Shown: positions 1 to 64,000 of the stretch, piece by piece
Layout: the number at the start of each line of letters is the position of its first letter
Position numbering within the stretch: the stretch's first letter is position 1
The notes under the pieces: generated by a model
Seen by the model: the letters and a program-made list of their open reading frames with translations, nothing else
The model's database searches: none
Told to the model about the DNA's origin: nothing
Assembly (NCBI RefSeq): GCF_002797935.1
Contig: NZ_PGER01000001.1
Coordinates: 1,116,001-1,180,000, forward strand
DNA: 64,000 bases
Direction of reading: 5' to 3'
DNA from: Flavobacterium sp. 1
GTDB lineage: Bacteria; Bacteroidota; Bacteroidia; Flavobacteriales; Flavobacteriaceae
Made by a program: the position numbers and the translations under genes

Positions 1-134
1 TGAGAAAAATTACAAAACATATCAGATATTATTGATTTCAAATTTTAGAAAATAAAATCCTTTTAAATAAATACAGAAAAAATTCAGCTTACATATTTGC
101 CCATCTACTCTAATTTTCTATTGGCCATTTTAGT

Positions 135-3100
135 ATGAAAAAAAATATAAGACAAATCTGCATACATACACTCGTAATATTTTGGATCGTTTCTTTTCAA
201 AATATTATAGGGCAGTCGTCCTATGTTTTTCATCATTTAGAAACTAATGAAGGTCTTTCAAATAATAATGTGAGGACATTTCTAAGGGATAGTTACGGAT
301 TTCTTTGGATAGGTACAGAGTCCGGATTAAATAGATATGATGGATATGGATTTAAGGTTTATACGATGCATTCCGGTGTATCTAATGCTCTGTCTTCAAA
401 TAATATAGTTGATTTGCAGGAAGATGGCCTGGGTAATATCTGGATAGACTTAGGATACTCTTACATGGTATATAAAAGAGATAAAGATTCTTTTTCAGAT
501 ACAAAACTATTGTTGCTCAATCTGGGGATAGAGGCGGATTTTAATGCTAAAATTTTTGTCGATAAAAATCGTAATCTCTGGGTGCTAAACAAAAAGAAGG
601 TGTTTTTTTATAATATTAAGAAAAAAAAGACATCTGTATTCCAATTAAAGACTCCTTTAAAAGAGGAGATTTCTATTGCTGATAATGGTAAATTTCTGTA
701 TGCTATTCAATATGATTCAGGGGGTTTCTGGAAACTGGATAAAAATTCCGGGGTTTTAACCTTTATTGAATTACCTGACTTTATAAAACAGAATGCTATT
801 AATGCCGCCAATATAGTTTATATAGATGGCAATAACGGGCTGTGGATTTGTTCGGATAAAAGTGAACAGGTTTTTTACAAAAAGAACTCAATTGAAGAGT
901 GGAAAAGATTTGAATTGCCTTCAAAATTAAAAACTGAAGCCAATCATATAACAAGTATTATAGAAAATCAGCCGGGACAAATCTGGATAGGAACAGACCA
1001 TAAAGGATTGTTTATCTACGACAAAGGAAAAGATTTATTTAAAAATGTTGCATCTGATCCATGGGTTGAGACAGGTCCATCATCGAACAGTGTGAAGTGT
1101 CTGTACAAAGACAACAATGAGACTGTCTGGATTGGATACGATAAAAAAGGACTTTCGTTTTATCATGAAAGCTTCCGGAATTTTATCAATTTCCGACACC
1201 CTGAATGTTCCGATATCATGGCTATAATGGAAGACCATCATGGAAATATTTGGTTGGGTACAGATGGGAACGGATTATATGTAAAAGAAAAAAACACAGA
1301 GACCATCAGGAAACTCCCAGTTCCAAACATTGCGATAATATCCATACTGGAAGACAGGAAGAATCGTATTTGGATTGGGACCTATCAAAAAGGACTTTTT
1401 TGTTATGAAAATGGCAAAATGATCCAGTATACTACAAAGAACAGCAAAATAACCAGTAATAGTATTTGGAATTTAAAAGAAGACAGGTATGGAAATCTGT
1501 GGATAGGATCATTAGGTGGAAAAATTCAGGTATTACAATCAGACTCGGATAATTTTAATGCTGTGATTACCCCATTTGATGATACTGTTTATGCGTTGGA
1601 TATGTTTTATGATGGTGGTGATAGAATGTATGTTGGTACTGTATCTGGCCTTTTGGTAGTAGATATTACGAATTACAAGAAAAAGTTATATCATGGCAAT
1701 AAGAAAGGAAATCAAACTTTTGCCCAAGATCAAATTTCAAATGTTTATAAAGATAAACGTGGTATTATATGGTTAGGCAGTAATGATGGACTAATCATCT
1801 GGAATCAAAAAAAAGACACTATTTATTATTTTAATAAGGAAAATGGATTATGCGATAATTCAATTAAAGGTATAACAGAAGATAATCTCAATAATATTTG
1901 GGTAACAACAAGCAATGGACTTTCAATACTTACTGTTAGGCCGGCATCAAACGGAGGATTTACTTTTTCAAGTAAAAATTACTCGGTCAAAGATGGCCTT
2001 ATGAATAATTATTTTAATGATCGCGCTGTTTGCAAACTACAAAATAGTGATATTCTGCTTGGTAATGTGGAAGGATATACTATTTTGAATCCGAATAAAA
2101 TGTCTGAAAAAGACCAATCTAGACCAAAAGTTATATTTACTGAATTGACAGTGGGTAATAATACTATTCAGGTGGACTCCTATTATGATGGACGCAAGCT
2201 GCTCGACCACCCAATGCAATTAACTTCCGAGTTAAATTTCAGGCATGATGATAAACTTATCTCATTACAGTTTACAACAGGAGATTTATTGAATGCTGAT
2301 AAAGTGAAATATGTTTATCAAATAGAAGGCTTTGATACCCATTGGATACCAACTCAAAAAAATAAAATAGTAATATCCTCGCTTCCTACGGGTAATTACA
2401 GACTTTTAATAAAAGCATGTAATAGTGATGGTGTTTGGAACAATGTCCCTACAGAATTATTTATTAATGTAATGCCTCCTTTTTATTTTACAATTTGGGC
2501 TTTTATCATATATGCGATTTTAATTATTAGTGCGCTGACATTTTTTGTTCTTAAAACAAAAGAAAAGCATCTTATAGAACTGGAGCAGCATCGCATTCAG
2601 ATTGATCATGAGAAGGAAATACATATTAATGAGATAAAATTAAGGTTTTTTACCAATATCAGCCACGATTTGCGTACACCGCTTACGCTCATTATTACTC
2701 CTTTGCAGATTTTATTGAATGATGCGACGAATGAAAGCATGAGAAAAAAGTTGAGTGTTATGTATAAAAATGCACAACAGCTAATGGCATTAATAAACTC
2801 ACTGCTTGATTTTCATAAACTGGATGTTGGTGTAGAAAGGCTGAATTTAAAGTCCGGTGATTTTGTTAGTTTTATTAATGAAATTTACACTTCATTTTGT
2901 GTTTATGCAGAGGAACGTAAGATTAATTTATTGTTGTTCACTGATATAGAAAGTTTAACAATGTCATTTGATCGGGACAAAATACAGAAAATACTTTCAA
3001 ATTTACTTTCAAATGCATTCAAGTATACTCTGGATGGCGGTACTATCCGTATCCATATAAAAAGAGCAAATGATACTGTTTCTGTAAGTGTTTCTGACAC

Positions 3101-4154
3101 AGGATCTGGTATTAGCAATAAAGAAAAAGAACATATTTTTGAACGGTTTTATCAGGCTCAGCAGGAACAGGAAAAAACAGGAGCAGGTTTAGGATTACAT
3201 ATTGTACATGAATATGTCAATCTTCACGGAGGAACAATAAATGTTACAGATAATGTGCCGCATGGCAGTATTTTTACCTTTCAGATTCCAATCACAATGG
3301 CTGATTTAGGTACAGTAGAAGAATATTCAGCAGAAAATCTTTCAGATGAATTTGCTTTTGAGGAAGAGGAAGGAACAAATATCATTACAAATAAAAAAAT
3401 ATTATTATTTGTAGATGACAATAATGATTTTTGTGAATTTATTAAAGATAATCTTGAGGATGAATATTATGTAATAACTGCCAATAACGGAGAGGAGGCC
3501 CTGCAATTGCTGGATAAGTTTAACGTAACCATTATTGTAAGTGATGTAATGATGCCTGTTATGAACGGAATAGAACTTTGCAGACAAATAAAAACTAATA
3601 TTTATTGGTCTCATATTCCGGTTATCCTATTGACGGCACGTACCGCTGAAGAACATGTAATGGAAGGTTTGGAACTTGGTGCTGATGATTATATAACTAA
3701 ACCATTTAATTTTAACCTGTTAAAGCTACGTATTCAAAAATTTGTAGAATGGACTGAGAAGAGTCATGTCTCATTTAGTCAAAAGTTAGATGTTTCTCCT
3801 GCAGAAATTACCATAACATCTTTGGATGAAGCCCTGATAGCCAAAGCTATTAAGGTTGTAGAAGAACATATAAGCGACATTGAGTTTTCTGTTGAAGCTC
3901 TTAGTATAGCTTTAGGCCTAAGCCGTGGTCATTTATACAAAAAGTTAATTGCCATTACTGGTAAAGGACCAATCGAATTTATTCGAACCATACGATTAAA
4001 ACGCGGACGTCAGCTCCTTGAAAAAAGCCAAATGCAAATTGCCGAAATAGCATATGAAGTAGGGTTTAATTCCCCGAAAAGATTTGCCAAGTACTTTCGG
4101 GAAGAATTTGGTTCCTTACCTTCTGAATATTTGCGCATATATAAACAGCAATAA
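135..4154 (+). CDS. Hybrid two-component system sensor/regulator (HTCS)
   Basis: This is a one-protein signalling system that senses an oligosaccharide in the periplasm and activates the neighbouring utilisation genes. A signal peptide (about 1-27) precedes a long Reg_prop beta-propeller region with repeated 'GLxxY..G' and 'IWIGT' blades, then a Y_Y_Y domain near 700-775 and a membrane span near 781-803. The cytoplasmic part has a histidine kinase with phospho-acceptor H844 in SHDLRTPL, ATPase motifs NLLSNAFKY, DTGSGI and GAGLGL, a receiver with D1137 in VSDVMMP, and an AraC-type helix-turn-helix from about 1235 to the end. At 1339 residues the length is normal for the family and all key residues are present. 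It is the first gene of the locus and probably has its own promoter, because a terminator follows it. The ligand is not readable from sequence; by context I infer a xyloglucan oligosaccharide. Confidence 0.95.
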   Translation: MKKNIRQICIHTLVIFWIVSFQNIIGQSSYVFHHLETNEGLSNNNVRTFLRDSYGFLWIGTESGLNRYDGYGFKVYTMHSGVSNALSSNNIVDLQEDGLGNIWIDLGYSYMVYKRDKDSFSDTKLLLLNLGIEADFNAKIFVDKNRNLWVLNKKKVFFYNIKKKKTSVFQLKTPLKEEISIADNGKFLYAIQYDSGGFWKLDKNSGVLTFIELPDFIKQNAINAANIVYIDGNNGLWICSDKSEQVFYKKNSIEEWKRFELPSKLKTEANHITSIIENQPGQIWIGTDHKGLFIYDKGKDLFKNVASDPWVETGPSSNSVKCLYKDNNETVWIGYDKKGLSFYHESFRNFINFRHPECSDIMAIMEDHHGNIWLGTDGNGLYVKEKNTETIRKLPVPNIAIISILEDRKNRIWIGTYQKGLFCYENGKMIQYTTKNSKITSNSIWNLKEDRYGNLWIGSLGGKIQVLQSDSDNFNAVITPFDDTVYALDMFYDGGDRMYVGTVSGLLVVDITNYKKKLYHGNKKGNQTFAQDQISNVYKDKRGIIWLGSNDGLIIWNQKKDTIYYFNKENGLCDNSIKGITEDNLNNIWVTTSNGLSILTVRPASNGGFTFSSKNYSVKDGLMNNYFNDRAVCKLQNSDILLGNVEGYTILNPNKMSEKDQSRPKVIFTELTVGNNTIQVDSYYDGRKLLDHPMQLTSELNFRHDDKLISLQFTTGDLLNADKVKYVYQIEGFDTHWIPTQKNKIVISSLPTGNYRLLIKACNSDGVWNNVPTELFINVMPPFYFTIWAFIIYAILIISALTFFVLKTKEKHLIELEQHRIQIDHEKEIHINEIKLRFFTNISHDLRTPLTLIITPLQILLNDATNESMRKKLSVMYKNAQQLMALINSLLDFHKLDVGVERLNLKSGDFVSFINEIYTSFCVYAEERKINLLLFTDIESLTMSFDRDKIQKILSNLLSNAFKYTLDGGTIRIHIKRANDTVSVSVSDTGSGISNKEKEHIFERFYQAQQEQEKTGAGLGLHIVHEYVNLHGGTINVTDNVPHGSIFTFQIPITMADLGTVEEYSAENLSDEFAFEEEEGTNIITNKKILLFVDDNNDFCEFIKDNLEDEYYVITANNGEEALQLLDKFNVTIIVSDVMMPVMNGIELCRQIKTNIYWSHIPVILLTARTAEEHVMEGLELGADDYITKPFNFNLLKLRIQKFVEWTEKSHVSFSQKLDVSPAEITITSLDEALIAKAIKVVEEHISDIEFSVEALSIALGLSRGHLYKKLIAITGKGPIEFIRTIRLKRGRQLLEKSQMQIAEIAYEVGFNSPKRFAKYFREEFGSLPSEYLRIYKQQ

Positions 4155-4219
4155 TATCTGTTGAGAGGAATAAAAAAATGATACAGGATTAAATAACAAA
4201 TACAAGTACAATTTTAGAG

Positions 4220-4250
4220 AGTAGTAAGCTTAGGTTTACTACTTTTTTTT
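4220..4250 (+). terminator. Rho-independent terminator after the HTCS gene
   Basis: AGTAGTAA (4220-4227) and TTACTACT (4236-4243) form a perfect 8-bp stem with an 8-nt loop, followed at once by a run of T to 4250. It lies 66 bp past the HTCS stop codon and separates the regulator from the enzyme genes. Confidence 0.75.
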
Positions 4251-4365
4251 GATACTACTTATTTTTAATTTAGTCAATGAATTATACTATTTTCAAATCT
4301 TATTGAGATAAATCCATAAAATTTCAGATTGATTTATAAATGTTGATATAGGCTTTTCATTTAAT

Positions 4366-4430
4366 ACAATTGGTCCACTTTTTCGATACAAAAGGAAACG
4401 TTGTAAAGCCTTGTTTTCTTGTTATTTTGT
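4366..4430 (+). promoter_or_regulatory. Conserved activator-site/promoter module, copy A
   Basis: Within the 317-bp gap 4155-4471 this segment carries ACAATTG, 12 nt, GATACAAAA, 7 nt, TTGT, 14 nt, TTGTTATTTTGT. The same elements at the same spacing occur at 8600-8664 upstream of susC. The last block contains TTATTTTG, one base from the Bacteroidota -7 consensus TAnnTTTG, with a TTG -33-like element about 18 nt upstream. The upstream ACAATTG/GATACAAAA part is therefore placed like an activator site, and the HTCS encoded just upstream is the obvious candidate. The sequence match is seen; the binding protein is inferred. Apart from this and the terminator, I see nothing else in the gap. Confidence 0.6.
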
Positions 4431-4471
4431 TTACTGAAACCATTTATATACTATTGACTAATTTTTAAATT

Positions 4472-6058
4472 ATGAAAAAAAATAATAAGCTTATTTTAGG
4501 CTTCTTAGTTTTGCTTGTTCAGACCTTTGGTTTGGCGCAAGCCAAAAATCCGGTAATTTTTGCTGATGTGCCTGATATGTCTATGATCAGGGTTGGTAAA
4601 AATTATTATATGAGCAGTACCACGATGCACATGAACCCAGGTGTACCCATTATGAAATCTACAGATCTTGTCAATTGGAAAATCATCAATTATGCCTATG
4701 ATACTTTGGCAGATCTGCCGGCGTTAAATCTGACAGAAGGAAAAAACATCTATAGCAGGGGTTCATGGGCAAGTAGTCTGCGCTACCACAAGGGTATGTA
4801 TTATGTAACCACTTTTGCACATGACATACCAGGTGAAACCTATATTTTTAAAACAAAAGATATAGAAAAAGGAAACTGGCAAAGAGTTTCTTTTAAGCCA
4901 TCCCTCCATGACCATTCCTTGTTTTTTGATGATGATGGCAAGGTATATTTAATTTATAACGCGGAAAGACTAAAAATTGTTGAATTAAATGACGATTTAA
5001 CAGGAATTAAACAAGGCGTTCCGGAGAGAGTACTCATCGAAAACGCCAGCGCACCAACAGGAAAAGAAGTAGGCCTTGGAGCTGAAGGATCTCAATTATT
5101 TAAAGTAAAAGGGAAATATTATCTATTTAATATTTGCGCGCCACGCGGTGAAATGCGAACTGTAATTATACATAGGGCAGATAATATCAACGGTCCCTGG
5201 GAAGGAAAAGTTGCTTTTCAGGATAGAGGAATTGCTCAGGGAGGATTGATAGACACTCCCGATGGACGTTGGTTCTCTTATCTTTTCCGAGATTATGCTG
5301 CTGTTGGCCGCGTTCCTTATCTCGTTCCTGTTAAGTGGGAAAATGGTTGGCCTGTATTAGGAGAAAATGGTAAAGCCCCAGAAATATTAGACCTGCCAGC
5401 TAGTAAAGGTTTGATTCCGAATTTGGTTGCTTCTGATGAATTCAACCGTAAAAAAGGAGAAGCAGTACTTCCTTTAGTATGGCAATGGAATCATAATCCA
5501 GATAACAAACTTTGGTCAATAAAAGAAAGAAAAGGATTCTTGCGCCTTAAAACAGGAAGAATCGACACTGATTTTTTTCAGGACAGAAACACACTTACGC
5601 AACGTACAATTGGTCCAACATGTACTGGTTCAACGTTATTAGATGTTTCCAAAATGAAGGAAGGTGATTTCGCAGGATTATGTGCCTTTCAAAAAAAATA
5701 TGGACAGGTTGGAGTAAAGGTTGAAAATGGTCAAAAGTCGATAGTAATGGTAAGTGCAGGTTCAGATAAACCTGTAGAAGTACAGCAAATTCCTTTGACA
5801 CAAAAGTGCGTTTATTTAAAGATTGATTGCGATTTTACCGGCATGAACGATGAAGCTAAAAACCTTTACGCTCTTAATGGGAAAGATGAAGCTAAATTTT
5901 CGTACAGCTTAGATGGAAAAGTGTGGAATCCTATTGGAAATATATTGAAAATGAAATATGACATCCCGCATTTTATGGGGTATCGTTTTGGCTTGTTTAA
6001 TTATGCAACAAAAGAAACAGGCGGTTATGCTGATTTTGATTGGTTCAGAATTAAATAG
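4472..6058 (+). CDS. GH43 glycosidase (subfamily 12-like), probable alpha-L-arabinofuranosidase
   Basis: This secreted five-bladed propeller glycosidase probably removes alpha-L-arabinofuranosyl or xylosyl groups. A signal peptide ends near AQA (22-24). The GH43 acidic triad is visible: D35 in ADVPDMSMIR (base), D147 in HDHSLFFDDDG (pKa modulator) and E205 in GAEGSQLF (acid). The stretch from about 330 to 528 looks like the concanavalin-like C-terminal domain common in GH43 beta-xylosidases/arabinofuranosidases. At 528 residues it is complete. It is the first gene after the shared promoter module and leads a short unit with the next GH43. Arabinosidase is preferred from context, because GH43 enzymes accompany GH5 and GH31 in the B. 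ovatus xyloglucan locus; beta-xylosidase cannot be excluded. Confidence 0.88.
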   Translation: MKKNNKLILGFLVLLVQTFGLAQAKNPVIFADVPDMSMIRVGKNYYMSSTTMHMNPGVPIMKSTDLVNWKIINYAYDTLADLPALNLTEGKNIYSRGSWASSLRYHKGMYYVTTFAHDIPGETYIFKTKDIEKGNWQRVSFKPSLHDHSLFFDDDGKVYLIYNAERLKIVELNDDLTGIKQGVPERVLIENASAPTGKEVGLGAEGSQLFKVKGKYYLFNICAPRGEMRTVIIHRADNINGPWEGKVAFQDRGIAQGGLIDTPDGRWFSYLFRDYAAVGRVPYLVPVKWENGWPVLGENGKAPEILDLPASKGLIPNLVASDEFNRKKGEAVLPLVWQWNHNPDNKLWSIKERKGFLRLKTGRIDTDFFQDRNTLTQRTIGPTCTGSTLLDVSKMKEGDFAGLCAFQKKYGQVGVKVENGQKSIVMVSAGSDKPVEVQQIPLTQKCVYLKIDCDFTGMNDEAKNLYALNGKDEAKFSYSLDGKVWNPIGNILKMKYDIPHFMGYRFGLFNYATKETGGYADFDWFRIK

Positions 6059-6120
6059 TAAGATAAATTATGTATAACTATCCGACCGAACGGAGGATTT
6101 TTATTAACTAAATAACTAAA

Positions 6121-7491
6121 ATGAAACATACCTATAAATTTATAGCGACACTTATAGCTATCATAAATTGTTCTATTGGAGAAGCACAAAATCCTATTGT
6201 GCAAACCAAATATTCGGCAGATCCTGCACCAATGGTACATAACGGGACAGTGTATCTGTATACAAGCCATGATGAAGATGATGCCAATGCTGACGGCAAG
6301 GGTTTTAAAATGCTTAATTGGTCACTTTATACATCAACCGACATGGTCAATTGGACAGACCATGGAATAGTTGCTTCCCTAAAAGATTTTAGTTGGGCAA
6401 AGCAGGATAATGGTGCCTGGGCAGTTCAGTGTATTGAACGAAATGGTAAATTTTATTTATACTGTCCAATGCATGGCGGAAATATAGGAGTTTTGGTTTC
6501 AGATAGTCCTTATGGCCCATTTAAAGACCCTATTGGCAAGAAACTTATCAATCATCATATTTGGAACGATATCGATCCTACTCCATTTATTGATGAGGAT
6601 GGTCAGGCGTATTTGTTTTGGGGAAATCCCGGCTTGTATTACGTAAAACTGAATAAGGACATGACATCCTATTCGGGTGAAGTTAAACAAATCCCCAATA
6701 CTATAGAATCTTTTGGTAAACGCGAAGGAGAAAAAAATGACATAAGACCTACCACCTATGAGGAAGGACCATGGCTGTATAAACGTAATAGTCTGTATTA
6801 TTTATTATTTGCCGCAGGGCCAATATCGGAACATATTGGTTATTCAACCAGTAAAAGTATAACAGGACCCTGGAAATATCAAGGTGTCGTCATGCCTACA
6901 CAAGGAAATTCTTTTACCAATCATCCCGGTGTAATTGATTTTAAGGGAAAGAGTTATTTTTTCTATCACAATGCAGCATTGCCCGGAGGTGGCGGTTTTA
7001 CCCGTTCAGTTTGTGTAGAAGAAGCTAGGTTTAATAAAGATGGTTCGATCGTGCAAATGAACATGACAGAAGGTATTAAACAGAGTTTAAAACCATTAAA
7101 TCCTTATGTGAGAACTGAAGCTGAAACCATTTCCTGGTCTGAAGGAGTGAAGTCAATGGAAGATAATGTGACTGGCAATTATATTACGGCAAAATACAAT
7201 GACGCTTTTATCAAAGTAAAACAGGTGGATTTCCGCAAAGGCGCTTCGAAATTCACGGCAAGAATTGGCACAACGCACAACGGAAATGTTTCAATGGAGA
7301 TACGATTAGACACTAAAGACGGAGAGTTACTTGGAACCGTAAATGTACCAATGGCGGGAGGCAATGACAAATGGGCATTGCAAACAATTGATGTTAAAAA
7401 AGTTTCAGGAATTCACGATTTGTATTTTGTTTTTAAAGGAGAAGCCAAGACCGACATACTGTATTTTGATTATTGGAAATTCTTAAAATAA
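6121..7491 (+). CDS. GH43 glycosidase with C-terminal CBM6-like domain
   Basis: A second secreted GH43 enzyme, 456 residues, begins 62 bp after the previous gene and is probably co-transcribed with it. The signal peptide ends near GEAQ (about residue 22). The likely catalytic residues are D34 in SADPAP, D152 in DIDPTPF and E215 in EEGPW. From about 330 on, the sequence has the form of a CBM6-type beta-sandwich (RTEAE at its start, FDYWKF at its end). This layout, GH43 plus CBM6, is typical of arabinofuranosidases and xylosidases of plant cell-wall loci. It is much diverged from the GH43 just upstream, so the pair is not a recent duplication. A strong hairpin follows the stop codon. Confidence 0.88.
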
Positions 7492-7531
7492 TTTTTACAA
7501 AAAAAAAGCAATCTGTTGTTTAAATGATCCC

Positions 7532-7567
7532 GCTGCCACACGAATCCTTTCGTGTGGCAGCTTTGCT
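7532..7567 (+). terminator. Strong hairpin terminator after the GH43 pair
   Basis: A perfect 13-bp G+C-rich stem, GCTGCCACACGAA (7532-7544) with TTCGTGTGGCAGC (7549-7561), closes on a 4-nt loop and is followed by a short T-rich tail. It lies 40 bp past the GH43 stop codon, so the two GH43 genes probably form a unit separate from susC. Confidence 0.75.
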
Positions 7568-7695
7568 TATATAATTTTCTTATTGAATAATAAAAGGAAA
7601 AAATAATATAACAAAAACTAATAGGAGAGCAATTACAAATAATTATCACAATAATATTATCGTTTTTATCAAATGATAAAATACAAGCCCAAGAT

Positions 7696-7773
7696 TGAAT
7701 CCCCGAAAAGATTTACCAAGTATTTTAGAGAAGAATTTGGTTTCTTGCCTTTTGAGTATATATAAACAGCAAT
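7696..7773 (+). pseudogene. Relic of the 3' end of a second HTCS gene
   Basis: This stretch is clearly homologous to the last ~85 bp of the HTCS gene (about 4069-4153). In frame it reads SPKRFTKYFREEFGFLPFEY, against SPKRFAKYFREEFGSLPSEY in the intact regulator. It then lacks 8 bp (TTGCGCAT of the intact gene), which breaks the frame, but still continues with ATATAAACAGCAAT, matching the intact gene's final codons. Nothing upstream of it resembles the rest of an HTCS. It is therefore a scrap of a second, deleted regulator that once stood directly before susC. Confidence 0.85.
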
Positions 7774-7852
7774 GATAATAATACAATAACGCGTTGGGTA
7801 TAATTGATTAGAAGCTCTTATTTTGAGTAAAATCTTTATGCTTTCAGAAATG

Positions 7853-7910
7853 ATTGTCATCCTGAGCCCTTCGATAAAAGCTCAGGACAGGCTAAAGTCG
7901 AAGGCTTTTT
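7853..7910. repeat. Interlocking inverted-repeat element (TCCTGAG type)
   Basis: Two mutually exclusive stems overlap. CCTGAGC (7861-7867) pairs with GCTCAGG (7880-7886), while CCTTCGA (7868-7874) pairs with TCGAAGG (7898-7904), which runs into CTTTTT. The TGTCATCCTGAGC..CGAAGG wording resembles short palindromic intergenic repeats I have seen in many bacterial genomes. It could act as a terminator, a transcript-end stabiliser or simply a dispersed repeat. Confidence 0.5.
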
Positions 7911-8599
7911 ACTTCGAAAGTGATTCTACTAAGATTATCCTTAGTGAAGCCAAATAGACTTAACCTGACACCTGTTTTTGAATTATGTCGAACACGTTAC
8001 AACATAATTATCCTTGCAATAATTCAATAGCCAAATATATCTCCATTTATTCGAAATGCACCAAACTATTGGTAAACTCAGATATGTTTACACGTATAAA
8101 TCGGTTTTGCTTCTACAGCACTTCGGTGTATTTAAATTATAATCTTCCAGCTAAAGCTTTAAGTTAACTCAAAACCTTCTTTTTAATAGTCGAACCCAGA
8201 TTAAAAACAAGTATTTATCAGAAGAATACCGAAGGCCTTTTCTAAAATTATTTTAAAGCTCACTTAACAGTTTCTATTTCCATTCTGTCTTTTTTAGCAG
8301 GACTTTAATTTGTGATGTCAGCAGCTTTCATACAATTCTATTTTTCAGCAAAATTGATTTTAAAAGAACAGTAAATAAAGCAGCCTTCCGGCAGATAGAA
8401 TACTCCTCCAAAACCTATCGGGTTATATTAAAAAATTCATCCAAAATGCAACCTTAATGTTAAAAAAATTAGCTTTTATATGTTGAATTTATTTCGAATT
8501 AGGGTCAATTTTAAATTATTGAAATAACAATTTTTTATGACATTAAATGTGATAATGAAATATTTATAGGTTTTTTTTTATTGTAATTCTATAATTGCA
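7911..8599. other. Gene-free part of the 1.3-kb gap before susC
   Basis: I see no convincing gene here. The only open frame of note, 60 codons at 7985-8167, starts at an ATG with no family resemblance or signal. With the HTCS relic at its left end and the susC promoter module at its right end, the stretch looks like degraded DNA left by the loss of a regulator gene, although no further HTCS sequence could be recognised. Confidence 0.5.
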
Positions 8600-8664
8600 A
8601 CAATTGATACAGTCTTCTGATACAAAAAGTGCCATTGTTTGATGTTCCTTTATTGTTAATTTGT
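8600..8664 (+). promoter_or_regulatory. Conserved activator-site/promoter module, copy B
   Basis: This module upstream of susC repeats the 4366-4430 module: ACAATTG (8600-8606), GATACAAAA (8619-8627), TTGT (8635-8638) and TTGTTAATTTGT (8653-8664) at identical spacing, 44 of 65 positions matching by my count. TTAATTTG sits as a -7-like box. The activator-like part contains a direct repeat, TTGATAC and CTGATAC, 13 nt apart, and the corresponding half-sites in copy A have the same 13-nt offset. About 130 nt of leader remain before the susC ATG. Confidence 0.62.
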
Positions 8665-8793
8665 TCCCAATGATACATGAAAAATGGAGTAGATAATGAA
8701 ATAATACGTATGAGAATATTTCATGACAAAGGACATCTTTTTATGCAAAATTAAACCACTTAACTAATTAACTAATTAAAAACTAATTTAATT

Positions 8794-11700
8794 ATGAATG
8801 AAAAACATGTAATTCAACGCTTTGTAAAAGCAAAAAATCTCCTTAGTAAGTATGCCTTTCTGCTAATGCTTTGTTCATTTAGCTTGGCCTCAGCTCAAAA
8901 TCCTGATGAAAAAATTACAGGAACTGTATTAGAAGATTCAAATGGTCTGCCGCTTTTTGGGGTTACCGTTTCTCTTAAAGGCACTAGCCAAGTTATATCT
9001 ACTGACGCTAGCGGTTCATTTTCTATTAAAGCTAAAATTGGAGAAACACTTGTTCTAAGTTATATAGGCTTTATAAAGCAGGAAATAAAGATTACTACTA
9101 AAAATCAATTAACTATTCGCTTGAAAGATGATGTAAAAGCATTAGACGAAGTAGTGGTAATTGGGTATGGTAGTGCAAAGAGAAAAGATCTTACGGGGTC
9201 AATATCTTCCATATCGGGTAATGAACTTCGTAAAACAGCACCAGTAACTTTTGATCAAGCGCTGCAAGGAAAAGTAGCAGGTGTAGTGGCGATGCAAACA
9301 TCTGGACAGCCAGGAGGTGGTGTTAATATACAAATACGCGGTTTGTCTTCTTTTGGTAATAGTTCTCCATTATATGTAATTGATGGAGTTATAATTGGTC
9401 AAAGTTATGGTGGACCTAATGGTACAAATCCATTAGCTGCTATTAATCCTGCTGATATAGAGTCTCTTGATGTTTTAAAAGATGCATCAGCAACAGCTAT
9501 TTATGGCTCGCAAGCTACTAATGGTGTAATTGTGGTAACTACTAAGAGGGGTAAAGAAGGCGCTCCAAAAATTTCTTATGAATTTTCAACTGGATACCAA
9601 GAGTTGATCAAGCAATATTCTACTATGAATTTAAGAGAATATGCTCAGTTTATTAATGACAGAAATACTGGTTATGGTTGGGGTTTTGATGAAAGACCGG
9701 AATTTGCCAATCCTCAGTATTTAGGTCTGGGCACAAACTGGCAAAATGAATTGTTTAGAAGAGCTCCGGTACAAAACCATGTGCTTACTTTAAGTGGCGG
9801 GAATGATAAAACGCAATATTTATTATCAGGTGCTTATTTCAATCAGGATGGTATAGCTTTGGGTTCTGAGTTTGCCAGAGCTTCGCTAAGGTTAAATTTA
9901 GACAATCAAACTACAAAGTGGTTAAAAATTGGAACTAGCTTACAGTTAACCCATATTGATGAGAATGTAAATTCAACAGGTTCAAATGTTATTGGAGCAG
10001 CATTAAGTCAAACACCAGATATTCTTGTAAAAAATCCTGATGGTAGCTATGCTGGAGAAGAAAGTAGCGAAGGATGGATTACAAAACGTGTAAACCCAGT
10101 TGCTTTTGCTCTTATTAATAAAAATCAACCTAAAAGAAATCAGGTATTTGGTAATTTTTATGCAGATATAACATTTAGCAAGAATTTGTCATTTAGAAAT
10201 GAGGTATCAGGTAATTTTTCATTTAGAACAACTGATGAATATTATCCTAAATATAAGTTTGGGTTAGCTGAGAGATTAGTGAATGAAGCAAAATATGGCT
10301 ATGAACAAAACTATTTCACTACTTTTAGGAGTTATCTTACTTATGCTAAGATCTTTAAAAATAAATACAACGTCAATGTGTTAGCAGGACATGAGTCACA
10401 GCTGTATCAGTATGAAAATGTTTCAGCAGGAAGGAGAAATTTCATTTCTGACAGTGTTACCAATATAGGTAGTGGTGATGTAGCAACAGCGACCAATGGT
10501 GGAACGAGAGGAGATAATGCGCAAGAATCTTATTTTGGGCGTGTGAATTTTATGTACGATGACAGATACTTGCTGACAGTTAATTTACGCTCAGATGGTT
10601 CTTCAAAATTTGCACCAGATACCCGTTGGGTGTCTACTTATTCAGGAGCACTCGCCTGGAAATTAAATAATGAGAAATTTTTAAAAGGATCAAAAATAGT
10701 CAATGAATTAAAGTTAAGGATTGGTTATGGTTTGACTAATAATCAAAATGTTAGAGACAATGCTTATTTATCAATGCTACAATCAGTTTCAACTGCATTA
10801 TCAGGGAATTCGCAACTTACTGCTAGTTTAGGAAACCCTGACGTTAAATGGGAAAAAACAGAATCTAGTAATGCTGGAATTGATGCAAGACTTTTTAATT
10901 CGAAGCTTAATTTTTCAGTTGATGTATATAATCGTTTGACAGATGGATTGTTAATGCAAATCCCATTAGGGGGGTATTCTGGAACAACTACTAGTGGTTC
11001 TGCAGGAGCATTAGGTGCTCCATATATAAATATTGGATCGGTTGGAAATAGAGGTATAGACCTTCATGTGAATTCTACCAATATAACTACTAAAGATTTT
11101 TCATGGAGTACTGATTTTACGCTATCTCATAATAAAAACAAGGTATTAAAATTAAATACTGGTGGGGCTTCCTTGCCTGGATATTTTAATAATGAAGTAA
11201 TTGCTCAAACAGTAGTTGGTGGATCTATAGGTGATTTTTATGGTTACCAAGTAGATGGAGGTGTATTTGCAACTGCAGATGATTTTAAAACACATGCTTT
11301 ACCTACTTCAACAGATGGTGCTCCATTGCCAATTACGCCAAATTCTGGGGGAGTATGGTATGGAGATCTTAAGTTTAAAGATTTAAATGGTGATGGTGTA
11401 ATTACTGAAAAAGATAGAACCTATTTAGGCTCTCCTATTCCAGTTGTTCAACTAGGTCTTGGTAATAACTTTACTTATAAAGGTTTTGACCTGAATATTT
11501 TCTTTAGTGCTAATGTTGGTAATAAAGTAATAAATGCAATGAGAATTAATGGAGAGGATCCTTCAACTAACTATGGTTTCTTAACATCATTAAAAGATCA
11601 TGCAGTTTTGGCTTTAATAGATCCAAATAAACCAGCTACAGAAGTAGACGAGGCAGGCATTCCTATAAACGTATATGTTACCAACCCAAACACTACAGTT

Positions 11701-12003
11701 GTTGGACTTAAAAATAATAATAGTAATTTGAATCATCGTTTCTCTGACAAATATGTTGAAGATGGATCTTTTATCAGATGTAAAAATATTACTCTAGGAT
11801 ATAGATTTCCCGAAAAGTTGATTCAAAAAATACATTTGAGCTCTTTCCGTGTGTATGCTAATGTTAGCAATGCCTTTCTTATTACAAAATACAAAGGGAT
11901 GGATCCAGAAGTGGGTTCATGGAATCCATTACAGGCTGGAATTGATTACGGTTATTATCCACAATCCCGAACATTAACTTTAGGACTTAACTTGGGACTT
12001 TAA
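8794..12003 (+). CDS. SusC/RagA-family TonB-dependent outer-membrane transporter
   Basis: This 1069-residue TonB-dependent barrel imports oligosaccharides across the outer membrane with the SusD lipoprotein encoded next. After a signal peptide ending near ASAQ (about 35) comes a carboxypeptidase-regulatory-like beta-sandwich (about 40-120), a DEVVVIGYG TonB-box-like segment, the plug (about 130-245, with IRGLSSFG, YVIDGV and GVIVVTTKRG), and a 22-strand barrel ending in an aromatic-poor LGLNLGL. There is no STN domain, which fits control by an HTCS instead of a sigma/anti-sigma pair. It lies 26 bp before susD. By context the cargo is a xyloglucan oligosaccharide. Confidence 0.95.
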   Translation: MNEKHVIQRFVKAKNLLSKYAFLLMLCSFSLASAQNPDEKITGTVLEDSNGLPLFGVTVSLKGTSQVISTDASGSFSIKAKIGETLVLSYIGFIKQEIKITTKNQLTIRLKDDVKALDEVVVIGYGSAKRKDLTGSISSISGNELRKTAPVTFDQALQGKVAGVVAMQTSGQPGGGVNIQIRGLSSFGNSSPLYVIDGVIIGQSYGGPNGTNPLAAINPADIESLDVLKDASATAIYGSQATNGVIVVTTKRGKEGAPKISYEFSTGYQELIKQYSTMNLREYAQFINDRNTGYGWGFDERPEFANPQYLGLGTNWQNELFRRAPVQNHVLTLSGGNDKTQYLLSGAYFNQDGIALGSEFARASLRLNLDNQTTKWLKIGTSLQLTHIDENVNSTGSNVIGAALSQTPDILVKNPDGSYAGEESSEGWITKRVNPVAFALINKNQPKRNQVFGNFYADITFSKNLSFRNEVSGNFSFRTTDEYYPKYKFGLAERLVNEAKYGYEQNYFTTFRSYLTYAKIFKNKYNVNVLAGHESQLYQYENVSAGRRNFISDSVTNIGSGDVATATNGGTRGDNAQESYFGRVNFMYDDRYLLTVNLRSDGSSKFAPDTRWVSTYSGALAWKLNNEKFLKGSKIVNELKLRIGYGLTNNQNVRDNAYLSMLQSVSTALSGNSQLTASLGNPDVKWEKTESSNAGIDARLFNSKLNFSVDVYNRLTDGLLMQIPLGGYSGTTTSGSAGALGAPYINIGSVGNRGIDLHVNSTNITTKDFSWSTDFTLSHNKNKVLKLNTGGASLPGYFNNEVIAQTVVGGSIGDFYGYQVDGGVFATADDFKTHALPTSTDGAPLPITPNSGGVWYGDLKFKDLNGDGVITEKDRTYLGSPIPVVQLGLGNNFTYKGFDLNIFFSANVGNKVINAMRINGEDPSTNYGFLTSLKDHAVLALIDPNKPATEVDEAGIPINVYVTNPNTTVVGLKNNNSNLNHRFSDKYVEDGSFIRCKNITLGYRFPEKLIQKIHLSSFRVYANVSNAFLITKYKGMDPEVGSWNPLQAGIDYGYYPQSRTLTLGLNLGL

Positions 12004-12028
12004 TTTTAAATAAATAAACTAACGTATT

Positions 12029-13612
12029 ATGAAATATATAAATTTAAAAATGATTTGTGTTTTGTTTGCTGTGTTTTTTGCAGTAAGCTGTCAGGATGAT
12101 TTTCTCGACCGACCTTCTCAGTCAGAGACAAGCACTGAAAATTTTTATAACACAAAAGAAGAACTTAGGTTAGCTACAGCGGCACTTTATGGTAGTAAAA
12201 CATGGGCGCAATGGAATAACCTCGCATACCTTCCATTAGGGGATATATTAAGTGGAAACCTGATCCTGCCGTATCAAGGTATAGATCTTGTACAACTTAA
12301 TACTTTTACGCTTTCAGGAGCTAACGGACGTTTAACAACTGGCTGGAATGCGCTATATATTATAGTGGCTCAATGTAATACCACAATTAAGGCTATTGAA
12401 AGAGCGCCTGCAACAATTTCTGAAGCAGATAAAAACGCTGCAATAGCCGAAGCAAGATTTATTCGAGCCATGGCATACTATCATCTTGTTATGTTATGGG
12501 GAGAAGTGCCTATCATTGAAGATAATTTGAAGTTAATAGAAACTCCTTTAGTAAACAAAAATAAAGTAGCAGATGGGTATCGATTTATTACTGAAGATTT
12601 AACTTTTGCTGTCAAAAATCTTCCTACAACTGATGTGAAAGGCAGGGTAACTAGCTGGTCAGCAAAGGGAATGTTAAGTAAAGTGTACTTAACTATGGCA
12701 GGACTAGGTCAAACAGGTGGTAGTACACGTAATCAGGAATATTTGGATTTGGCAAAAAAATATGCAAAAGATGTAATTGAAAACAGCGGCTTAACTTTAC
12801 TTCCGAGTTATAAAGATCTTTTTAGAACGCAATTCAATGATAATCCAGAATCATTATTTGCACTGCAATGGTCTGCGACTACAGGATGGATGGAAGGAAA
12901 TCTATTGTTGACATATTCGCCAAGCAATGAAATTAACCCTCAAAAAACGAATGCTTGGGGAGCTCCATCACCTAGTTATGATTTGTATTTATCATATACT
13001 AGGCAGGATTCCATAAGACGTAAAGTGACTATTATGCTCACTGGAGACCATTATGCCGAGTTAAATGCTGCTGGTGGTGGCTATACTGCTACTGGACCAT
13101 GGATGAAAAAACATATTATAGGTAATGAAGCAGACAACAATGTACCTGCAATGTCAGCTATAGGTTCTATAGAGCATAATGCATTATTGAGATTAGCAGA
13201 TGTTTATTTAATATATGCAGAGGCTGTCTTAGGTAATAATGCCTCTACAAGTAATGCTGATGCGTTATTGTATTTTAATAAGGTAAGAGAGCGTGCAGGG
13301 GTAGATCCGGTAACAGTACTTAATACAGATGTAATTTTAAATGAAAGAAGGGTTGAATTTGCTTGTGAAGGACAATATTGGTATGATTTGGTAAGACTTT
13401 CTTATTATAATCCTATAAAAGCCATTGATCTTCTTAATAATCAAAAAAGAGTAGTATTTGACTATAATAAAGATACTGAAATAGCTACACCTAAAGATCC
13501 TATAGCTATTATTAATCCTGCAACTGTTGCCACTTTTACTTTACAATTGCCTGCAACAGAAATAATTGCTAATCCAAAATTGAATCAACCTTCAGTTCCT
13601 TATTATGAATAA
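12029..13612 (+). CDS. SusD/RagB-family glycan-binding lipoprotein
   Basis: This surface lipoprotein caps the SusC barrel and captures oligosaccharides. The signal peptide ends in the lipobox FFAVSC, and the cysteine is followed by QDD, an acidic pattern seen in surface-exported lipoproteins of Flavobacteria. The rest has the TPR-rich helical fold of RagB/SusD, with an N-terminal part (PSQSETSTENFYNTKEEL) and a C-terminal part with RLADVYLIYAEAV and NERRVEFACEGQYWYDLVR, both diagnostic. It has 527 residues and is complete. Its last codons overlap a possible early ATG of the next gene. Confidence 0.95.
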   Translation: MKYINLKMICVLFAVFFAVSCQDDFLDRPSQSETSTENFYNTKEELRLATAALYGSKTWAQWNNLAYLPLGDILSGNLILPYQGIDLVQLNTFTLSGANGRLTTGWNALYIIVAQCNTTIKAIERAPATISEADKNAAIAEARFIRAMAYYHLVMLWGEVPIIEDNLKLIETPLVNKNKVADGYRFITEDLTFAVKNLPTTDVKGRVTSWSAKGMLSKVYLTMAGLGQTGGSTRNQEYLDLAKKYAKDVIENSGLTLLPSYKDLFRTQFNDNPESLFALQWSATTGWMEGNLLLTYSPSNEINPQKTNAWGAPSPSYDLYLSYTRQDSIRRKVTIMLTGDHYAELNAAGGGYTATGPWMKKHIIGNEADNNVPAMSAIGSIEHNALLRLADVYLIYAEAVLGNNASTSNADALLYFNKVRERAGVDPVTVLNTDVILNERRVEFACEGQYWYDLVRLSYYNPIKAIDLLNNQKRVVFDYNKDTEIATPKDPIAIINPATVATFTLQLPATEIIANPKLNQPSVPYYE

Positions 13613-13625
13613 TAAATATATAAAT

Positions 13626-15134
13626 ATGAAAAAATTATTAAATAACCGTATTAGTCATTTGCTGTTTTTAAGCATGATGTTGATTGTTACAATGTTAACT
13701 TCTTGTAATAACGATGATGATTTAAATGGTGCTCCTGTTATTACAACAGTAAGGAATTATGCAGCCGCTCCTAATGATACATTAGTGACAAAAATTGTCC
13801 CTGGGCAATGGATTGTAATCCATGGAAAGAATCTAAAACAAGCCATTAAGATAAGTTTTAATGGCAGTTCTGCTGAGTTCGATGGTGGATTGTTTTCAGA
13901 CGACACAGCTGTTTTACAAGTTCCATGGTCTTTGCCTTTTAATAACATTGATCCTGATGTTGTTAATACTATACAATATGTTACCAATACCGGAACAACT
14001 ACTTTTAAATTTGATGTAATTCCACCGCCAGCTACCATCACAGGCAATTCGATGACTGCTGCTACTAAGGTTGGTGATTCAATTTATATTTACGGTACCA
14101 ATTTATATTTGATTAAAAAATTGACTTTAGCCGATATGGATGTTTCTTCATTTAAAACAGCAGATGACGGTAGTTCTGTAGGATTTGTACTTCCGGTAAT
14201 TAATAAGCCAATGCCTTGGGCAGGAGTGCTTGTTGCTGCATCTGGTACCTATGAATTTGATGTTTTAATCGTTCCGGAAATTTATGCTGTTTCTAATGCA
14301 AATCCTTCGCAAGGTGATTTGGTACGGGTGTATGGTAAAAATTTGAATGGTATTTCAAGTTTTAGTTTTGGAAGTAAGGCTATTACAGCTTTTACCGAAG
14401 ATCCGGATGGTTCTTATGTAGAGTTTACAGCTCCTGATATGTGGAGCTACACTAATGGAAAAGTGACTATTGTTAATAGTTATGGAACGGTTTCTACTCC
14501 TTATGATATAAATACTCAAAATAACAAATGGTTAGGTCTTTTAGCAAATTTTGAATGGGGTGATTATTTTGGTTATGCATGGTGGGGAGATATTTCTTTA
14601 GCTTTTGGCCCCGTAGCCGATTTTAATGGTTCGATGGGAACAAATAATTCTATGTACGTGTATTTTAATACTCCTGTTTTAGATGGCGGTGCCAGTAAGT
14701 ACGCCCCATTAGGTAATTCTAATACTGGTAATAAATGGATACCTGTGGAGAATATTTCAGATCCTGTTGAAAACTGGGGGCTTCAATTTGAAATAAGTGT
14801 GGCTCACCCATGGGATGGTGGTACTCTTTATATTAGAACTGAATTTGCAGGCGATAATTTTGTAGCGCGTTATGAGCCTTGGAAAATCCCTGGTTCTAAT
14901 AAGACTCTTGCTTATAAAACGAATGGTTGGCAAACTGTAACTATTCCTTTATCTGAATTCAGATCAAAAGTTGTCACATTAGGAGATGGTGAATCAGCTT
15001 CTCGTTTAAACCAATTATTAGGGTCTACTGGTGCGAGTAGTTATAATATGACACTTAAAAATTTCGCTTCTTTTAAAACAACAACAGGTTTTTATGCCGC
15101 TATTGACAATATTAGGGTTGTGAAAATTAAATAA
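13626..15134 (+). CDS. IPT/TIG-domain surface glycan-binding protein (SGBP-B type)
   Basis: This is a non-catalytic surface lipoprotein that binds the polysaccharide. I place the start at 13626 because it gives a clean signal peptide ending in MLTSC; an in-frame ATG at 13605 overlaps the susD stop region. The cysteine is followed by NNDDD, an acidic surface-export-like signal. Three tandem IPT/TIG immunoglobulin-like domains (about 30-300, with HGKNLK, YGTNLY and YGKNLN) lead to a tryptophan-rich C-terminal domain (YAWWGD, HPWDGG) like the xyloglucan-binding domain of SGBP-B from the B. ovatus xyloglucan locus. Position after susCD and before GH5 also matches that locus. The fold is seen; xyloglucan as ligand is inferred. 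Confidence 0.88.
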   Translation: MKKLLNNRISHLLFLSMMLIVTMLTSCNNDDDLNGAPVITTVRNYAAAPNDTLVTKIVPGQWIVIHGKNLKQAIKISFNGSSAEFDGGLFSDDTAVLQVPWSLPFNNIDPDVVNTIQYVTNTGTTTFKFDVIPPPATITGNSMTAATKVGDSIYIYGTNLYLIKKLTLADMDVSSFKTADDGSSVGFVLPVINKPMPWAGVLVAASGTYEFDVLIVPEIYAVSNANPSQGDLVRVYGKNLNGISSFSFGSKAITAFTEDPDGSYVEFTAPDMWSYTNGKVTIVNSYGTVSTPYDINTQNNKWLGLLANFEWGDYFGYAWWGDISLAFGPVADFNGSMGTNNSMYVYFNTPVLDGGASKYAPLGNSNTGNKWIPVENISDPVENWGLQFEISVAHPWDGGTLYIRTEFAGDNFVARYEPWKIPGSNKTLAYKTNGWQTVTIPLSEFRSKVVTLGDGESASRLNQLLGSTGASSYNMTLKNFASFKTTTGFYAAIDNIRVVKIK

Positions 15135-15175
15135 CAAAAATCTTTTAATTTAATAATAGATTAATAGTTTGAGTA

Positions 15176-15220
15176 AAGACCTGCAGATATTTCATGAAAG
15201 TTAAATTTTCTGCAGGTCTT
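15176..15220. promoter_or_regulatory. 12-bp perfect inverted repeat between SGBP and GH5 genes
   Basis: AAGACCTGCAGA (15176-15187) pairs perfectly with TCTGCAGGTCTT (15209-15220) across a 21-nt loop. There is no T run after it, so I read it as a processing, attenuation or mRNA-stability hairpin, not a classical terminator. It could set a lower level of GH5 relative to susCD. Confidence 0.6.
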
Positions 15221-15254
15221 AAATAAAAATTTACTAATTATAAAAAAACAAAAA

Positions 15255-16721
15255 ATGAAAGTAAAACATTTTTATAAAATTGTACTACTGCTGATCGTTA
15301 CCGGATTTTCGGTCTCTTGTTCCAATAATGAGGATGAAGCTCCAGAATTATCGGTTTCAGAGAAAACTGTTTCTTTTGAAGCCGAAGGAGGTACATCTGG
15401 AGAAATTACCATTAAAGCAAACAGTAAATGGAGTATTAGCAATTCAGCATCCTGGTTGCAATTAACAGAAACAAGCGGCAATGGTGAGGCTGCTGTAATG
15501 ACTTTAACAGCCTTAAGTAATGGAACTAAATTATCTCGTTCTGTTATACTAACTGTTGAGGCAGATAATGGTCAGGCTCGAAGAATTACGGTTAAACAAT
15601 TAGGTAGTTTATACCCATCATACAATTTATCGCCTAAAGCTCCTGACGAAACAGGAATGAGCAGTACAGCGATGCAATTGTCGGGAAAAATGCTTATGGG
15701 AATAAATATTGGCAATACCATGGAATCACCAAACGAAGCTGAGTGGGTGAATAGTAAAATTACCGAATCGTATGTAAAATTTTTAAAACAAAAAGGTTTC
15801 AATGCCGTACGGCTTCCAACTGGCTGGGTTTGGACTCATTTAAGTGATCCGGATAATGCTAAAATTGACCCAGTATGGCTTAACCGAGTGAAAGAAGTAG
15901 TTGGATGGTGTGTGGCTAATGATATGTATGTGGTACTGAATACTCACGGGGATGCTGGCTGGCTTGAAAATAATGTCAATGCGGCAAATCAAGAGCGTAT
16001 TAATGCGAAGCTAAAGGCGGTTTGGGAGCAGATTGCTACAACCATGCGTGATTTTGATGAGCACCTTATTTTTGCCGGTACGAATGAACCTGCGGTTGAG
16101 AGTGCTGAGCAGATGGCCATACTTAATGGTTATCACGAAACATTCATCAAGGCGGTTCGCGCTACCGGAGGCAAGAACAGTTACAGGGTGCTGGTTGTTC
16201 AGGGGCCTAGCACTGACCCTAATAAAACTTATACTTTAATGAATACAATGCCAACAGACAAGATTCCTAACAAGTTGATGGTAGAGGTACATGACTACAC
16301 GCCTTCTACATTTACAATATTAACGGATGGAGATGCAAGTTGGGGCAACATGGTTTACTACTGGGGGGCTGGGAATCATTCTACTATTGAGCCGGAACGC
16401 AACGCCACCGGTGTTGAAGAGGGTGCGATCGATGCTGAATTCCAAAAGATAAAAGAGAAGTTTGTTAATAAAGGTATCCCTGTGATACTGGGTGAATATG
16501 CAGCCTGGAGGAGGAATGCCATTAACAACGCGAATTATCTTCCTAAGGATTTGACTAAGCACAACCAGTCTGTGGATTACTGGACAACTTATGTGACCAA
16601 GCAGGCTAAAGCGAATGGTATTGTGCCATTCTATTGGGAGATAGGTTTTATGTTAGACAGAAAGAATAATGTGGTAAAGGACCAACCTATGTATGATGCA
16701 ATTGTTGCAGGATATAAGTAA
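15255..16721 (+). CDS. BACON-GH5 endo-xyloglucanase (BoGH5A-like)
   Basis: This is the keystone backbone-cleaving enzyme, probably on the cell surface. The lipobox SVSC is followed by SNNEDE, an acidic surface-export-like signal. A BACON beta-sandwich spans about 30-117 (SEKTVSFEAEGG .. RRITVKQLG). The GH5 barrel (about 135-485, subfamily 4-like) has INIGNTME, RLPTGW, acid/base E278 in GTNEP and nucleophile E414 in ILGEYA. The same BACON-GH5 layout occurs in BoGH5A, the endo-xyloglucanase of the B. ovatus locus; 488 residues is in keeping. It follows the SGBP gene by 120 bp. Cellulase or mixed-linkage glucanase activity is the main alternative. Its first 18 codons and leader are duplicated before the next gene. 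Confidence 0.9.
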   Translation: MKVKHFYKIVLLLIVTGFSVSCSNNEDEAPELSVSEKTVSFEAEGGTSGEITIKANSKWSISNSASWLQLTETSGNGEAAVMTLTALSNGTKLSRSVILTVEADNGQARRITVKQLGSLYPSYNLSPKAPDETGMSSTAMQLSGKMLMGINIGNTMESPNEAEWVNSKITESYVKFLKQKGFNAVRLPTGWVWTHLSDPDNAKIDPVWLNRVKEVVGWCVANDMYVVLNTHGDAGWLENNVNAANQERINAKLKAVWEQIATTMRDFDEHLIFAGTNEPAVESAEQMAILNGYHETFIKAVRATGGKNSYRVLVVQGPSTDPNKTYTLMNTMPTDKIPNKLMVEVHDYTPSTFTILTDGDASWGNMVYYWGAGNHSTIEPERNATGVEEGAIDAEFQKIKEKFVNKGIPVILGEYAAWRRNAINNANYLPKDLTKHNQSVDYWTTYVTKQAKANGIVPFYWEIGFMLDRKNNVVKDQPMYDAIVAGYK

Positions 16722-16804
16722 AAAGTAAGACGCTATAACTAAATAGAAATACAGTTTTGCAGGGTATCATGTATTGGTACCATTAAGCAAGGACTGAATT
16801 TAAA

Positions 16805-16834
16805 AAATCTGTGACTCTTAGGAGTCACAGATTT
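16805..16834 (+). terminator. Hairpin after the GH5 gene
   Basis: AAATCTGTGACTC (16805-16817) and GAGTCACAGATTT (16822-16834) form a perfect 13-bp stem on a TTAG loop. It is preceded by an A run but followed only by ACTTAT, so termination may be partial. It probably marks the 3' boundary of the susC-susD-SGBP-GH5 core. Confidence 0.6.
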
Positions 16835-16836
16835 AC

Positions 16837-16863
16837 TTATAAAGAATTCTCAACGAAACAATG
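16837..16863 (+). repeat. 27-bp intergenic repeat, copy 1
   Basis: This segment (TTATAAAGAATTCTCAACGA and following) matches 23521-23547 in 24 of 27 positions. It ends in ACAATG, and that ATG (16861) is in frame with the GH27 gene, but the second copy has no gene behind it. This weakens the case for 16861 as a true start. Confidence 0.6.
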
Positions 16864-16899
16864 GGTTTAAAATTTATTGATTCTGAAAAAAAACAAAAA

Positions 16900-18909
16900 A
16901 TGATACTTAAACATTTTTATAAAATTATTTTACTGCTGATCGTTAGCGGTACTCTTTCCGCACAAACTGTTTGGTTAGATGAACTGGATCTCAGCCCAAC
17001 TACACAGGGATGGGGCATACCTAAAAAAAACAAGACTGTTGATGGCAACATCATGACCATCGCAGGCAAAACCTTTGAGCGTGGCTTCGGCACACACGCA
17101 GAAAGCTCTCTTTTTATTCAGCTCGATGGTAAGGCAAATTCGTTTACCGCGCAGGTTGGCATTGATGATGAAGTGAAACAACATCAGCCCGCCGTTGAGT
17201 TTATTGTATACGGCGATGGAGCGAAGCTTTGGTCGAGCGGTGTAATGCATGCAGGCGATACTGCCCAGCTATGTAATGTGAAACTTTCTGGTGTGAAAAA
17301 ACTTGAGCTGCGGGTAACAGAGATAGGACACAACAATCATGTCGAATGGGCAGATGCAAAATTTGAGGCGGTCGGCGTATCAACTTTTGCTACTTTTTAT
17401 CCTGTCCCGAGTGAGCCCTACATTCTTACCCCTAAGCCATCGGCAAAACCGAAGATCAATAGCGCAAGCGTTTTCGGTGTCCGCCCGGGCTCGCCGTTTC
17501 AGTTCAGGATACCTGCCACTGGAGACCGGCCAATGACCTTTCTGGTTACCGGCTTGCCTCAGGGACTAAAGCTGGATCAAAAAACAGGACTTATCAGCGG
17601 TAAGCTTGAAAAAGCCGGTACTTACGTTGTTCAATTGAAGGCAAGGAATGCGAAAGGCATAGCCGAAAAAAGTTTACGCATTATCTGTGGTGATAAAATT
17701 GCACTTACCCCGCCAATGGGTTGGAATAGCTGGAATTGTTTCGCTCATGAAGTTTCTGCTGAAAAAGTTAAGCGGGCTGCGGAAGTAATGGTGAAAAGCG
17801 GACTTATAAATTACGGATGGAATTATGTAAATATTGACGACTATTGGCAAAATAACCGCGATTCGACAGATCCTTCCCTGCAAGGTAAGCTGCGGGACGA
17901 GGCTGGTAATATAGTTCCTAATAAAAAGTTTGGAGATATGAAAGCGCTGACAGACTATGTGCATGGCCTGGGTTTGAAGATCGGCATCTATTCCAGTCCC
18001 GGTCCATGGACTTGTGGTGGCTGTGCCGGCAGTTATGGTCATGAGAGGCAAGATGCCGAAACTTATGCCAAATGGGGCTTTGATTACCTGAAATACGATT
18101 GGTGCAGCTATGGAGGAGCGCTAAATGGAATACCTGATAACGACCCAAACAAAGTAGTCTCCATATCTTACAATGGAGGTTATCAATTGGCTACCGCCGT
18201 CAAACCATACAAATTAATGGGAGAGTATATCCGTCAGCAACCCCGCGACATTGTTTTCAGCTTGTGTCAGTACGGAATGTCGGATGTTTGGAAATGGGGC
18301 GATTCGGTAGGCGGAAATACCTGGCGTACAACGAATGATATAACGGACAACTGGTCCAACGTTAAAAGCATTGCATTAGCTCAGGATCAGTCTGCAGCCT
18401 GGGCCAAACCCGGTAACTGGAACGATGCGGACATGCTGGTTGTAGGAACAGTAGGCTGGGGCAGCCTGCATCCGAGCATGCTTAAACCGGATGAGCAGTA
18501 TCTTCACGTCAGCCTTTGGAGCCTTTTCTCTGCGCCTCTGCTGATTGGTTGCGATATGGAAAAGCTGGATGCTTTTACCCTGAATTTATTGACAAACAAT
18601 GAAGTGATTGCCGTTAATCAGGATGCTCTTGGCAAACAGGCTACCTGTATTCAGATCATTGGAGATCTGCGCATTTATGCAAAAGAATTGGAGGATGGCA
18701 GTCGTGCAGTAGGCTTTTGCAATTTTGGTCTGGAGAAAGTGGATATCTCTTACAAGGATCTGAATAAGCTTGGTATTTCAGGAAAGCAAAAGGTGCGTGA
18801 TCTTTGGCGTCAGAAAGATATTGCAATAATCCATGCGGACCAAGAGGCTCTTTCGGTGAAGGTTCCGATGCATGGAGTGGCTCTGTACAAATTTACGCCG
18901 GTTAAATAG
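16900..18909 (+). CDS. GH27 alpha-galactosidase with N-terminal NPCBM domain
   Basis: This secreted enzyme removes alpha-galactosyl (or beta-L-arabinopyranosyl) residues. I choose 16900 as start because it gives a normal signal peptide (MILKHFYKIILLLIVSG) and matches the GH5 leader; an in-frame ATG at 16861 would add 13 residues. Counting from 16900, an NPCBM-like domain (about 20-150) is followed by a He_PIG-type Ig domain (about 175-260, TGLPQGLKLDQKTGLISG), then a GH27 barrel from PPMGWNSWNCF with nucleophile D400 in YLKYDWCS and acid/base D480 in RTTNDITDNW, and a C-terminal beta domain. The body is visibly richer in G+C than susC and susD. The signal peptide looks borrowed from the GH5 gene. 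Confidence 0.9.
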   Translation: MILKHFYKIILLLIVSGTLSAQTVWLDELDLSPTTQGWGIPKKNKTVDGNIMTIAGKTFERGFGTHAESSLFIQLDGKANSFTAQVGIDDEVKQHQPAVEFIVYGDGAKLWSSGVMHAGDTAQLCNVKLSGVKKLELRVTEIGHNNHVEWADAKFEAVGVSTFATFYPVPSEPYILTPKPSAKPKINSASVFGVRPGSPFQFRIPATGDRPMTFLVTGLPQGLKLDQKTGLISGKLEKAGTYVVQLKARNAKGIAEKSLRIICGDKIALTPPMGWNSWNCFAHEVSAEKVKRAAEVMVKSGLINYGWNYVNIDDYWQNNRDSTDPSLQGKLRDEAGNIVPNKKFGDMKALTDYVHGLGLKIGIYSSPGPWTCGGCAGSYGHERQDAETYAKWGFDYLKYDWCSYGGALNGIPDNDPNKVVSISYNGGYQLATAVKPYKLMGEYIRQQPRDIVFSLCQYGMSDVWKWGDSVGGNTWRTTNDITDNWSNVKSIALAQDQSAAWAKPGNWNDADMLVVGTVGWGSLHPSMLKPDEQYLHVSLWSLFSAPLLIGCDMEKLDAFTLNLLTNNEVIAVNQDALGKQATCIQIIGDLRIYAKELEDGSRAVGFCNFGLEKVDISYKDLNKLGISGKQKVRDLWRQKDIAIIHADQEALSVKVPMHGVALYKFTPVK

Positions 18910-19122
18910 TCCACCGTGCTTTTTGTGGAGCAAAAATTTGATGCATTATAAAAGAAAAATTATAAAAGATAAATACATGAACTTAAATTTTTGAATCTAT
19001 TATTTGTGCTTAGTTACTGCTTTTAGAGGCTGGAATGTGGAAGCGGGTGAATTTGTTTTACACATAGGGAATTCATCAAAACATACCGGAAAAAATAAAA
19101 ATATCAGTTCAATAAATTATAT

Positions 19123-19341
19123 ATGGAAAATAAATCAAAATTTTTACCAATAATATTTTTACCAGCAATTACAACTGGTATTTTAATTACTTTATTTCTA
19201 TCCGGAAAAATAATTGATATTCCCCTGGGAACAGCAAAGGGAGGTATAATTGGCGGGGTTGGTGTTTTAGTAATTATGATATCAGTAGTCGCCTTTTATT
19301 ATTTGATATTTCGGCTTTTGGGATATAAAAAAAGAAAGTAA
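19123..19341 (+). CDS. Small two-span membrane protein, unknown function
   Basis: I do not recognise this 72-residue product. It has two hydrophobic segments (about 8-28 and 40-66), a glycine-rich link (AKGGIIGGVG) and a basic tail (GYKKRK), consistent with an inner-membrane protein. It sits in a 486-bp gap between GH27 and GH2 and has no visible partner in the locus. Reading frame, composition and a clean ATG make it plausible but not certain. Confidence 0.45.
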   Translation: MENKSKFLPIIFLPAITTGILITLFLSGKIIDIPLGTAKGGIIGGVGVLVIMISVVAFYYLIFRLLGYKKRK

Positions 19342-19395
19342 CACAAATACAGATGAAAACTTAGTACGAGATTTTCGTATGATACACAGACACAC

Positions 19396-21882
19396 ATGAA
19401 AAATTTTTTGTTATTCGCTATCCTGCTTTCTTCTGTTTCAGGACAACTAATTGCTCAGGCTTCAAAGCAGAATCAAATTTCAAAACAGAATAGGTCTTCC
19501 ATCCGGGAACGGATCATAACAGGGCAGAAAATTAATAAGACCAGTATTCCTTTCGATTTTGACTGGAGGTTTGCGCTAAACGACCATCCCGGCGCTGAAC
19601 GGCCTGAATTTAATGATTCCAAATGGCGCTTATTGGATGTTCCTCACGATTTCAGTATTGAACATCCTTTCGATTCTTCCAACACTACCGGATCCGGAGG
19701 TGGCTATACTTATAGTGGCATTGGCTGGTACAGGAAACACTTCAAAACAGGAAAGGATTTTTTTAATAAGAAGGTTGTGGTTTTGTTCGACGGTGTTTAT
19801 CGCAACAGCGAAGTATGGATTAACGGGCATTACCTGGGCATTCGCCCCTATGGTTATTCTTCTTTTTATTACGACCTCACGCAATATCTGAATCCGGTGG
19901 GCAACGAAAATGTTATTGCTGTAAAGGTTAATACTACCGAGCAACCCAATTCGAGATGGTACACGGGTTCGGGAATTTACCGGCATGTATGGCTGGTTGC
20001 AAAAAACAAACTGCATATTGATCAATGGGGTGTTTTTGCCCGTACAGTTGAAGCAAGCAATGACAACGCCAGCGTTGATATTTCTGTAGAATTGAACAAC
20101 GAAAAAAATGTTGGTGAGTCCTGTACGGTAATTACAAAATTGATTGATGCAGCAGGCAAGGAAGCAGGGAGAGCCGAATCGAAAGTGGATGCCAGACCTG
20201 GCCCGGCAATGAAAATCGAACAAAATATTAGGGTTAGCAAACCTAATCTATGGTCTATTGAAAAACCCAACTTATACAGGTTGCTGATAGAAGTGAGATC
20301 AGGCGGAAAGGTGGTTGATAAGTATGTTTCGCCTTTTGGCATAAGAACATCTAGTTTCGATCCCAACAAAGGTTTTTTCTTAAACGGAAAACATGTAAAA
20401 CTGAAAGGGGTAAACAACCATCACGATAACGGACCATTGGGTGCCGCAGTTTTTGATGGTGCGGATAAACGCCGGTTGAAAATTTTAAAAACTATGGGTT
20501 GCAATGCAATCAGGATGAGCCATAACCCTCCATCACCGGAATTGCTCGACTATGCAGACAGCCTGGGTTTTGTAGTGATTGATGAAATATTTGACGAATG
20601 GATGGATGGAAAAAACCCGGCTGGATATGCTCCTCATTTTATGAAATGGTACGAAAGGGATGTTGAAAATTGGATAAGGCGTGACCGAAACCACCCTTCT
20701 GTTATCGCCTGGAGTATTGGCAACGAAGTAAGAGAACAGTATAACAAAGAAAGCGCATTGAAAATAACCAAAATGCTGACAGATGCTTCGGGTAAATACG
20801 ACAATACCCGTCCCTTTACGGCAGCATGTAACGAAATCCTCAATGTCAATTCGTTTGGAATGGGTGATTTGCTGGACATAGTTGGTTATAACTATCAGGA
20901 GGCTTATTATAAAACCGATCATGAAAAATATCCTAATCGGGTAATCTTCGGGTCTGAAACAGTCATCTATCCATACCATCCAGGCACTTGCAATCAATTG
21001 CGCTCCTATGATCAATGGCTGGATGGCCAGTTGAAAGATTATGTAGCAGGTGAATTTCTTTGGACGGGATTTGATTATATCGGTGAAGCAGGTATTGGAG
21101 ATGTGGGTATCGGTTGTGATTTCTGGAAAACCTGGCCAAGCTGGCCATGGCGTGGAGCCTCTTGCGGTGTGATTGATATGTGCGGTTTTCCCAAACCGGC
21201 GTATTGGTTTAGGAAGGCGCTTTGGAATAATGAACCCATGGTACATATTGCCGTGCAAACCGATACATCTGCAAGGAATAAGGAAGTGTGCTCTTTTTGG
21301 AACTGGCCAAAGGTAGAAACGCATTGGAACCATAATAAGATAGGCGATACACTGGCGGTGCATGTGTACACCAATGTACCTGAAGTAGAACTGAAATTGA
21401 ATGGAAAGTCATTGGGAACCCGCAAATGGGATTTGAAAAATGAAGCTTTTCTTTTTTGGGAAGTGCCTTATGAACCTGGTAAACTGGAAGCCATAGGAAA
21501 AACAGCAGATGGGAAAACTGTCTCCTTTGCTGTTCAAACAGCAGGTGAACCGGCTAAAATAAAGCTATCCTCGGATAAGAAAGTGTTGAAGGCAAACCGG
21601 CAGGACTTAAGTTATGTTTCTGTGCAAATTGTTGATGCAAATGGCATACCTGTACCTTTTGCCAGCAACATGATCAGTTTTGAAGTGACCGGTGCAGGCA
21701 AACTGGTGGGAGTAGGCAACGGCAATCAGCAAAGTCATACATATTTAAAAGGAAACCAGATGGAAGCCTGGCAGGGAAAATGTCTTGCCATTATACAGTC
21801 AACAAACAAGAAGGGAGAAATAAAAGTTACCGCCAAAAGCGGATCGTTGCCTGTAGTAACAGCTACATTGAAAGCGGAATAA
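19396..21882 (+). CDS. GH2 beta-galactosidase-type glycosidase
   Basis: This 828-residue secreted GH2 enzyme probably removes beta-galactosyl groups from xyloglucan oligosaccharides. After a signal peptide ending near LIAQ come the GH2 sugar-binding domain (about 55-210, LDVPHDFSIEHPF, GIGWYRKHF), the Ig-like domain, the barrel with acid/base E444 in WSIGNEVRE and nucleophile E521 in FGSETVIYP, a DUF4982-like domain (about 640-700) and a final Ig-type domain. The architecture matches Bacteroidota beta-galactosidases. It is one of three GH2 genes here and is a distant homologue of the one at 35875. Its body looks richer in G+C than the susCD core. Confidence 0.9.
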   Translation: MKNFLLFAILLSSVSGQLIAQASKQNQISKQNRSSIRERIITGQKINKTSIPFDFDWRFALNDHPGAERPEFNDSKWRLLDVPHDFSIEHPFDSSNTTGSGGGYTYSGIGWYRKHFKTGKDFFNKKVVVLFDGVYRNSEVWINGHYLGIRPYGYSSFYYDLTQYLNPVGNENVIAVKVNTTEQPNSRWYTGSGIYRHVWLVAKNKLHIDQWGVFARTVEASNDNASVDISVELNNEKNVGESCTVITKLIDAAGKEAGRAESKVDARPGPAMKIEQNIRVSKPNLWSIEKPNLYRLLIEVRSGGKVVDKYVSPFGIRTSSFDPNKGFFLNGKHVKLKGVNNHHDNGPLGAAVFDGADKRRLKILKTMGCNAIRMSHNPPSPELLDYADSLGFVVIDEIFDEWMDGKNPAGYAPHFMKWYERDVENWIRRDRNHPSVIAWSIGNEVREQYNKESALKITKMLTDASGKYDNTRPFTAACNEILNVNSFGMGDLLDIVGYNYQEAYYKTDHEKYPNRVIFGSETVIYPYHPGTCNQLRSYDQWLDGQLKDYVAGEFLWTGFDYIGEAGIGDVGIGCDFWKTWPSWPWRGASCGVIDMCGFPKPAYWFRKALWNNEPMVHIAVQTDTSARNKEVCSFWNWPKVETHWNHNKIGDTLAVHVYTNVPEVELKLNGKSLGTRKWDLKNEAFLFWEVPYEPGKLEAIGKTADGKTVSFAVQTAGEPAKIKLSSDKKVLKANRQDLSYVSVQIVDANGIPVPFASNMISFEVTGAGKLVGVGNGNQQSHTYLKGNQMEAWQGKCLAIIQSTNKKGEIKVTAKSGSLPVVTATLKAE

Positions 21883-21966
21883 ATTCAAACCCGATAAATA
21901 AACAGTAACGGAATTGTTGTTGTCTGAAAAATTAATCGAAGACAAAGACATTGATAAAAAAAAAGC

Positions 21967-23499
21967 ATGTTTAGAAAAAAAGTATTATTAAGTACAGTCA
22001 TTGTTATCGCTTTTCTGGGAGGCAGAGAATTCGCAGAAGCTCAGACTAACGCAGTTAAACCGATAGAGGTTAAAGAAAATCTGGAAGAAAAATTCGCAAA
22101 TGTTTCGCCGAAACTTACCTCCAGTGATGCAAATCCTTTATTAGATTTTATGTTTACAGCCGATCCAACAGCGGTAGAATACAATGGAAGAATTTATGTG
22201 TATGCCACGAATGATCATCAACAGTATGAAAAGGTAGGAAAGGAAGGAAAAAATTCATACGAGCATATCCATACACTGGTTATGATGTCTACCGATGATA
22301 TGGTCAACTGGACGTATCATGGCCTCATAAATACAGCAAAGCTGGCACCATGGAGCCAGAATTCCTGGGCACCTTCCATTACATCCAGACTGGAGGCAGA
22401 CGGTAAGACGCACTTCTATTTGTATTATTCCAATAGCGGTGTTGGCTCAGCCGTGCTTACCTCCACTTCTCCCGTTGGTCCGTGGAGCGACCCATTAGGA
22501 AAGAACATAGTCGACCGTTCTGTTCCCGGAGTGGATTGCGATGCTCCATTCGATCCCGGAGTTGTGATTGACGGCCAGGGTACAGGCTGGCTGGCTTTTG
22601 GAGGGGGAACGCCTAAAACAGATTATATGCCAGGTATTTCCCATATCGTCAAGTTAGGAACAGATATGATCAGTTTGGCGAGCAATGTTGCCAAGATTCC
22701 CGCTCCTTATTTTTTTGAGGCCAGCGACCTTAACTTTATTAATGGAACCTGGGTTTACACTTATAATACGAATTGGAAAGACCGTACCGAATGGCCTTAT
22801 AGCAATATTGATAAACCAACCAAATGCAACATGTCTTATATGACGAGTAAAACACCCCTAAATCCGGATAGTTGGAAGTATCGCGATAATTACTTTAAGA
22901 ATACAGGCGACGTTAACGTGGGACCTTTGACAAACAATCACACTCACCTGTTCAAGTTTAAAGAGAAATATTATATTGCTTACCATGCCATGTATTTACA
23001 GGATTATTTCGGCACTAAGGGTGGTTTTCGTAATGTGGGTATCGAAGAAATGCAGGTGGATGAAGAGAATGTCAATATCCCCATGGGCAAAGCAACTTTC
23101 AAAGGCCCGTCACAACTTAACCCATTAAATCCATTCGTTCTTCAGCAGGCAGAAACCACTGCAGGCACTTCGGGGCAAGTTCAGTTCGAAGCTGTTGGTA
23201 ATGTGGGTAATATGGTTGCCAAAGGAAAAGCAGACAAACAATGTCTCATGATCCGAGGAGCCGATTTCAGCAAACAGATTCCTGCCAAATTCGAAGCCAG
23301 GGTGAAAGGAAAAGGTAAAATTGATGTGTATGTAAATAACCTTAAAGATACTCCTCTTGTTTCCCTTATATGTGATGGAAAGGAATGGACTACATTCTCA
23401 AAGGAAATAGGACAGAAAATGGATAAAGGAGTAGGGAATATCTATTTTGTATTTAATGGAGAGGGTTTTTTGTTTGATGAATGGAAATTCATTTATTAA
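21967..23499 (+). CDS. GH43 glycosidase with C-terminal carbohydrate-binding domain
   Basis: The third GH43 of the locus has 510 residues. A signal peptide ends near AEAQ (about 25). D66 in FTADPTA is the likely base, the CDAPFDPGVVID segment holds the middle aspartate, and the glutamate of FFEASDL is the likely acid. The last ~120 residues form a CBM6-like sandwich (QQAETT at its start, FDEWKF at its end), similar in layout to the GH43 at 6121. The product is probably an arabinofuranosidase or beta-xylosidase; which one is not decidable by eye. It starts 84 bp after the GH2 gene and is likely in the same transcript. Confidence 0.87.
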   Translation: MFRKKVLLSTVIVIAFLGGREFAEAQTNAVKPIEVKENLEEKFANVSPKLTSSDANPLLDFMFTADPTAVEYNGRIYVYATNDHQQYEKVGKEGKNSYEHIHTLVMMSTDDMVNWTYHGLINTAKLAPWSQNSWAPSITSRLEADGKTHFYLYYSNSGVGSAVLTSTSPVGPWSDPLGKNIVDRSVPGVDCDAPFDPGVVIDGQGTGWLAFGGGTPKTDYMPGISHIVKLGTDMISLASNVAKIPAPYFFEASDLNFINGTWVYTYNTNWKDRTEWPYSNIDKPTKCNMSYMTSKTPLNPDSWKYRDNYFKNTGDVNVGPLTNNHTHLFKFKEKYYIAYHAMYLQDYFGTKGGFRNVGIEEMQVDEENVNIPMGKATFKGPSQLNPLNPFVLQQAETTAGTSGQVQFEAVGNVGNMVAKGKADKQCLMIRGADFSKQIPAKFEARVKGKGKIDVYVNNLKDTPLVSLICDGKEWTTFSKEIGQKMDKGVGNIYFVFNGEGFLFDEWKFIY

Positions 23500-23520
23500 T
23501 TCCGTTGAATATTAATTAGA

Positions 23521-23547
23521 TTATAAGGAATTCTCACTGAAACAATG
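23521..23547 (+). repeat. 27-bp intergenic repeat, copy 2
   Basis: This matches 16837-16863 in 24 of 27 positions (TTATAAGGAATTCTCACTGA and following, ending ACAATG). It begins 21 bp after the GH43 stop codon, and its ATG opens only a five-codon frame. The two copies flank the GH27-GH2-GH43 block (about 16.9-23.5 kb). Confidence 0.6.
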
Positions 23548-23648
23548 ACCTTTATAAACTAAGTAAACAAGTTTTTCATATATACCAAATAAAATAAACA
23601 GAGGTAGGTATCAATGTCAATGTAGCTACATCTCTTAATCATTAAAAA

Positions 23649-25289
23649 ATGAACTTAAAAATTTCAATAAAAAGTGGTTTGTCTATAGTGTCATGTATGC
23701 TATTTTCATCTTTTCTGCTGGCGCAGGAAAAATATGCTTCGCCGATAAGGGAAGGTAATGAACCGGTTGCTGCCGGAAAGTTTGCACCAACCTGGCAATC
23801 GCTAGAGCAATATAAAACTCCCGAATGGTTTCGAAATGCCAAATTTGGAATTTGGGCGCATTGGGGTCCGCAATGTCAGGCAGAGCAGGGAGACTGGTAT
23901 GCACGTGGTTTGTATGAAGAAGGTTCTGACTATTACAAATGGCATGTCGCTCATTACGGTCATCCCTCCAAAGCAGGCTTTAAGGAAGTAATCCATGATT
24001 GGAAAGCCCAGAATTGGGATCCTGAAAAATTGGTGAAATTATATAAACGTGCGGGTGCCCAGTATTTCTTTGCGATGGCCAATCACCACGACAATCTGGA
24101 TTTATGGGATAGTAAGTATCAGGAATGGAATTCCGTACGTGTTGGCCCCCAAAAAGATATTGTAGCGGGCTGGGCCAGGGCGGCGAAAAAATATGGACTT
24201 CCGTTCGGATTGAGTGTTCATGCTTCTCGTCCCTGGACTTGGTATGAATTTGCTCAGGGAGCCGATAAAAAAGGAGAATTGACAGGAGTTCCTTATGATG
24301 GAAAACTCACAAAAGCTGAAGGTAAGGGAACTTGGTGGGAAGGGCTTGACCCGCAGGAACTTTACGCCCAGAATCATGAACGTAGTAAGAGCGGAGACTT
24401 TAATAAACAATGGAGTTGGGGAGATGGTGCATCAGTACCCTCACAAGCATACTGCGACAAATTTTATAATCGCACTATCGATCTCATCAATAAATTTAAC
24501 CCCGATTTACTATATTTTGATGATACCGCATTGCCGCTTTATCCTATAAGCGATGCAGGCTTAAAAATAGCAGCCCACTACTACAACCATAATATGGCAA
24601 GCCACAAAGGCAAGCTCGAAGCTGTTATGTTTGGTAAAATACTGACCGAAGACCAGAAAAAATGTATGGTGTGGGATGTGGAGCGTGGTGCACCTGATAA
24701 GATACAACCCGATGCCTGGCAAACCTGCACCTGTATTGGAAGCTGGCATTACAGCAGGTCGCTTTATGAAAACGGTTGGTATAAATCGGCAACATCAGTG
24801 ATACATATGCTGGTTGATATTATTAGCAAAAATGGTAACTTATTGCTTAATATTCCCGTTCGGGGAGATGGTACTATTGATGACAAGGAAGTGGCAGTCC
24901 TTGAAAATATCGCCGCCTGGATGGATATAAACAAAGAGAGCATCTTCGATACCCGCCCCTGGAAACTGTACGGTGAAGGGCCTACCGCTGATGTATCGAA
25001 CCCTATTAATGGTCAGGGATTTAATGAAGGAAAGATACAATACTCAGCAAAAGATATTCGCTACAATCAGAAAGGAAATGTGCTGTATGCTACTGCATTA
25101 GGAGTCCCTGAAGATAAGATATGTTTGAAGTCCCTTGGCAAGAAGAAAGATAATGCCGCAATCAGGAGTGTCAAAGTGCTTGGCAGTAAGGAAAAGTTAT
25201 CATGGAAACAATATCCGGATTCGCTGGTGATCCAAAAACCTAAGATTATCCCCAATAATATTGCAGTAGTTTTTAAGATACAAAAGTAG
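23649..25289 (+). CDS. GH29 alpha-L-fucosidase, first of a tandem pair
   Basis: This secreted 546-residue enzyme should remove terminal alpha-L-fucose, as on the fucosyl-galactosyl-xylosyl side chain of xyloglucan. The signal peptide ends in LLAQ. GH29 hallmarks are WFRNAKFGIWAHWGP, FFAMANHHDNLDLWDS and the probable nucleophile D291 in LLYFDDTAL; a short beta domain ends the protein. It shares an 88-bp identical stretch (23716-23803) with the next gene, although the two are otherwise clearly diverged. It may also accept alpha-L-galactose, which some plants place where fucose normally sits. It is followed after 96 bp by its paralogue. Confidence 0.92.
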   Translation: MNLKISIKSGLSIVSCMLFSSFLLAQEKYASPIREGNEPVAAGKFAPTWQSLEQYKTPEWFRNAKFGIWAHWGPQCQAEQGDWYARGLYEEGSDYYKWHVAHYGHPSKAGFKEVIHDWKAQNWDPEKLVKLYKRAGAQYFFAMANHHDNLDLWDSKYQEWNSVRVGPQKDIVAGWARAAKKYGLPFGLSVHASRPWTWYEFAQGADKKGELTGVPYDGKLTKAEGKGTWWEGLDPQELYAQNHERSKSGDFNKQWSWGDGASVPSQAYCDKFYNRTIDLINKFNPDLLYFDDTALPLYPISDAGLKIAAHYYNHNMASHKGKLEAVMFGKILTEDQKKCMVWDVERGAPDKIQPDAWQTCTCIGSWHYSRSLYENGWYKSATSVIHMLVDIISKNGNLLLNIPVRGDGTIDDKEVAVLENIAAWMDINKESIFDTRPWKLYGEGPTADVSNPINGQGFNEGKIQYSAKDIRYNQKGNVLYATALGVPEDKICLKSLGKKKDNAAIRSVKVLGSKEKLSWKQYPDSLVIQKPKIIPNNIAVVFKIQK

Positions 25290-25385
25290 TTTTTGGAAGG
25301 GAAGAAGAAAGTATTGTAATGCCTGAACTGTTTGTTAATACCGGACAAAAATGAAAGAGATTATTAAATCACACATACATAAAAA

Positions 25386-27023
25386 ATGAAAAGTAAATTA
25401 CTCATAGCATCCTGTATACTGTTCTCATTCCCTGTGCTGGCGCAGGAAAAATATGCTTCGCCGATAAGGGAAGGTAATGAACCGGTTGCTGCCGGAAAGT
25501 TTGCACCAACCTGGCAATCGCTGCAGCAATATAAAACCCCGAAGTGGTTCCAAAATGCCAAGTTCGGGATATGGGCTCATTGGGGACCTCAATGCCAGCC
25601 GGAACAAGGAGACTGGTTTGGGAGATTTATGTATAACGAAGGCGGTGACCAATATAAATGGTTTGTTGAACATTACGGGCATCCATTCAAAGTTGGGTTT
25701 AAAGAAGTCATTAATGACTGGAAAGCCCAAAATTGGGATCCTGAAAAACTTGTAGCGCTGTACAAACGGGCTGGGGCCCAATATTTCTTTGCCATGGCAA
25801 ATCATCATGACAATCTTGATTTATGGGATAGCAAATATCAGGAATGGAACTCCGTACGTGTGGGACCTAAAAAAGATATTATCAGTGGTTGGTCAAAAGC
25901 AGCTAAAAAATATAATCTTCCATTCGGACTTAGTGTACACGCTTCACATACATGGACGTGGTTTGAAACATCCCAGCGATCAGATAAAAACGGAGCGCTG
26001 GCAGATGTTCCGTACGACGGAAAGCTTACCAAAGCCGATGGTAAAGGAACATGGTGGGAAGGGCTTGATCCGAAGGAGCTTTATGCCCAAAATCATCCTT
26101 TGAGCGAAAAAAGCGATAAAGATATATTTGCTCTTTGGAATCAGTGGGATTGGGGCAATGGTGCCTCAATACCTTCGCAGGCTTATTGTGAAAAATTCTA
26201 TAATCGTACCATTGACCTTATCAATAAGTATAATCCCGATTTGATTTATTTTGATGATAGCGTACTGCCGCTTTACCCGGTAAGCGATGCGGGATTAAAA
26301 ATTGCGGCTGATTTTTATAACCATAATATGGCAACCCACAATAACAAGCTGGAGGCTGTCCTGTTCGGGAAAATGCTGAACGATGAACAAAAAAAATGCA
26401 TGGTATGGGATGTAGAAAGAGGTGCACCGGATAAAGCCCAGGATCTTCCATGGCAAACATGTACCTGTATTGGCGACTGGCACTACAGTAAGTCAATTTA
26501 TGAAAATAATGGATACAAATCCGCGGCTACAGTAATCCACATGTTGATCGATATTGTCAGTAAAAATGGAAACCTGCTGCTTAATATTCCTGTTAAAGGA
26601 GACGGCACGATCGATGATAAGGAGGTTGCAATTCTTGAAAAAATAGCGGCCTGGATGGACGTGAACAAAGAAAGTATTTTTGATACACGCCCGTGGAAAC
26701 GCTATGGTGAGGGGCCTGCTTCTGAAGCAATAAAACAAGTTAATAACCAAAGCTTCAATGAAGGAAAAGTAAAGTTGTCTGCCAATGACATTCGCTATAA
26801 TCAAAATGGGAAAATTCTTTATGCAACTCTTTTAGGTGTGCCCTCAGATAACATTAGCTTGAAATTGCTTGGTAGGAATAAATATAATGGTAAAATTAAG
26901 AGTATTGAAATCCTTGGAAGCAAAGAGAAACTTTCATGGAAACAATCGGGCTATTCATTGGTAATTACAAAACCAAAAGTTATACCGAACGATATCGCCA
27001 TAGTATTAAAAATAAAACAGTAA
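25386..27023 (+). CDS. GH29 alpha-L-fucosidase, second of a tandem pair
   Basis: This paralogue of the preceding gene has 545 residues and the same layout: a signal peptide ending VLAQ, WFQNAKFGIWAHWGP, FFAMANHHDNLDLWDS and probable nucleophile D290 in LIYFDDSVLP. Differences cluster in loops, for example the insert ending KDIFALWNQWDWG, so the two enzymes may differ in linkage or aglycone preference. The first mature residues are encoded by DNA identical to the upstream gene (25435-25522). It is followed by the mutarotase gene after 80 bp, which ties the pair to release of free deoxy-sugar. Confidence 0.92.
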   Translation: MKSKLLIASCILFSFPVLAQEKYASPIREGNEPVAAGKFAPTWQSLQQYKTPKWFQNAKFGIWAHWGPQCQPEQGDWFGRFMYNEGGDQYKWFVEHYGHPFKVGFKEVINDWKAQNWDPEKLVALYKRAGAQYFFAMANHHDNLDLWDSKYQEWNSVRVGPKKDIISGWSKAAKKYNLPFGLSVHASHTWTWFETSQRSDKNGALADVPYDGKLTKADGKGTWWEGLDPKELYAQNHPLSEKSDKDIFALWNQWDWGNGASIPSQAYCEKFYNRTIDLINKYNPDLIYFDDSVLPLYPVSDAGLKIAADFYNHNMATHNNKLEAVLFGKMLNDEQKKCMVWDVERGAPDKAQDLPWQTCTCIGDWHYSKSIYENNGYKSAATVIHMLIDIVSKNGNLLLNIPVKGDGTIDDKEVAILEKIAAWMDVNKESIFDTRPWKRYGEGPASEAIKQVNNQSFNEGKVKLSANDIRYNQNGKILYATLLGVPSDNISLKLLGRNKYNGKIKSIEILGSKEKLSWKQSGYSLVITKPKVIPNDIAIVLKIKQ

Positions 27024-27103
27024 TAGATAAATTGAGCTATTGCCAGTAAAGGCTAAAAATAGCAAAAGTATTATTATTTAATAACAGATTAATAATAAAA
27101 AAA

Positions 27104-27457
27104 ATGCAAATCTTATTTAAACGTTATTGTAAAACCATGGAATTGCTTGATGATTCTGCATTAATCGAAGCATATAAAAAAGCACATGCAAAAGGAGCGG
27201 CATGGCCGGAAATAACCCAAGGAATGAAAGAAGTGGGAATTCTAGATATGGAAATCTATCTTATTGGAACAAGACTTTTCATGATTATGGATACCACAGC
27301 AGATTTTGATCACGACAAGGCAATGGCCAAATTAGCACTAAAGCCGCGTCAAAGCGAATGGGAAGTGCATATGGCACAATTTCAGGATAGCTCTGCCACG
27401 GCAACAGCAAACCAAAAATGGCAATTGATGGATCGAATTTACGAAATGGACAAATAA
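27104..27457 (+). CDS. RhaM-family sugar mutarotase, probably acting on L-fucose
   Basis: This 117-residue cytoplasmic-type protein lacks a signal peptide. KRYCKTMEL near its start, YKKAHAKGAAWPEI, GILDMEIYLIGTRLFMIM and a late W..HMAQFQ are the signature of the L-rhamnose mutarotase family (PF05336), which interconverts alpha and beta anomers of a 6-deoxy-hexose. No rhamnose gene is nearby, but two fucosidases lie directly upstream, so I infer L-fucose as the real substrate. It is intact and at family length. I leave the gene symbol empty because the substrate is not proved. Confidence 0.85.
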   Translation: MQILFKRYCKTMELLDDSALIEAYKKAHAKGAAWPEITQGMKEVGILDMEIYLIGTRLFMIMDTTADFDHDKAMAKLALKPRQSEWEVHMAQFQDSSATATANQKWQLMDRIYEMDK

Positions 27458-27503
27458 GCTGCCTACTTAAAAAAATTTATAGTAGTAAATAAATAAATTA
27501 GAT

Positions 27504-29411
27504 ATGAATTTGAAATCTTTGTTCTTAAAAAAATGTTTTTTTGTAGTAAGCTTTTGTTGTCTTATCGGTACTGCAACGTTTGCTCAGGCTGTTCAGATTG
27601 CGGTAAATGCTGCCGTAAACAAAAAAAAGATATCACCAAATATCTATGGGAAAAATGACTTCTTTGACCACCCCGATCAATTTTATAGAGATGCAGGTTT
27701 GCGGTTTGCTCGTCTGAATGGTGGTAATAATGCATCAGCCTATAACTGGCAGGCAAAACTTACTGTTCATCCCGACTGGTATAATAATGTTTATGCTACT
27801 GATTGGAGTGTCTCGGCACAAAAAATCAATACCAGCTTTCCTGATATGCAAGGCATGTATGCCTTTCAGTTACTGGGCAGGGTTGCATCCAACACCAATA
27901 ACAACTTCAATGACTGGGGGTACAATCAAGCAAAGTATTGGTCTGGTGTTGGTCAGAATTTAGCCGGTGGAGGAAAGCCCGATCCAAACGGAGGGAGCAA
28001 GGCCCTGGTTGATGGAAACCCTGATTTATTCAGTATGCCATGGCCGGCAGACTCTTCGGTGGGAATTCTAAATGATTGGTTTGGAGCCGGTGGTAAAGGA
28101 CTTAACAAAGACCAGTTTGTATACTGGAATATGGACAACGAAGTAGATATATGGAATGGCACGCATGATTGGGCTATGCCAACGCTGTTATCGGCTTCTG
28201 ACTTTATGGATCGCTACATCGAATTAGCGAAGAAAGCAAAAGCTATATACCCAGGCATTAAGCTTTGCGGACCTGTTGCAACCTCCGAATGGCAATGGTA
28301 CAAATGGTCAAATGAAGATATACACATCAATGGCCGTTATTATTCCTGGATGGAGTATTTCATAAAACGTCTTGGCGATGAGTATAAAGCAACCGGTATC
28401 AAATTGGTTGATGTAGTAGATATTCACAACTACCCTTGGTATAATGGTGATGATCCTGCGGCACTGCAGGGACACCGAATTTATTATGATACAAATTATG
28501 ATTATCCGGCTTCAAACGGTATTAAAACAATTACTGGTGGTTGGGAGAACACACCTAAAAAGCAATATATTTTCAAGCGCATCGACGACTGGTTAACCGA
28601 ACATTTTGGCGCCAACCATGGCATAACAACCGGTGTAAGCGAATGGGGAACCCAGTCAAACAGCAACCCAAGCCTGGAATCGGTTATATATGCTTCACAT
28701 CTTGGTACGTTTGCCAACAATGGTGTTGAATTGTTTAGCCCATGGAACTGGTCTATCGGGATGTGGGAAACTTTACATCTTTTCAGCCGTTATGCCAAAG
28801 ATTATAGTGTTTCCAGCACTTCCTCACTTGAAGACACAGTTTCGGCATACACCACTGTTAGCCAAACTGCAGATGCAATGACTGTAATGATTGTGAACAA
28901 AGATATGAACGCATCACGCACTGTAACGGTAAACCTTAATGGTTTTTCTGCCGAAAATGGAAATTCAGAAACCCTACAGCTTGCTTCACTGCCAGCAACG
29001 GAAACATTTGTATCTCATACTAATAATGCCTTAAAAAAGAGTTCTGTAAACGTTAATTCAAATGCATTTACGATTACTGTGCCTGCTTTGTCAACAACTG
29101 CAGTTTTGCTTAAGGCAACAGCCCCATTGTCGGTTGGTGATATAAACACACTGTCGGCTAGTGAAACAGTAATGATTTATCCTAATCCGGTAAACGATAA
29201 GCTCCAGATAAAATTTGATTTGGCAATTGGAGAACCAACCGAAATAGCAGTATATAATCTTGCAGGTCAAAGGCTAAAAGCTTTTACTGTAAACAGTGAC
29301 CGACAAATGGTAAAAACCCTGGACGTGAGTGCATTTTCTGCCGGTTCGTATTTCTTATCAGTTAAAAACAGCAGGTATAAAAAAAGCATACCTTTTATAA
29401 TTGCCCGATAG
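27504..29411 (+). CDS. GH44 endoglucanase/xyloglucanase with type IX secretion domain
   Basis: This 635-residue secreted enzyme probably cuts the beta-1,4-glucan backbone. The signal peptide ends TFAQ. GH44 features are ISPNIYGKN, RLNGGNNASAYNW, acid/base E213 in NMDNEVDIW and likely nucleophile E380 in GVSEWGTQ, followed by a beta domain (to about 545). The last ~80 residues (IYPNPVNDKLQIKF .. GSYFLSVKNS) are a type A sorting domain for the type IX secretion system, so the enzyme is exported across the outer membrane. It is the only protein in the window with such a domain. With the surface GH5 it gives two distinct routes for initial backbone attack. Confidence 0.88.
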   Translation: MNLKSLFLKKCFFVVSFCCLIGTATFAQAVQIAVNAAVNKKKISPNIYGKNDFFDHPDQFYRDAGLRFARLNGGNNASAYNWQAKLTVHPDWYNNVYATDWSVSAQKINTSFPDMQGMYAFQLLGRVASNTNNNFNDWGYNQAKYWSGVGQNLAGGGKPDPNGGSKALVDGNPDLFSMPWPADSSVGILNDWFGAGGKGLNKDQFVYWNMDNEVDIWNGTHDWAMPTLLSASDFMDRYIELAKKAKAIYPGIKLCGPVATSEWQWYKWSNEDIHINGRYYSWMEYFIKRLGDEYKATGIKLVDVVDIHNYPWYNGDDPAALQGHRIYYDTNYDYPASNGIKTITGGWENTPKKQYIFKRIDDWLTEHFGANHGITTGVSEWGTQSNSNPSLESVIYASHLGTFANNGVELFSPWNWSIGMWETLHLFSRYAKDYSVSSTSSLEDTVSAYTTVSQTADAMTVMIVNKDMNASRTVTVNLNGFSAENGNSETLQLASLPATETFVSHTNNALKKSSVNVNSNAFTITVPALSTTAVLLKATAPLSVGDINTLSASETVMIYPNPVNDKLQIKFDLAIGEPTEIAVYNLAGQRLKAFTVNSDRQMVKTLDVSAFSAGSYFLSVKNSRYKKSIPFIIAR

Positions 29412-29572
29412 AACAGCTTAAAAAGTATTATTTGAACAGGCAGTTCCACAAGCGGCATAGCTATAAGAGTCAGATAAAGCCAGACAGACAGAAACTACAA
29501 ATAATCTGGTAGCGGTTAGTAATTGCCACTTTCGTTACAGTTAGCTACAAATGAAAAAAAATTAAAGAACTA

Positions 29573-31999
29573 ATGAAAAAAGACATAAATAAAAAGCTTA
29601 TTGCGGGTTTATTACTTTGCGGATTGAGCACTGTTCTAAACGCTCAGACGAACAAAGCGGATAAGACTAAAATTACGGTTGATGTAAATAATCTGGGGCA
29701 TGTAATTTCACCTACCTTGTTTGGTATTTTCTTCGAAGATATTAACCTTTCTGCCGATGGAGGATTGTATCCCGAAATGGTAATAAACCGTTCGTTTGAA
29801 GATGTTGATATCCCTCAGGATTGGAAGTTTACAAGTGCCGATGGCAAAAGTTCGGCTTCGATCAGCAATGCCGACCTTTTCGCGAAACAAGCGATACTGC
29901 CATTAAACTCCTTCAATCGCAAAGGATTGTTAATTGATGCTTCTGGTTCTTTTAAACTGGAAAATTCAGGCTACTGGGGCATGAATATGGTGCAGGGCGA
30001 AAGTTATACGCTGAAGTTTGCCGCACGTGCTATTGAAGGTTTTTCTTCTCCTTTAAAAATAAAAATTCTTGATGCGAAAGGTAATGAAATAGCAGCTGCT
30101 GAAATAAAAGGAATTACTGGAGACTGGGCATATTATACTGCAAATCTGAAAATTAGCACAGGCGATCCTAAAGCAAGCCTGCAAATTTCAGGCGAAGGCA
30201 ACGGGAAACTATTTCTGGATATGGTTTCGCTGCTCCCAGATAAAACATGGAAAAATCATGGCTTGCGCACCGATCTTTCCGAAGCGCTTGATGCTCTTCA
30301 CCCCAAATTTCTGCGCTTCCCAGGAGGTTGCTGGGTGGAAGGTGACGATCTCATGCACATGAACCACTGGAAAAATACAATCGGAAACATTGATGTACGT
30401 ACAGCACTCTGGAATATATGGGGTTACAATGCCACTAACGGACTTGGGTTTCACGAATATCTTCAACTTGCCGAAGATTTGGGCGCTGAACCACTTTATT
30501 GCATAAACATTGGAATGTCACACAAAGAAGTAATTCCGCTCGACCAAATGGGACAATGGGTGCAAGATGCGCTTGATGCAATCGAATATGCCAATGGACC
30601 GGAATCTTCGGTTTGGGGAAGTCTTCGGGCAAAAAACGGACATCCAGAACCATTTAATCTGAAATACATGGAAATAGGGAACGAAAATGGCGGAATTCCT
30701 TATAACGAACGCTGGCCATTGTTTGTAAAAGCAATTCTGGCAAAATACCCGTACATGAAACTCATTGCCAACGAGTGGGCTGGTGGGCACCCTAAAGAGC
30801 CAAAGCCGGAATTAATTGATGAGCATTATTACAACAATCCCGATTGGTTTATCTGGAATTCAAATAAATATGACAGCTACGACCGCAATGGCTTCAAAGT
30901 TTTTATTGGCGAATATGCGGTAACTTCAGGCACAGGAAACGGTAACCTGCGCGGTGCAATAGGCGAAGCTGCCTGGATGACAGGTATGGAACGAAACTCG
31001 GATGTAGTTGTCCTAGGAGCTTATGCACCCTTGTTGTGCAATGCAAACCACAAAGCATGGCCGGTAAACCTAATTAATTTCGACAGTCACCAGTGGTTTG
31101 GCTTGCCAAGCTATTATGTTCAGGAAATGTTTTCAAACAACCAGGGAACGAATGTATTGCCTTTCTCTGTAGAGAATAATCCGGTCATTGAAATGCCCGT
31201 AGGAATGGGCTGCATTGGTTTTGGCACCTGGATGAATTCGGCCGAATTTAAAGATGTTGTGGTTACAGCTCCTAACGGGGAAATTCTGTTTAAACCCGAT
31301 TTTGCGGAACTCGGTAAGGATTGGAGACAAACCGGAAAAGGCCAATGGAGTGTAAAAGACGGAGTTCTCAAACAATCGGCAATAGAACAAGAAGTGAGCA
31401 TTTTTATGGGAGATTCTACGTGGAAAGACTACACAATCACTCTGAAAGCTCGCAGGATTTCGGGCGAAAACGGATTTCAGATATTGTTCCATAATAGGAA
31501 TAATGATGAACGTAACCGTTTCGAAGTAGGTGGTTGGAACAATTCTGTTACGCATCTGGAAATAGGCATGGCTATTGCAGAAATGAAAGGAGAAGCCAAA
31601 GCGGAACAATGGTATGATGTGAAAATTGAAATCAAAGGAGGCAACGTAAGAGCCTATCTTGACGGAAAGTTAATACAGGAAATCTCAGAAAAAAACCTTA
31701 CTGTTAAAGGGATGATTATGAGTGCTGTGAAAGACGATAAATCAGGCGATGTGATTCTTAAAGTTGTAAATGCTTCAGCCAAATCAATAAAAACGGAAAT
31801 TGATTTGAAAGATGCAAAAGTTTTTACTGGGAAAGGAAAAGCCATTGTGCTTACATCTGCCAGTCCGCTCGATGAGAATACATTGGAAAATCCAAAGAAA
31901 GTGTATCCGATAACAGAAAATGTAAAATTAAATGGGGCTGGTTTTAAGCGAACTTTTCCGGGAAATTCACTAACAGTAATTAGGCTGAATACAAAGTGA
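29573..31999 (+). CDS. GH51 alpha-L-arabinofuranosidase
   Basis: This secreted 808-residue enzyme removes alpha-L-arabinofuranosyl groups. The signal peptide ends VLNAQ. The N-terminal VISPTLFGIFFEDIN and an internal carbohydrate-binding insert (about 85-225) precede the GH51 barrel with RFPGGCWVEG, acid/base E371 in MEIGNENGG and nucleophile E447 in FIGEYAV. A laminin-G/3-keto-glucan-type sandwich (about 570-720) is inserted before the C-terminal GH51 beta domain. It lies upstream of GH127, a beta-L-arabinofuranosidase, which suggests the pair acts in sequence on beta-Araf-alpha-Araf side chains. Confidence 0.93.
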   Translation: MKKDINKKLIAGLLLCGLSTVLNAQTNKADKTKITVDVNNLGHVISPTLFGIFFEDINLSADGGLYPEMVINRSFEDVDIPQDWKFTSADGKSSASISNADLFAKQAILPLNSFNRKGLLIDASGSFKLENSGYWGMNMVQGESYTLKFAARAIEGFSSPLKIKILDAKGNEIAAAEIKGITGDWAYYTANLKISTGDPKASLQISGEGNGKLFLDMVSLLPDKTWKNHGLRTDLSEALDALHPKFLRFPGGCWVEGDDLMHMNHWKNTIGNIDVRTALWNIWGYNATNGLGFHEYLQLAEDLGAEPLYCINIGMSHKEVIPLDQMGQWVQDALDAIEYANGPESSVWGSLRAKNGHPEPFNLKYMEIGNENGGIPYNERWPLFVKAILAKYPYMKLIANEWAGGHPKEPKPELIDEHYYNNPDWFIWNSNKYDSYDRNGFKVFIGEYAVTSGTGNGNLRGAIGEAAWMTGMERNSDVVVLGAYAPLLCNANHKAWPVNLINFDSHQWFGLPSYYVQEMFSNNQGTNVLPFSVENNPVIEMPVGMGCIGFGTWMNSAEFKDVVVTAPNGEILFKPDFAELGKDWRQTGKGQWSVKDGVLKQSAIEQEVSIFMGDSTWKDYTITLKARRISGENGFQILFHNRNNDERNRFEVGGWNNSVTHLEIGMAIAEMKGEAKAEQWYDVKIEIKGGNVRAYLDGKLIQEISEKNLTVKGMIMSAVKDDKSGDVILKVVNASAKSIKTEIDLKDAKVFTGKGKAIVLTSASPLDENTLENPKKVYPITENVKLNGAGFKRTFPGNSLTVIRLNTK

Positions 32000-32013
32000 T
32001 AACTTTTTCTAAT

Positions 32014-32048
32014 ATTCAATATTCAATATTCAATATTCAATTTTCAAT
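32014..32048 (+). repeat. 7-bp tandem repeat (ATTCAAT x5) abutting the GH127 start
   Basis: Four perfect ATTCAAT units (32014-32041) and one TTTCAAT (32042-32048) run directly into the ATG at 32049. A unit that is not a multiple of three lies in the leader, not the coding frame. A change in copy number would move any upstream promoter element relative to the start codon without breaking the protein. Confidence 0.85.
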
Positions 32049-33899
32049 ATGAAAAATAAAATAAAATATATTGGATTGTTTTTGTTTGTTTGTCAGACGG
32101 TTTTGGGACAATCATTCCTTGACAAGGCGAAGCAGCCTATTGCATTTTTAAATAAAGATGTTGTTTTGTCCGAGTCATGGATAAAGCAGCGGGAGACTGC
32201 CAATACAAAGTATATTTATCAGTTTGATACAGATAGGCTGCTACACAATTTTAGGATAAATGCCGGAATTGAATCGAAAGCAAAACCGCTTGAAGGCTGG
32301 GAGTCGCCTAATGTGGGATTGCGCGGACATTTTGTGGGTCATTATTTGTCGGCTTGTGCTTCTTTGATTGAAAAAACGGGCGATACTTTGCTTCAAAAAC
32401 GGGTAAAATATATGGTTGATGTGCTTGAAGAGTGTCAGCAAAAACTTGGTGGCAAATACCTGAGCGCATTCCCCGAAAAAGATTTTACTGTATTGGAAAC
32501 ACAATTTAGCGGAGTTTGGGCCCCCTACTATACCTATCATAAAATGATGCAGGGAATGCTCGATGTTTATAAGCTTACGGGAAATAAAAAAGCCTATGCA
32601 ATAGTGGTTAATATGGCTGCTTATGTAAAAGACCGTATGGATAAACTTTCGCCTGAAACTATTGAAAAAATGCTATATACTCCTCAGGCAAATCCCGCAA
32701 ATGAAGCGGGTGGGATGAATGATGTATTACAGAATTTATTTGAAATTTCCAAAGATTCGACCCATTACAGACTGGCTTGTCTTTTTGACCGTAAATGGTT
32801 CAGCCAGCCCTTGTATGAGGGAAAAGATATTTTGTCAGGATTGCATTCCAATACTCATTTGCCTTTGATAATTGGGTTTGCCAAACGGTATGAAAATACC
32901 GGAGACAGCTATTATCGTGATGTTGTTTCCCATTTTTGGGATATGCTGGAACATCATCATTGTTATGTGAATGGTTCCAGTAGTGGTCCAAGGCCTATTG
33001 CTGCAACTTCAACTGCCCAAACTTCAGAACATTGGGGAAAACCGGATTGTTTAAGTACAACCCTTACTGACAAAACATCTGAATCATGCGTTTCACATAA
33101 CACTCAAAAAATCACCAGTACTTTGTTTCGTTGGACTGCCCAACCCGAATATGCCGATGTATATATGAATACGCTTTATAATTCCATTTTTGCACTACAA
33201 AATGCCGAAACCGGATGGAATGTTTATTCTTTGCCATTGGGTTCTCCGAATAAGAAGAACTTTGCCAGCCCCAGTGAGTTTTTTTGTTGTAACGGAACAA
33301 CAATTGAAGCGTTTACGAACTTAAATGCTAATATTTATTTTCATAACAATGATAACCTTTGGGTAAATTTATATGTTCCTTCTACTGTGAAATGGAAATC
33401 TAAAGGGATTACTTTGTCACAGTCTTCCGATTTTCCGGATAATTCTATTGTGAAATTTAACATAACGGCTAATAAAACTACGTCATTTGCATTGAAATTA
33501 TTTATCCCATCCTGGGCTGATGAACAAACTCAGGTTTTGGTAAACGGAGAACCAATTACAGCTAATGTAACTCCGATGTCTTATTTTATAATTGACAGAA
33601 AGTGGAAAAACGGGGATAAGATAGAAATACGTTTTAATTATCATTTTAATTTAAAAAAAATGCCTGATAATCCAAATGTGGTTGCACTGTTTTATGGGCC
33701 GGTTTTATTAGCTTTTCAGGTTAATGAAGAGACAATATTAAAAGGAAATGAGGCAGATATTTTGAAAAACATCACTAAACGAGAGAATTCCATGTCATTT
33801 ACATTAAAAAATAATGGAAAAGAATATACGCTTCTGCCTTTTTATAAAGTAACTAATGAGTCCTACGGAGTGTATGCCACTATACTAAATGAGTATTAG
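32049..33899 (+). CDS. GH127-type beta-L-arabinofuranosidase
   Basis: This 616-residue secreted protein of the DUF1680/GH127 type should remove beta-L-arabinofuranose. The signal peptide ends LGQ. Motifs are RLLHNFRINAG, LRGHFVGHYLSA and the metal-thiolate site: E345 and C347 in ESCVSH, C413 and C414 in FFCCNGT, matching the Glu/3-Cys zinc site of the Bifidobacterium enzyme HypBA1, in which a cysteine is the nucleophile. It is complete and ends with a short beta domain. In plants, beta-L-Araf on alpha-L-Araf occurs in solanaceous xyloglucan and in hydroxyproline-rich glycoproteins; the first fits this locus. Confidence 0.9.
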   Translation: MKNKIKYIGLFLFVCQTVLGQSFLDKAKQPIAFLNKDVVLSESWIKQRETANTKYIYQFDTDRLLHNFRINAGIESKAKPLEGWESPNVGLRGHFVGHYLSACASLIEKTGDTLLQKRVKYMVDVLEECQQKLGGKYLSAFPEKDFTVLETQFSGVWAPYYTYHKMMQGMLDVYKLTGNKKAYAIVVNMAAYVKDRMDKLSPETIEKMLYTPQANPANEAGGMNDVLQNLFEISKDSTHYRLACLFDRKWFSQPLYEGKDILSGLHSNTHLPLIIGFAKRYENTGDSYYRDVVSHFWDMLEHHHCYVNGSSSGPRPIAATSTAQTSEHWGKPDCLSTTLTDKTSESCVSHNTQKITSTLFRWTAQPEYADVYMNTLYNSIFALQNAETGWNVYSLPLGSPNKKNFASPSEFFCCNGTTIEAFTNLNANIYFHNNDNLWVNLYVPSTVKWKSKGITLSQSSDFPDNSIVKFNITANKTTSFALKLFIPSWADEQTQVLVNGEPITANVTPMSYFIIDRKWKNGDKIEIRFNYHFNLKKMPDNPNVVALFYGPVLLAFQVNEETILKGNEADILKNITKRENSMSFTLKNNGKEYTLLPFYKVTNESYGVYATILNEY

Positions 33900-33979
33900 G
33901 GATTAGCTTGTATCCCTAACACCCAATAATTAAAACTAAAAATTAGAAAACTATACTATTAAACCTAATTAAAATAAGA

Positions 33980-35758
33980 ATGAAACATAAGCTTACCCTG
34001 GTTTTGGCACTTGTCTTTAGCGCTGTAAATGCACAAACAACCCAAAAATACCATCAATGGGCGTCCACACCGCCTCTTGGATGGAACAGCTGGGATTGTT
34101 TTGGAACAACCGTTACCGAACAGCAAATAAAAGAACAGGCAGATGCGATGGCAAAATACCTTTTACCAAGCGGATACAACTATCTCACAGTGGATATTCA
34201 ATGGTATGAGCCTGAATCAAAAGGACATGCCTACGACCCGAAGGCGATGCTTACCATGGATGGATATGGCCGTTTAACACCAGGTTTGAAAAAATTTCCT
34301 TCGGCTGCAGATGGAAAAGGTTTCAAACACCTTGCTGACTATGTGCACTCCAAAGGACTGAAATTCGGCATTCATATTATGCGCGGAATTCCTCGTCAGG
34401 CTGTCGAAAAAAATACACCGGTACTTGGTACAAACGTAAAAGCTCAGGATATTGCCATTAAAAGCTCTACCTGTGGTTGGAATCCTGATATGTACGGCGT
34501 TAATGCCAATAGCCCTGAAGGCCAGGCTTACTATAATTCCATTGTGCAGATGTATGCCGACTGGGGAGTGGATTTTATCAAGTGCGACGATATTTCACGC
34601 CCTTATGATGATGTGCAAAAGGCCGAAATTGAGGCTCTTCGCAAAGCAATAGACAAAACCGGGCGGCCTATTCTGTTAAGTTTGTCTCCGGGAGCAACGC
34701 CAGTTAAAATGGGCGAACATGTTATGAATCATGCCAATATGTGGCGTATCACCGATGATTTTTGGGATCGCTGGGGATTGTTACAAGGCATGTTTGAGCG
34801 AATGGATGTATGGACCCCTTTTCGTGGACCCGGACATTTCCCTGATGCCGATATGCTGCCTATTGGAATTGTTGAATTCAAACGCCCAACCAATTTCACC
34901 AAAAACGAACAATATACGCTGATGAGTCTTTGGGCTATTGGTCGTTCGCCACTTATTTTTGGTGGAGATATGACCAAGCTCGACGATTTTACCAAGGAAA
35001 TGCTCACCAATCCCGAAATGCTCAAAGTAAATCAACACAGCATAAATAACCGTCAGGTGTCGCGCGAAAAGAATCTGATTGTGTGGACGGCCGATGTGCC
35101 TAATAGTAAAGACAAGTATGTAGCTCTTTTCAACGCGCAAACCAAGGGAGAAAATCTTGATTTAAACAATGCCGATTATGTAAGTCCAATAATTGCCGGC
35201 AAAGGAAGTTCGCAAAAGATAGAAGTATCGGTAAAAGAGGGCAAAAAACTTGTTCTCTTTGTGAAAGATGGAGGAAACACTAATGATTGGGATCATATCG
35301 TTTGGGTCGATCCGGTACTTCACGGCCCCAAAGGCGATTTAAAACTGACTAGCCTCAAATGGCTGGGTGCAACTTCGGGCTGGGGAGAAGCGAATGTCAA
35401 TCGTACCTGCGACAATAACCCAATTATTATAAATGATGAAACACGAGAGGGAATTGGTGCTCATGCAGAGTCTGTGATCGTTTATCAATTGCCTGAAGGA
35501 TATGATTCTTTTACAGCAACCGGCTACGTAACAACAGAAATAGGCTCAGTGAATTTTGGCGTTTTGGTTGATAAAGGAACATTAAATTTCCCCGACAAGG
35601 CCAATGTAAAAGTAAACTTTGAAGCTATTAATATAAAAGGCAAAGTAAAAGTGCGCGATTTGTGGAATCACAAAGATCTCGGAACTTTTGATGGGAACTT
35701 TGAGCAAGAATTGCCACAACATGGGGCAGGACTGTATCGGATAACTCCTTTGCGATAA
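33980..35758 (+). CDS. GH27 alpha-galactosidase with C-terminal NPCBM-like domain
   Basis: This second GH27 has 592 residues. A signal peptide ends VNAQ; the barrel starts at PPLGWNSWDCFG, with nucleophile D203 in FIKCDDIS and acid/base D259 in WRITDDFWDRW. After the GH27 beta domain comes an NPCBM/NEW2-like region (about 430-555, GIGAHAESVIVYQLPEGYD) and a short tail (VRDLWNHKDLG) that also occurs near the end of the first GH27. The accessory domain is C-terminal here and N-terminal there, so the two genes are not a simple duplication. Substrate may be alpha-D-galactosides or beta-L-arabinopyranosides, both known in GH27. Confidence 0.9.
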   Translation: MKHKLTLVLALVFSAVNAQTTQKYHQWASTPPLGWNSWDCFGTTVTEQQIKEQADAMAKYLLPSGYNYLTVDIQWYEPESKGHAYDPKAMLTMDGYGRLTPGLKKFPSAADGKGFKHLADYVHSKGLKFGIHIMRGIPRQAVEKNTPVLGTNVKAQDIAIKSSTCGWNPDMYGVNANSPEGQAYYNSIVQMYADWGVDFIKCDDISRPYDDVQKAEIEALRKAIDKTGRPILLSLSPGATPVKMGEHVMNHANMWRITDDFWDRWGLLQGMFERMDVWTPFRGPGHFPDADMLPIGIVEFKRPTNFTKNEQYTLMSLWAIGRSPLIFGGDMTKLDDFTKEMLTNPEMLKVNQHSINNRQVSREKNLIVWTADVPNSKDKYVALFNAQTKGENLDLNNADYVSPIIAGKGSSQKIEVSVKEGKKLVLFVKDGGNTNDWDHIVWVDPVLHGPKGDLKLTSLKWLGATSGWGEANVNRTCDNNPIIINDETREGIGAHAESVIVYQLPEGYDSFTATGYVTTEIGSVNFGVLVDKGTLNFPDKANVKVNFEAINIKGKVKVRDLWNHKDLGTFDGNFEQELPQHGAGLYRITPLR

Positions 35759-35874
35759 GATAATAGTTCTCTGCAAGTGTTCGCTGTTAAGCCTTTGTTA
35801 TAATTACACAATAACATACCGATAAACGAATATTCATATTCAATAATACAAATTAGAAATATAAACACAACAAA

Positions 35875-38313
35875 ATGAATAGCTTAAATTCATACAGAAG
35901 ACAATATTTTGCAAAACAAATAGTATTCATATTTATACTATTTATAAGCTTTTTTTCAGGATATGCGCAAAATAGCATGGAAAGAAAACAGTTATTTGAT
36001 TATGACTGGAAATTCTTTTTAGGTGATGTCTCTGAAGCCAAAGCAAATGATTTCAATGATTCAGGCTGGCGTAAACTTGATTTGCCCCACGATTGGAGTA
36101 TTGAAGGAAAGATTCACCCTAAAAATACTACCGGTGGAGGTGGAGGATATTTCCCGTCAGGAATTGGCTGGTATCGCAAAAGCTTTCAGGTACCTGATAG
36201 CTGGAAAGCAAAAAAAACAGCTATTTATTTTGAAGGTATTTATATGAACTCTGAAGTTTTTATCAACGGAAAATCGCTTGGTGTTTATCCTTATGGTTAC
36301 ACATCGTTCAGTTATGACCTTACACCTTATCTGAATTTCGGAAAAGAAAACGTTATTGCCGTGCGTGTCGACAATTCACAACAGATGAACAGCCGCTGGT
36401 ACAGTGGTTCCGGAATCTATCGTCATGTCTGGATGATTACTTCCGATCCTGTACATGTTGCGCATTGGGGTGTTGACATTTCAACTCCCGAGGTATCTTC
36501 AAAAAAGGCGACTGTGCTAGTAAAAACCAAGGTTAAAAATGAAACAGCATCTGCCCAGAGCGTTGTTGTAAAAGTCCTTCTTTGGAATAAAAACTTAAAA
36601 AATGCGGGAAATGGTCAGGTGAAGGTTGAGGTTCCTGCCAATAGCGAGAAGGAAATAACTCAAACCATACAAGTGGCAAATCCCATGCTTTGGACACCGG
36701 AAACGCCGCATTTATTTCAGGCCCAGATTCAGGTAGTAAAAGATAAAAAAGTACTGGAAGATACAAAAATCAATTTCGGTATCCGTTCCATAAAATTTAC
36801 TGCCGAAAATGGATTTCAGCTTAATGGAAAAACAGTGAAGATAAATGGCGGCTGCGTACATCACGATAATGGCTGCTTAGGCGCTGCTGCTTTTGACCGT
36901 GCCGAGGAACGTAAAATTGAATTGCTCAAAGCCGGCGGATTCAATGCCGTGAGGACTTCCCACAACCCGCCTTCCGAGGGATTTCTTGATGCCTGCGACA
37001 GATTGGGCTTACTGGTAATGGACGAATCTTTCGATTGCTGGAAAATTGGAAAAAACAGTAACGATTATTCTAAGTATTTCAACCAGTGGTGGCAACGTGA
37101 TTTAGAAGCTATGGTATTGCGCGATCGCAACCACCCTTCGGTTTTTATGTGGAGCATAGGTAATGAAATACCTGAGAGAGCCGATCCTGACGCTGTAAAA
37201 ACAGCCCAGATGCTTATTGAAGCATTAAAGAGAATAGATAAAACCCGACCTGTTACATCTGCAATTGTAAACAGCGGCAAGAATTGGGATATGTTCGATC
37301 CGCTGATGGCGGCACACGATGTTGCCGGTTACAATTACAACCTGCATACTGCTGCGGAGGATCATAAAAGAGTGCCCTCACGTATCATCGTTCAAACCGA
37401 ATCCTATCCTAAAGATGCTTTTAACAATTGGAAATTGGTGCAGGAAAACAATTATGTAATCGGGGATTTCGTTTGGACAGCCATGGATTATTTGGGCGAA
37501 TCAGGAATTGGCCGTTATTATTATTCGGGCGAAACACCAGGCGAACATTGGGAGAATAATTTTTTCCCATGGCATGGTGCTTACTGTGGTGATATAGATT
37601 TGATTGGCTGGAGAAAACCCATTTCCCATTACAGAAGCATGTTGTATAATACTAACGAGAAACTCTATATGGCAGTTCGTGAACCAGCTCCGGAACCGTT
37701 AGAAATCAAAGAAACCTGGTGGTCGGTTTATCCAACATGGGAAAGCTGGACATGGCCTGGTTTTGAAAACAAAACTCTTCAGGTTGAAGTATATTCAAAA
37801 TATCCAAAAGTAAGGCTATACCTGAATGATAAACTCATTGGTGAACAGGCAACAACCCGCGAACAACAATTCAAGGCTACTTTCGCGATTCCATATTCTC
37901 CGGGTTTGCTAAAAGCTGTTGGAGTAGAAAATGATAAAGAAATGGAATCAACCATTCTGCAGACTGCCGGCGATGCTTCAAAAATAAAACTGACAGCCGA
38001 CCGAAAAGAAATACTGGCCAACGGACAGGATTTATCCTTCATCACTATTGAAATAACAGACAAGGACGGAATATTCCAACCGAACGCCACCAACCGTCTG
38101 GATTTTAAAATAGAAGGACCGGGTGTCATTGCCGGAGTAGATAATGCTGATATGAAAGACTTCGAACAATACGTGGGCAATACACGCAAAGCATGGAAAG
38201 GTAAGGCATTGGTAGTGATAAAAAGCAACCATCAGGCTGGTGAAATTAAATTATTGGTATCATCCAATGGACTGGAAGGGAAAAGTATAGTTATTAAATC
38301 AACACAAAATTAA
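35875..38313 (+). CDS. GH2 beta-galactosidase-type glycosidase
   Basis: This secreted GH2 enzyme has 812 residues. The signal segment (MNSLNSYRRQYFAKQIVFIF, cleavage near GYAQ) is longer than usual. Sugar-binding domain (LDLPHDWSIEG, GIGWYRKSF), Ig domain, barrel with acid/base E431 in WSIGNEIPE and nucleophile E509 in VQTESYPKD, a DUF4982-like segment and a C-terminal Ig domain are in the usual order. It resembles the GH2 at 19396 in plan but is clearly diverged. It is followed after only 3 bp by the GH97 gene, so the two are co-transcribed and a beta- plus alpha-galactosidase pairing is likely. Confidence 0.9.
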   Translation: MNSLNSYRRQYFAKQIVFIFILFISFFSGYAQNSMERKQLFDYDWKFFLGDVSEAKANDFNDSGWRKLDLPHDWSIEGKIHPKNTTGGGGGYFPSGIGWYRKSFQVPDSWKAKKTAIYFEGIYMNSEVFINGKSLGVYPYGYTSFSYDLTPYLNFGKENVIAVRVDNSQQMNSRWYSGSGIYRHVWMITSDPVHVAHWGVDISTPEVSSKKATVLVKTKVKNETASAQSVVVKVLLWNKNLKNAGNGQVKVEVPANSEKEITQTIQVANPMLWTPETPHLFQAQIQVVKDKKVLEDTKINFGIRSIKFTAENGFQLNGKTVKINGGCVHHDNGCLGAAAFDRAEERKIELLKAGGFNAVRTSHNPPSEGFLDACDRLGLLVMDESFDCWKIGKNSNDYSKYFNQWWQRDLEAMVLRDRNHPSVFMWSIGNEIPERADPDAVKTAQMLIEALKRIDKTRPVTSAIVNSGKNWDMFDPLMAAHDVAGYNYNLHTAAEDHKRVPSRIIVQTESYPKDAFNNWKLVQENNYVIGDFVWTAMDYLGESGIGRYYYSGETPGEHWENNFFPWHGAYCGDIDLIGWRKPISHYRSMLYNTNEKLYMAVREPAPEPLEIKETWWSVYPTWESWTWPGFENKTLQVEVYSKYPKVRLYLNDKLIGEQATTREQQFKATFAIPYSPGLLKAVGVENDKEMESTILQTAGDASKIKLTADRKEILANGQDLSFITIEITDKDGIFQPNATNRLDFKIEGPGVIAGVDNADMKDFEQYVGNTRKAWKGKALVVIKSNHQAGEIKLLVSSNGLEGKSIVIKSTQN

Positions 38314-38316
38314 TAT

Positions 38317-40233
38317 ATGAGAGTATCAATAAAGCATAGTATTTCTTTACTATTTGTTATTTTAAGTTTAAGTATAAATGCGCAGGAAATAATTTCTCCT
38401 AATGGGAAAGTAAAAGTTGTTTTGAATTTGTCTGAAAAGAATACTGTAAACAATCTACTTTATAAGGTATTGTATAAGGTTGAAAACAAGTTTACAGAAG
38501 TATTACCAGATTCTAAGTTGGGTATTAATCGTGCAGATGAGCAGTTTGTAGAGAACTTGCATTTGATTGCAACATCAAAACTTGTTTCAGTACACGATAA
38601 ATATAAAATGGTTTGTGGCAAACGCCAGTTGTGCGAGAATTTAGGTACTGAAAAAACATTCAGTTTTCAAAATTCCAATCATCAGCCATTGGATATTGTT
38701 TTCAGGGTTTATAATGATGGTATTGCGTTTCGTTATACTTTTCCAAATCAATCAGATTCAAAAGTTAATGTCATAAGTGAAGCTACAACGTATGTTTTGC
38801 CTGACAGCACATCCTGTTGGATGCAGCCTTTCAATCTTGCATATGAAACTTTTTATCCATTGAGAAAAACGGGTTCGAACATTAATAATTACCAGGAATG
38901 GGGTTTTCCGGCTTTATACAAAGTCAATAATCAGCCAGTTTGGGGATTAATTTCTGAGGCGGATATAACAGAAAATAATTGTGGAGCTAAGCTAAGTAAT
39001 TTAAAAAACTCTAACGAGTATAAGGTTACATACCCCTACGCTCGTGATAATTTTAAGCAGGAAGGAGTCAAGACCACATTACCCTGGAATTCTCAGTGGC
39101 ACACACTTATCGTTGGTAAATTATCAGATATTGTTGAATCAACTTTGATTACCGATGTTAGCGAACCAAGCCAATTAAAAGATACTGATTGGATTAAGCC
39201 AGGTGCGGTTTCGTGGATCTATTGGGCAAACAATCACGGTTCCAAGGATTACAAAACGATAGTTGAATATGTTGATCTTGCCGTGGAAATGAATTGGCCT
39301 TATGTGCTAATTGATTGGGAATGGGATGTAATGGGCAATGGAGGGAATATAACCGATGCGGTAAACTATGCAAAAAGTAAAGGAATAAAACCATTGATGT
39401 GGTATAATTCCGGTTCAATCTGGCTCGACTCGACACCGTATGATCGTTTGCTTACTGCAGAAAAACGTGCCAAAGAATTTGCGTGGCTCAATAAAATTGG
39501 CGTGTATGGAATCAAGGTCGATTTTTTTGCCGGTGATCACCAGGATATGATGAAGTATTACATTGATATTTTAAAAGAAGCTGCAAAATATCATTTAATG
39601 GTAAACTTTCATGGAGCAACAATTCCCCGTGGCTGGGCGCGCACGTATCCCAACCTGATGACAACAGAAGGGGTTTATGGTGCAGAATGGTACAATAATG
39701 ATCAGGTATTGACTAATAAAGCAGCAGGTCATAATACTACGCTTCCGTTTACACGAAATGTAATCGGATCAATGGATTACACTCCTGTTACCTTTTCAAA
39801 TTCACAGCATCCACATACAACATCTTATGCTCATGAGCTGGCTTTGTCTGTTGTATTTGAATCAGGGTTACAGCACTTTGCCGACAGGCCGTCAGCATAT
39901 GAATCTTTGCCGGCAGAACCAAAAAACTTTTTGAGACAGGTTCCGACTGCCTGGGACGATACAAAACTAATTGACGGTTACCCGGAGGAAAAAGTCATTG
40001 TTGCCCGTAAAAAAGGAAATCAATGGTATATCGCTGGGTTGAACGGTAAAGATGTGCCTCAGGCCTTACTAGTAAAATTTGATTTTCTTGGCAAAGGAAA
40101 CCATAGTTTTCTGCTTATCAAAGACGGGAAGGATGATAAATCTTTTTCTTCAGAAATAATAAAAGTCAAAAAAGGAGATACATTAAAAATTGAATGTCTT
40201 CCAAGAGGAGGCTTTGTTGGTGTGATAAGATAG
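38317..40233 (+). CDS. GH97 retaining alpha-galactosidase-type enzyme
   Basis: This 638-residue secreted GH97 protein has a signal peptide ending INAQ, the N-terminal beta-super-sandwich beginning IISPNGKVKVVL, the barrel (INWEWD-type DWEWD, KPLMWYNSG) and a C-terminal beta domain. D402 in GIKVDFF and E451 in TTEGVYGAEW fit the nucleophile and acid/base of the retaining alpha-galactosidase branch (BtGH97b type), as opposed to the inverting SusB alpha-glucosidase branch. Subfamily by catalytic residues is my inference. It begins 3 bp after the GH2 stop codon. Why a xyloglucan locus needs three alpha-galactosidase-type enzymes (two GH27, one GH97) is unclear. Confidence 0.88.
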   Translation: MRVSIKHSISLLFVILSLSINAQEIISPNGKVKVVLNLSEKNTVNNLLYKVLYKVENKFTEVLPDSKLGINRADEQFVENLHLIATSKLVSVHDKYKMVCGKRQLCENLGTEKTFSFQNSNHQPLDIVFRVYNDGIAFRYTFPNQSDSKVNVISEATTYVLPDSTSCWMQPFNLAYETFYPLRKTGSNINNYQEWGFPALYKVNNQPVWGLISEADITENNCGAKLSNLKNSNEYKVTYPYARDNFKQEGVKTTLPWNSQWHTLIVGKLSDIVESTLITDVSEPSQLKDTDWIKPGAVSWIYWANNHGSKDYKTIVEYVDLAVEMNWPYVLIDWEWDVMGNGGNITDAVNYAKSKGIKPLMWYNSGSIWLDSTPYDRLLTAEKRAKEFAWLNKIGVYGIKVDFFAGDHQDMMKYYIDILKEAAKYHLMVNFHGATIPRGWARTYPNLMTTEGVYGAEWYNNDQVLTNKAAGHNTTLPFTRNVIGSMDYTPVTFSNSQHPHTTSYAHELALSVVFESGLQHFADRPSAYESLPAEPKNFLRQVPTAWDDTKLIDGYPEEKVIVARKKGNQWYIAGLNGKDVPQALLVKFDFLGKGNHSFLLIKDGKDDKSFSSEIIKVKKGDTLKIECLPRGGFVGVIR

Positions 40234-40333
40234 AATAATTATTTGTAGTTATTTGCTTATTTTTGAATTGAAAAACAACAGTTTTTTTTAGAAGAATTAA
40301 TGCAATGAGATAAATAAAAATAATCAAAAGCAG

Positions 40334-42136
40334 ATGAACAAAAATAGGGAGAAAATAGTGTTTAAAAAAGAGATGTTGGTTGCTCTGATCATTCTTCTTT
40401 GGGGTAGTTATTTACAAGCCCAAACAGCAATGGTCAATGTCGAGTCCCGGCATTTGTCAAGTTTGAATGGGGACTGGCAGGTTATTCTTGACCCCCTCAG
40501 AGCAGGGGATTGGAAACAGGTTTGGATGGAAAAAAAACCGCAACAGAAGACTGACTTTATCGAGTATTCCTTCGATGGAGGTCCATTTTTAAAAGTCCCC
40601 GGCGATTTTAACTCGCAATTATGTGAGCTGACATATTTTGAAGGCGTTGTTTGGTATAAAAAAGTATTCCATTATAAGTCTAAAGATGAGAAAAGGTTAT
40701 TTCTCCATTTTGGGGCGGTAAATTATTTGGCAGATGTCTATCTGAATGGAGAAAAAATAGGCAGTCATGAAGGTGGATTTACTCCTTTTCAGTTCGAAAT
40801 TACCGGCAAAGTAAAAAATGGTGATAATGCTCTAATCGTTAAAGTAAATAACCAGCGTTTGCAGAACGGTTTGCCTGGTGCAGGATATGATTGGTTCAAT
40901 TATGGTGGTATAACCCGCGATGTTAATTTGATTGAAACCAGCAAAACGTTTATCGAAGATTATGCTGTTCAATTAAAAAAAGGAAGCCTGAATAAAGTAT
41001 TGGGATGGATACAGCTAAATGGAATAAATGCAAAGCAAAAGATCAAAATAAAAATTCCGGAACTCAATAAAACTTACAAAACGGAATCAAATAGTAACGG
41101 TTATGCCAGTGTTGAATTTGATTCCAATTTCAAGCTTTGGTCTCCCGAAAATCCTAAACTTTACAAAGTAATCATTGAAACCGGAACTGATACAGTTGTT
41201 GATACCATCGGATTTAGATGTATTGAAGTGCAGGGAAGTAAAGTATTGCTGAATAAAAAAGAAATTTTTCTGAAAGGCGTAAATATCCACGAAGAAAATC
41301 CATATAAAGGAGCCAGAGCTTATTCAAAAGAAGATGCCTTGATATTGTTGAATTCTGCAAAAGAGTTAGGATGTAACCTTCTTAGGCTGGCACATTATCC
41401 GCACAATGAAAACATGATTAAGGAAGCTGAAAAAATGGGACTAATGGTATGGAGTGAACTTCCCGTATATCAGCATATTCAATTTTCTGATAGTCTTGTT
41501 CCAAAAAAAATGGAGACGATGCTGAAAGAAATGATTCGCAGGGACAGAAACCGCTGTGGCGTAATTGTCTGGAGTCTGTCAAACGAAACGTATCCAGGCA
41601 CACTAAACCGGAATAGTGCTCTTATTGACTTAACTCAAAAATGCGAGGCAATAGATTCAACCCGGTTGATAACCCATGTTATAAATACGCAAGGCTATAC
41701 AAACAATTCATTTAATGTTTGGGATCCACTTTATAAATATTCCGACCTGATTTCCATTAACGAATACATTGGCTGGTATGTTCCGTGGCAAGGTAAACCA
41801 TCAGAGGTAAAATGGCAGTTCGCTTTTCCTGATAAGCCCGTATTTATTTCAGAGTTTGGAGGAGAAGCACTATATGGAGGTAATGATCGACCAACAGATG
41901 AAGCTGCCAATTGGACTGAAGAATACCAGAAACAAATTTATGTCAATCAAATAGAGCTGTTTAAGACTATTCCAAATTTATGTGGCACTTCTCCCTGGCT
42001 GTTATTTGATTACAAATCATTGGGAAGAATGAACCAAGTTTATCAGAAAGGCTACAATAGAAAAGGATTGTTATCTGAAAAAGGAGAAAAAAAGAAAGCT
42101 TGGTATATTATGAACGAGTATTATAAAGGAAAATGA
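40334..42136 (+). CDS. GH2 glycosidase of the short, beta-glucuronidase-like type
   Basis: At 600 residues this is the three-domain GH2 form typical of beta-glucuronidase, lacking the extra C-terminal domains of the two other GH2 genes here. The signal peptide is preceded by a basic stretch and ends YLQAQ. Acid/base is E418 in WSLSNETYPG and nucleophile E507 in FISEFGGEALYGG. GVNIHEENPYKGARAY and LRLAHYPHNE follow family form. Possible substrates are beta-galactosides or beta-uronides, the latter as in the acidic xyloglucan of root hairs and mosses, which carries beta-galacturonic acid. It overlaps the next gene by 4 bp. Confidence 0.85.
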   Translation: MNKNREKIVFKKEMLVALIILLWGSYLQAQTAMVNVESRHLSSLNGDWQVILDPLRAGDWKQVWMEKKPQQKTDFIEYSFDGGPFLKVPGDFNSQLCELTYFEGVVWYKKVFHYKSKDEKRLFLHFGAVNYLADVYLNGEKIGSHEGGFTPFQFEITGKVKNGDNALIVKVNNQRLQNGLPGAGYDWFNYGGITRDVNLIETSKTFIEDYAVQLKKGSLNKVLGWIQLNGINAKQKIKIKIPELNKTYKTESNSNGYASVEFDSNFKLWSPENPKLYKVIIETGTDTVVDTIGFRCIEVQGSKVLLNKKEIFLKGVNIHEENPYKGARAYSKEDALILLNSAKELGCNLLRLAHYPHNENMIKEAEKMGLMVWSELPVYQHIQFSDSLVPKKMETMLKEMIRRDRNRCGVIVWSLSNETYPGTLNRNSALIDLTQKCEAIDSTRLITHVINTQGYTNNSFNVWDPLYKYSDLISINEYIGWYVPWQGKPSEVKWQFAFPDKPVFISEFGGEALYGGNDRPTDEAANWTEEYQKQIYVNQIELFKTIPNLCGTSPWLLFDYKSLGRMNQVYQKGYNRKGLLSEKGEKKKAWYIMNEYYKGK

Positions 42137-42969
42137 AAAAAACAACGCTATTATTTTTACTTGTATTGAGTTCGACAATTTGTTTTTGTCAAAGTTTTTC
42201 AAAGGAATGGGTATCAGATTCCCTTTTTCTTAAACCTGAATCGGCACTTTTTGACTCTTCAAAACAGGTTGTTTATATCTCGAATATTAACGGAGAATAC
42301 CTTGCAAAGGATGGAAATGGGTTTATTTCCAGAATTAAAACAAATGGTGAAATAGATTCCTTAAAATGGGTTGAAGGCATGGATAATCCACAAGGTTTGG
42401 GTTTGTATAAAAACAAATTATATGTAGCAGATATTAATAGGGTTGTTCAGATTAATACGGATACTGCTAAAATTGAAAATGTGTTTGTGGTTGATAGTGC
42501 TAAATTTTTTAATGATATCGCAACTGATTCAAACGGTGATATATACATTTCTGACTGTTTTGGGAATAAGATTTATAAAATATTAGATGGAAAAATAAAA
42601 GTATGGCTTGATTCTAATATTCTTTCAAATCCGAATGGATTATTGTGTATGGAAGATGATATTTTATTGCTGAATATGAAAGATAAAACTGCTTATGCAG
42701 TAAATAAGAAGACTAAGAAGTATAGCAAAATCTTTAGTGGAATTGATAATTTGGATGGTATTGTTAGTGATGGTAGAAACGGATATTTCGTGTCCGGAGC
42801 CTGGCAGGGTCAGCTATTTCATGTCGATTCCGATGGTAATAAAAAGCTAATAATTGATTTAGGAAAAGAAAAAATCATTACGGCCGATATTGAATATATT
42901 AGTAAAGAAAAATTGTTAATAATACCAACTTTGGATAAAACAGTAATTGGATATAAATGGACGAAATAA
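42133..42969 (+). CDS. Secreted SMP-30/NHL-type beta-propeller protein
   Basis: This 278-residue secreted protein (signal peptide ending CFCQ) begins in an ATGA overlap with the GH2 gene and is therefore translationally coupled to it. Repeats such as NPQGLGLYKNKLYVADI, FNDIATDSNGDIYISD and LDGIVSDGRNGYFVSG are those of a six-bladed SMP-30/gluconolactonase-like propeller. If catalytic, it would hydrolyse a sugar lactone or use a divalent metal; I cannot confirm the metal ligands. Coupling to a glucuronidase-like GH2 makes a uronic or aldonic lactone attractive, but that is inference. Confidence 0.75.
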   Translation: MKKTTLLFLLVLSSTICFCQSFSKEWVSDSLFLKPESALFDSSKQVVYISNINGEYLAKDGNGFISRIKTNGEIDSLKWVEGMDNPQGLGLYKNKLYVADINRVVQINTDTAKIENVFVVDSAKFFNDIATDSNGDIYISDCFGNKIYKILDGKIKVWLDSNILSNPNGLLCMEDDILLLNMKDKTAYAVNKKTKKYSKIFSGIDNLDGIVSDGRNGYFVSGAWQGQLFHVDSDGNKKLIIDLGKEKIITADIEYISKEKLLIIPTLDKTVIGYKWTK

Positions 42970-43031
42970 TATTCAATTGGTATGTAATTGAAAAATATTT
43001 TAAGAATTATAACAACAAAAAATTAAATTAA

Positions 43032-43979
43032 ATGAAAAGTGTTTTGAAATTAAAAAGAATTGGAATATTAATGTTTTTTATGCTTATAGTTTTTGGGAAT
43101 TCATTTTCCCAAAGCAAAGCAATTGAACTTTGGAATGGAAAGGTTCCTGGAGCAATTCACAATGATAAATTCAAGCAGACTATTGATACCGCTTCGGGCT
43201 GGGTTGATAAGCATTCCATTGTTAACCCCTACCTCGATGCGTATCCAGCTTCTAAAGAAAAGTCAAACGGTACTGCAGTTGTTATTTGCCCTGGTGGAGC
43301 TTATGCGGGGATGGCGGTCAAACATGAAGGGTCACAGGTGGCCAAATGGCTGAATGATTTGGGTATAACAGCCTTTGTGCTGAAATACCGTTTGCCTGAC
43401 GACAACATCATGGAAAACAAGTCCATTGGTCCCATGCAGGATGGACAAAGGGCTATTCGCATTGTTCGCAATCGTGCAAAAGAATGGGGTATTGATCCCA
43501 ATAAAATTGGAATCATGGGATTCTCAGCGGGTGGACATCTGGCATCTACTCTTTCTACCCATTTTAATGAGAAGGTATACCAACCGGAGGATTTGACCAG
43601 TGCCAGACCCGATTTCTCAATACTTATTTATCCTGTCATTTCAATGAAGGACGATATAACTCATTGGGGTTCACGAGAAAACTTGCTGGGAAAAAGTCCA
43701 TCTGCGGAACAAATAGCCCATTTCTCTAATGAGTTGCAGGTAAACAGTGAAACGCCACCGGCTTTTATGGTTCATTCTTTAGACGATGATGCAGTACCGG
43801 TACAAAATAGTATAAACTATGCACTGGCCATGCATAAGTTTAAGATCCCCTGTGAACTTCATATTTATCAATCAGGAGGTCATGGATATGGACTTGGAAG
43901 GTCGAAAAATACAGAGTCTTCATGGCCTGAAGCTTGCCGTAAATGGCTTGAATCGAGAGATTTGTTAGTGAGAAAGTAA
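43032..43979 (+). CDS. Secreted alpha/beta-hydrolase carbohydrate esterase, first of a tandem pair
   Basis: This 315-residue protein with a signal peptide ending FSQ is an alpha/beta hydrolase of the acetyl-xylan-esterase/BD-FAE kind. VVICPGGAYAG forms the oxyanion region, S165 sits in GFSAGGH, and HSLDDDAVPV and GGHGYGLG supply aspartate and histidine. I infer removal of O-acetyl groups from side-chain galactose or the backbone. It is a tandem paralogue of the next gene; the last ~80 coding bp (43873-43952) are 95% identical to it, although the middle is far more diverged. Confidence 0.85.
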   Translation: MKSVLKLKRIGILMFFMLIVFGNSFSQSKAIELWNGKVPGAIHNDKFKQTIDTASGWVDKHSIVNPYLDAYPASKEKSNGTAVVICPGGAYAGMAVKHEGSQVAKWLNDLGITAFVLKYRLPDDNIMENKSIGPMQDGQRAIRIVRNRAKEWGIDPNKIGIMGFSAGGHLASTLSTHFNEKVYQPEDLTSARPDFSILIYPVISMKDDITHWGSRENLLGKSPSAEQIAHFSNELQVNSETPPAFMVHSLDDDAVPVQNSINYALAMHKFKIPCELHIYQSGGHGYGLGRSKNTESSWPEACRKWLESRDLLVRK

Positions 43980-44035
43980 TTGCTGAGAGAGTTCTATAGT
44001 AGAAAATAAGATATTTTGTAAAATAAATTAGTATT

Positions 44036-44968
44036 ATGAATTTGCAAAAAAAAATATTTATGTTGGCTGGTGTTATAATGATGACTACCAGTATTTTTAG
44101 TCAAAGTAAAATGATTGAAGTCTGGAATGGGAAAGTGCCAGGTTCAATTAAAGATCCCAACTATAAGCAAGTAGTTGATTCTCTATATTATATAAAACTA
44201 AGAAATATTTCAAAACCCACTATTGAAGTTTATCCTGCTTCAGCAGACAATAATTCAGGGACTGCTGTGGTAGTATGTCCTGGAGGAGGTTATTATGGTG
44301 TTTCATTTTTAAGTGAAGGAGTTGAAATCGCAAAGTGGTTAAATCAACTGGGAATTACCGCTGTTGTATTACATTACCGTTTGCCTAACGATGCAATTAT
44401 GGAAAACAAATCTATAGCTCCCTTGCAGGATGGGCAGGAAGCAATACGTATAATACGACGTAATGCAAAGAAGTGGGGCATTGATCCACATAAAATCGGG
44501 ATAATGGGCTTTTCGGCCGGAGGTCATTTGGCTTCTACCGTTTCAACTCATTTCAATGAGAAAGTATACAACCCAATTGATTCTACAAGTGCCCGTCCGG
44601 ACTTTTCTTTATTAATCTATCCTGTAATCTCCATGGATTCTGCCATTACTCATGCCGGATCTCGTGAGAACTTGCTTGGAAAGCATCCATTACCGGAGAT
44701 GGTGAAACATTTTTCGAATGAATTACAGGTAAACGGAGAAACTCCACCAGCTTTTTTGGTTCATTCCATAGACGACGGAGCTGTTCCAGTACAAAACAGT
44801 ATTGGCTATGCAATTGCTATGCAAAAGTATCATGTTCCTTGTGAACTTCATGTTTATCAAACAGGAGGTCATGGATATGGGCTTGGAAGGTCGAAAAACA
44901 CAGAGTCTTCATGGCCGGAAGCCTGCCGTAAATGGCTTGAAGTAAGAGGTTTATTATCAGTGAAATGA
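44036..44968 (+). CDS. Secreted alpha/beta-hydrolase carbohydrate esterase, second of a tandem pair
   Basis: This 310-residue paralogue has a signal peptide ending IFSQ, an oxyanion region VVVCPGGGYYG, S160 in GFSAGGH, aspartate in HSIDDGAVPV and histidine in GGHGYGLG. Both copies keep the full triad, so both are probably active and may act on differently placed acetyl groups. The stop codon overlaps the next gene's start (ATGA), linking it to the SGNH hydrolase. Confidence 0.85.
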   Translation: MNLQKKIFMLAGVIMMTTSIFSQSKMIEVWNGKVPGSIKDPNYKQVVDSLYYIKLRNISKPTIEVYPASADNNSGTAVVVCPGGGYYGVSFLSEGVEIAKWLNQLGITAVVLHYRLPNDAIMENKSIAPLQDGQEAIRIIRRNAKKWGIDPHKIGIMGFSAGGHLASTVSTHFNEKVYNPIDSTSARPDFSLLIYPVISMDSAITHAGSRENLLGKHPLPEMVKHFSNELQVNGETPPAFLVHSIDDGAVPVQNSIGYAIAMQKYHVPCELHVYQTGGHGYGLGRSKNTESSWPEACRKWLEVRGLLSVK

Positions 44969-45795
44969 AAAAAATATCATCAAAACAAAATAGAATGACA
45001 ACGCAGGATTCTTCTCGAAGAGATTTTGTTAAACTCATGTCGGTAGCGGGATTAGCTGTAACAGGATCGGCTGTAACAGGATTGGCTGCTACCTGTTTAG
45101 GTACAAAAACAGCAATTGTAAAACCAAAAAAAGAGGATTTGATATTCTTGTTTCAAGGCGATTCGATAACTGATGGCAACCGGGGTAGAAGTGAAGACCC
45201 AAATCATATTTTGGGACACGGTTATTGTTTTGCTGTTTCCAGTAGAATTGGTGCCGATTTTCCGCAATATGGGTTTAAGTTTATAAACAGGGGTATTAGT
45301 GGCAATGCGGTTAAAAATCTTGAGGAAAGATGGCAAACAGATACATTAGATTTAAAACCGGATGTATTAAGTTTATTAGTTGGCATAAATGATGTGAACG
45401 TATTAATAGAAGGAAAAAAAGAGGCGCTGGATGCAAAAATGTTTGAAAGTACCTACCGTAAGCTGTTGACTTCATGTATAGAACAAAATCCAAATCTTTT
45501 GATAGTATTGGGATTACCATTCTTTTTTGCTTCCGGATGGCGTAAAGATCAGTATCAAAAGTGGCATCCATTGACAGTCGAAAGAGCTGCTATTGTAAGA
45601 CGGATTGCCGTCGATTTTAATGCTATTTTGGTTGATTATCCAAAGGTTTTTGAAAATGCACAAAAGTTAGCTTCAATTGATTATTGGATTTGGGATGGTG
45701 TGCATCCAACTGTATTTGGTCATGAACTGATGGCTCGTGAGTGGATTAAGCAAGTTAGTAATCGTTTGGCTTTTTTAAAATTATATGTAGATTAA
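44965..45795 (+). CDS. SGNH/GDSL hydrolase with Tat signal peptide
   Basis: This 276-residue GDSL-type esterase probably deacetylates oligosaccharides. SSRRDFVKLMSVAG is a twin-arginine motif followed by a mild hydrophobic stretch, so it should be exported folded by the Tat system, unlike every other enzyme here, which has a Sec-type signal. Catalytic blocks are S67 in FQGDSITDG, NRGISGNAV, the GIND block and D244/H247 in WDGVHPT. The first ATG (44965) overlaps the previous stop codon by 4 bp; an in-frame ATG at 44995 would still keep the RR motif. It completes a three-esterase cluster. Confidence 0.87.
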   Translation: MKKISSKQNRMTTQDSSRRDFVKLMSVAGLAVTGSAVTGLAATCLGTKTAIVKPKKEDLIFLFQGDSITDGNRGRSEDPNHILGHGYCFAVSSRIGADFPQYGFKFINRGISGNAVKNLEERWQTDTLDLKPDVLSLLVGINDVNVLIEGKKEALDAKMFESTYRKLLTSCIEQNPNLLIVLGLPFFFASGWRKDQYQKWHPLTVERAAIVRRIAVDFNAILVDYPKVFENAQKLASIDYWIWDGVHPTVFGHELMAREWIKQVSNRLAFLKLYVD

Positions 45796-45796
45796 G

Positions 45797-47257
45797 ATGA
45801 ATAAACCTCAAAAAATAATTATAGTATTAGGTCTTTTATGTTCGGCAAGTTTGTTTGCCCAGACAAGTTTGTATGTTGCTCTGAAAGGAAATGATGCTGG
45901 ACAGGGAACGAAAAAAAAGCCTTTTGCTCTATAGGAAAAGCTGTAGCAGAAGCGCGTAAAATTCCCGGAAATGTAGATATATGCCTAACAGGAGGTACTT
46001 ATTATGTAGAGCAGCCCGTGGTATTTACATCGGAAGATTCCCGAAAAGAAAGTGAAAAACTCATTATTAAAAGTTTTGATAATCAGAAAGTGATAATCAG
46101 TGGAAGTAAAATTCTGGATTTGAATTGGAAAACGTATAAAAATAGAATTTGGCAGGCAAAAGTAACACAGGATATCATTTTTGATCAACTGTTTGTAAAT
46201 GGGAAATTGCAGCGCATGGCCCGATATCCAAACTTCAATCCAACTGCTCAATATTATGGAGGAACATCAGCAGATGCTCTTTCAAAAGAACGGATAGCAC
46301 TCTGGGGATTTCCAGACGGAGGCTATGTGCATGCATTACATTTCTCAATGTGGGGTGACTTTCATTATAAGATTACCGGAAAAGACGACAAGGATGAACT
46401 GATTCTTGAAAGAGGCTGGCAAAATAACCGTCGTATGCCGATGCATGACAAATACCGTTTTGTGGAAAATATTTTCGAAGAATTAGACACTATAAATGAA
46501 TGGTTTTACGATAAGAAAAACAAAACGCTGTATTATTATGCGCCAAAGAGTTTAGATATCAAAAAGGAAAAATTTGAGACACCGCAAATAGCGCACTTAT
46601 TTGAATTTAAAGGTTCGGAAACAAAGGCGGTAAAAAATATTATAATTGAAGGTCTTGGCTTCACACAAACTCTGCGAACCTTCATGCAAAATAAAGAACC
46701 ATTGCTGCGCAGTGATTGGACTATCTACCGTGGAGGTGCAGTCTTTTATGACGGTGCGGTAAATTGTTCTCTCAAAGATTGTACACTTATCAATCTTGGT
46801 GGTAATGCTGTCTTTTTTAATAACTATAATCGCAATTGTGAAGTATCTGGATGTTTGATTTCGGAAATAGGCGCCAGCGCATTTTGTTTTGTAGGAGATC
46901 CCAATGCAGTGCGCTCTCCACATACCTGATGTTATAGCTCTCAACAATGAGGAGACCAATGAAATTATTGACTTTATGGGGGCTAAAGTTAAGAACCTGA
47001 AAACCTTGGGTGAACAGTCGGCAACTGGAATGGATGATATTCGTGGGATATTGGTAGTGGAAGTAACTGCCGGCTCGGACGCGTCCAAGTTCCTGCAGGC
47101 TAACGATGTGATTTTGAGTTACAACTATCGAAAGACCAATAATCTTAACGATTTGTCTGAAGCTCAAAAGTCGGTTATTGGAGATAAAACCGAAGTAGTT
47201 ATTTTCCGAAATCAAAAAGAAGTAAAGAAGTGGATTGAATTAAAAGGTGAAAAATAA
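45797..47257 (+). pseudogene. Broken parallel beta-helix glycosidase (GH141-like) with C-terminal PDZ-like domain
   Basis: The frame opens 1 bp after the previous gene with a signal peptide (ending FAQ) and LYVALKGNDAGQGTKKKPFA, then hits a stop at 45932-45934. Reading resumes in the -1 frame as SIGKAVAEARKIPGNVDI, so one base seems lost near 45929. The helix part continues (NIIIEGLGFTQT, DCTLINLGGNAVFFNN) to GDPNAVRSP and ends at a TGA near 46929. Behind it, in another frame, is a PDZ-like domain (IRGILVVEVTAGSDASKFLQ) to 47257. Related proteins carry several hundred more helix residues at this junction, so a large internal deletion is likely. GH141 membership is a moderate-confidence inference; the gene is not functional as it stands. 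Confidence 0.8.
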
Positions 47258-47530
47258 TCTGCTGATTAGATAGTATAAAAAAATTACTAGTATCTATTTG
47301 TGGTGTCACTCAGTGTGCCGGAATTAACAAAAAGCACGAAAATGATACCCAATTGGATACATTAGGATATTAAACAAAATAAAGGAAACAAATACTTTTG
47401 TATGCTAGATTTAGCAAATTAGTTTGCGGTAATCTTCTGCTGTATTTGTTAGATTGAAAATATCTGTTTATAATTACAAAAAAAACCTTACAAAAATATT
47501 TTCTCCAAGAAAATTAACCGATTCAAAAAA

Positions 47531-49618
47531 ATGAAAAAAAGTATTAAATTTTGGCTATTACTACTGATGATTTCCGGAATGACCGTGAAATCCCAAAATG
47601 CCAAATCGTATTTTCCAGACAAAGATCTGGTAACAACGGGGATCTATTATTATCCCGAACAATGGAAAGAAGACCAGTGGGAACGTGATATCAAGAAAAT
47701 TGCTGCTATGGGATTTGAGTTTGTCCACCTAGCGGAGTTTGCTTGGTATAAAATGGAACCCGAAGAAGGTAAATTTGATTTTAGATGGTTGGATAAAGTG
47801 GTTGACATTTGTGTAAAAAACAATCTGAAAGTACTGATGTGTACCCCTTCGGCAACTACTCCCACATGGATGCGGGTGAATTATCCCGAAACTTTCATCA
47901 TGGAAAACCACTACATCCGCGCCGAGAACGGGACACGCGGATTAGGCTCGATAACCAATCCAAAATACCGTGCGTTTGTTGAAAGAATTGTGACCGAAAT
48001 GGCAAAGCGTTACGGGCAGAATAAAAATGTGGTCGGATGGCAGCTCGATAACGAGCCTCCCTCAATTTCTGATTACAGTCCTTCTTCGCAGGAAGCTTTC
48101 CGTCAATGGTTAAAAAACAAATACAAAACCGTCGATACTTTGAACGCCGCTTGGGGAACTGCTTTTTGGAGTCAATGGTTCAATAGTTTTGATCAGGTAA
48201 TTATCCCCAACACCAACTTGGTGGGCTGGTGGGGTAATAATCCACACGCACTGCTTGATTTTAAACGTTACCTTGCCGATATGCAGGCTGAATTTCTCGA
48301 TTTTCAAGCTGATGCTTTACGGAATTCGATTTCGAAGGCGCAATACATTACCACAAATTATACAGCCATTTGCACCGGAGCCGATCCCAGACGGACAAAG
48401 AAAATGGATTTTGCCAGCTACACGGCGTATCCCAATGGTGGCAGTAATAATATTGGCGAAATAGGCTTTCGTTTGGGCGATAGTAAAGCCGTTCTTTTTG
48501 CGTCCGAGTATTATAAATCCGTTGGAGGTGTTTCGGGTGTGATGGAAATGCAACCAGGTCCGGTTAATTGGGGCAGCTACAATCCGCTGCTCATGCCTGG
48601 TACAGTGCGTATGTGGCTGTATCATAGTTTTGCTGCAGGTGGAAAAATAGCGTGCTCCTACCGTTTTCGTCAGGTTTTGTACAGCTCTGAGCAATATCAT
48701 GCCAGCGTTATTAAGACAGATGGCGTGACTCCATCGCCGGGAGGGGAAGATTATATTCAGTTCATGAAGGAAATAAAAGATCTCAGGAAACAATACAAAC
48801 CGAATGCAAAAATGCCTGAAAAATTGGCTTTACGTTCAACGGCCATTCTTTGGAATCTCGAAAATTACTGGACTATCGACAGACAAAAACAGACATTCCA
48901 ATGGGATGCGTGGAATTATCCGGTCAAATTTCTCGAAATGGCAAAATCCTTAGGCGCTCCTACTGATGTAATTCCAGAAACTGCAGATTTTTCTAAATAT
49001 AAGTTCCTTATTGTTCCAGCTTATGAATTGGCCGATGCAACTTTGGTAAAAAAATGGAGCGACTATGCAGCAAACGGAGGTAATTTAATCATTACCTGCC
49101 GCACGGCAACCAAAGATCGAGACGGGCATTTCTGGGAAGGGGAATGGGCTGCTCCAATATCCGATCTTATCGGTGCTCATGTAAAAGCCACCGATATGCT
49201 TTCGGGTTACGCCAAAGGAGATATTTTGATGAAATCGTCCCACTACGGTTGGAATAACTGGGCCGATTTGCTCGATGCCGATAAAAATACCGAAGTGCTT
49301 GCTGCTTATGATAACCAGTTCTATAAAGGCAAGGCAGCAGTGGTAAAACGAAAGGTTGGAAAAGGTTCTGTTACTTATATTGGTGTTGACACTGATGATT
49401 CAAAACTTGAAAAAGACATTTTGCGTGAGATCTATGCTAAAGCCGGAGCTACCACTGAGGATTATCCAGAAGGAATATACGTTTACTGGCGCGATGGATT
49501 TTATACGGCAGTAAATTATACGTCAAATGATTATACAATGACTGTACCTGCAACGGCCAAAGTGCTTATTGGAGAGAAAACGCTTAAACCTGCCGGTGTG
49601 CTGGTTTGGAGTGAATAA
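47531..49618 (+). CDS. GH42 beta-galactosidase
   Basis: This 695-residue secreted GH42 enzyme (signal peptide ending VKSQ) hydrolyses beta-galactosides. GIYYYPEQWKEDQWERDI, HLAEFAWYKMEPEEG, acid/base E175 in WQLDNEPP and nucleophile E339 in VMEMQPGPVNW are family signatures; the glutamine-amidotransferase-like trimerisation domain (about 420-615) and small C-terminal beta domain follow. GH42 proteins are often cytoplasmic; a signal peptide here points to the periplasm. It may overlap in function with the GH2 enzymes but often prefers short galacto-oligosaccharides. A 273-bp gap separates it from the pseudogene. Confidence 0.92.
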   Translation: MKKSIKFWLLLLMISGMTVKSQNAKSYFPDKDLVTTGIYYYPEQWKEDQWERDIKKIAAMGFEFVHLAEFAWYKMEPEEGKFDFRWLDKVVDICVKNNLKVLMCTPSATTPTWMRVNYPETFIMENHYIRAENGTRGLGSITNPKYRAFVERIVTEMAKRYGQNKNVVGWQLDNEPPSISDYSPSSQEAFRQWLKNKYKTVDTLNAAWGTAFWSQWFNSFDQVIIPNTNLVGWWGNNPHALLDFKRYLADMQAEFLDFQADALRNSISKAQYITTNYTAICTGADPRRTKKMDFASYTAYPNGGSNNIGEIGFRLGDSKAVLFASEYYKSVGGVSGVMEMQPGPVNWGSYNPLLMPGTVRMWLYHSFAAGGKIACSYRFRQVLYSSEQYHASVIKTDGVTPSPGGEDYIQFMKEIKDLRKQYKPNAKMPEKLALRSTAILWNLENYWTIDRQKQTFQWDAWNYPVKFLEMAKSLGAPTDVIPETADFSKYKFLIVPAYELADATLVKKWSDYAANGGNLIITCRTATKDRDGHFWEGEWAAPISDLIGAHVKATDMLSGYAKGDILMKSSHYGWNNWADLLDADKNTEVLAAYDNQFYKGKAAVVKRKVGKGSVTYIGVDTDDSKLEKDILREIYAKAGATTEDYPEGIYVYWRDGFYTAVNYTSNDYTMTVPATAKVLIGEKTLKPAGVLVWSE

Positions 49619-49679
49619 TAATGTTGAAAACCATTCAAGTTATTTTAAAAATGAACTGCTATTGCTAAATCATACTATT

Positions 49680-49916
49680 AACCTGAACCCGATTATTATT
49701 ATCTCCAGCGGTTGAAGCTGTTGGTTATAGTTAAATCTGAGATTATTTTTTTTTGAATGATGGCAAAAAAGCAAAATGTTTCCCTCTAGCCCCGATAGAA
49801 GTAGAAATCCTTGTGGGTCGGGGTTCGGCTCACAAGATTGAAGCGGATAGCGGGACAATACTTGCTGAAAACACCTAATCTTTCTGCTCCAAAAAAATAA
49901 TAATCGAGTTCAGGTT
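49680..49916. mobile_element. MITE-like or dispersed repeat element with 21-bp terminal inverted repeats
   Basis: AACCTGAACCCGATTATTAT and its last T (49680-49700) recur as the reverse complement at 49896-49916 with one mismatch in 21. Inside lies 49786-49855 (TCTAGCCCCGATAGAAGTAG .. AGCGGATAGCGGGA), a wording I associate with abundant intergenic repeats of Flavobacterium genomes, with its own AATC(C)TTGTG / CACAAGATT stem. No protein is encoded in the 237 bp. It fills most of the 375-bp gap between GH42 and GH31. It could be a non-autonomous transposon or a structured repeat that forms a transcript end. Confidence 0.6.
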
Positions 49917-49993
49917 TTTATGAAAAAATATAATTAAATCCTATCTTTAGAAATATTTGACAACTCATTATTTTTATTAAAATCTGTTATTAA

Positions 49994-52861
49994 ATGATAC
50001 AAAAAAAATTACATATCCTGCTTGCAGGATTGTTATTGGCCAGCTGTTCTGCTAAACAATACCAACTGATAGATAGTGGTGTTGTTGTAAATATTAAGCA
50101 AACAAATAAAACAGATACACGCAAAGTGCGCTTACAGGTGATGCATGACGAACTTATTCATGTTACTGCCACCCCGGATAAAGAATTTCCAAAAGATTCT
50201 ACTCTTATTATTGTACCCGGAATTAAAAATACTCCTTTTACGGTAGATAACAGCCATAAAGATTCTATTATGCTGGTAACATCGCGTTTAAAAGTAATGG
50301 TATCGAAATTAGATGGAGGAGTTATTTTTAAGGATAAAGACGGGAAACTAATATTAGCAGAAAAAAAGGGCGGGGGAAAAACTTTTACACCCATTGAAGT
50401 AGAAGGTACCAAAGGGTTTTCTGTTAGACAAATATTTAATTCTCCGGCAGATGAAGCTTTTCATGGCTTAGGCCAGCACCAAGCCGATGAATTTAATTAT
50501 AAAGGTAAAAGCGAAGAATTATTTCAGTACAATACTAAAGTATCAGTGCCTTTTATTGTGTCAAACAAAAATTACGGTTTACTTTGGGACAGCTACTCTT
50601 TAAGCCGTTTTGGCGACAGCCGCCCTTATAAACAATTGAATAGCGTTTTTAAACTTTATGATAAAAAAGGAAATCAGGGTTCTCTAACGGGTACTTACAC
50701 CTCTAAAGATAATGGTGTGGAAACTTTGGTACGCAGCGAAGAATCTATTTTCTTTGAAGATATTAAAAGCATAAAAAACCTTCCCAAAAATTTCCCTTTG
50801 AAGAACGCAAATGTGACCTACGAAGGAGAAATTGAAGCGTCTGAAAGTGGTGATTTTAAGTTTACTCTTTATTATGCAGGATACGTAAAAGTATATTTAG
50901 ACAATAAGCTGGTAGTACCGGAACGCTGGAGGACAGCATGGAATCCTAACAGCTATAAATTCTCTATGCAGCTGCAAGAAGGAAAACGTGTACCGCTGCG
51001 CATTGAATGGCAGCCGAACGGAGGAACATCTTATTGTGGTCTGCGCGCTTTAACACCACAACAGGCTGACGAGAAAGACAACCAGGTTTGGTGGAGCGAA
51101 ATGAGCAAAAAGCTCGACTATTATTTTGTTTATGGCAGTAATGCAGATGAGGTTATCAAAGGCTACCGTACACTTACAGGAAAATCTCAGATTATGCCTA
51201 AGTGGGCTATGGGATATTGGCAAAGCCGTGAACGTTATAAAACGCAGGATGAAATTCTGGCTAACTTAAAAGAATTCAGAAAACGTAAAATTCCGATTGA
51301 TAATATTGTGTTAGACTGGAATTACTGGGAAGAAAATGAATGGGGAAGCCATGAGTTTGATAAAAAACGTTTTCCGGATCCTAAGGGAATGGTAGATTCT
51401 ATACATGCCATGAATGGAAAAATGATGATCTCAGTTTGGCCTAAATTTTATAAAACTACCGAACATTTTAAAGAATTTGACAAGAAAGGCTGGATATACC
51501 AGCAGGCAATTAAAGACAGCGTTCGCGACTGGGTAGGCCCCGGTTATGTGGGTTCATTCTATGATGCTTATTCCGGCGGGGCACGTAAACTATTTTGGAA
51601 ACAGATATACGATAATTTATATCCGTTAGGAATCGATGCCTGGTGGATGGATGCCAGCGAACCGAATGTACTTGACTGTACTGATATGGCTTATCGCAAA
51701 GCACTGTGTGGACCAACAGCATTAGGGACATCTACAGAATATTTTAATACGTATGCCCTAATGAATGCAGAGGCTATTTATGACGGGCAGCGCAGCGTTG
51801 CTCCAAATAAGAGAGTGTTTTTATTAACACGTTCGGGTTTTGCAGGTTTACAGCGTTACTCTACCGCTACATGGAGTGGAGATATTGCTACCCGTTGGGA
51901 AGATATGAAAGCACAAATTTCTGCAGGGCTAAATTTTGCAGTAAGCGGTATTCCTTACTGGACAATGGATATTGGAGGTTTCTGCGTAGAAGACAGATAC
52001 GTGAAAGGACAGCAGCAATATGACAAAAACGGACAGGAAAATAAAGATTATAAAGAATGGAGAGAGCTAAATACACGTTGGTTCCAATTTGGTGCCTTCG
52101 CTCCATTATACAGGGCTCACGGACAGTTCCCATATCGTGAACCGTGGAATATTGCGCCTGAAGGACATCCTGCCTATGCATCCATTGTATACTATACCAA
52201 TTTAAGGTACAGACTTATGCCTTACATTTATACAATGGCCGGCATGACGTATTTTAATGATTATACAATTATGCGTCCGTTATTTATGGATTTTCCGGCT
52301 GATAAAAAAGTAGAAAATATAAGTGATCAGTTTATGTTTGGTCCGGCCTTTATGGTTTGTCCGGTTTACAGCTATGAGGCACGTGAACGCAATGTATACT
52401 TTCCAGCGGGTTCTAATTGGTATGATTTTTATACAGGAAATTACATAACAGGAGGTAAGCAGGTAAGCGTTGATGCTCCTTATGAACGTATTCCGTTATT
52501 TATAAAAGAAGGATCTATAATTCCCGTAGGACCTGAAATACAGTATACTGGTGAGAAAAAAGCAGATAAAATCGTATTATATGTCTATAAAGGAAAAGAT
52601 GGCAGCTTCACACTATATGAGGATGAAGACAGCAATTATAATTACGAAAGTGGTAAATATGCAAACATTAGCTTTACTTATAATAATACAAGCAATACAC
52701 TGACTATTGGTGAACGTAAAGGCCAGTTTGACGGAATGCTAAAAAATCGCACGTTCACAATTGTAACGGTAAGTAAAGACAAACCTAAGGCATTTAACTA
52801 TGACGCTGATGGACAAAATATAAGTTATGATGGCAATGAACAGAAAATCACTTTAAAATAA
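49994..52861 (+). CDS. GH31 alpha-xylosidase with PA14 insert (BoGH31A-like)
   Basis: This 955-residue outer-membrane lipoprotein (lipobox LLASC, no acidic export signal, so probably periplasm-facing) releases alpha-xylose from xyloglucan oligosaccharides. A GH31 N-terminal domain is interrupted by a PA14 domain (about 230-355, YAGYVKVYLDNKL), as in the B. ovatus and Cellvibrio xyloglucan alpha-xylosidases. The barrel carries nucleophile D553 in WMDASEPN and acid/base D630 in TWSGDIATRW. Length and order match the B. ovatus enzyme closely. This enzyme, with BACON-GH5 and the SGBP, is the best evidence that the locus targets xyloglucan. It is the last gene of the first locus. Confidence 0.94.
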   Translation: MIQKKLHILLAGLLLASCSAKQYQLIDSGVVVNIKQTNKTDTRKVRLQVMHDELIHVTATPDKEFPKDSTLIIVPGIKNTPFTVDNSHKDSIMLVTSRLKVMVSKLDGGVIFKDKDGKLILAEKKGGGKTFTPIEVEGTKGFSVRQIFNSPADEAFHGLGQHQADEFNYKGKSEELFQYNTKVSVPFIVSNKNYGLLWDSYSLSRFGDSRPYKQLNSVFKLYDKKGNQGSLTGTYTSKDNGVETLVRSEESIFFEDIKSIKNLPKNFPLKNANVTYEGEIEASESGDFKFTLYYAGYVKVYLDNKLVVPERWRTAWNPNSYKFSMQLQEGKRVPLRIEWQPNGGTSYCGLRALTPQQADEKDNQVWWSEMSKKLDYYFVYGSNADEVIKGYRTLTGKSQIMPKWAMGYWQSRERYKTQDEILANLKEFRKRKIPIDNIVLDWNYWEENEWGSHEFDKKRFPDPKGMVDSIHAMNGKMMISVWPKFYKTTEHFKEFDKKGWIYQQAIKDSVRDWVGPGYVGSFYDAYSGGARKLFWKQIYDNLYPLGIDAWWMDASEPNVLDCTDMAYRKALCGPTALGTSTEYFNTYALMNAEAIYDGQRSVAPNKRVFLLTRSGFAGLQRYSTATWSGDIATRWEDMKAQISAGLNFAVSGIPYWTMDIGGFCVEDRYVKGQQQYDKNGQENKDYKEWRELNTRWFQFGAFAPLYRAHGQFPYREPWNIAPEGHPAYASIVYYTNLRYRLMPYIYTMAGMTYFNDYTIMRPLFMDFPADKKVENISDQFMFGPAFMVCPVYSYEARERNVYFPAGSNWYDFYTGNYITGGKQVSVDAPYERIPLFIKEGSIIPVGPEIQYTGEKKADKIVLYVYKGKDGSFTLYEDEDSNYNYESGKYANISFTYNNTSNTLTIGERKGQFDGMLKNRTFTIVTVSKDKPKAFNYDADGQNISYDGNEQKITLK

Positions 52862-52940
52862 TATGACAAAAAAAATTTTTTGTATCTCGTTTTCTGAGGC
52901 ACAAATTTAATCAAAATATCATATTCATACATGAGAGATT

Positions 52941-52964
52941 TGCAAAGCGACCTATAGCTTTGCA
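52941..52964. promoter_or_regulatory. Perfect 8-bp inverted repeat upstream of the sigma-factor gene
   Basis: TGCAAAGC (52941-52948) and GCTTTGCA (52957-52964) are exact complements around an 8-nt spacer, 25 nt before the ATG at 52990. It could be an operator or a leader hairpin limiting translation of the sigma factor. Confidence 0.5.
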
Positions 52965-52989
52965 GTAATTTTAAATTTATCTTTTGAAT

Positions 52990-53541
52990 ATGACACATAA
53001 TACTTTCATAAATAAAAAACTTGTTTTCAATAAGGTTTATGAACAAAATTGGAAAGCGTTGTATGTTTTTGCTTTTAATATTCTGAGAGACAAACAATCG
53101 GCTGAAGATATTATTCAAGAGATATTTATTGATTTTTGGTTGCGTATGAATGAAACTGATATACAAAATTTTACTGCTTATTTATTTCAGGCTGTTAGAA
53201 ATCAGTGTGCAAAAAAGCTTAAGTCTAAAAAATTAACGGCTTTTGAGCTAGAGATTTTTGAAGAGGCACTACAGTTAATAGAAGATGAACAAACCATTGA
53301 ATTTTCGAAAGAATTTTTAATGGAGGAAGTGAAACAAAAGGCTTGTGAGATTTTACCGAAAAAATGTCTTGATATTTTTACGCTTAGATTTTATGATAAT
53401 ATGACCATTAAAGAAATTGCGGAACAAAAGAGTTTATCGATTAGCACTGTTGAAAATCAGATAAATAAAGCTCTTAAATTGTTGAAGGCAGGAAATAATT
53501 ACTACATTAAATTATTGGGGATACTTATTGTGTGTTCTTAA
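52990..53541 (+). CDS. ECF RNA polymerase sigma factor (FecI-like, Bacteroidota type)
   Basis: This sigma factor of about 183 residues directs transcription of the following SusC/SusD genes when released from its anti-sigma partner. Region 2 is seen in YVFAFNILRDKQSAEDIIQE, region 4 in LRFYDNMTIKEIAEQKSLSI with VENQINKAL. I use the ATG at 52990; a TTG two codons upstream (52984) is in frame but less likely. It starts a new unit 128 bp after GH31 and is followed by a FecR gene. Its carboxy end (YIKLLGILIVCS) is oddly hydrophobic. Confidence 0.92.
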   Translation: MTHNTFINKKLVFNKVYEQNWKALYVFAFNILRDKQSAEDIIQEIFIDFWLRMNETDIQNFTAYLFQAVRNQCAKKLKSKKLTAFELEIFEEALQLIEDEQTIEFSKEFLMEEVKQKACEILPKKCLDIFTLRFYDNMTIKEIAEQKSLSISTVENQINKALKLLKAGNNYYIKLLGILIVCS

Positions 53542-53663
53542 TTGTATTTCTTTTGTTGCTTTTTGTTAAGAATGTTAACAAATTGTAATCCTTATTATAT
53601 TTTATAGGTGCTGGCTCCTTTTCGTGTACTATACTAATAAAGAACTTATTTAATATAGTGCAC

Positions 53664-54605
53664 ATGGGTAAACAATACAAGCATCTTTTCAAAAGATACA
53701 GCGAAGGCAAATCGTCTGAAAAGGAAGCAAGAGCGGTAAATACTTATTTTACCAAAATGCAAGATCATGGTATTAAGGAATCCAATATTGATACTGATGC
53801 TCTGGGACAGCGTATCCGATTAAAAATTGAAGAAAGATTAGGGCGAAAAAAGAAGACCAATTTTTACAGAATTGCGGCATCCGCTGCAGCTGTTATTCTT
53901 TTGGGAACTTTGTGGTTTACTTTCAATTCTATTTTTAATACAAACCACTATATTACTGTTGCAGCCAAATTTGGAGAACAAAAGAATTTGATACTGCCCG
54001 ATTCGTCAGTCGTTTACTTAAATTCAGGAAGCAGTATTGTCTATCCTGAACACTTTGGAGAAGATTCGAGAGCAATTAGCTTGAAAGGAGAAGCTTACTT
54101 TGAGGTAGTACATAAAGAAAAACATCCCTTTATTATTTCTTCCAATCATTTTAAAACTCAGGTTTTAGGAACCCGATTTATCGTAACAAATTACGAAAAA
54201 GGGATTCCTTCGGTAACAGTAGTTTCGGGAAAGGTTCAAGTTACAGATCAACATTCTTCTAATTCAGAGATTATCACTAAAAATCAAAGGGTGATTTATG
54301 ATGATAAGACCGGTTCTTTAGTTAGATGCAATACGATAGAATCTTCAGATTATTTGGCATGGAAAGACGGCAGAGTCTTTTTTGATCATGCTAATATAGA
54401 TCAAGTATTACTAACACTTCAAAGAAAGTATAATGTTGTTTTAAAATTAGATTCACCTCTTTATCAGTGTAATACTATTAGTGGGAATTTCTCGGGTGAT
54501 AATATAGAAAAAATCTTAAGCGCTATTCGTTTCATTAATGATATGGATTATACCAAAACTAAAAAGGACACTATAAATATAAGACTTAAACCCTGTAAAA
54601 ACTGA
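53664..54605 (+). CDS. FecR-family anti-sigma factor
   Basis: This inner-membrane anti-sigma factor has a cytoplasmic N-terminal segment (about 1-70), a single span (about 72-92, IAASAAAVILLGTLWFTF), a periplasmic FecR domain (about 105-205, LPDSSVVYLNSGSSIVYPE) and a DUF4974-like C-terminal domain (DQVLLTLQRKYNVVL). It receives a signal from the STN domain of the SusC encoded next. I use the ATG at 53664; an in-frame GTG lies two codons upstream at 53658. The DUF4974 part contacts the STN domain in this class. Confidence 0.92.
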   Translation: MGKQYKHLFKRYSEGKSSEKEARAVNTYFTKMQDHGIKESNIDTDALGQRIRLKIEERLGRKKKTNFYRIAASAAAVILLGTLWFTFNSIFNTNHYITVAAKFGEQKNLILPDSSVVYLNSGSSIVYPEHFGEDSRAISLKGEAYFEVVHKEKHPFIISSNHFKTQVLGTRFIVTNYEKGIPSVTVVSGKVQVTDQHSSNSEIITKNQRVIYDDKTGSLVRCNTIESSDYLAWKDGRVFFDHANIDQVLLTLQRKYNVVLKLDSPLYQCNTISGNFSGDNIEKILSAIRFINDMDYTKTKKDTINIRLKPCKN

Positions 54606-54650
54606 TGCCTATGAAAAGATGAAAGACTACTTAACAGCATAAGAATAAAA

Positions 54651-54683
54651 AACCCGAACATGGTGGCCACCAATTATCGGGTT
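54651..54683. promoter_or_regulatory. Nested palindromes between fecR and susC
   Basis: AACCCGA (54651-54657) pairs with TCGGGTT (54677-54683), and within the loop lies the perfect palindrome TGGTGGCCACCA (54661-54672). There is no T run. Such a structure could be a partial terminator, an mRNA-processing site or an operator that uncouples SusC level from that of the anti-sigma factor. Confidence 0.55.
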
Positions 54684-54729
54684 GTATTAATTGCAAAATA
54701 ATTAACATAAAACAAATATATTCAAAATT

Positions 54730-57700
54730 ATGTATCTTGTAACAAAAAAAAATAGCAGTAAAAAGAAGGTTTTATTCTTTTTACTGGTTGCTTTATTGAC
54801 ACAACTGACATTTGCGGCAACAATTAAATCGCAAAGTACAGAATCTACCCCAGTATTAGTTTCAAAAAATGTTTATGAACTTAAGACATTATTTAAGGCT
54901 ATTGAAAATCAAACTGATTATTCTCTTCTTTATACAGATGAAGTAGCAAAACTAAAAACGCTGACTCCTGTAAGTTCTGGGACACACACATTAGCAGTAT
55001 TGCTTAAAGAGGCTGCTATTAAGTTTAAAGTTGTTTATCAAATAAATGACGGTTTAATTACTTTTAAGACAAACACTTCCACTAGAGATAAAATAATATC
55101 TGTTTTAGCAAAACAGATAAAAATTTCAGGTAAGGTTACAGATAATTCAGGCAAGCCAATTCCCGGAGCTACAATTCTTATTGAAGGAACATCATCTGGA
55201 GTTCAAACTGATTTTGATGGCAGTTATACTATTGAGGCAGAGGAAGGACAAATTCTCGTTTTTTCTTGTATAGGATTTAAAACGATTAAACAAACTATTG
55301 GACAGGAAAATAAAATTAATGTAGTTCTTACCGAAGAGGCAGAAATGCTAAAGGAATTGGTAATAACTGCATTAGGTATTAAACGAGAAGAAAAAGCACT
55401 TGGTTATGCTATGCAAAAAGTGCAGGGTTCTTCTGTTCAGACGGTTAAAGGGATTGACGTTGCGACCTCTTTAACAGGAAGAGTTGCGGGTTTATTAGTA
55501 AAAAACAGCACTGAATTTGCCGAAGCTCCAACAGTAGAGCTGCGTGGAGAAAATGCACTACTGGTTATAGACGGCGTGCCGTATGGAAATATGACACTTA
55601 GAGATATTCCTGCTGATGATATAGAAAGTTTGAATGTGCTTAAGGGGGCAACCGCATCGGCTCTATACGGTTATAGAGGAGCAAGCGGCGCAATTGTAGT
55701 AACGACAAAAAAAGGCAGGGATAAGAAGGGGCTAGCAGTTTCTGTAAATAGCAGTACAATGTTCACTGCTGGTTACTTAGCTATTCCTAAAACGCAAACT
55801 GTTTTTGGAAGGCAGATAGATGCAGTTACCAATATTTATAAAGGAACTGGTTCCTGGGGTGTACCGATGGAAGGTCAGAATGTCATCCAGTGGGATCCCA
55901 TTAGTAAAGCAAATAAGCTGATGCCTTATCTGGCGACTGGAAAGGATAATTTTAAGAATTTCTTAGAACAAGGCTATATTCTTAATAATAATTTCAGCAT
56001 AACGCAACAAGGCGAACATGGCAGTATACGATCTTCTGCTACTTGGGTAGCCAATAAAGGACAGTATCCTAATTCTCAATATGATAAATATACTTATACC
56101 TTGGGTGGTGATATAGATTTGGATAAGTTCAAATTATCATCATCAGTATCCATAAACAAGCAGACTTCTCCGAATATTGGATTTAATGGTTACAAAGGCT
56201 ACGACCCAATGTATAGCATACTAATTTGGTCTTCTCCAGATTATGATTTAAGAGATTACAAAGATTATTGGCTTGTAAAGAATGAAACACAAAATAATAG
56301 TTATACAGGTACAAATAACAATCCTTATTTCGACAGATATGAAAGACTGCATAGTATTGATCGTCAGGTTTTCAATGGTTTTGTTTCGGGAACTTATGAG
56401 TTGGCACCAGGATTGAATGCTGTTTTAAGAACGGGTTTTGATACGTATAATAATAAACAGGTTATACGTATATCCAAAGGGTCACTTCAAGGAGCGGGTA
56501 ATTCTACCGTTATTTTAAACGGCACTGAAATTTGGGGCGAATCGCTAAAAGGTTCTTACAATGAAGGTATGGGAAGTGGTTATAGCTCAAACACTGATTT
56601 TATTTTGACAGGGAATAAAAAAATTAAGGATTTTGATATTGAAAGCCTCTTTGGCGGAACTATTTATTATACCGAAGATCAAGGTATTGAAGCCAGAACT
56701 CAGGGAGGGCTCACTATACCAGGTTTTTATTCATTAAAATCATCAGTTACTAGTGCAGTCGTAAATTCGACAATATATAAGAGACAAGTTAATAGCTTGT
56801 ATGGAAGGCTTGCAGGATCATGGAAAAGTATGCTGTTTCTTGAAGGTACTTTAAGAAACGACTGGAGTTCAACTTTACCAAAATCTACTCGTTCATACTT
56901 ATATCCATCTATATCCAGCAGTTTTTTGGTTTCTGAAATTTTGCCAAAATACGATTGGTTGTCTCTTTGGAAATTTCGCGGTTCTTGGACATCATCAAAG
57001 ACACCAGCGGGTGTTTATGATTCCAATTCAGTATACAACATAACAACAAGTGCTTGGGGTAGTTCTAATTCTGCCTCATATCCAGATACGGTAAGAGGAA
57101 ATGAAGTAGCACCAGAGTCTTCAAGTACTTGGGAGGTAGGAACAGTGGCAAATTTATTCAAAAAACGAGCTTCCTTAGATTTTACCTTTTACTCCAAAAG
57201 AATGTTTGACTTTTTGAAAGCAACAAGTGTGAGCAGTGCATCTGGTTTTAGTTCTAATTATACTAACATAAATGAAGAAATTACCCGAAGAGGCTTAGAG
57301 CTTACACTAAGTGTCACACCTGTGAAAACTACTGATTGGCAATGGGATCTAACGGCCAATTGGTCTAAATATGCCCGCTATTATACAAAACTTGATAGTC
57401 AGTTTTCTGCTGACAAACCTTGGGTAAAAGTAGGTGAGAGAGCTGATGCATTTGTTTTGAATGAGTTCCTGAAAGATGGAAATGGTAATATGATTTATGA
57501 AAACGGACTGCCGGTATACTCAGCATATGAATCGGTACATGGATATGCTGATCCAGACTGGATATGGGGTTTAACATCATCGCTTCGATATAAAGATTTT
57601 ACATTAAATATCTCTATGGACGGCAGAGTAGGCGGTTTAGCGCAAACAACTACCGAAATGTATATGTGGCAATCTGGGAATCATCCTGATTCGGTAAACG

Positions 57701-58140
57701 ATATTCGATATAAGGACGCTACTACAGGTACTAGTAATTATTTGGGTGATGGAGTAAAAGTAGTTTCGGGTAATGTTATTTATAATTCTTACGGTGAGAT
57801 AACCAGTGATACGCGCCAGTATGCTGCCAACGATGTATATGTAACTTATGAAAACTATGTTAAAAGAGTTCATAAAGGGAATGCTTGGGGCGGGACTCCT
57901 TCTCCATACGATACTTACAGTACGACCTTCCTGAAATTAAGAGAGCTTTCTTTGACTTATGTAGTTCCGCAGAGAGCATGCCATTTTATAAGAGCTAAGA
58001 GTGCTTCTATATCTGCTATAGGGCAAAATTTATTTCTTTGGGCCAAAGATTTCAAATATTCAGACCCTGACGGAGGTTCTGATAATTTTAGCGATCCATC
58101 TCAACGATTTGTAGGTTGTAATGTTAAACTTGAATTTTAA
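54730..58140 (+). CDS. SusC/RagA-family transporter with STN signalling domain
   Basis: This 1136-residue TonB-dependent transducer imports a ligand and reports it to the FecR/ECF pair. After the signal sequence (about 1-30) is an STN domain (about 45-115, LKTLFKAIENQTDYSLLY), then a carboxypeptidase-regulatory-like domain (about 131-213), TonB-box-like ELVITALGIKREEKAL, a plug with VELRGENALLVIDGVP and a barrel. The STN domain is the expected hallmark of sigma/anti-sigma control. It is related to the truncated SusC at 61078 (shared ITSPN/LIW..DYD(I/L)RD segments). The ligand is unknown. Confidence 0.94.
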   Translation: MYLVTKKNSSKKKVLFFLLVALLTQLTFAATIKSQSTESTPVLVSKNVYELKTLFKAIENQTDYSLLYTDEVAKLKTLTPVSSGTHTLAVLLKEAAIKFKVVYQINDGLITFKTNTSTRDKIISVLAKQIKISGKVTDNSGKPIPGATILIEGTSSGVQTDFDGSYTIEAEEGQILVFSCIGFKTIKQTIGQENKINVVLTEEAEMLKELVITALGIKREEKALGYAMQKVQGSSVQTVKGIDVATSLTGRVAGLLVKNSTEFAEAPTVELRGENALLVIDGVPYGNMTLRDIPADDIESLNVLKGATASALYGYRGASGAIVVTTKKGRDKKGLAVSVNSSTMFTAGYLAIPKTQTVFGRQIDAVTNIYKGTGSWGVPMEGQNVIQWDPISKANKLMPYLATGKDNFKNFLEQGYILNNNFSITQQGEHGSIRSSATWVANKGQYPNSQYDKYTYTLGGDIDLDKFKLSSSVSINKQTSPNIGFNGYKGYDPMYSILIWSSPDYDLRDYKDYWLVKNETQNNSYTGTNNNPYFDRYERLHSIDRQVFNGFVSGTYELAPGLNAVLRTGFDTYNNKQVIRISKGSLQGAGNSTVILNGTEIWGESLKGSYNEGMGSGYSSNTDFILTGNKKIKDFDIESLFGGTIYYTEDQGIEARTQGGLTIPGFYSLKSSVTSAVVNSTIYKRQVNSLYGRLAGSWKSMLFLEGTLRNDWSSTLPKSTRSYLYPSISSSFLVSEILPKYDWLSLWKFRGSWTSSKTPAGVYDSNSVYNITTSAWGSSNSASYPDTVRGNEVAPESSSTWEVGTVANLFKKRASLDFTFYSKRMFDFLKATSVSSASGFSSNYTNINEEITRRGLELTLSVTPVKTTDWQWDLTANWSKYARYYTKLDSQFSADKPWVKVGERADAFVLNEFLKDGNGNMIYENGLPVYSAYESVHGYADPDWIWGLTSSLRYKDFTLNISMDGRVGGLAQTTTEMYMWQSGNHPDSVNDIRYKDATTGTSNYLGDGVKVVSGNVIYNSYGEITSDTRQYAANDVYVTYENYVKRVHKGNAWGGTPSPYDTYSTTFLKLRELSLTYVVPQRACHFIRAKSASISAIGQNLFLWAKDFKYSDPDGGSDNFSDPSQRFVGCNVKLEF

Positions 58141-58176
58141 ATTGATTAAAAAGCAACATAATTTAAAACTATAGAT

Positions 58177-59694
58177 ATGAAAAAAATTATCACCGCTATG
58201 GCAGGGATGCTTTTATTGGCAGGTTGTAGTAATTTTGATGAAATTAATACAAACCCCAATACTCCAACTCAAGTAAGCGCTTCTTTGTTATGCACAAACA
58301 TTATTCTGAGCACTGCTAAATATCAAGGTGCTGATTCGAAGGAATATATTTCTGAAAATGCCTTGCCAAAATATGTTGGTTATGCAAATGAAGGGCAATT
58401 AGGAACCCAATATAATTTTATAACAAATTCAAGCTTCAATAAGATGACAATTTTGCCGGATATTGATAAGATGCTAGAATTTGCAAAAGGTGATCCTGCT
58501 GAAAATTCTTATAAAGGGGTAGCTCATTTTATACGGGCATATACTTTTTACCTGCTTACCATGAAAATGGGTGATATTCCATACAGTCAGGCTGACCAAG
58601 GGAGTCAGGGCAATTATAAACCTAAGTACGATCTGCAAAAAGATGTATTTATTGGCATTCTTAATGAATTAGAATTAGCAAATGCCAATTTTTCTGGAGG
58701 AGCCTCTTTTCAAGGAGATCCAACTGTTTTTCAAGGAGATCCAACTAAATGGAAAAGAGCCTGTAATGCATTTGAAATTAAGGTTTTAATGAGTTTAAGT
58801 GCCAAAGAAAATGATGTTGATTTAAAAATAAAACAAAGGTTTGCAGCTATTGTTAATAGCAATGTTTTATTGGAAAAAGCTTCTGATTATTTTGGTCTTG
58901 AGTACAGCAGTGTAAATTCACATCCATTATATAGTACAAACGATATGTTTACAGGAAGAACTCTTTTGAGCAAAACGGTTGTTGAGAATCTTAAAGACCT
59001 TAAAGACAAGCGTCTGTTTTATTTTGGCGAACCGTCTGCTTCTCAATTAATTGCTGGATATGCCTCTAATGATATGGAAGCATACGTAGGCGTAAAAACA
59101 TCATTAGATTATGGGCTAATGAATGCCAATTATAGCAAAGGGAATTATTCTAAAATAAATTTAAGGTATCAGACAAAACAGAATAGTGAGCCAAGAAGAA
59201 TGCTCACTTATGCGGAGCAAGAACTTATTTTGGCAGAAGCACGTATTAAAGGATGGATAAGTACTGGCAGTGCACAGCAGTATTACGAAAATGGAGTTAG
59301 AGCGGCTCTGACAAATGTTATGAGTACAGATGCTTCTTTTGCACACGGGAATCCAATTGTACAAAGTGATATTGATTCTTATTTTACAGGGATAGCAGCA
59401 TTTGCTTCTGATCAAGATAGTCAACTCAAACAAATATGGTTACAGCGTTACCTGCTTAATTTTTTGGTTGATGCTGAAACTGCTTATTTTGAATATAGAA
59501 GAACCAAGTATCCTGACTTTGAAATTGATCCAGTTACCAATCTAAATGTTAAGAACCCTAATAATTTGCCAGTAAGATATTTATATCCATCTTCGGAGTT
59601 GAATTATAATAGTCAAAATTTGACTGAAGCTTTGAACAGGCAGTATGGCGGTTATGACGAAATTAATAAAATGATGTGGCTTTTAGCCAATTAG
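58177..59694 (+). CDS. SusD-like_2 family nutrient-binding lipoprotein
   Basis: This 505-residue partner of the preceding SusC has lipobox LLLAGC followed by SNFDEINTNPN, which is typical of the SusD-like_2 family. Other family signs are HFIRAYTFYLLTMKMGDIPY, DPTKWKRACNAFEI, RRMLTYAEQELILAEARIKG and the late LYPSSELNYN. It starts 37 bp after susC. It contains a 21-bp in-frame tandem duplication near residue 180. It is not closely similar to the SusD at 12029. A strong terminator follows. Confidence 0.93.
   Translation: MKKIITAMAGMLLLAGCSNFDEINTNPNTPTQVSASLLCTNIILSTAKYQGADSKEYISENALPKYVGYANEGQLGTQYNFITNSSFNKMTILPDIDKMLEFAKGDPAENSYKGVAHFIRAYTFYLLTMKMGDIPYSQADQGSQGNYKPKYDLQKDVFIGILNELELANANFSGGASFQGDPTVFQGDPTKWKRACNAFEIKVLMSLSAKENDVDLKIKQRFAAIVNSNVLLEKASDYFGLEYSSVNSHPLYSTNDMFTGRTLLSKTVVENLKDLKDKRLFYFGEPSASQLIAGYASNDMEAYVGVKTSLDYGLMNANYSKGNYSKINLRYQTKQNSEPRRMLTYAEQELILAEARIKGWISTGSAQQYYENGVRAALTNVMSTDASFAHGNPIVQSDIDSYFTGIAAFASDQDSQLKQIWLQRYLLNFLVDAETAYFEYRRTKYPDFEIDPVTNLNVKNPNNLPVRYLYPSSELNYNSQNLTEALNRQYGGYDEINKMMWLLAN
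58708..58746 (+). repeat. In-frame 21-bp tandem duplication inside the SusD-like_2 gene
   Basis: The 18-bp string TTTCAAGGAGATCCAACT occurs at 58708-58725 and, identical, at 58729-58746, with GTT between. The protein accordingly reads FQGDPTVFQGDPTK. Exact identity at the DNA level argues for a recent duplication adding seven residues beside the conserved DPTKWK segment. Confidence 0.85.
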
Positions 59695-59740
59695 CTGTAA
59701 GTATGTTTTAATCAATTAGTTGTTAGTTAGTTTTTTTTTG

Positions 59741-59775
59741 ACGCTGCTCTATTTATTTGGAGTAGCGTTTTTTTT
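59741..59775 (+). terminator. Strong rho-independent terminator after the SusD-like_2 gene
   Basis: ACGCTGCTC (59741-59749) and GAGTAGCGT (59760-59768) make a 9-bp stem with one G-T pair, then a run of eight T. It cleanly ends the sigma-fecR-susC-susD unit. Confidence 0.88.
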
Positions 59776-59898
59776 AAATATTAAGAGGATTTTTTGATAA
59801 GCAGTTTTTTGGAAGTGCCTATCGAGATTAATTAAATTTATAAAAAAGTGATTTTTAAAATATTGAAAATCAAATAAAGTAACAATAAAATCAAGAAA

Positions 59899-60732
59899 AT
59901 GAAAAAAATAAAATTACTGGTATTATTCATTTGGGCATTCCAGATTAATGGTCAGAACATAAAGATAATGACTTACAATATTCGTTTAGATTTAGCAAGT
60001 GACGGGGAGAATGATTGGACACACCGCAAGGATTTTTTTACTGCTCAGATTCAGTTTTATGATCCAGATATATTTGGGATTCAGGAAGCATTACCAAATC
60101 AGGTGAATGATATCGCTGCAACTCTTTCTCAATATGATTTTGCAGGTATAGGAAGAGATGGTGTGGAAAAAGGGGAATCATCGAATATTTTTTATAAACA
60201 AGAGCGTTTTAAAATGCTATTAAGCAATACTTTTTGGCTGTCGGAAACGCCCAATAAAATTTCCAAAGGCTGGGATGCCGCTTATGCAAGAGTGTGTACC
60301 TATGTTTTGTTTAAAGAATTGAAAACTAAGCAGATTTTTTGGGTCTTTAATACTCACTTAGATCATATTGGAGTTCAGGCGAAAACAAATGGGATAAAGC
60401 TTATTCTTTCTAAAATAAAAGAATTAAACGAAAAAAAATATCCGGTTGTTTTTATGGGAGATCTTAATTCTGAGCCGGCATCTGAAGTAATTGCAATTTT
60501 GAAACAGGAGATGAAAGACACTCATAATCTTTCAGAGGCAAAAGCTTTTGGACCTTCTGGCACATTTAATGGTTTTAAGCACAATGAACCAGTAACCCTT
60601 TTACTGGATTATATTTTTATATCCGGTGAAAGAAAATTAAAAGTGAAAAAATTTGCTGTTTTAAGTGATTCAAAAGATTTAAAATATCCATCAGATCACT
60701 TACCTGTTTATATTGAGCTGGACTATAAATAG
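59899..60732 (+). CDS. Secreted endonuclease/exonuclease/phosphatase-family enzyme
   Basis: This 277-residue protein (signal peptide ending NGQ) has the full EEP metal-hydrolase set: MTYNIRLD, FGIQEALPNQ with its metal-binding glutamate, FNTHLDHIG, VFMGDLNSEP, LDYIFIS and the final SDHLPVY. It therefore cleaves a phosphodiester or phosphomonoester bond outside the cytoplasm; candidates are phosphorylated glycans, phospholipid head groups or nucleic acid. It lies between two SusC genes, separated from the first by a terminator, so it may start its own unit. The substrate is not readable from sequence. Confidence 0.88.
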   Translation: MKKIKLLVLFIWAFQINGQNIKIMTYNIRLDLASDGENDWTHRKDFFTAQIQFYDPDIFGIQEALPNQVNDIAATLSQYDFAGIGRDGVEKGESSNIFYKQERFKMLLSNTFWLSETPNKISKGWDAAYARVCTYVLFKELKTKQIFWVFNTHLDHIGVQAKTNGIKLILSKIKELNEKKYPVVFMGDLNSEPASEVIAILKQEMKDTHNLSEAKAFGPSGTFNGFKHNEPVTLLLDYIFISGERKLKVKKFAVLSDSKDLKYPSDHLPVYIELDYK

Positions 60733-60905
60733 TCTTATAAAAACATACTTTAGGGAATTAACTGTGGCTGACCGATCTCATGAGGCTGAATTTCTCTGTC
60801 ACAGAGTTTCTTTCATAATCGGTAGTCTACTAATATAAAAAATCAGGTTTTTGAATTATGCAACTAGTGAAGAATTTAATAATCAAATTAATTACAATAG
60901 GCACC

Positions 60906-61059
60906 TTAACTAATAGCATCTTTTTTGTTTGCATATCCAAGTTTTAAGGTAACATTAAATTGACGATAGTATAAAGGCTTGTTAAAGATTTCTTAAAACT
61001 TAAAAGTTAACTAATAGTAAATATTATTACACTTTTGTAATATAAAAATTTACTAATAG
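60906..61059. promoter_or_regulatory. Repeated TTAACTAATAG motif upstream of the last susC
   Basis: TTAACTAATAG occurs at 60906-60916 and 61007-61017, and with one change (TTTACTAATAG) at 61049-61059, where the last two flank the inverted repeat TTACA-CTTT-TGTAA (61027-61040). CACTTTTG inside that repeat is one base from the Bacteroidota -7 consensus. The rest of the 345-bp gap 60733-61077 shows a small CTCTGT/ACAGAG palindrome near 60794 and nothing else I can name. Confidence 0.5.
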
Positions 61060-61077
61060 TAATTATTTAATCAACTA

Positions 61078-64000
61078 ATGAAAAATTTTAAAAATTTAAT
61101 GATTCTATTAATGATGTTGGTGTCATCGTTAATTGTAGCCCAGACTTCTACTTTTAGAGGGAAAGTTCTTGATGAACTAAACGAACCATTGCCAGGAGCA
61201 TCAGTTCTTATTAAAGGAACAACTACTGTTGTTATAACAGATTTAAATGGAGTTTTTGAAATTGAATTACCAAATGGTAATGAGCAGCTGATTGTATCTT
61301 TTTTGGGATACATAGCAGTTAATTTTTTTCCAGAAAACAAAAAAACAGCTACTATTTCTTTAAAACCAGATTCTCATAATTTGGATGAAGTTGTTGTAAC
61401 AGCTCTTGGTATAAAAAAGGAAAAGAAAAAATTAAGCTATTCTGTTCAAGAGGTACAAGGTGATTTGACCAAAGGCAGAGATGCCAATATTATGAATTCC
61501 CTTTCCGGAAAAGTTTCCGGATTGGTAGTGACGGCGTCACCTGAGTTTTTTACCAGCCCTAACTTATATCTTAGAGGCAAAAAGCCTTTAATTGTGGTAG
61601 ATGGTGTGCCATTGGGTACTAACTCTTGGAATATTAGCCCTGATGATATACAGAGTATAAATGTACTGAAAGGTGCAAATGCGGCGGCACTTTATGGCTC
61701 AGTTGGTGGTAACGGAGCAATTCAAATTACAACAAAAAGGGGAACACAAAATAAAAAAGATTATGTGGTTGAGTTTAATAACAATACAATATTTCAAGGC
61801 GGGTATAATGCCCTTCCAAAAACGCAAAATGCTTATGGTCCGGGTTCGTATGGAAATTATTCTTTTGTAGACGGTAAAGGTGCTGGGATCAATGATGCCG
61901 ATTATGACCAATGGGGACCTCGATTTGATGGTCAGTTAATTACCCAATATGACAGCCCTATTGGCGCAGATGGAAAATTAATTGCAACTCCTTGGCTGGC
62001 AAGAGGAAAAGACAACTTTGAGAATTTTATGGAAAATGGTCTGCTAACCACTAACAATTTAGCACTTGCATCAAACTTCGATAAAGGGAATATCAGATTT
62101 TCGCTTTCAAATACGAGCCAAAAAGGAATCAATCCAAATACGAAATTAAATATTTACAATTTTAACCTTAGTGGAAGATATAATATAAGTGATAAAACGT
62201 GGGTAGATGCAAGTTCTAATTTTAACTTTCAGACTTCTCCAAACAATCCAAATGTACAATATGGACCTAACAGTTATATCTATAATATGCTGATTTGGGG
62301 TGGTGCTGATTATGATATTAGAGATTTGAGAGACTATTGGCAGGAAGGGAAGGAAGGTTTACAGCAAAAAAACTTTGAATATACACGTTATAATAATCCT
62401 TACTTCATGGCCTATGAATGGTTAAGAGGGTATTACAAAAATGATTATTCGGGACAAATAAGCCTCAACCACAAGTTCAATAGTAATTTTGATATGCTGA
62501 TCAGAACGAATATGGCAGTCACCAATTTATTCGAGAATGAAAAGTTTCCGTATTCGATGACTACTTATGATAGAGAAAAAGCGCAGGGAGATTACAAAGA
62601 AAAATACAATTATGGATTCAAGAATTATTCTGATTTCATGTTAAATTACAATAAAACGATTAAGAGTTTTGAGATAAAAGCAACCCTTGGAGCCAATATC
62701 AATATTGATAAAACCCGTAAATCTTTTGCTTCTACAAATTATTTAATAATTCCGGGATTGTACAATTTAAGCAATTCACAAACTCCGGTGCAGCCTACAA
62801 ACTACAACAGTCATTTTGAGACTCAAAGCTGGTATGGTTCTATGGATTTGTCTTATAAATCCTTTTTGTTTTTAGGCGCGACTGGAAGGTTTGATACTGA
62901 TTCAAGACTACCAGAACAAAACAATACCTTCTTTTATCCATCAGTTGGTTTAAGTGCGGTTTTAAGCGAAGTGGTTAAAATTCCTTTAGTTGATTTCTTA
63001 AAAGTAAGAACCTCATATGCAAAAGTAGGTGGTTCCCTTGATATTTACAGTAATTTAGATACTTACAGGCTTAGAGATCCTTTTACAATTGACGGAAAAA
63101 CCTATAATGCGGCTTATGTTTCTGAGGTTTTATCGAATATAAATTTAGAACCTGCTTTTAATTCATCTGTTGAATTGGGTATGGAAACCAGAATGCTCAA
63201 AAACAGATTTGGTTTTGATGTAACGTATTATGAAAATACAAATGGTCCGCAGATTTTTGATTTAAAATACTCTGAAACTTCTGGGTATTCAGGAAGTAAG
63301 CAAAACGGAATTACAACAAAAACAAAAGGTATTGAAGTTTCCTTATTTGTAAAACCAATAAAAAGCAATTCTTTCAACTGGGATTTTAATATCAACTGGT
63401 CAACTTACAAAGAATATTTAAAAGAGGTTTATGACGGGATCGAAAATAATGGAAGAATAAAAATAGGTGAAAGAGTAGATGCCTTTTATATTAATGATTT
63501 CATGAGAAGCCCTGAGGGAAAACTTATCGTGGGTAACGACGGTAAACCTCTTATCAATCCTTATCAGACAAAAGTGGGTTATAAAGCTCCAGATTGGTCA
63601 ATGGGTATTACCAATAATGTGAGTTATAAAAATCTAGCCTTGAATTTTACTTTTGATGGAAGATACGGTGGAAAAATTGAAAATTATGTAAATCAAAAAA
63701 TGTGGCAGAGCGGACGACATGAAGACAGTAATACTCCAGAACGTGCCAATGATGTTATTGGTGTGAAATCTTATGTAACAGATGCAGTTGTCGTTACAGG
63801 AGGAGAGTTAATTTCTGATGGTCAAGGGAATACAATTACTGATACCAGAACTTTTGCACAAAATACGACCAAAATGTATTATCAAGATTATGCAAAAGCG
63901 TATCACGGTAATTATGCAGCCAATATTATAGATAAGACTTTCTTTAAACTAAGAGAAATTAGCTTAACATATGCTTTTCCAGCTTCTTTCTTAAAACAAT
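61078..64000 (+). CDS. SusC/RagA-family transporter, cut by the window edge
   Basis: The frame opens at ATG 61078 and is still open at the last base, giving at least 974 residues. A signal peptide ends IVAQ, a carboxypeptidase-regulatory-like domain spans about 25-105 (DELNEPLPGASVLIKG), then DEVVVTALGIKKEKKK, a plug (LRGKKPLIVVDGVP, GNGAIQITTKRG) and most of the barrel. It has no STN domain. It belongs to the same SusC subfamily as the gene at 54730 (similar plug and early barrel). A SusD partner probably lies just beyond the edge. Confidence 0.93.
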   Translation, partial: MKNFKNLMILLMMLVSSLIVAQTSTFRGKVLDELNEPLPGASVLIKGTTTVVITDLNGVFEIELPNGNEQLIVSFLGYIAVNFFPENKKTATISLKPDSHNLDEVVVTALGIKKEKKKLSYSVQEVQGDLTKGRDANIMNSLSGKVSGLVVTASPEFFTSPNLYLRGKKPLIVVDGVPLGTNSWNISPDDIQSINVLKGANAAALYGSVGGNGAIQITTKRGTQNKKDYVVEFNNNTIFQGGYNALPKTQNAYGPGSYGNYSFVDGKGAGINDADYDQWGPRFDGQLITQYDSPIGADGKLIATPWLARGKDNFENFMENGLLTTNNLALASNFDKGNIRFSLSNTSQKGINPNTKLNIYNFNLSGRYNISDKTWVDASSNFNFQTSPNNPNVQYGPNSYIYNMLIWGGADYDIRDLRDYWQEGKEGLQQKNFEYTRYNNPYFMAYEWLRGYYKNDYSGQISLNHKFNSNFDMLIRTNMAVTNLFENEKFPYSMTTYDREKAQGDYKEKYNYGFKNYSDFMLNYNKTIKSFEIKATLGANINIDKTRKSFASTNYLIIPGLYNLSNSQTPVQPTNYNSHFETQSWYGSMDLSYKSFLFLGATGRFDTDSRLPEQNNTFFYPSVGLSAVLSEVVKIPLVDFLKVRTSYAKVGGSLDIYSNLDTYRLRDPFTIDGKTYNAAYVSEVLSNINLEPAFNSSVELGMETRMLKNRFGFDVTYYENTNGPQIFDLKYSETSGYSGSKQNGITTKTKGIEVSLFVKPIKSNSFNWDFNINWSTYKEYLKEVYDGIENNGRIKIGERVDAFYINDFMRSPEGKLIVGNDGKPLINPYQTKVGYKAPDWSMGITNNVSYKNLALNFTFDGRYGGKIENYVNQKMWQSGRHEDSNTPERANDVIGVKSYVTDAVVVTGGELISDGQGNTITDTRTFAQNTTKMYYQDYAKAYHGNYAANIIDKTFFKLREISLTYAFPASFLKQ

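Follow-up and report, generated by a model that had tools for sequence, protein, structure and literature searches.

The window, which is the whole stretch of 64,000 nucleotides from Flavobacterium sp. 1, shows near its start a gene encoding an HTCS regulator of 1339 amino acid residues (135-4154), the proposed binder of the sites described below. According to Pfam, this single polypeptide carries Reg_prop (PF07494), Y_Y_Y (PF07495), HisKA (PF00512), HATPase_c (PF02518), receiver (PF00072) and AraC-type HTH_18 (PF12833) domains. Its receiver contains a SHIP motif at residues 1159-1162, and the S/CHIP motif in the receiver is described as an HTCS hallmark in passages of PMC11253607. Downstream, on the same plus strand, Pfam identified a GH43 with a GH43_C2 domain (4472-6058), which is the proposed first target gene, and a GH43 with a CBM6 (6121-7491), whose gene is probably co-transcribed with the first. 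These are followed by genes for a SusC-like TonB-dependent transporter (8794-12003), a SusD-like protein (12029-13612), a surface glycan-binding protein with a xyloglucan-binding domain (SGBP_B_XBD, 13605-15134) and a GH5 with a BACON domain (15255-16721), the last of which appears endo-xyloglucanase-like in its presumed specificity. The cluster is best read as a xyloglucan-type PUL, directed at a plant polysaccharide. The sole Rfam match in the window, Flavo-1, is located at 49784-49861.

The original prediction placed a module of identical spacing, ACAATTG-N12-GATACAAAA-N7-TTGT-N14-TTGTTA(T/A)TTTGT, before the first GH43 gene and before susC, and this held base by base: the pattern matches exactly at 4366-4430 and 8600-8664, one copy before each gene, with spacers of equal length. 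The two 65-mers have 44 of their 65 bases in common, and the next-best 65-mer on both strands of the window shares 37 bases with one of the sites (mean 17.5-18.2, SD 3.7). Their ungapped flanks are 47% identical on the left (120 nt) and 32% identical on the right (80 nt), therefore the module pair is not a duplicated stretch. A scan of the whole genome for the motif, the check put forward with the original prediction, was run with patterns and found no third exact site. Across the 5.35 Mb genome, the core as far as TTGT is matched only at the two sites, and its reversed control nowhere; with one mismatch allowed, the genome shows three further matches versus one in the control. Within the window a profile also found no third site: the two sites, which contributed to building the profile, score +80.5 and +82.5, and the next-best place -20.5.

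The repeat unit of the predicted operator can be put forward with moderate confidence, from its letters and spacing, as an AraC-type half-site ACAA-N6-MC(A/G)T that recurs in tandem after 22 bp. In the putative GH43 operator, the distal half-site (ACAA-N6-CACT, 4366-4379, plus strand), conserved in five clade-A genomes, is followed 22 bp later by the proximal one (ACAA-N6-ACGT, 4388-4401, plus strand), and the GH43 ATG lies 106 nt after the operator start. In the putative susC operator, pattern and ortholog comparison place the distal half-site (ACAA-N6-CAGT) at 8600-8613 and the proximal one (ACAA-N6-CCAT), again 22 bp after it, at 8622-8635, both on the plus strand; the susC ATG lies 194 nt after the operator start. 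The half-sites had been described as 13 nt apart, which had to be abandoned: 13 nt came out best in none of the classes tested, whereas 22 bp did so in most. By permutation, 22 bp was the best period for the GH43 sites (p 0.014), the susC sites (p 0.043) and their union (p 0.08). On plain identity it was chosen in A_GH43 (p 0.029), B_susC (p 0.045) and the pooled sites (p 0.09), ranked second after 11 in A_susC (p 0.19), and was not chosen in B_GH97 (best 30) or in the single paralogue site (best 10). Class by class, the periodicity apparent in these sequences is modest. The direct repeat of Bacteroides-type HTCS operators, with about 21 bp between half-sites, is found here at 22 bp, though not in every class.

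The final block of the module had been likened to the Bacteroidota -7 box, and it is indeed conserved, with a single deviation from TAnnTTTG. The -7-like elements TTATTTTG of the GH43 site (4422-4429, plus strand, A2 to T) and TTAATTTG of the susC site (8656-8663, plus strand) each show five of the six specified bases of the Bacteroidota primary-sigma -7 element TAnnTTTG. The 12-nt block is identical in all eight susC sites and in three of five GH43 sites, and the 16 nt around the element are invariant in 8/8 clade-A susC sites. The TTGT block fared differently: it is kept in four of five sites before GH43 but in only one of eight before susC, and we rejected it as a conserved -33 box on that count. 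The -33 TTTG element of the primary-sigma promoter was not found at these sites; in F. johnsoniae, according to passages of PMC7366714, no -33 motif could be identified. The proximal half-site ends 24 nt upstream of the TTTG in the -7 element, at the place expected for a -33 element.

Comparison of orthologous loci from clade A (susC sites from eight genomes and GH43 sites from five) shows a footprint of two half-site islands followed by a promoter island, and the spacers between them do not vary in length. Mean pairwise identity for susC and GH43 sites, respectively, was 0.76 and 0.89 in half-site 1, 0.84 and 0.95 in half-site 2, and 1.00 and 0.88 in the -7 block; it was 0.52 in the susC spacer and 0.36-0.54 in the flanks farther out than 30 nt on the upstream side or 66 nt on the downstream side. 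Conservation is also fair in the GH43 spacer (0.81) and in the 28 nt preceding both sites (0.61-0.70), therefore the islands are less sharp there. The module is found in register before all 16 listed susC homologues of at least 62% identity, in 15 genomes, a count that allowed a somewhat looser pattern (for G191, the profile), includes the own PUL of an HTCS paralogue in the same genome, and leaves out three SusC matches at 41-42% identity. Clade-B loci, whose DNA-binding domains are 77-78% identical to that of the window HTCS, share this layout upstream of susC and GH97. Furthermore, two genomes have a copy of the site ahead of a 528-aa GH43 gene, identified by Pfam (G257) or by similarity (G240), at a distance of about 81 and 36 kb from the HTCS gene. 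HTCS orthologues at 55-57% identity (G338, G341 and G367) showed neither a matching site nor a close susC.

A refined pattern, ACAA-N18-ACAA-N6-MCRT-N24-TTTG, was scanned in 398 genomes sampled from the larger genus, in which the HTCS orthologue search scored two candidates per genome. It matches 14 of the 18 genomes with an HTCS orthologue versus 13 of the 380 without (Fisher p ~2e-15). One of the 14, G102, matches only at an unrelated, chance place, its true site having ACAT; scored as a miss, it leaves 13/18 versus 13/380 (p ~9e-14). The 13 positive genomes without the HTCS have one match each, which is about the level of the reversed control (16 matches in the 398 genomes). A stricter pattern gave 28 matches in 84,980 species genomes, 26 of them in Flavobacterium: ten before susC, eight before GH97, five before the 528-aa GH43, one before GH43-CBM6, one before another GH43 and one near a piece end, this last being the G257 site, seen before GH43-CBM6. 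The other two, in Streptococcus macacae and in a Flavobacteriaceae MAG, look like chance. As in Bacteroides-type operators, the motif is retained in front of orthologous operons of PULs found together with the HTCS gene.

The computed evidence, namely how the sites are built, how well they are conserved, their constant spacing and their occurrence alongside the HTCS gene, suggests that each module is probably the operator-promoter of the HTCS encoded just upstream (window 135-4154). The original designation as HTCS operator plus promoter is, as a prediction, well supported by phylogenetic footprinting and by that co-occurrence. The mechanism that we infer would supply HTCS binding, phosphorylation, activation as the direction of the effect, the operon extents, the start site and the ligand. 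A periplasmic oligosaccharide would activate the HTCS, the receiver would be phosphorylated and the AraC-type domain freed, and a dimer would then bind both head-to-tail half-sites, which at 22 bp, or two helical turns, would present one face of the DNA. The proximal subunit may then stand in for a proper -33 box by touching RNA polymerase (class-II activation), and the GH43 pair and the susC-susD-SGBP-GH5 operon would be switched on together.

Other readings assign the module to a different regulator. A paralogous HTCS in the same genome (genome position 1574279), 64% identical overall and 75% identical in its DNA-binding domain, could bind both sites, alone or jointly with the neighbouring HTCS through a shared motif, as has been proposed for HTCS pairs in Bacteroides in passages of PMC3878776. 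A related module does stand in register before the susC of this paralogue (62% identical), each half-site reading ACAT instead of ACAA; however, the paralogue's own site deviates at a key base and a second HTCS copy at E <= 1e-250 occurs in only two of the 18 HTCS genomes (the source genome and G184), and we consider this assignment unlikely. It is very improbable that the module serves another regulator of the cluster, such as a global sugar regulator or the ECF sigma/FecR anti-sigma pair found in the window 44 kb downstream (52984-54605): that pair has its own SusC/SusD, the -7 block resembles a primary-sigma element, and the motif tracks the HTCS gene across genomes with no other exact match in the source genome.

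The likeness might also reflect only the common descent of two promoters after an old duplication, or an RNA leader, with no regulator site involved. The similarity does span the whole module including the -7 block, as a single ancestral promoter could leave it, but the flanks show no relationship, and several genomes preserve the blocks and the spacer lengths despite divergence of the susC spacer. An RNA leader is opposed by the lack of any Rfam family at gathering score at either site; moreover, a transcript from the -7 element should not include the module, which is located upstream. Neither form of this explanation seems more than barely probable.

Beyond the window, we took 40 loci around other HTCSs, with SusC homologues in 27 and none found in L139-L149, L158 and L174 among them, and aligned three groups (II, IV and VI), leaving out L173, L175 and L176. 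Group II (14 loci) shows a period of 22 (p 0.026), confounded by an overlapping terminator-like inverted repeat. Group IV shows a period of 21 (p 0.0065) from four of five loci, the fifth, L150, being the source genome's own locus and excluded as it has no -7 anchor. Group VI (five loci) shows no repeat by eye, and a large part of its upstream sequence appears to be coding. The same geometry is seen in three HTCS groups (that of the window, L159-L172 and L151-L154) and not in a fourth. On this basis there is an even chance that Flavobacterium HTCSs share one promoter geometry, with only the half-site letters varying between regulators. Equally balanced is its proposed form, a tandem repeat at 21-22 bp that ends 20-24 nt before the -7 element, in which, given that position, the proximal subunit would replace the -33 element. 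If the geometry is shared, operators would be readable from sequence for many HTCS PULs and orphan HTCSs. HTCS regulators help set which polysaccharides Bacteroidota use, and the HTCS operator predictions that we found in print are for Bacteroides; the two sites offer an operator model, precise and open to mutation, for a Flavobacterium cluster of plant-hemicellulose type, with relatives that include F. johnsoniae CI04.

Sites of AraC-type class-II activators have tandem direct half-sites two turns apart, the proximal one overlapping the upstream promoter element. The module resembles them in its tandem direct half-sites, its two-turn spacing and a proximal half-site at the upstream promoter element, but its proposed regulator is a membrane HTCS and its promoter belongs to the Bacteroidota -7/-33 type. 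PMC12125979 was considered as a precedent and set aside, its passages concerning a Vibrio XylR-type regulator. In gene content, the cluster resembles the Flavobacterium XyGUL and XyGUL-like loci of PMC11892949 (SusCD, GH5 and side-chain enzymes), and a XyGUL figure legend there includes an HTCS; clade-B loci with GH5 and a GH74-like protein resemble its 'XyGUL-like' clusters. The gene order of the window differs, however, and passages of that paper contain no operator or promoter analysis. They also report a XyGUL-like cluster of strain OSR005 without induction by xyloglucan, a result that speaks against naming the substrate here. In Bacteroides, the HTCS motifs predicted by Ravcheev et al. 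2013 (PMC3878776) form direct repeats with a mean distance of 21 bp. The main text of that paper contains neither 'transcription start' nor 'xyloglucan', and its passages place no motif relative to a -7 element. As its passages describe them, the B. thetaiotaomicron motifs are two-site direct repeats of about 21 bp with a non-conserved spacer, precede operons of the HTCS's own PUL and were predicted by the same footprinting logic; the module differs in genus and in sequence (ACAA-N6-MCRT, 22 bp). Set beside those passages, it is best read as a further case of the operator type predicted for Bacteroides HTCSs.

The 65-base module was found, exactly as the original prediction had placed it, at positions 4366-4430 and 8600-8664 of the window. 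The two copies share 44 of their 65 bases, a value some 7 SD over the mean of all 65-mers of the window, and their flanking sequences are unrelated. Both are intergenic, 106 nt ahead of the first GH43 gene and 194 nt ahead of susC, respectively. Furthermore, the suggested whole-genome motif scan with the core pattern gave two matches in 5.35 Mb, just these two modules, and none with the reversed control.

The upstream neighbour of the modules is a complete hybrid two-component regulator (HTCS) gene (135-4154, forward strand), followed downstream by genes encoding two GH43 enzymes, SusC, SusD, a surface glycan-binding protein with a xyloglucan-binding domain and a BACON-GH5 protein. Farther downstream are found alpha-galactosidase-like, GH2, alpha-L-fucosidase, GH44, arabinofuranosidase, GH97, esterase, GH42 and GH31 families. 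This content fits fucosylated and arabinosylated xyloglucan as putative substrate; in another Flavobacterium, according to an excerpt of PMC11892949, xyloglucan failed to induce a "XyGUL-like" cluster. The gaps of 480-490 nt ahead of the GH2 and GH44 genes (18910-19395 and 27024-27503) contain no operator; the remaining cluster must rely on read-through or other promoters. A Flavo-1 RNA (Rfam RF01705; 49784-49861, forward strand) lies directly ahead of the GH31 gene within the cluster, and a separate ECF sigma, FecR anti-sigma, SusC and SusD set (52984-59694, forward strand) is located after it.

An HTCS orthologue (E <= 1e-250) was found in 18 genomes of a 398-genome sample of the genus. Clade A regulators are 72-94% identical to that of the window, and all five clade A genomes in which the GH43 gene adjoins the HTCS gene show both modules. 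Three others with susC directly after the HTCS gene (G102, G097 and G390) have the susC module only, and in G191, whose locus is divided between contigs, the susC module is present. Alignment of eight susC and five GH43 sites shows three conserved islands with constant spacer lengths, the spacers being diverged in susC sites (conservation 0.52) and less diverged in GH43 sites (0.81). Clade B, taken to include F. anhuiense and F. johnsoniae CI04, has regulators 59-60% identical to that of the window and shares the clade A layout ahead of susC. This layout also precedes a run of GH97, GH3, GH43, GH2 and esterase genes, in this order, whose strand is opposite to that of the HTCS gene. The second ACAA and the TTTG are equally far apart in both clades, since a fixed-length pattern matches both. 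In addition, the module is in register before all 16 listed susC homologues of at least 62% identity, among them that of the paralogous gene cluster of the own genome, using a slightly relaxed pattern (a profile for G191). In genomes G257 and G240, the operator (L103:6322 and L104:13941) precedes a 528-aa GH43 gene whose distance to the HTCS gene is about 81 and 36 kb, and a further operator copy is still found after the HTCS gene, ahead of GH43-CBM6.

The half-sites had been proposed to be 13 nt apart, a spacing that found no support: a profile test gave a best period of 22 bp for susC sites (p 0.043), GH43 sites (p 0.014) and both together (p 0.08). By plain identity, 22 ranked top for clade A GH43, clade B susC and pooled sites (pooled p 0.09) and second for clade A susC sites; it was not top for clade B GH97 sites or the single paralogue site. 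The candidate half-site is ACAA-N6-MC(A/G)T, and the two halves of the clade B susC site, read by eye, have 11 of 14 bases in common. The TTGT block, claimed as conserved, is retained in four of five GH43 sites and one of eight susC sites, thus the conserved feature before susC is not a -33 element; an excerpt of PMC7366714 states that no -33 motif was identifiable in F. johnsoniae. The last block, a putative -7 box, is identical in 8/8 susC and 3/5 GH43 sites; its TTAATTTG differs at one specified base from TAnnTTTG, the consensus quoted in the same excerpt (PMC7366714).

The refined pattern, ACAA-N18-ACAA-N6-MCRT-N24-TTTG, matches in 27 of 398 genus genomes: 14 of 18 with the HTCS versus 13 of 380 without it (p ~2e-15). 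The G102 match sits at an unrelated place and should be counted as chance, which gives 13/18 versus 13/380 (p ~9e-14). Each of the 13 positive genomes without HTCS has a single match, and the reversed control gave 16 matches in total across the 398 genomes. Among pattern-negative HTCS genomes, G191 has the module with one box changed, and G338, G341 and G367 show neither a module match nor a close susC. In 84,980 species genomes, a scan that may omit records of the window's own genome, a stricter pattern matched 28 times, within 27 stretches. Twenty-six matches are in Flavobacterium: 10 upstream of susC, eight of GH97, five of the 528-aa GH43, one of GH43-CBM6 and one of another GH43. One more is at a piece end and, judging by its contig and position, corresponds to the G257 site 312 nt ahead of GH43-CBM6. 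The others, in Streptococcus macacae and one Flavobacteriaceae MAG, look like chance.

The own genome carries a second, paralogous HTCS (1574279-1578295; 64% identical to that of the window), and the susC of its polysaccharide gene cluster is at 1627552-1630743 (loci L050, L180 and L196). This susC shows a diverged module in register, in which both half-sites read ACAT instead of ACAA and the -7 block differs. Two other HTCS groups of the genus have their own tandem repeats and a -7 box ahead of susC: group II (14 loci) with period 22 (p 0.026), ending 20 nt ahead of TTTG, and group IV (4/5 loci) with period 21 (p 0.0065), ending, by eye, about 21 nt ahead of the TTTC of TACTTTCG. No tandem repeat was seen by eye before susC in group VI, and a common geometry among Flavobacterium HTCS groups is a lead, not a rule. 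In group II (L159-L172), the 22-bp direct repeat ahead of the susC -7 box is overlapped by an inverted repeat that is strongly conserved, resembles a terminator and has a T run; the two may form a single element, both terminator and operator.

We propose that a dimer of the AraC-type domain would occupy both half-sites, which are spaced by two turns. The proximal half-site ends 24 nt ahead of the -7 TTTG, and the bound regulator would take the place of a -33 element, as in a class-II activator arrangement. The receiver of the window HTCS contains the SHIP sequence, which in B. thetaiotaomicron, according to an excerpt of PMC11253607, is linked to keeping the DNA-binding domain inhibited before phosphorylation. 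Because of this receiver and the gene cluster setting, we infer that the HTCS would activate rather than repress at the modules.

In AraC, two half-sites two turns apart by the promoter likewise make up the class-II activator arrangement. The open-licence literature on HTCS motifs and Flavobacterium xyloglucan loci, among the titles and abstract openings listed, contains no description of this operator. What is new here is a corrected, testable candidate HTCS site model for Flavobacterium; direct-repeat HTCS motifs, of 21 bp on average according to an excerpt of PMC3878776, were already predicted in Bacteroides.
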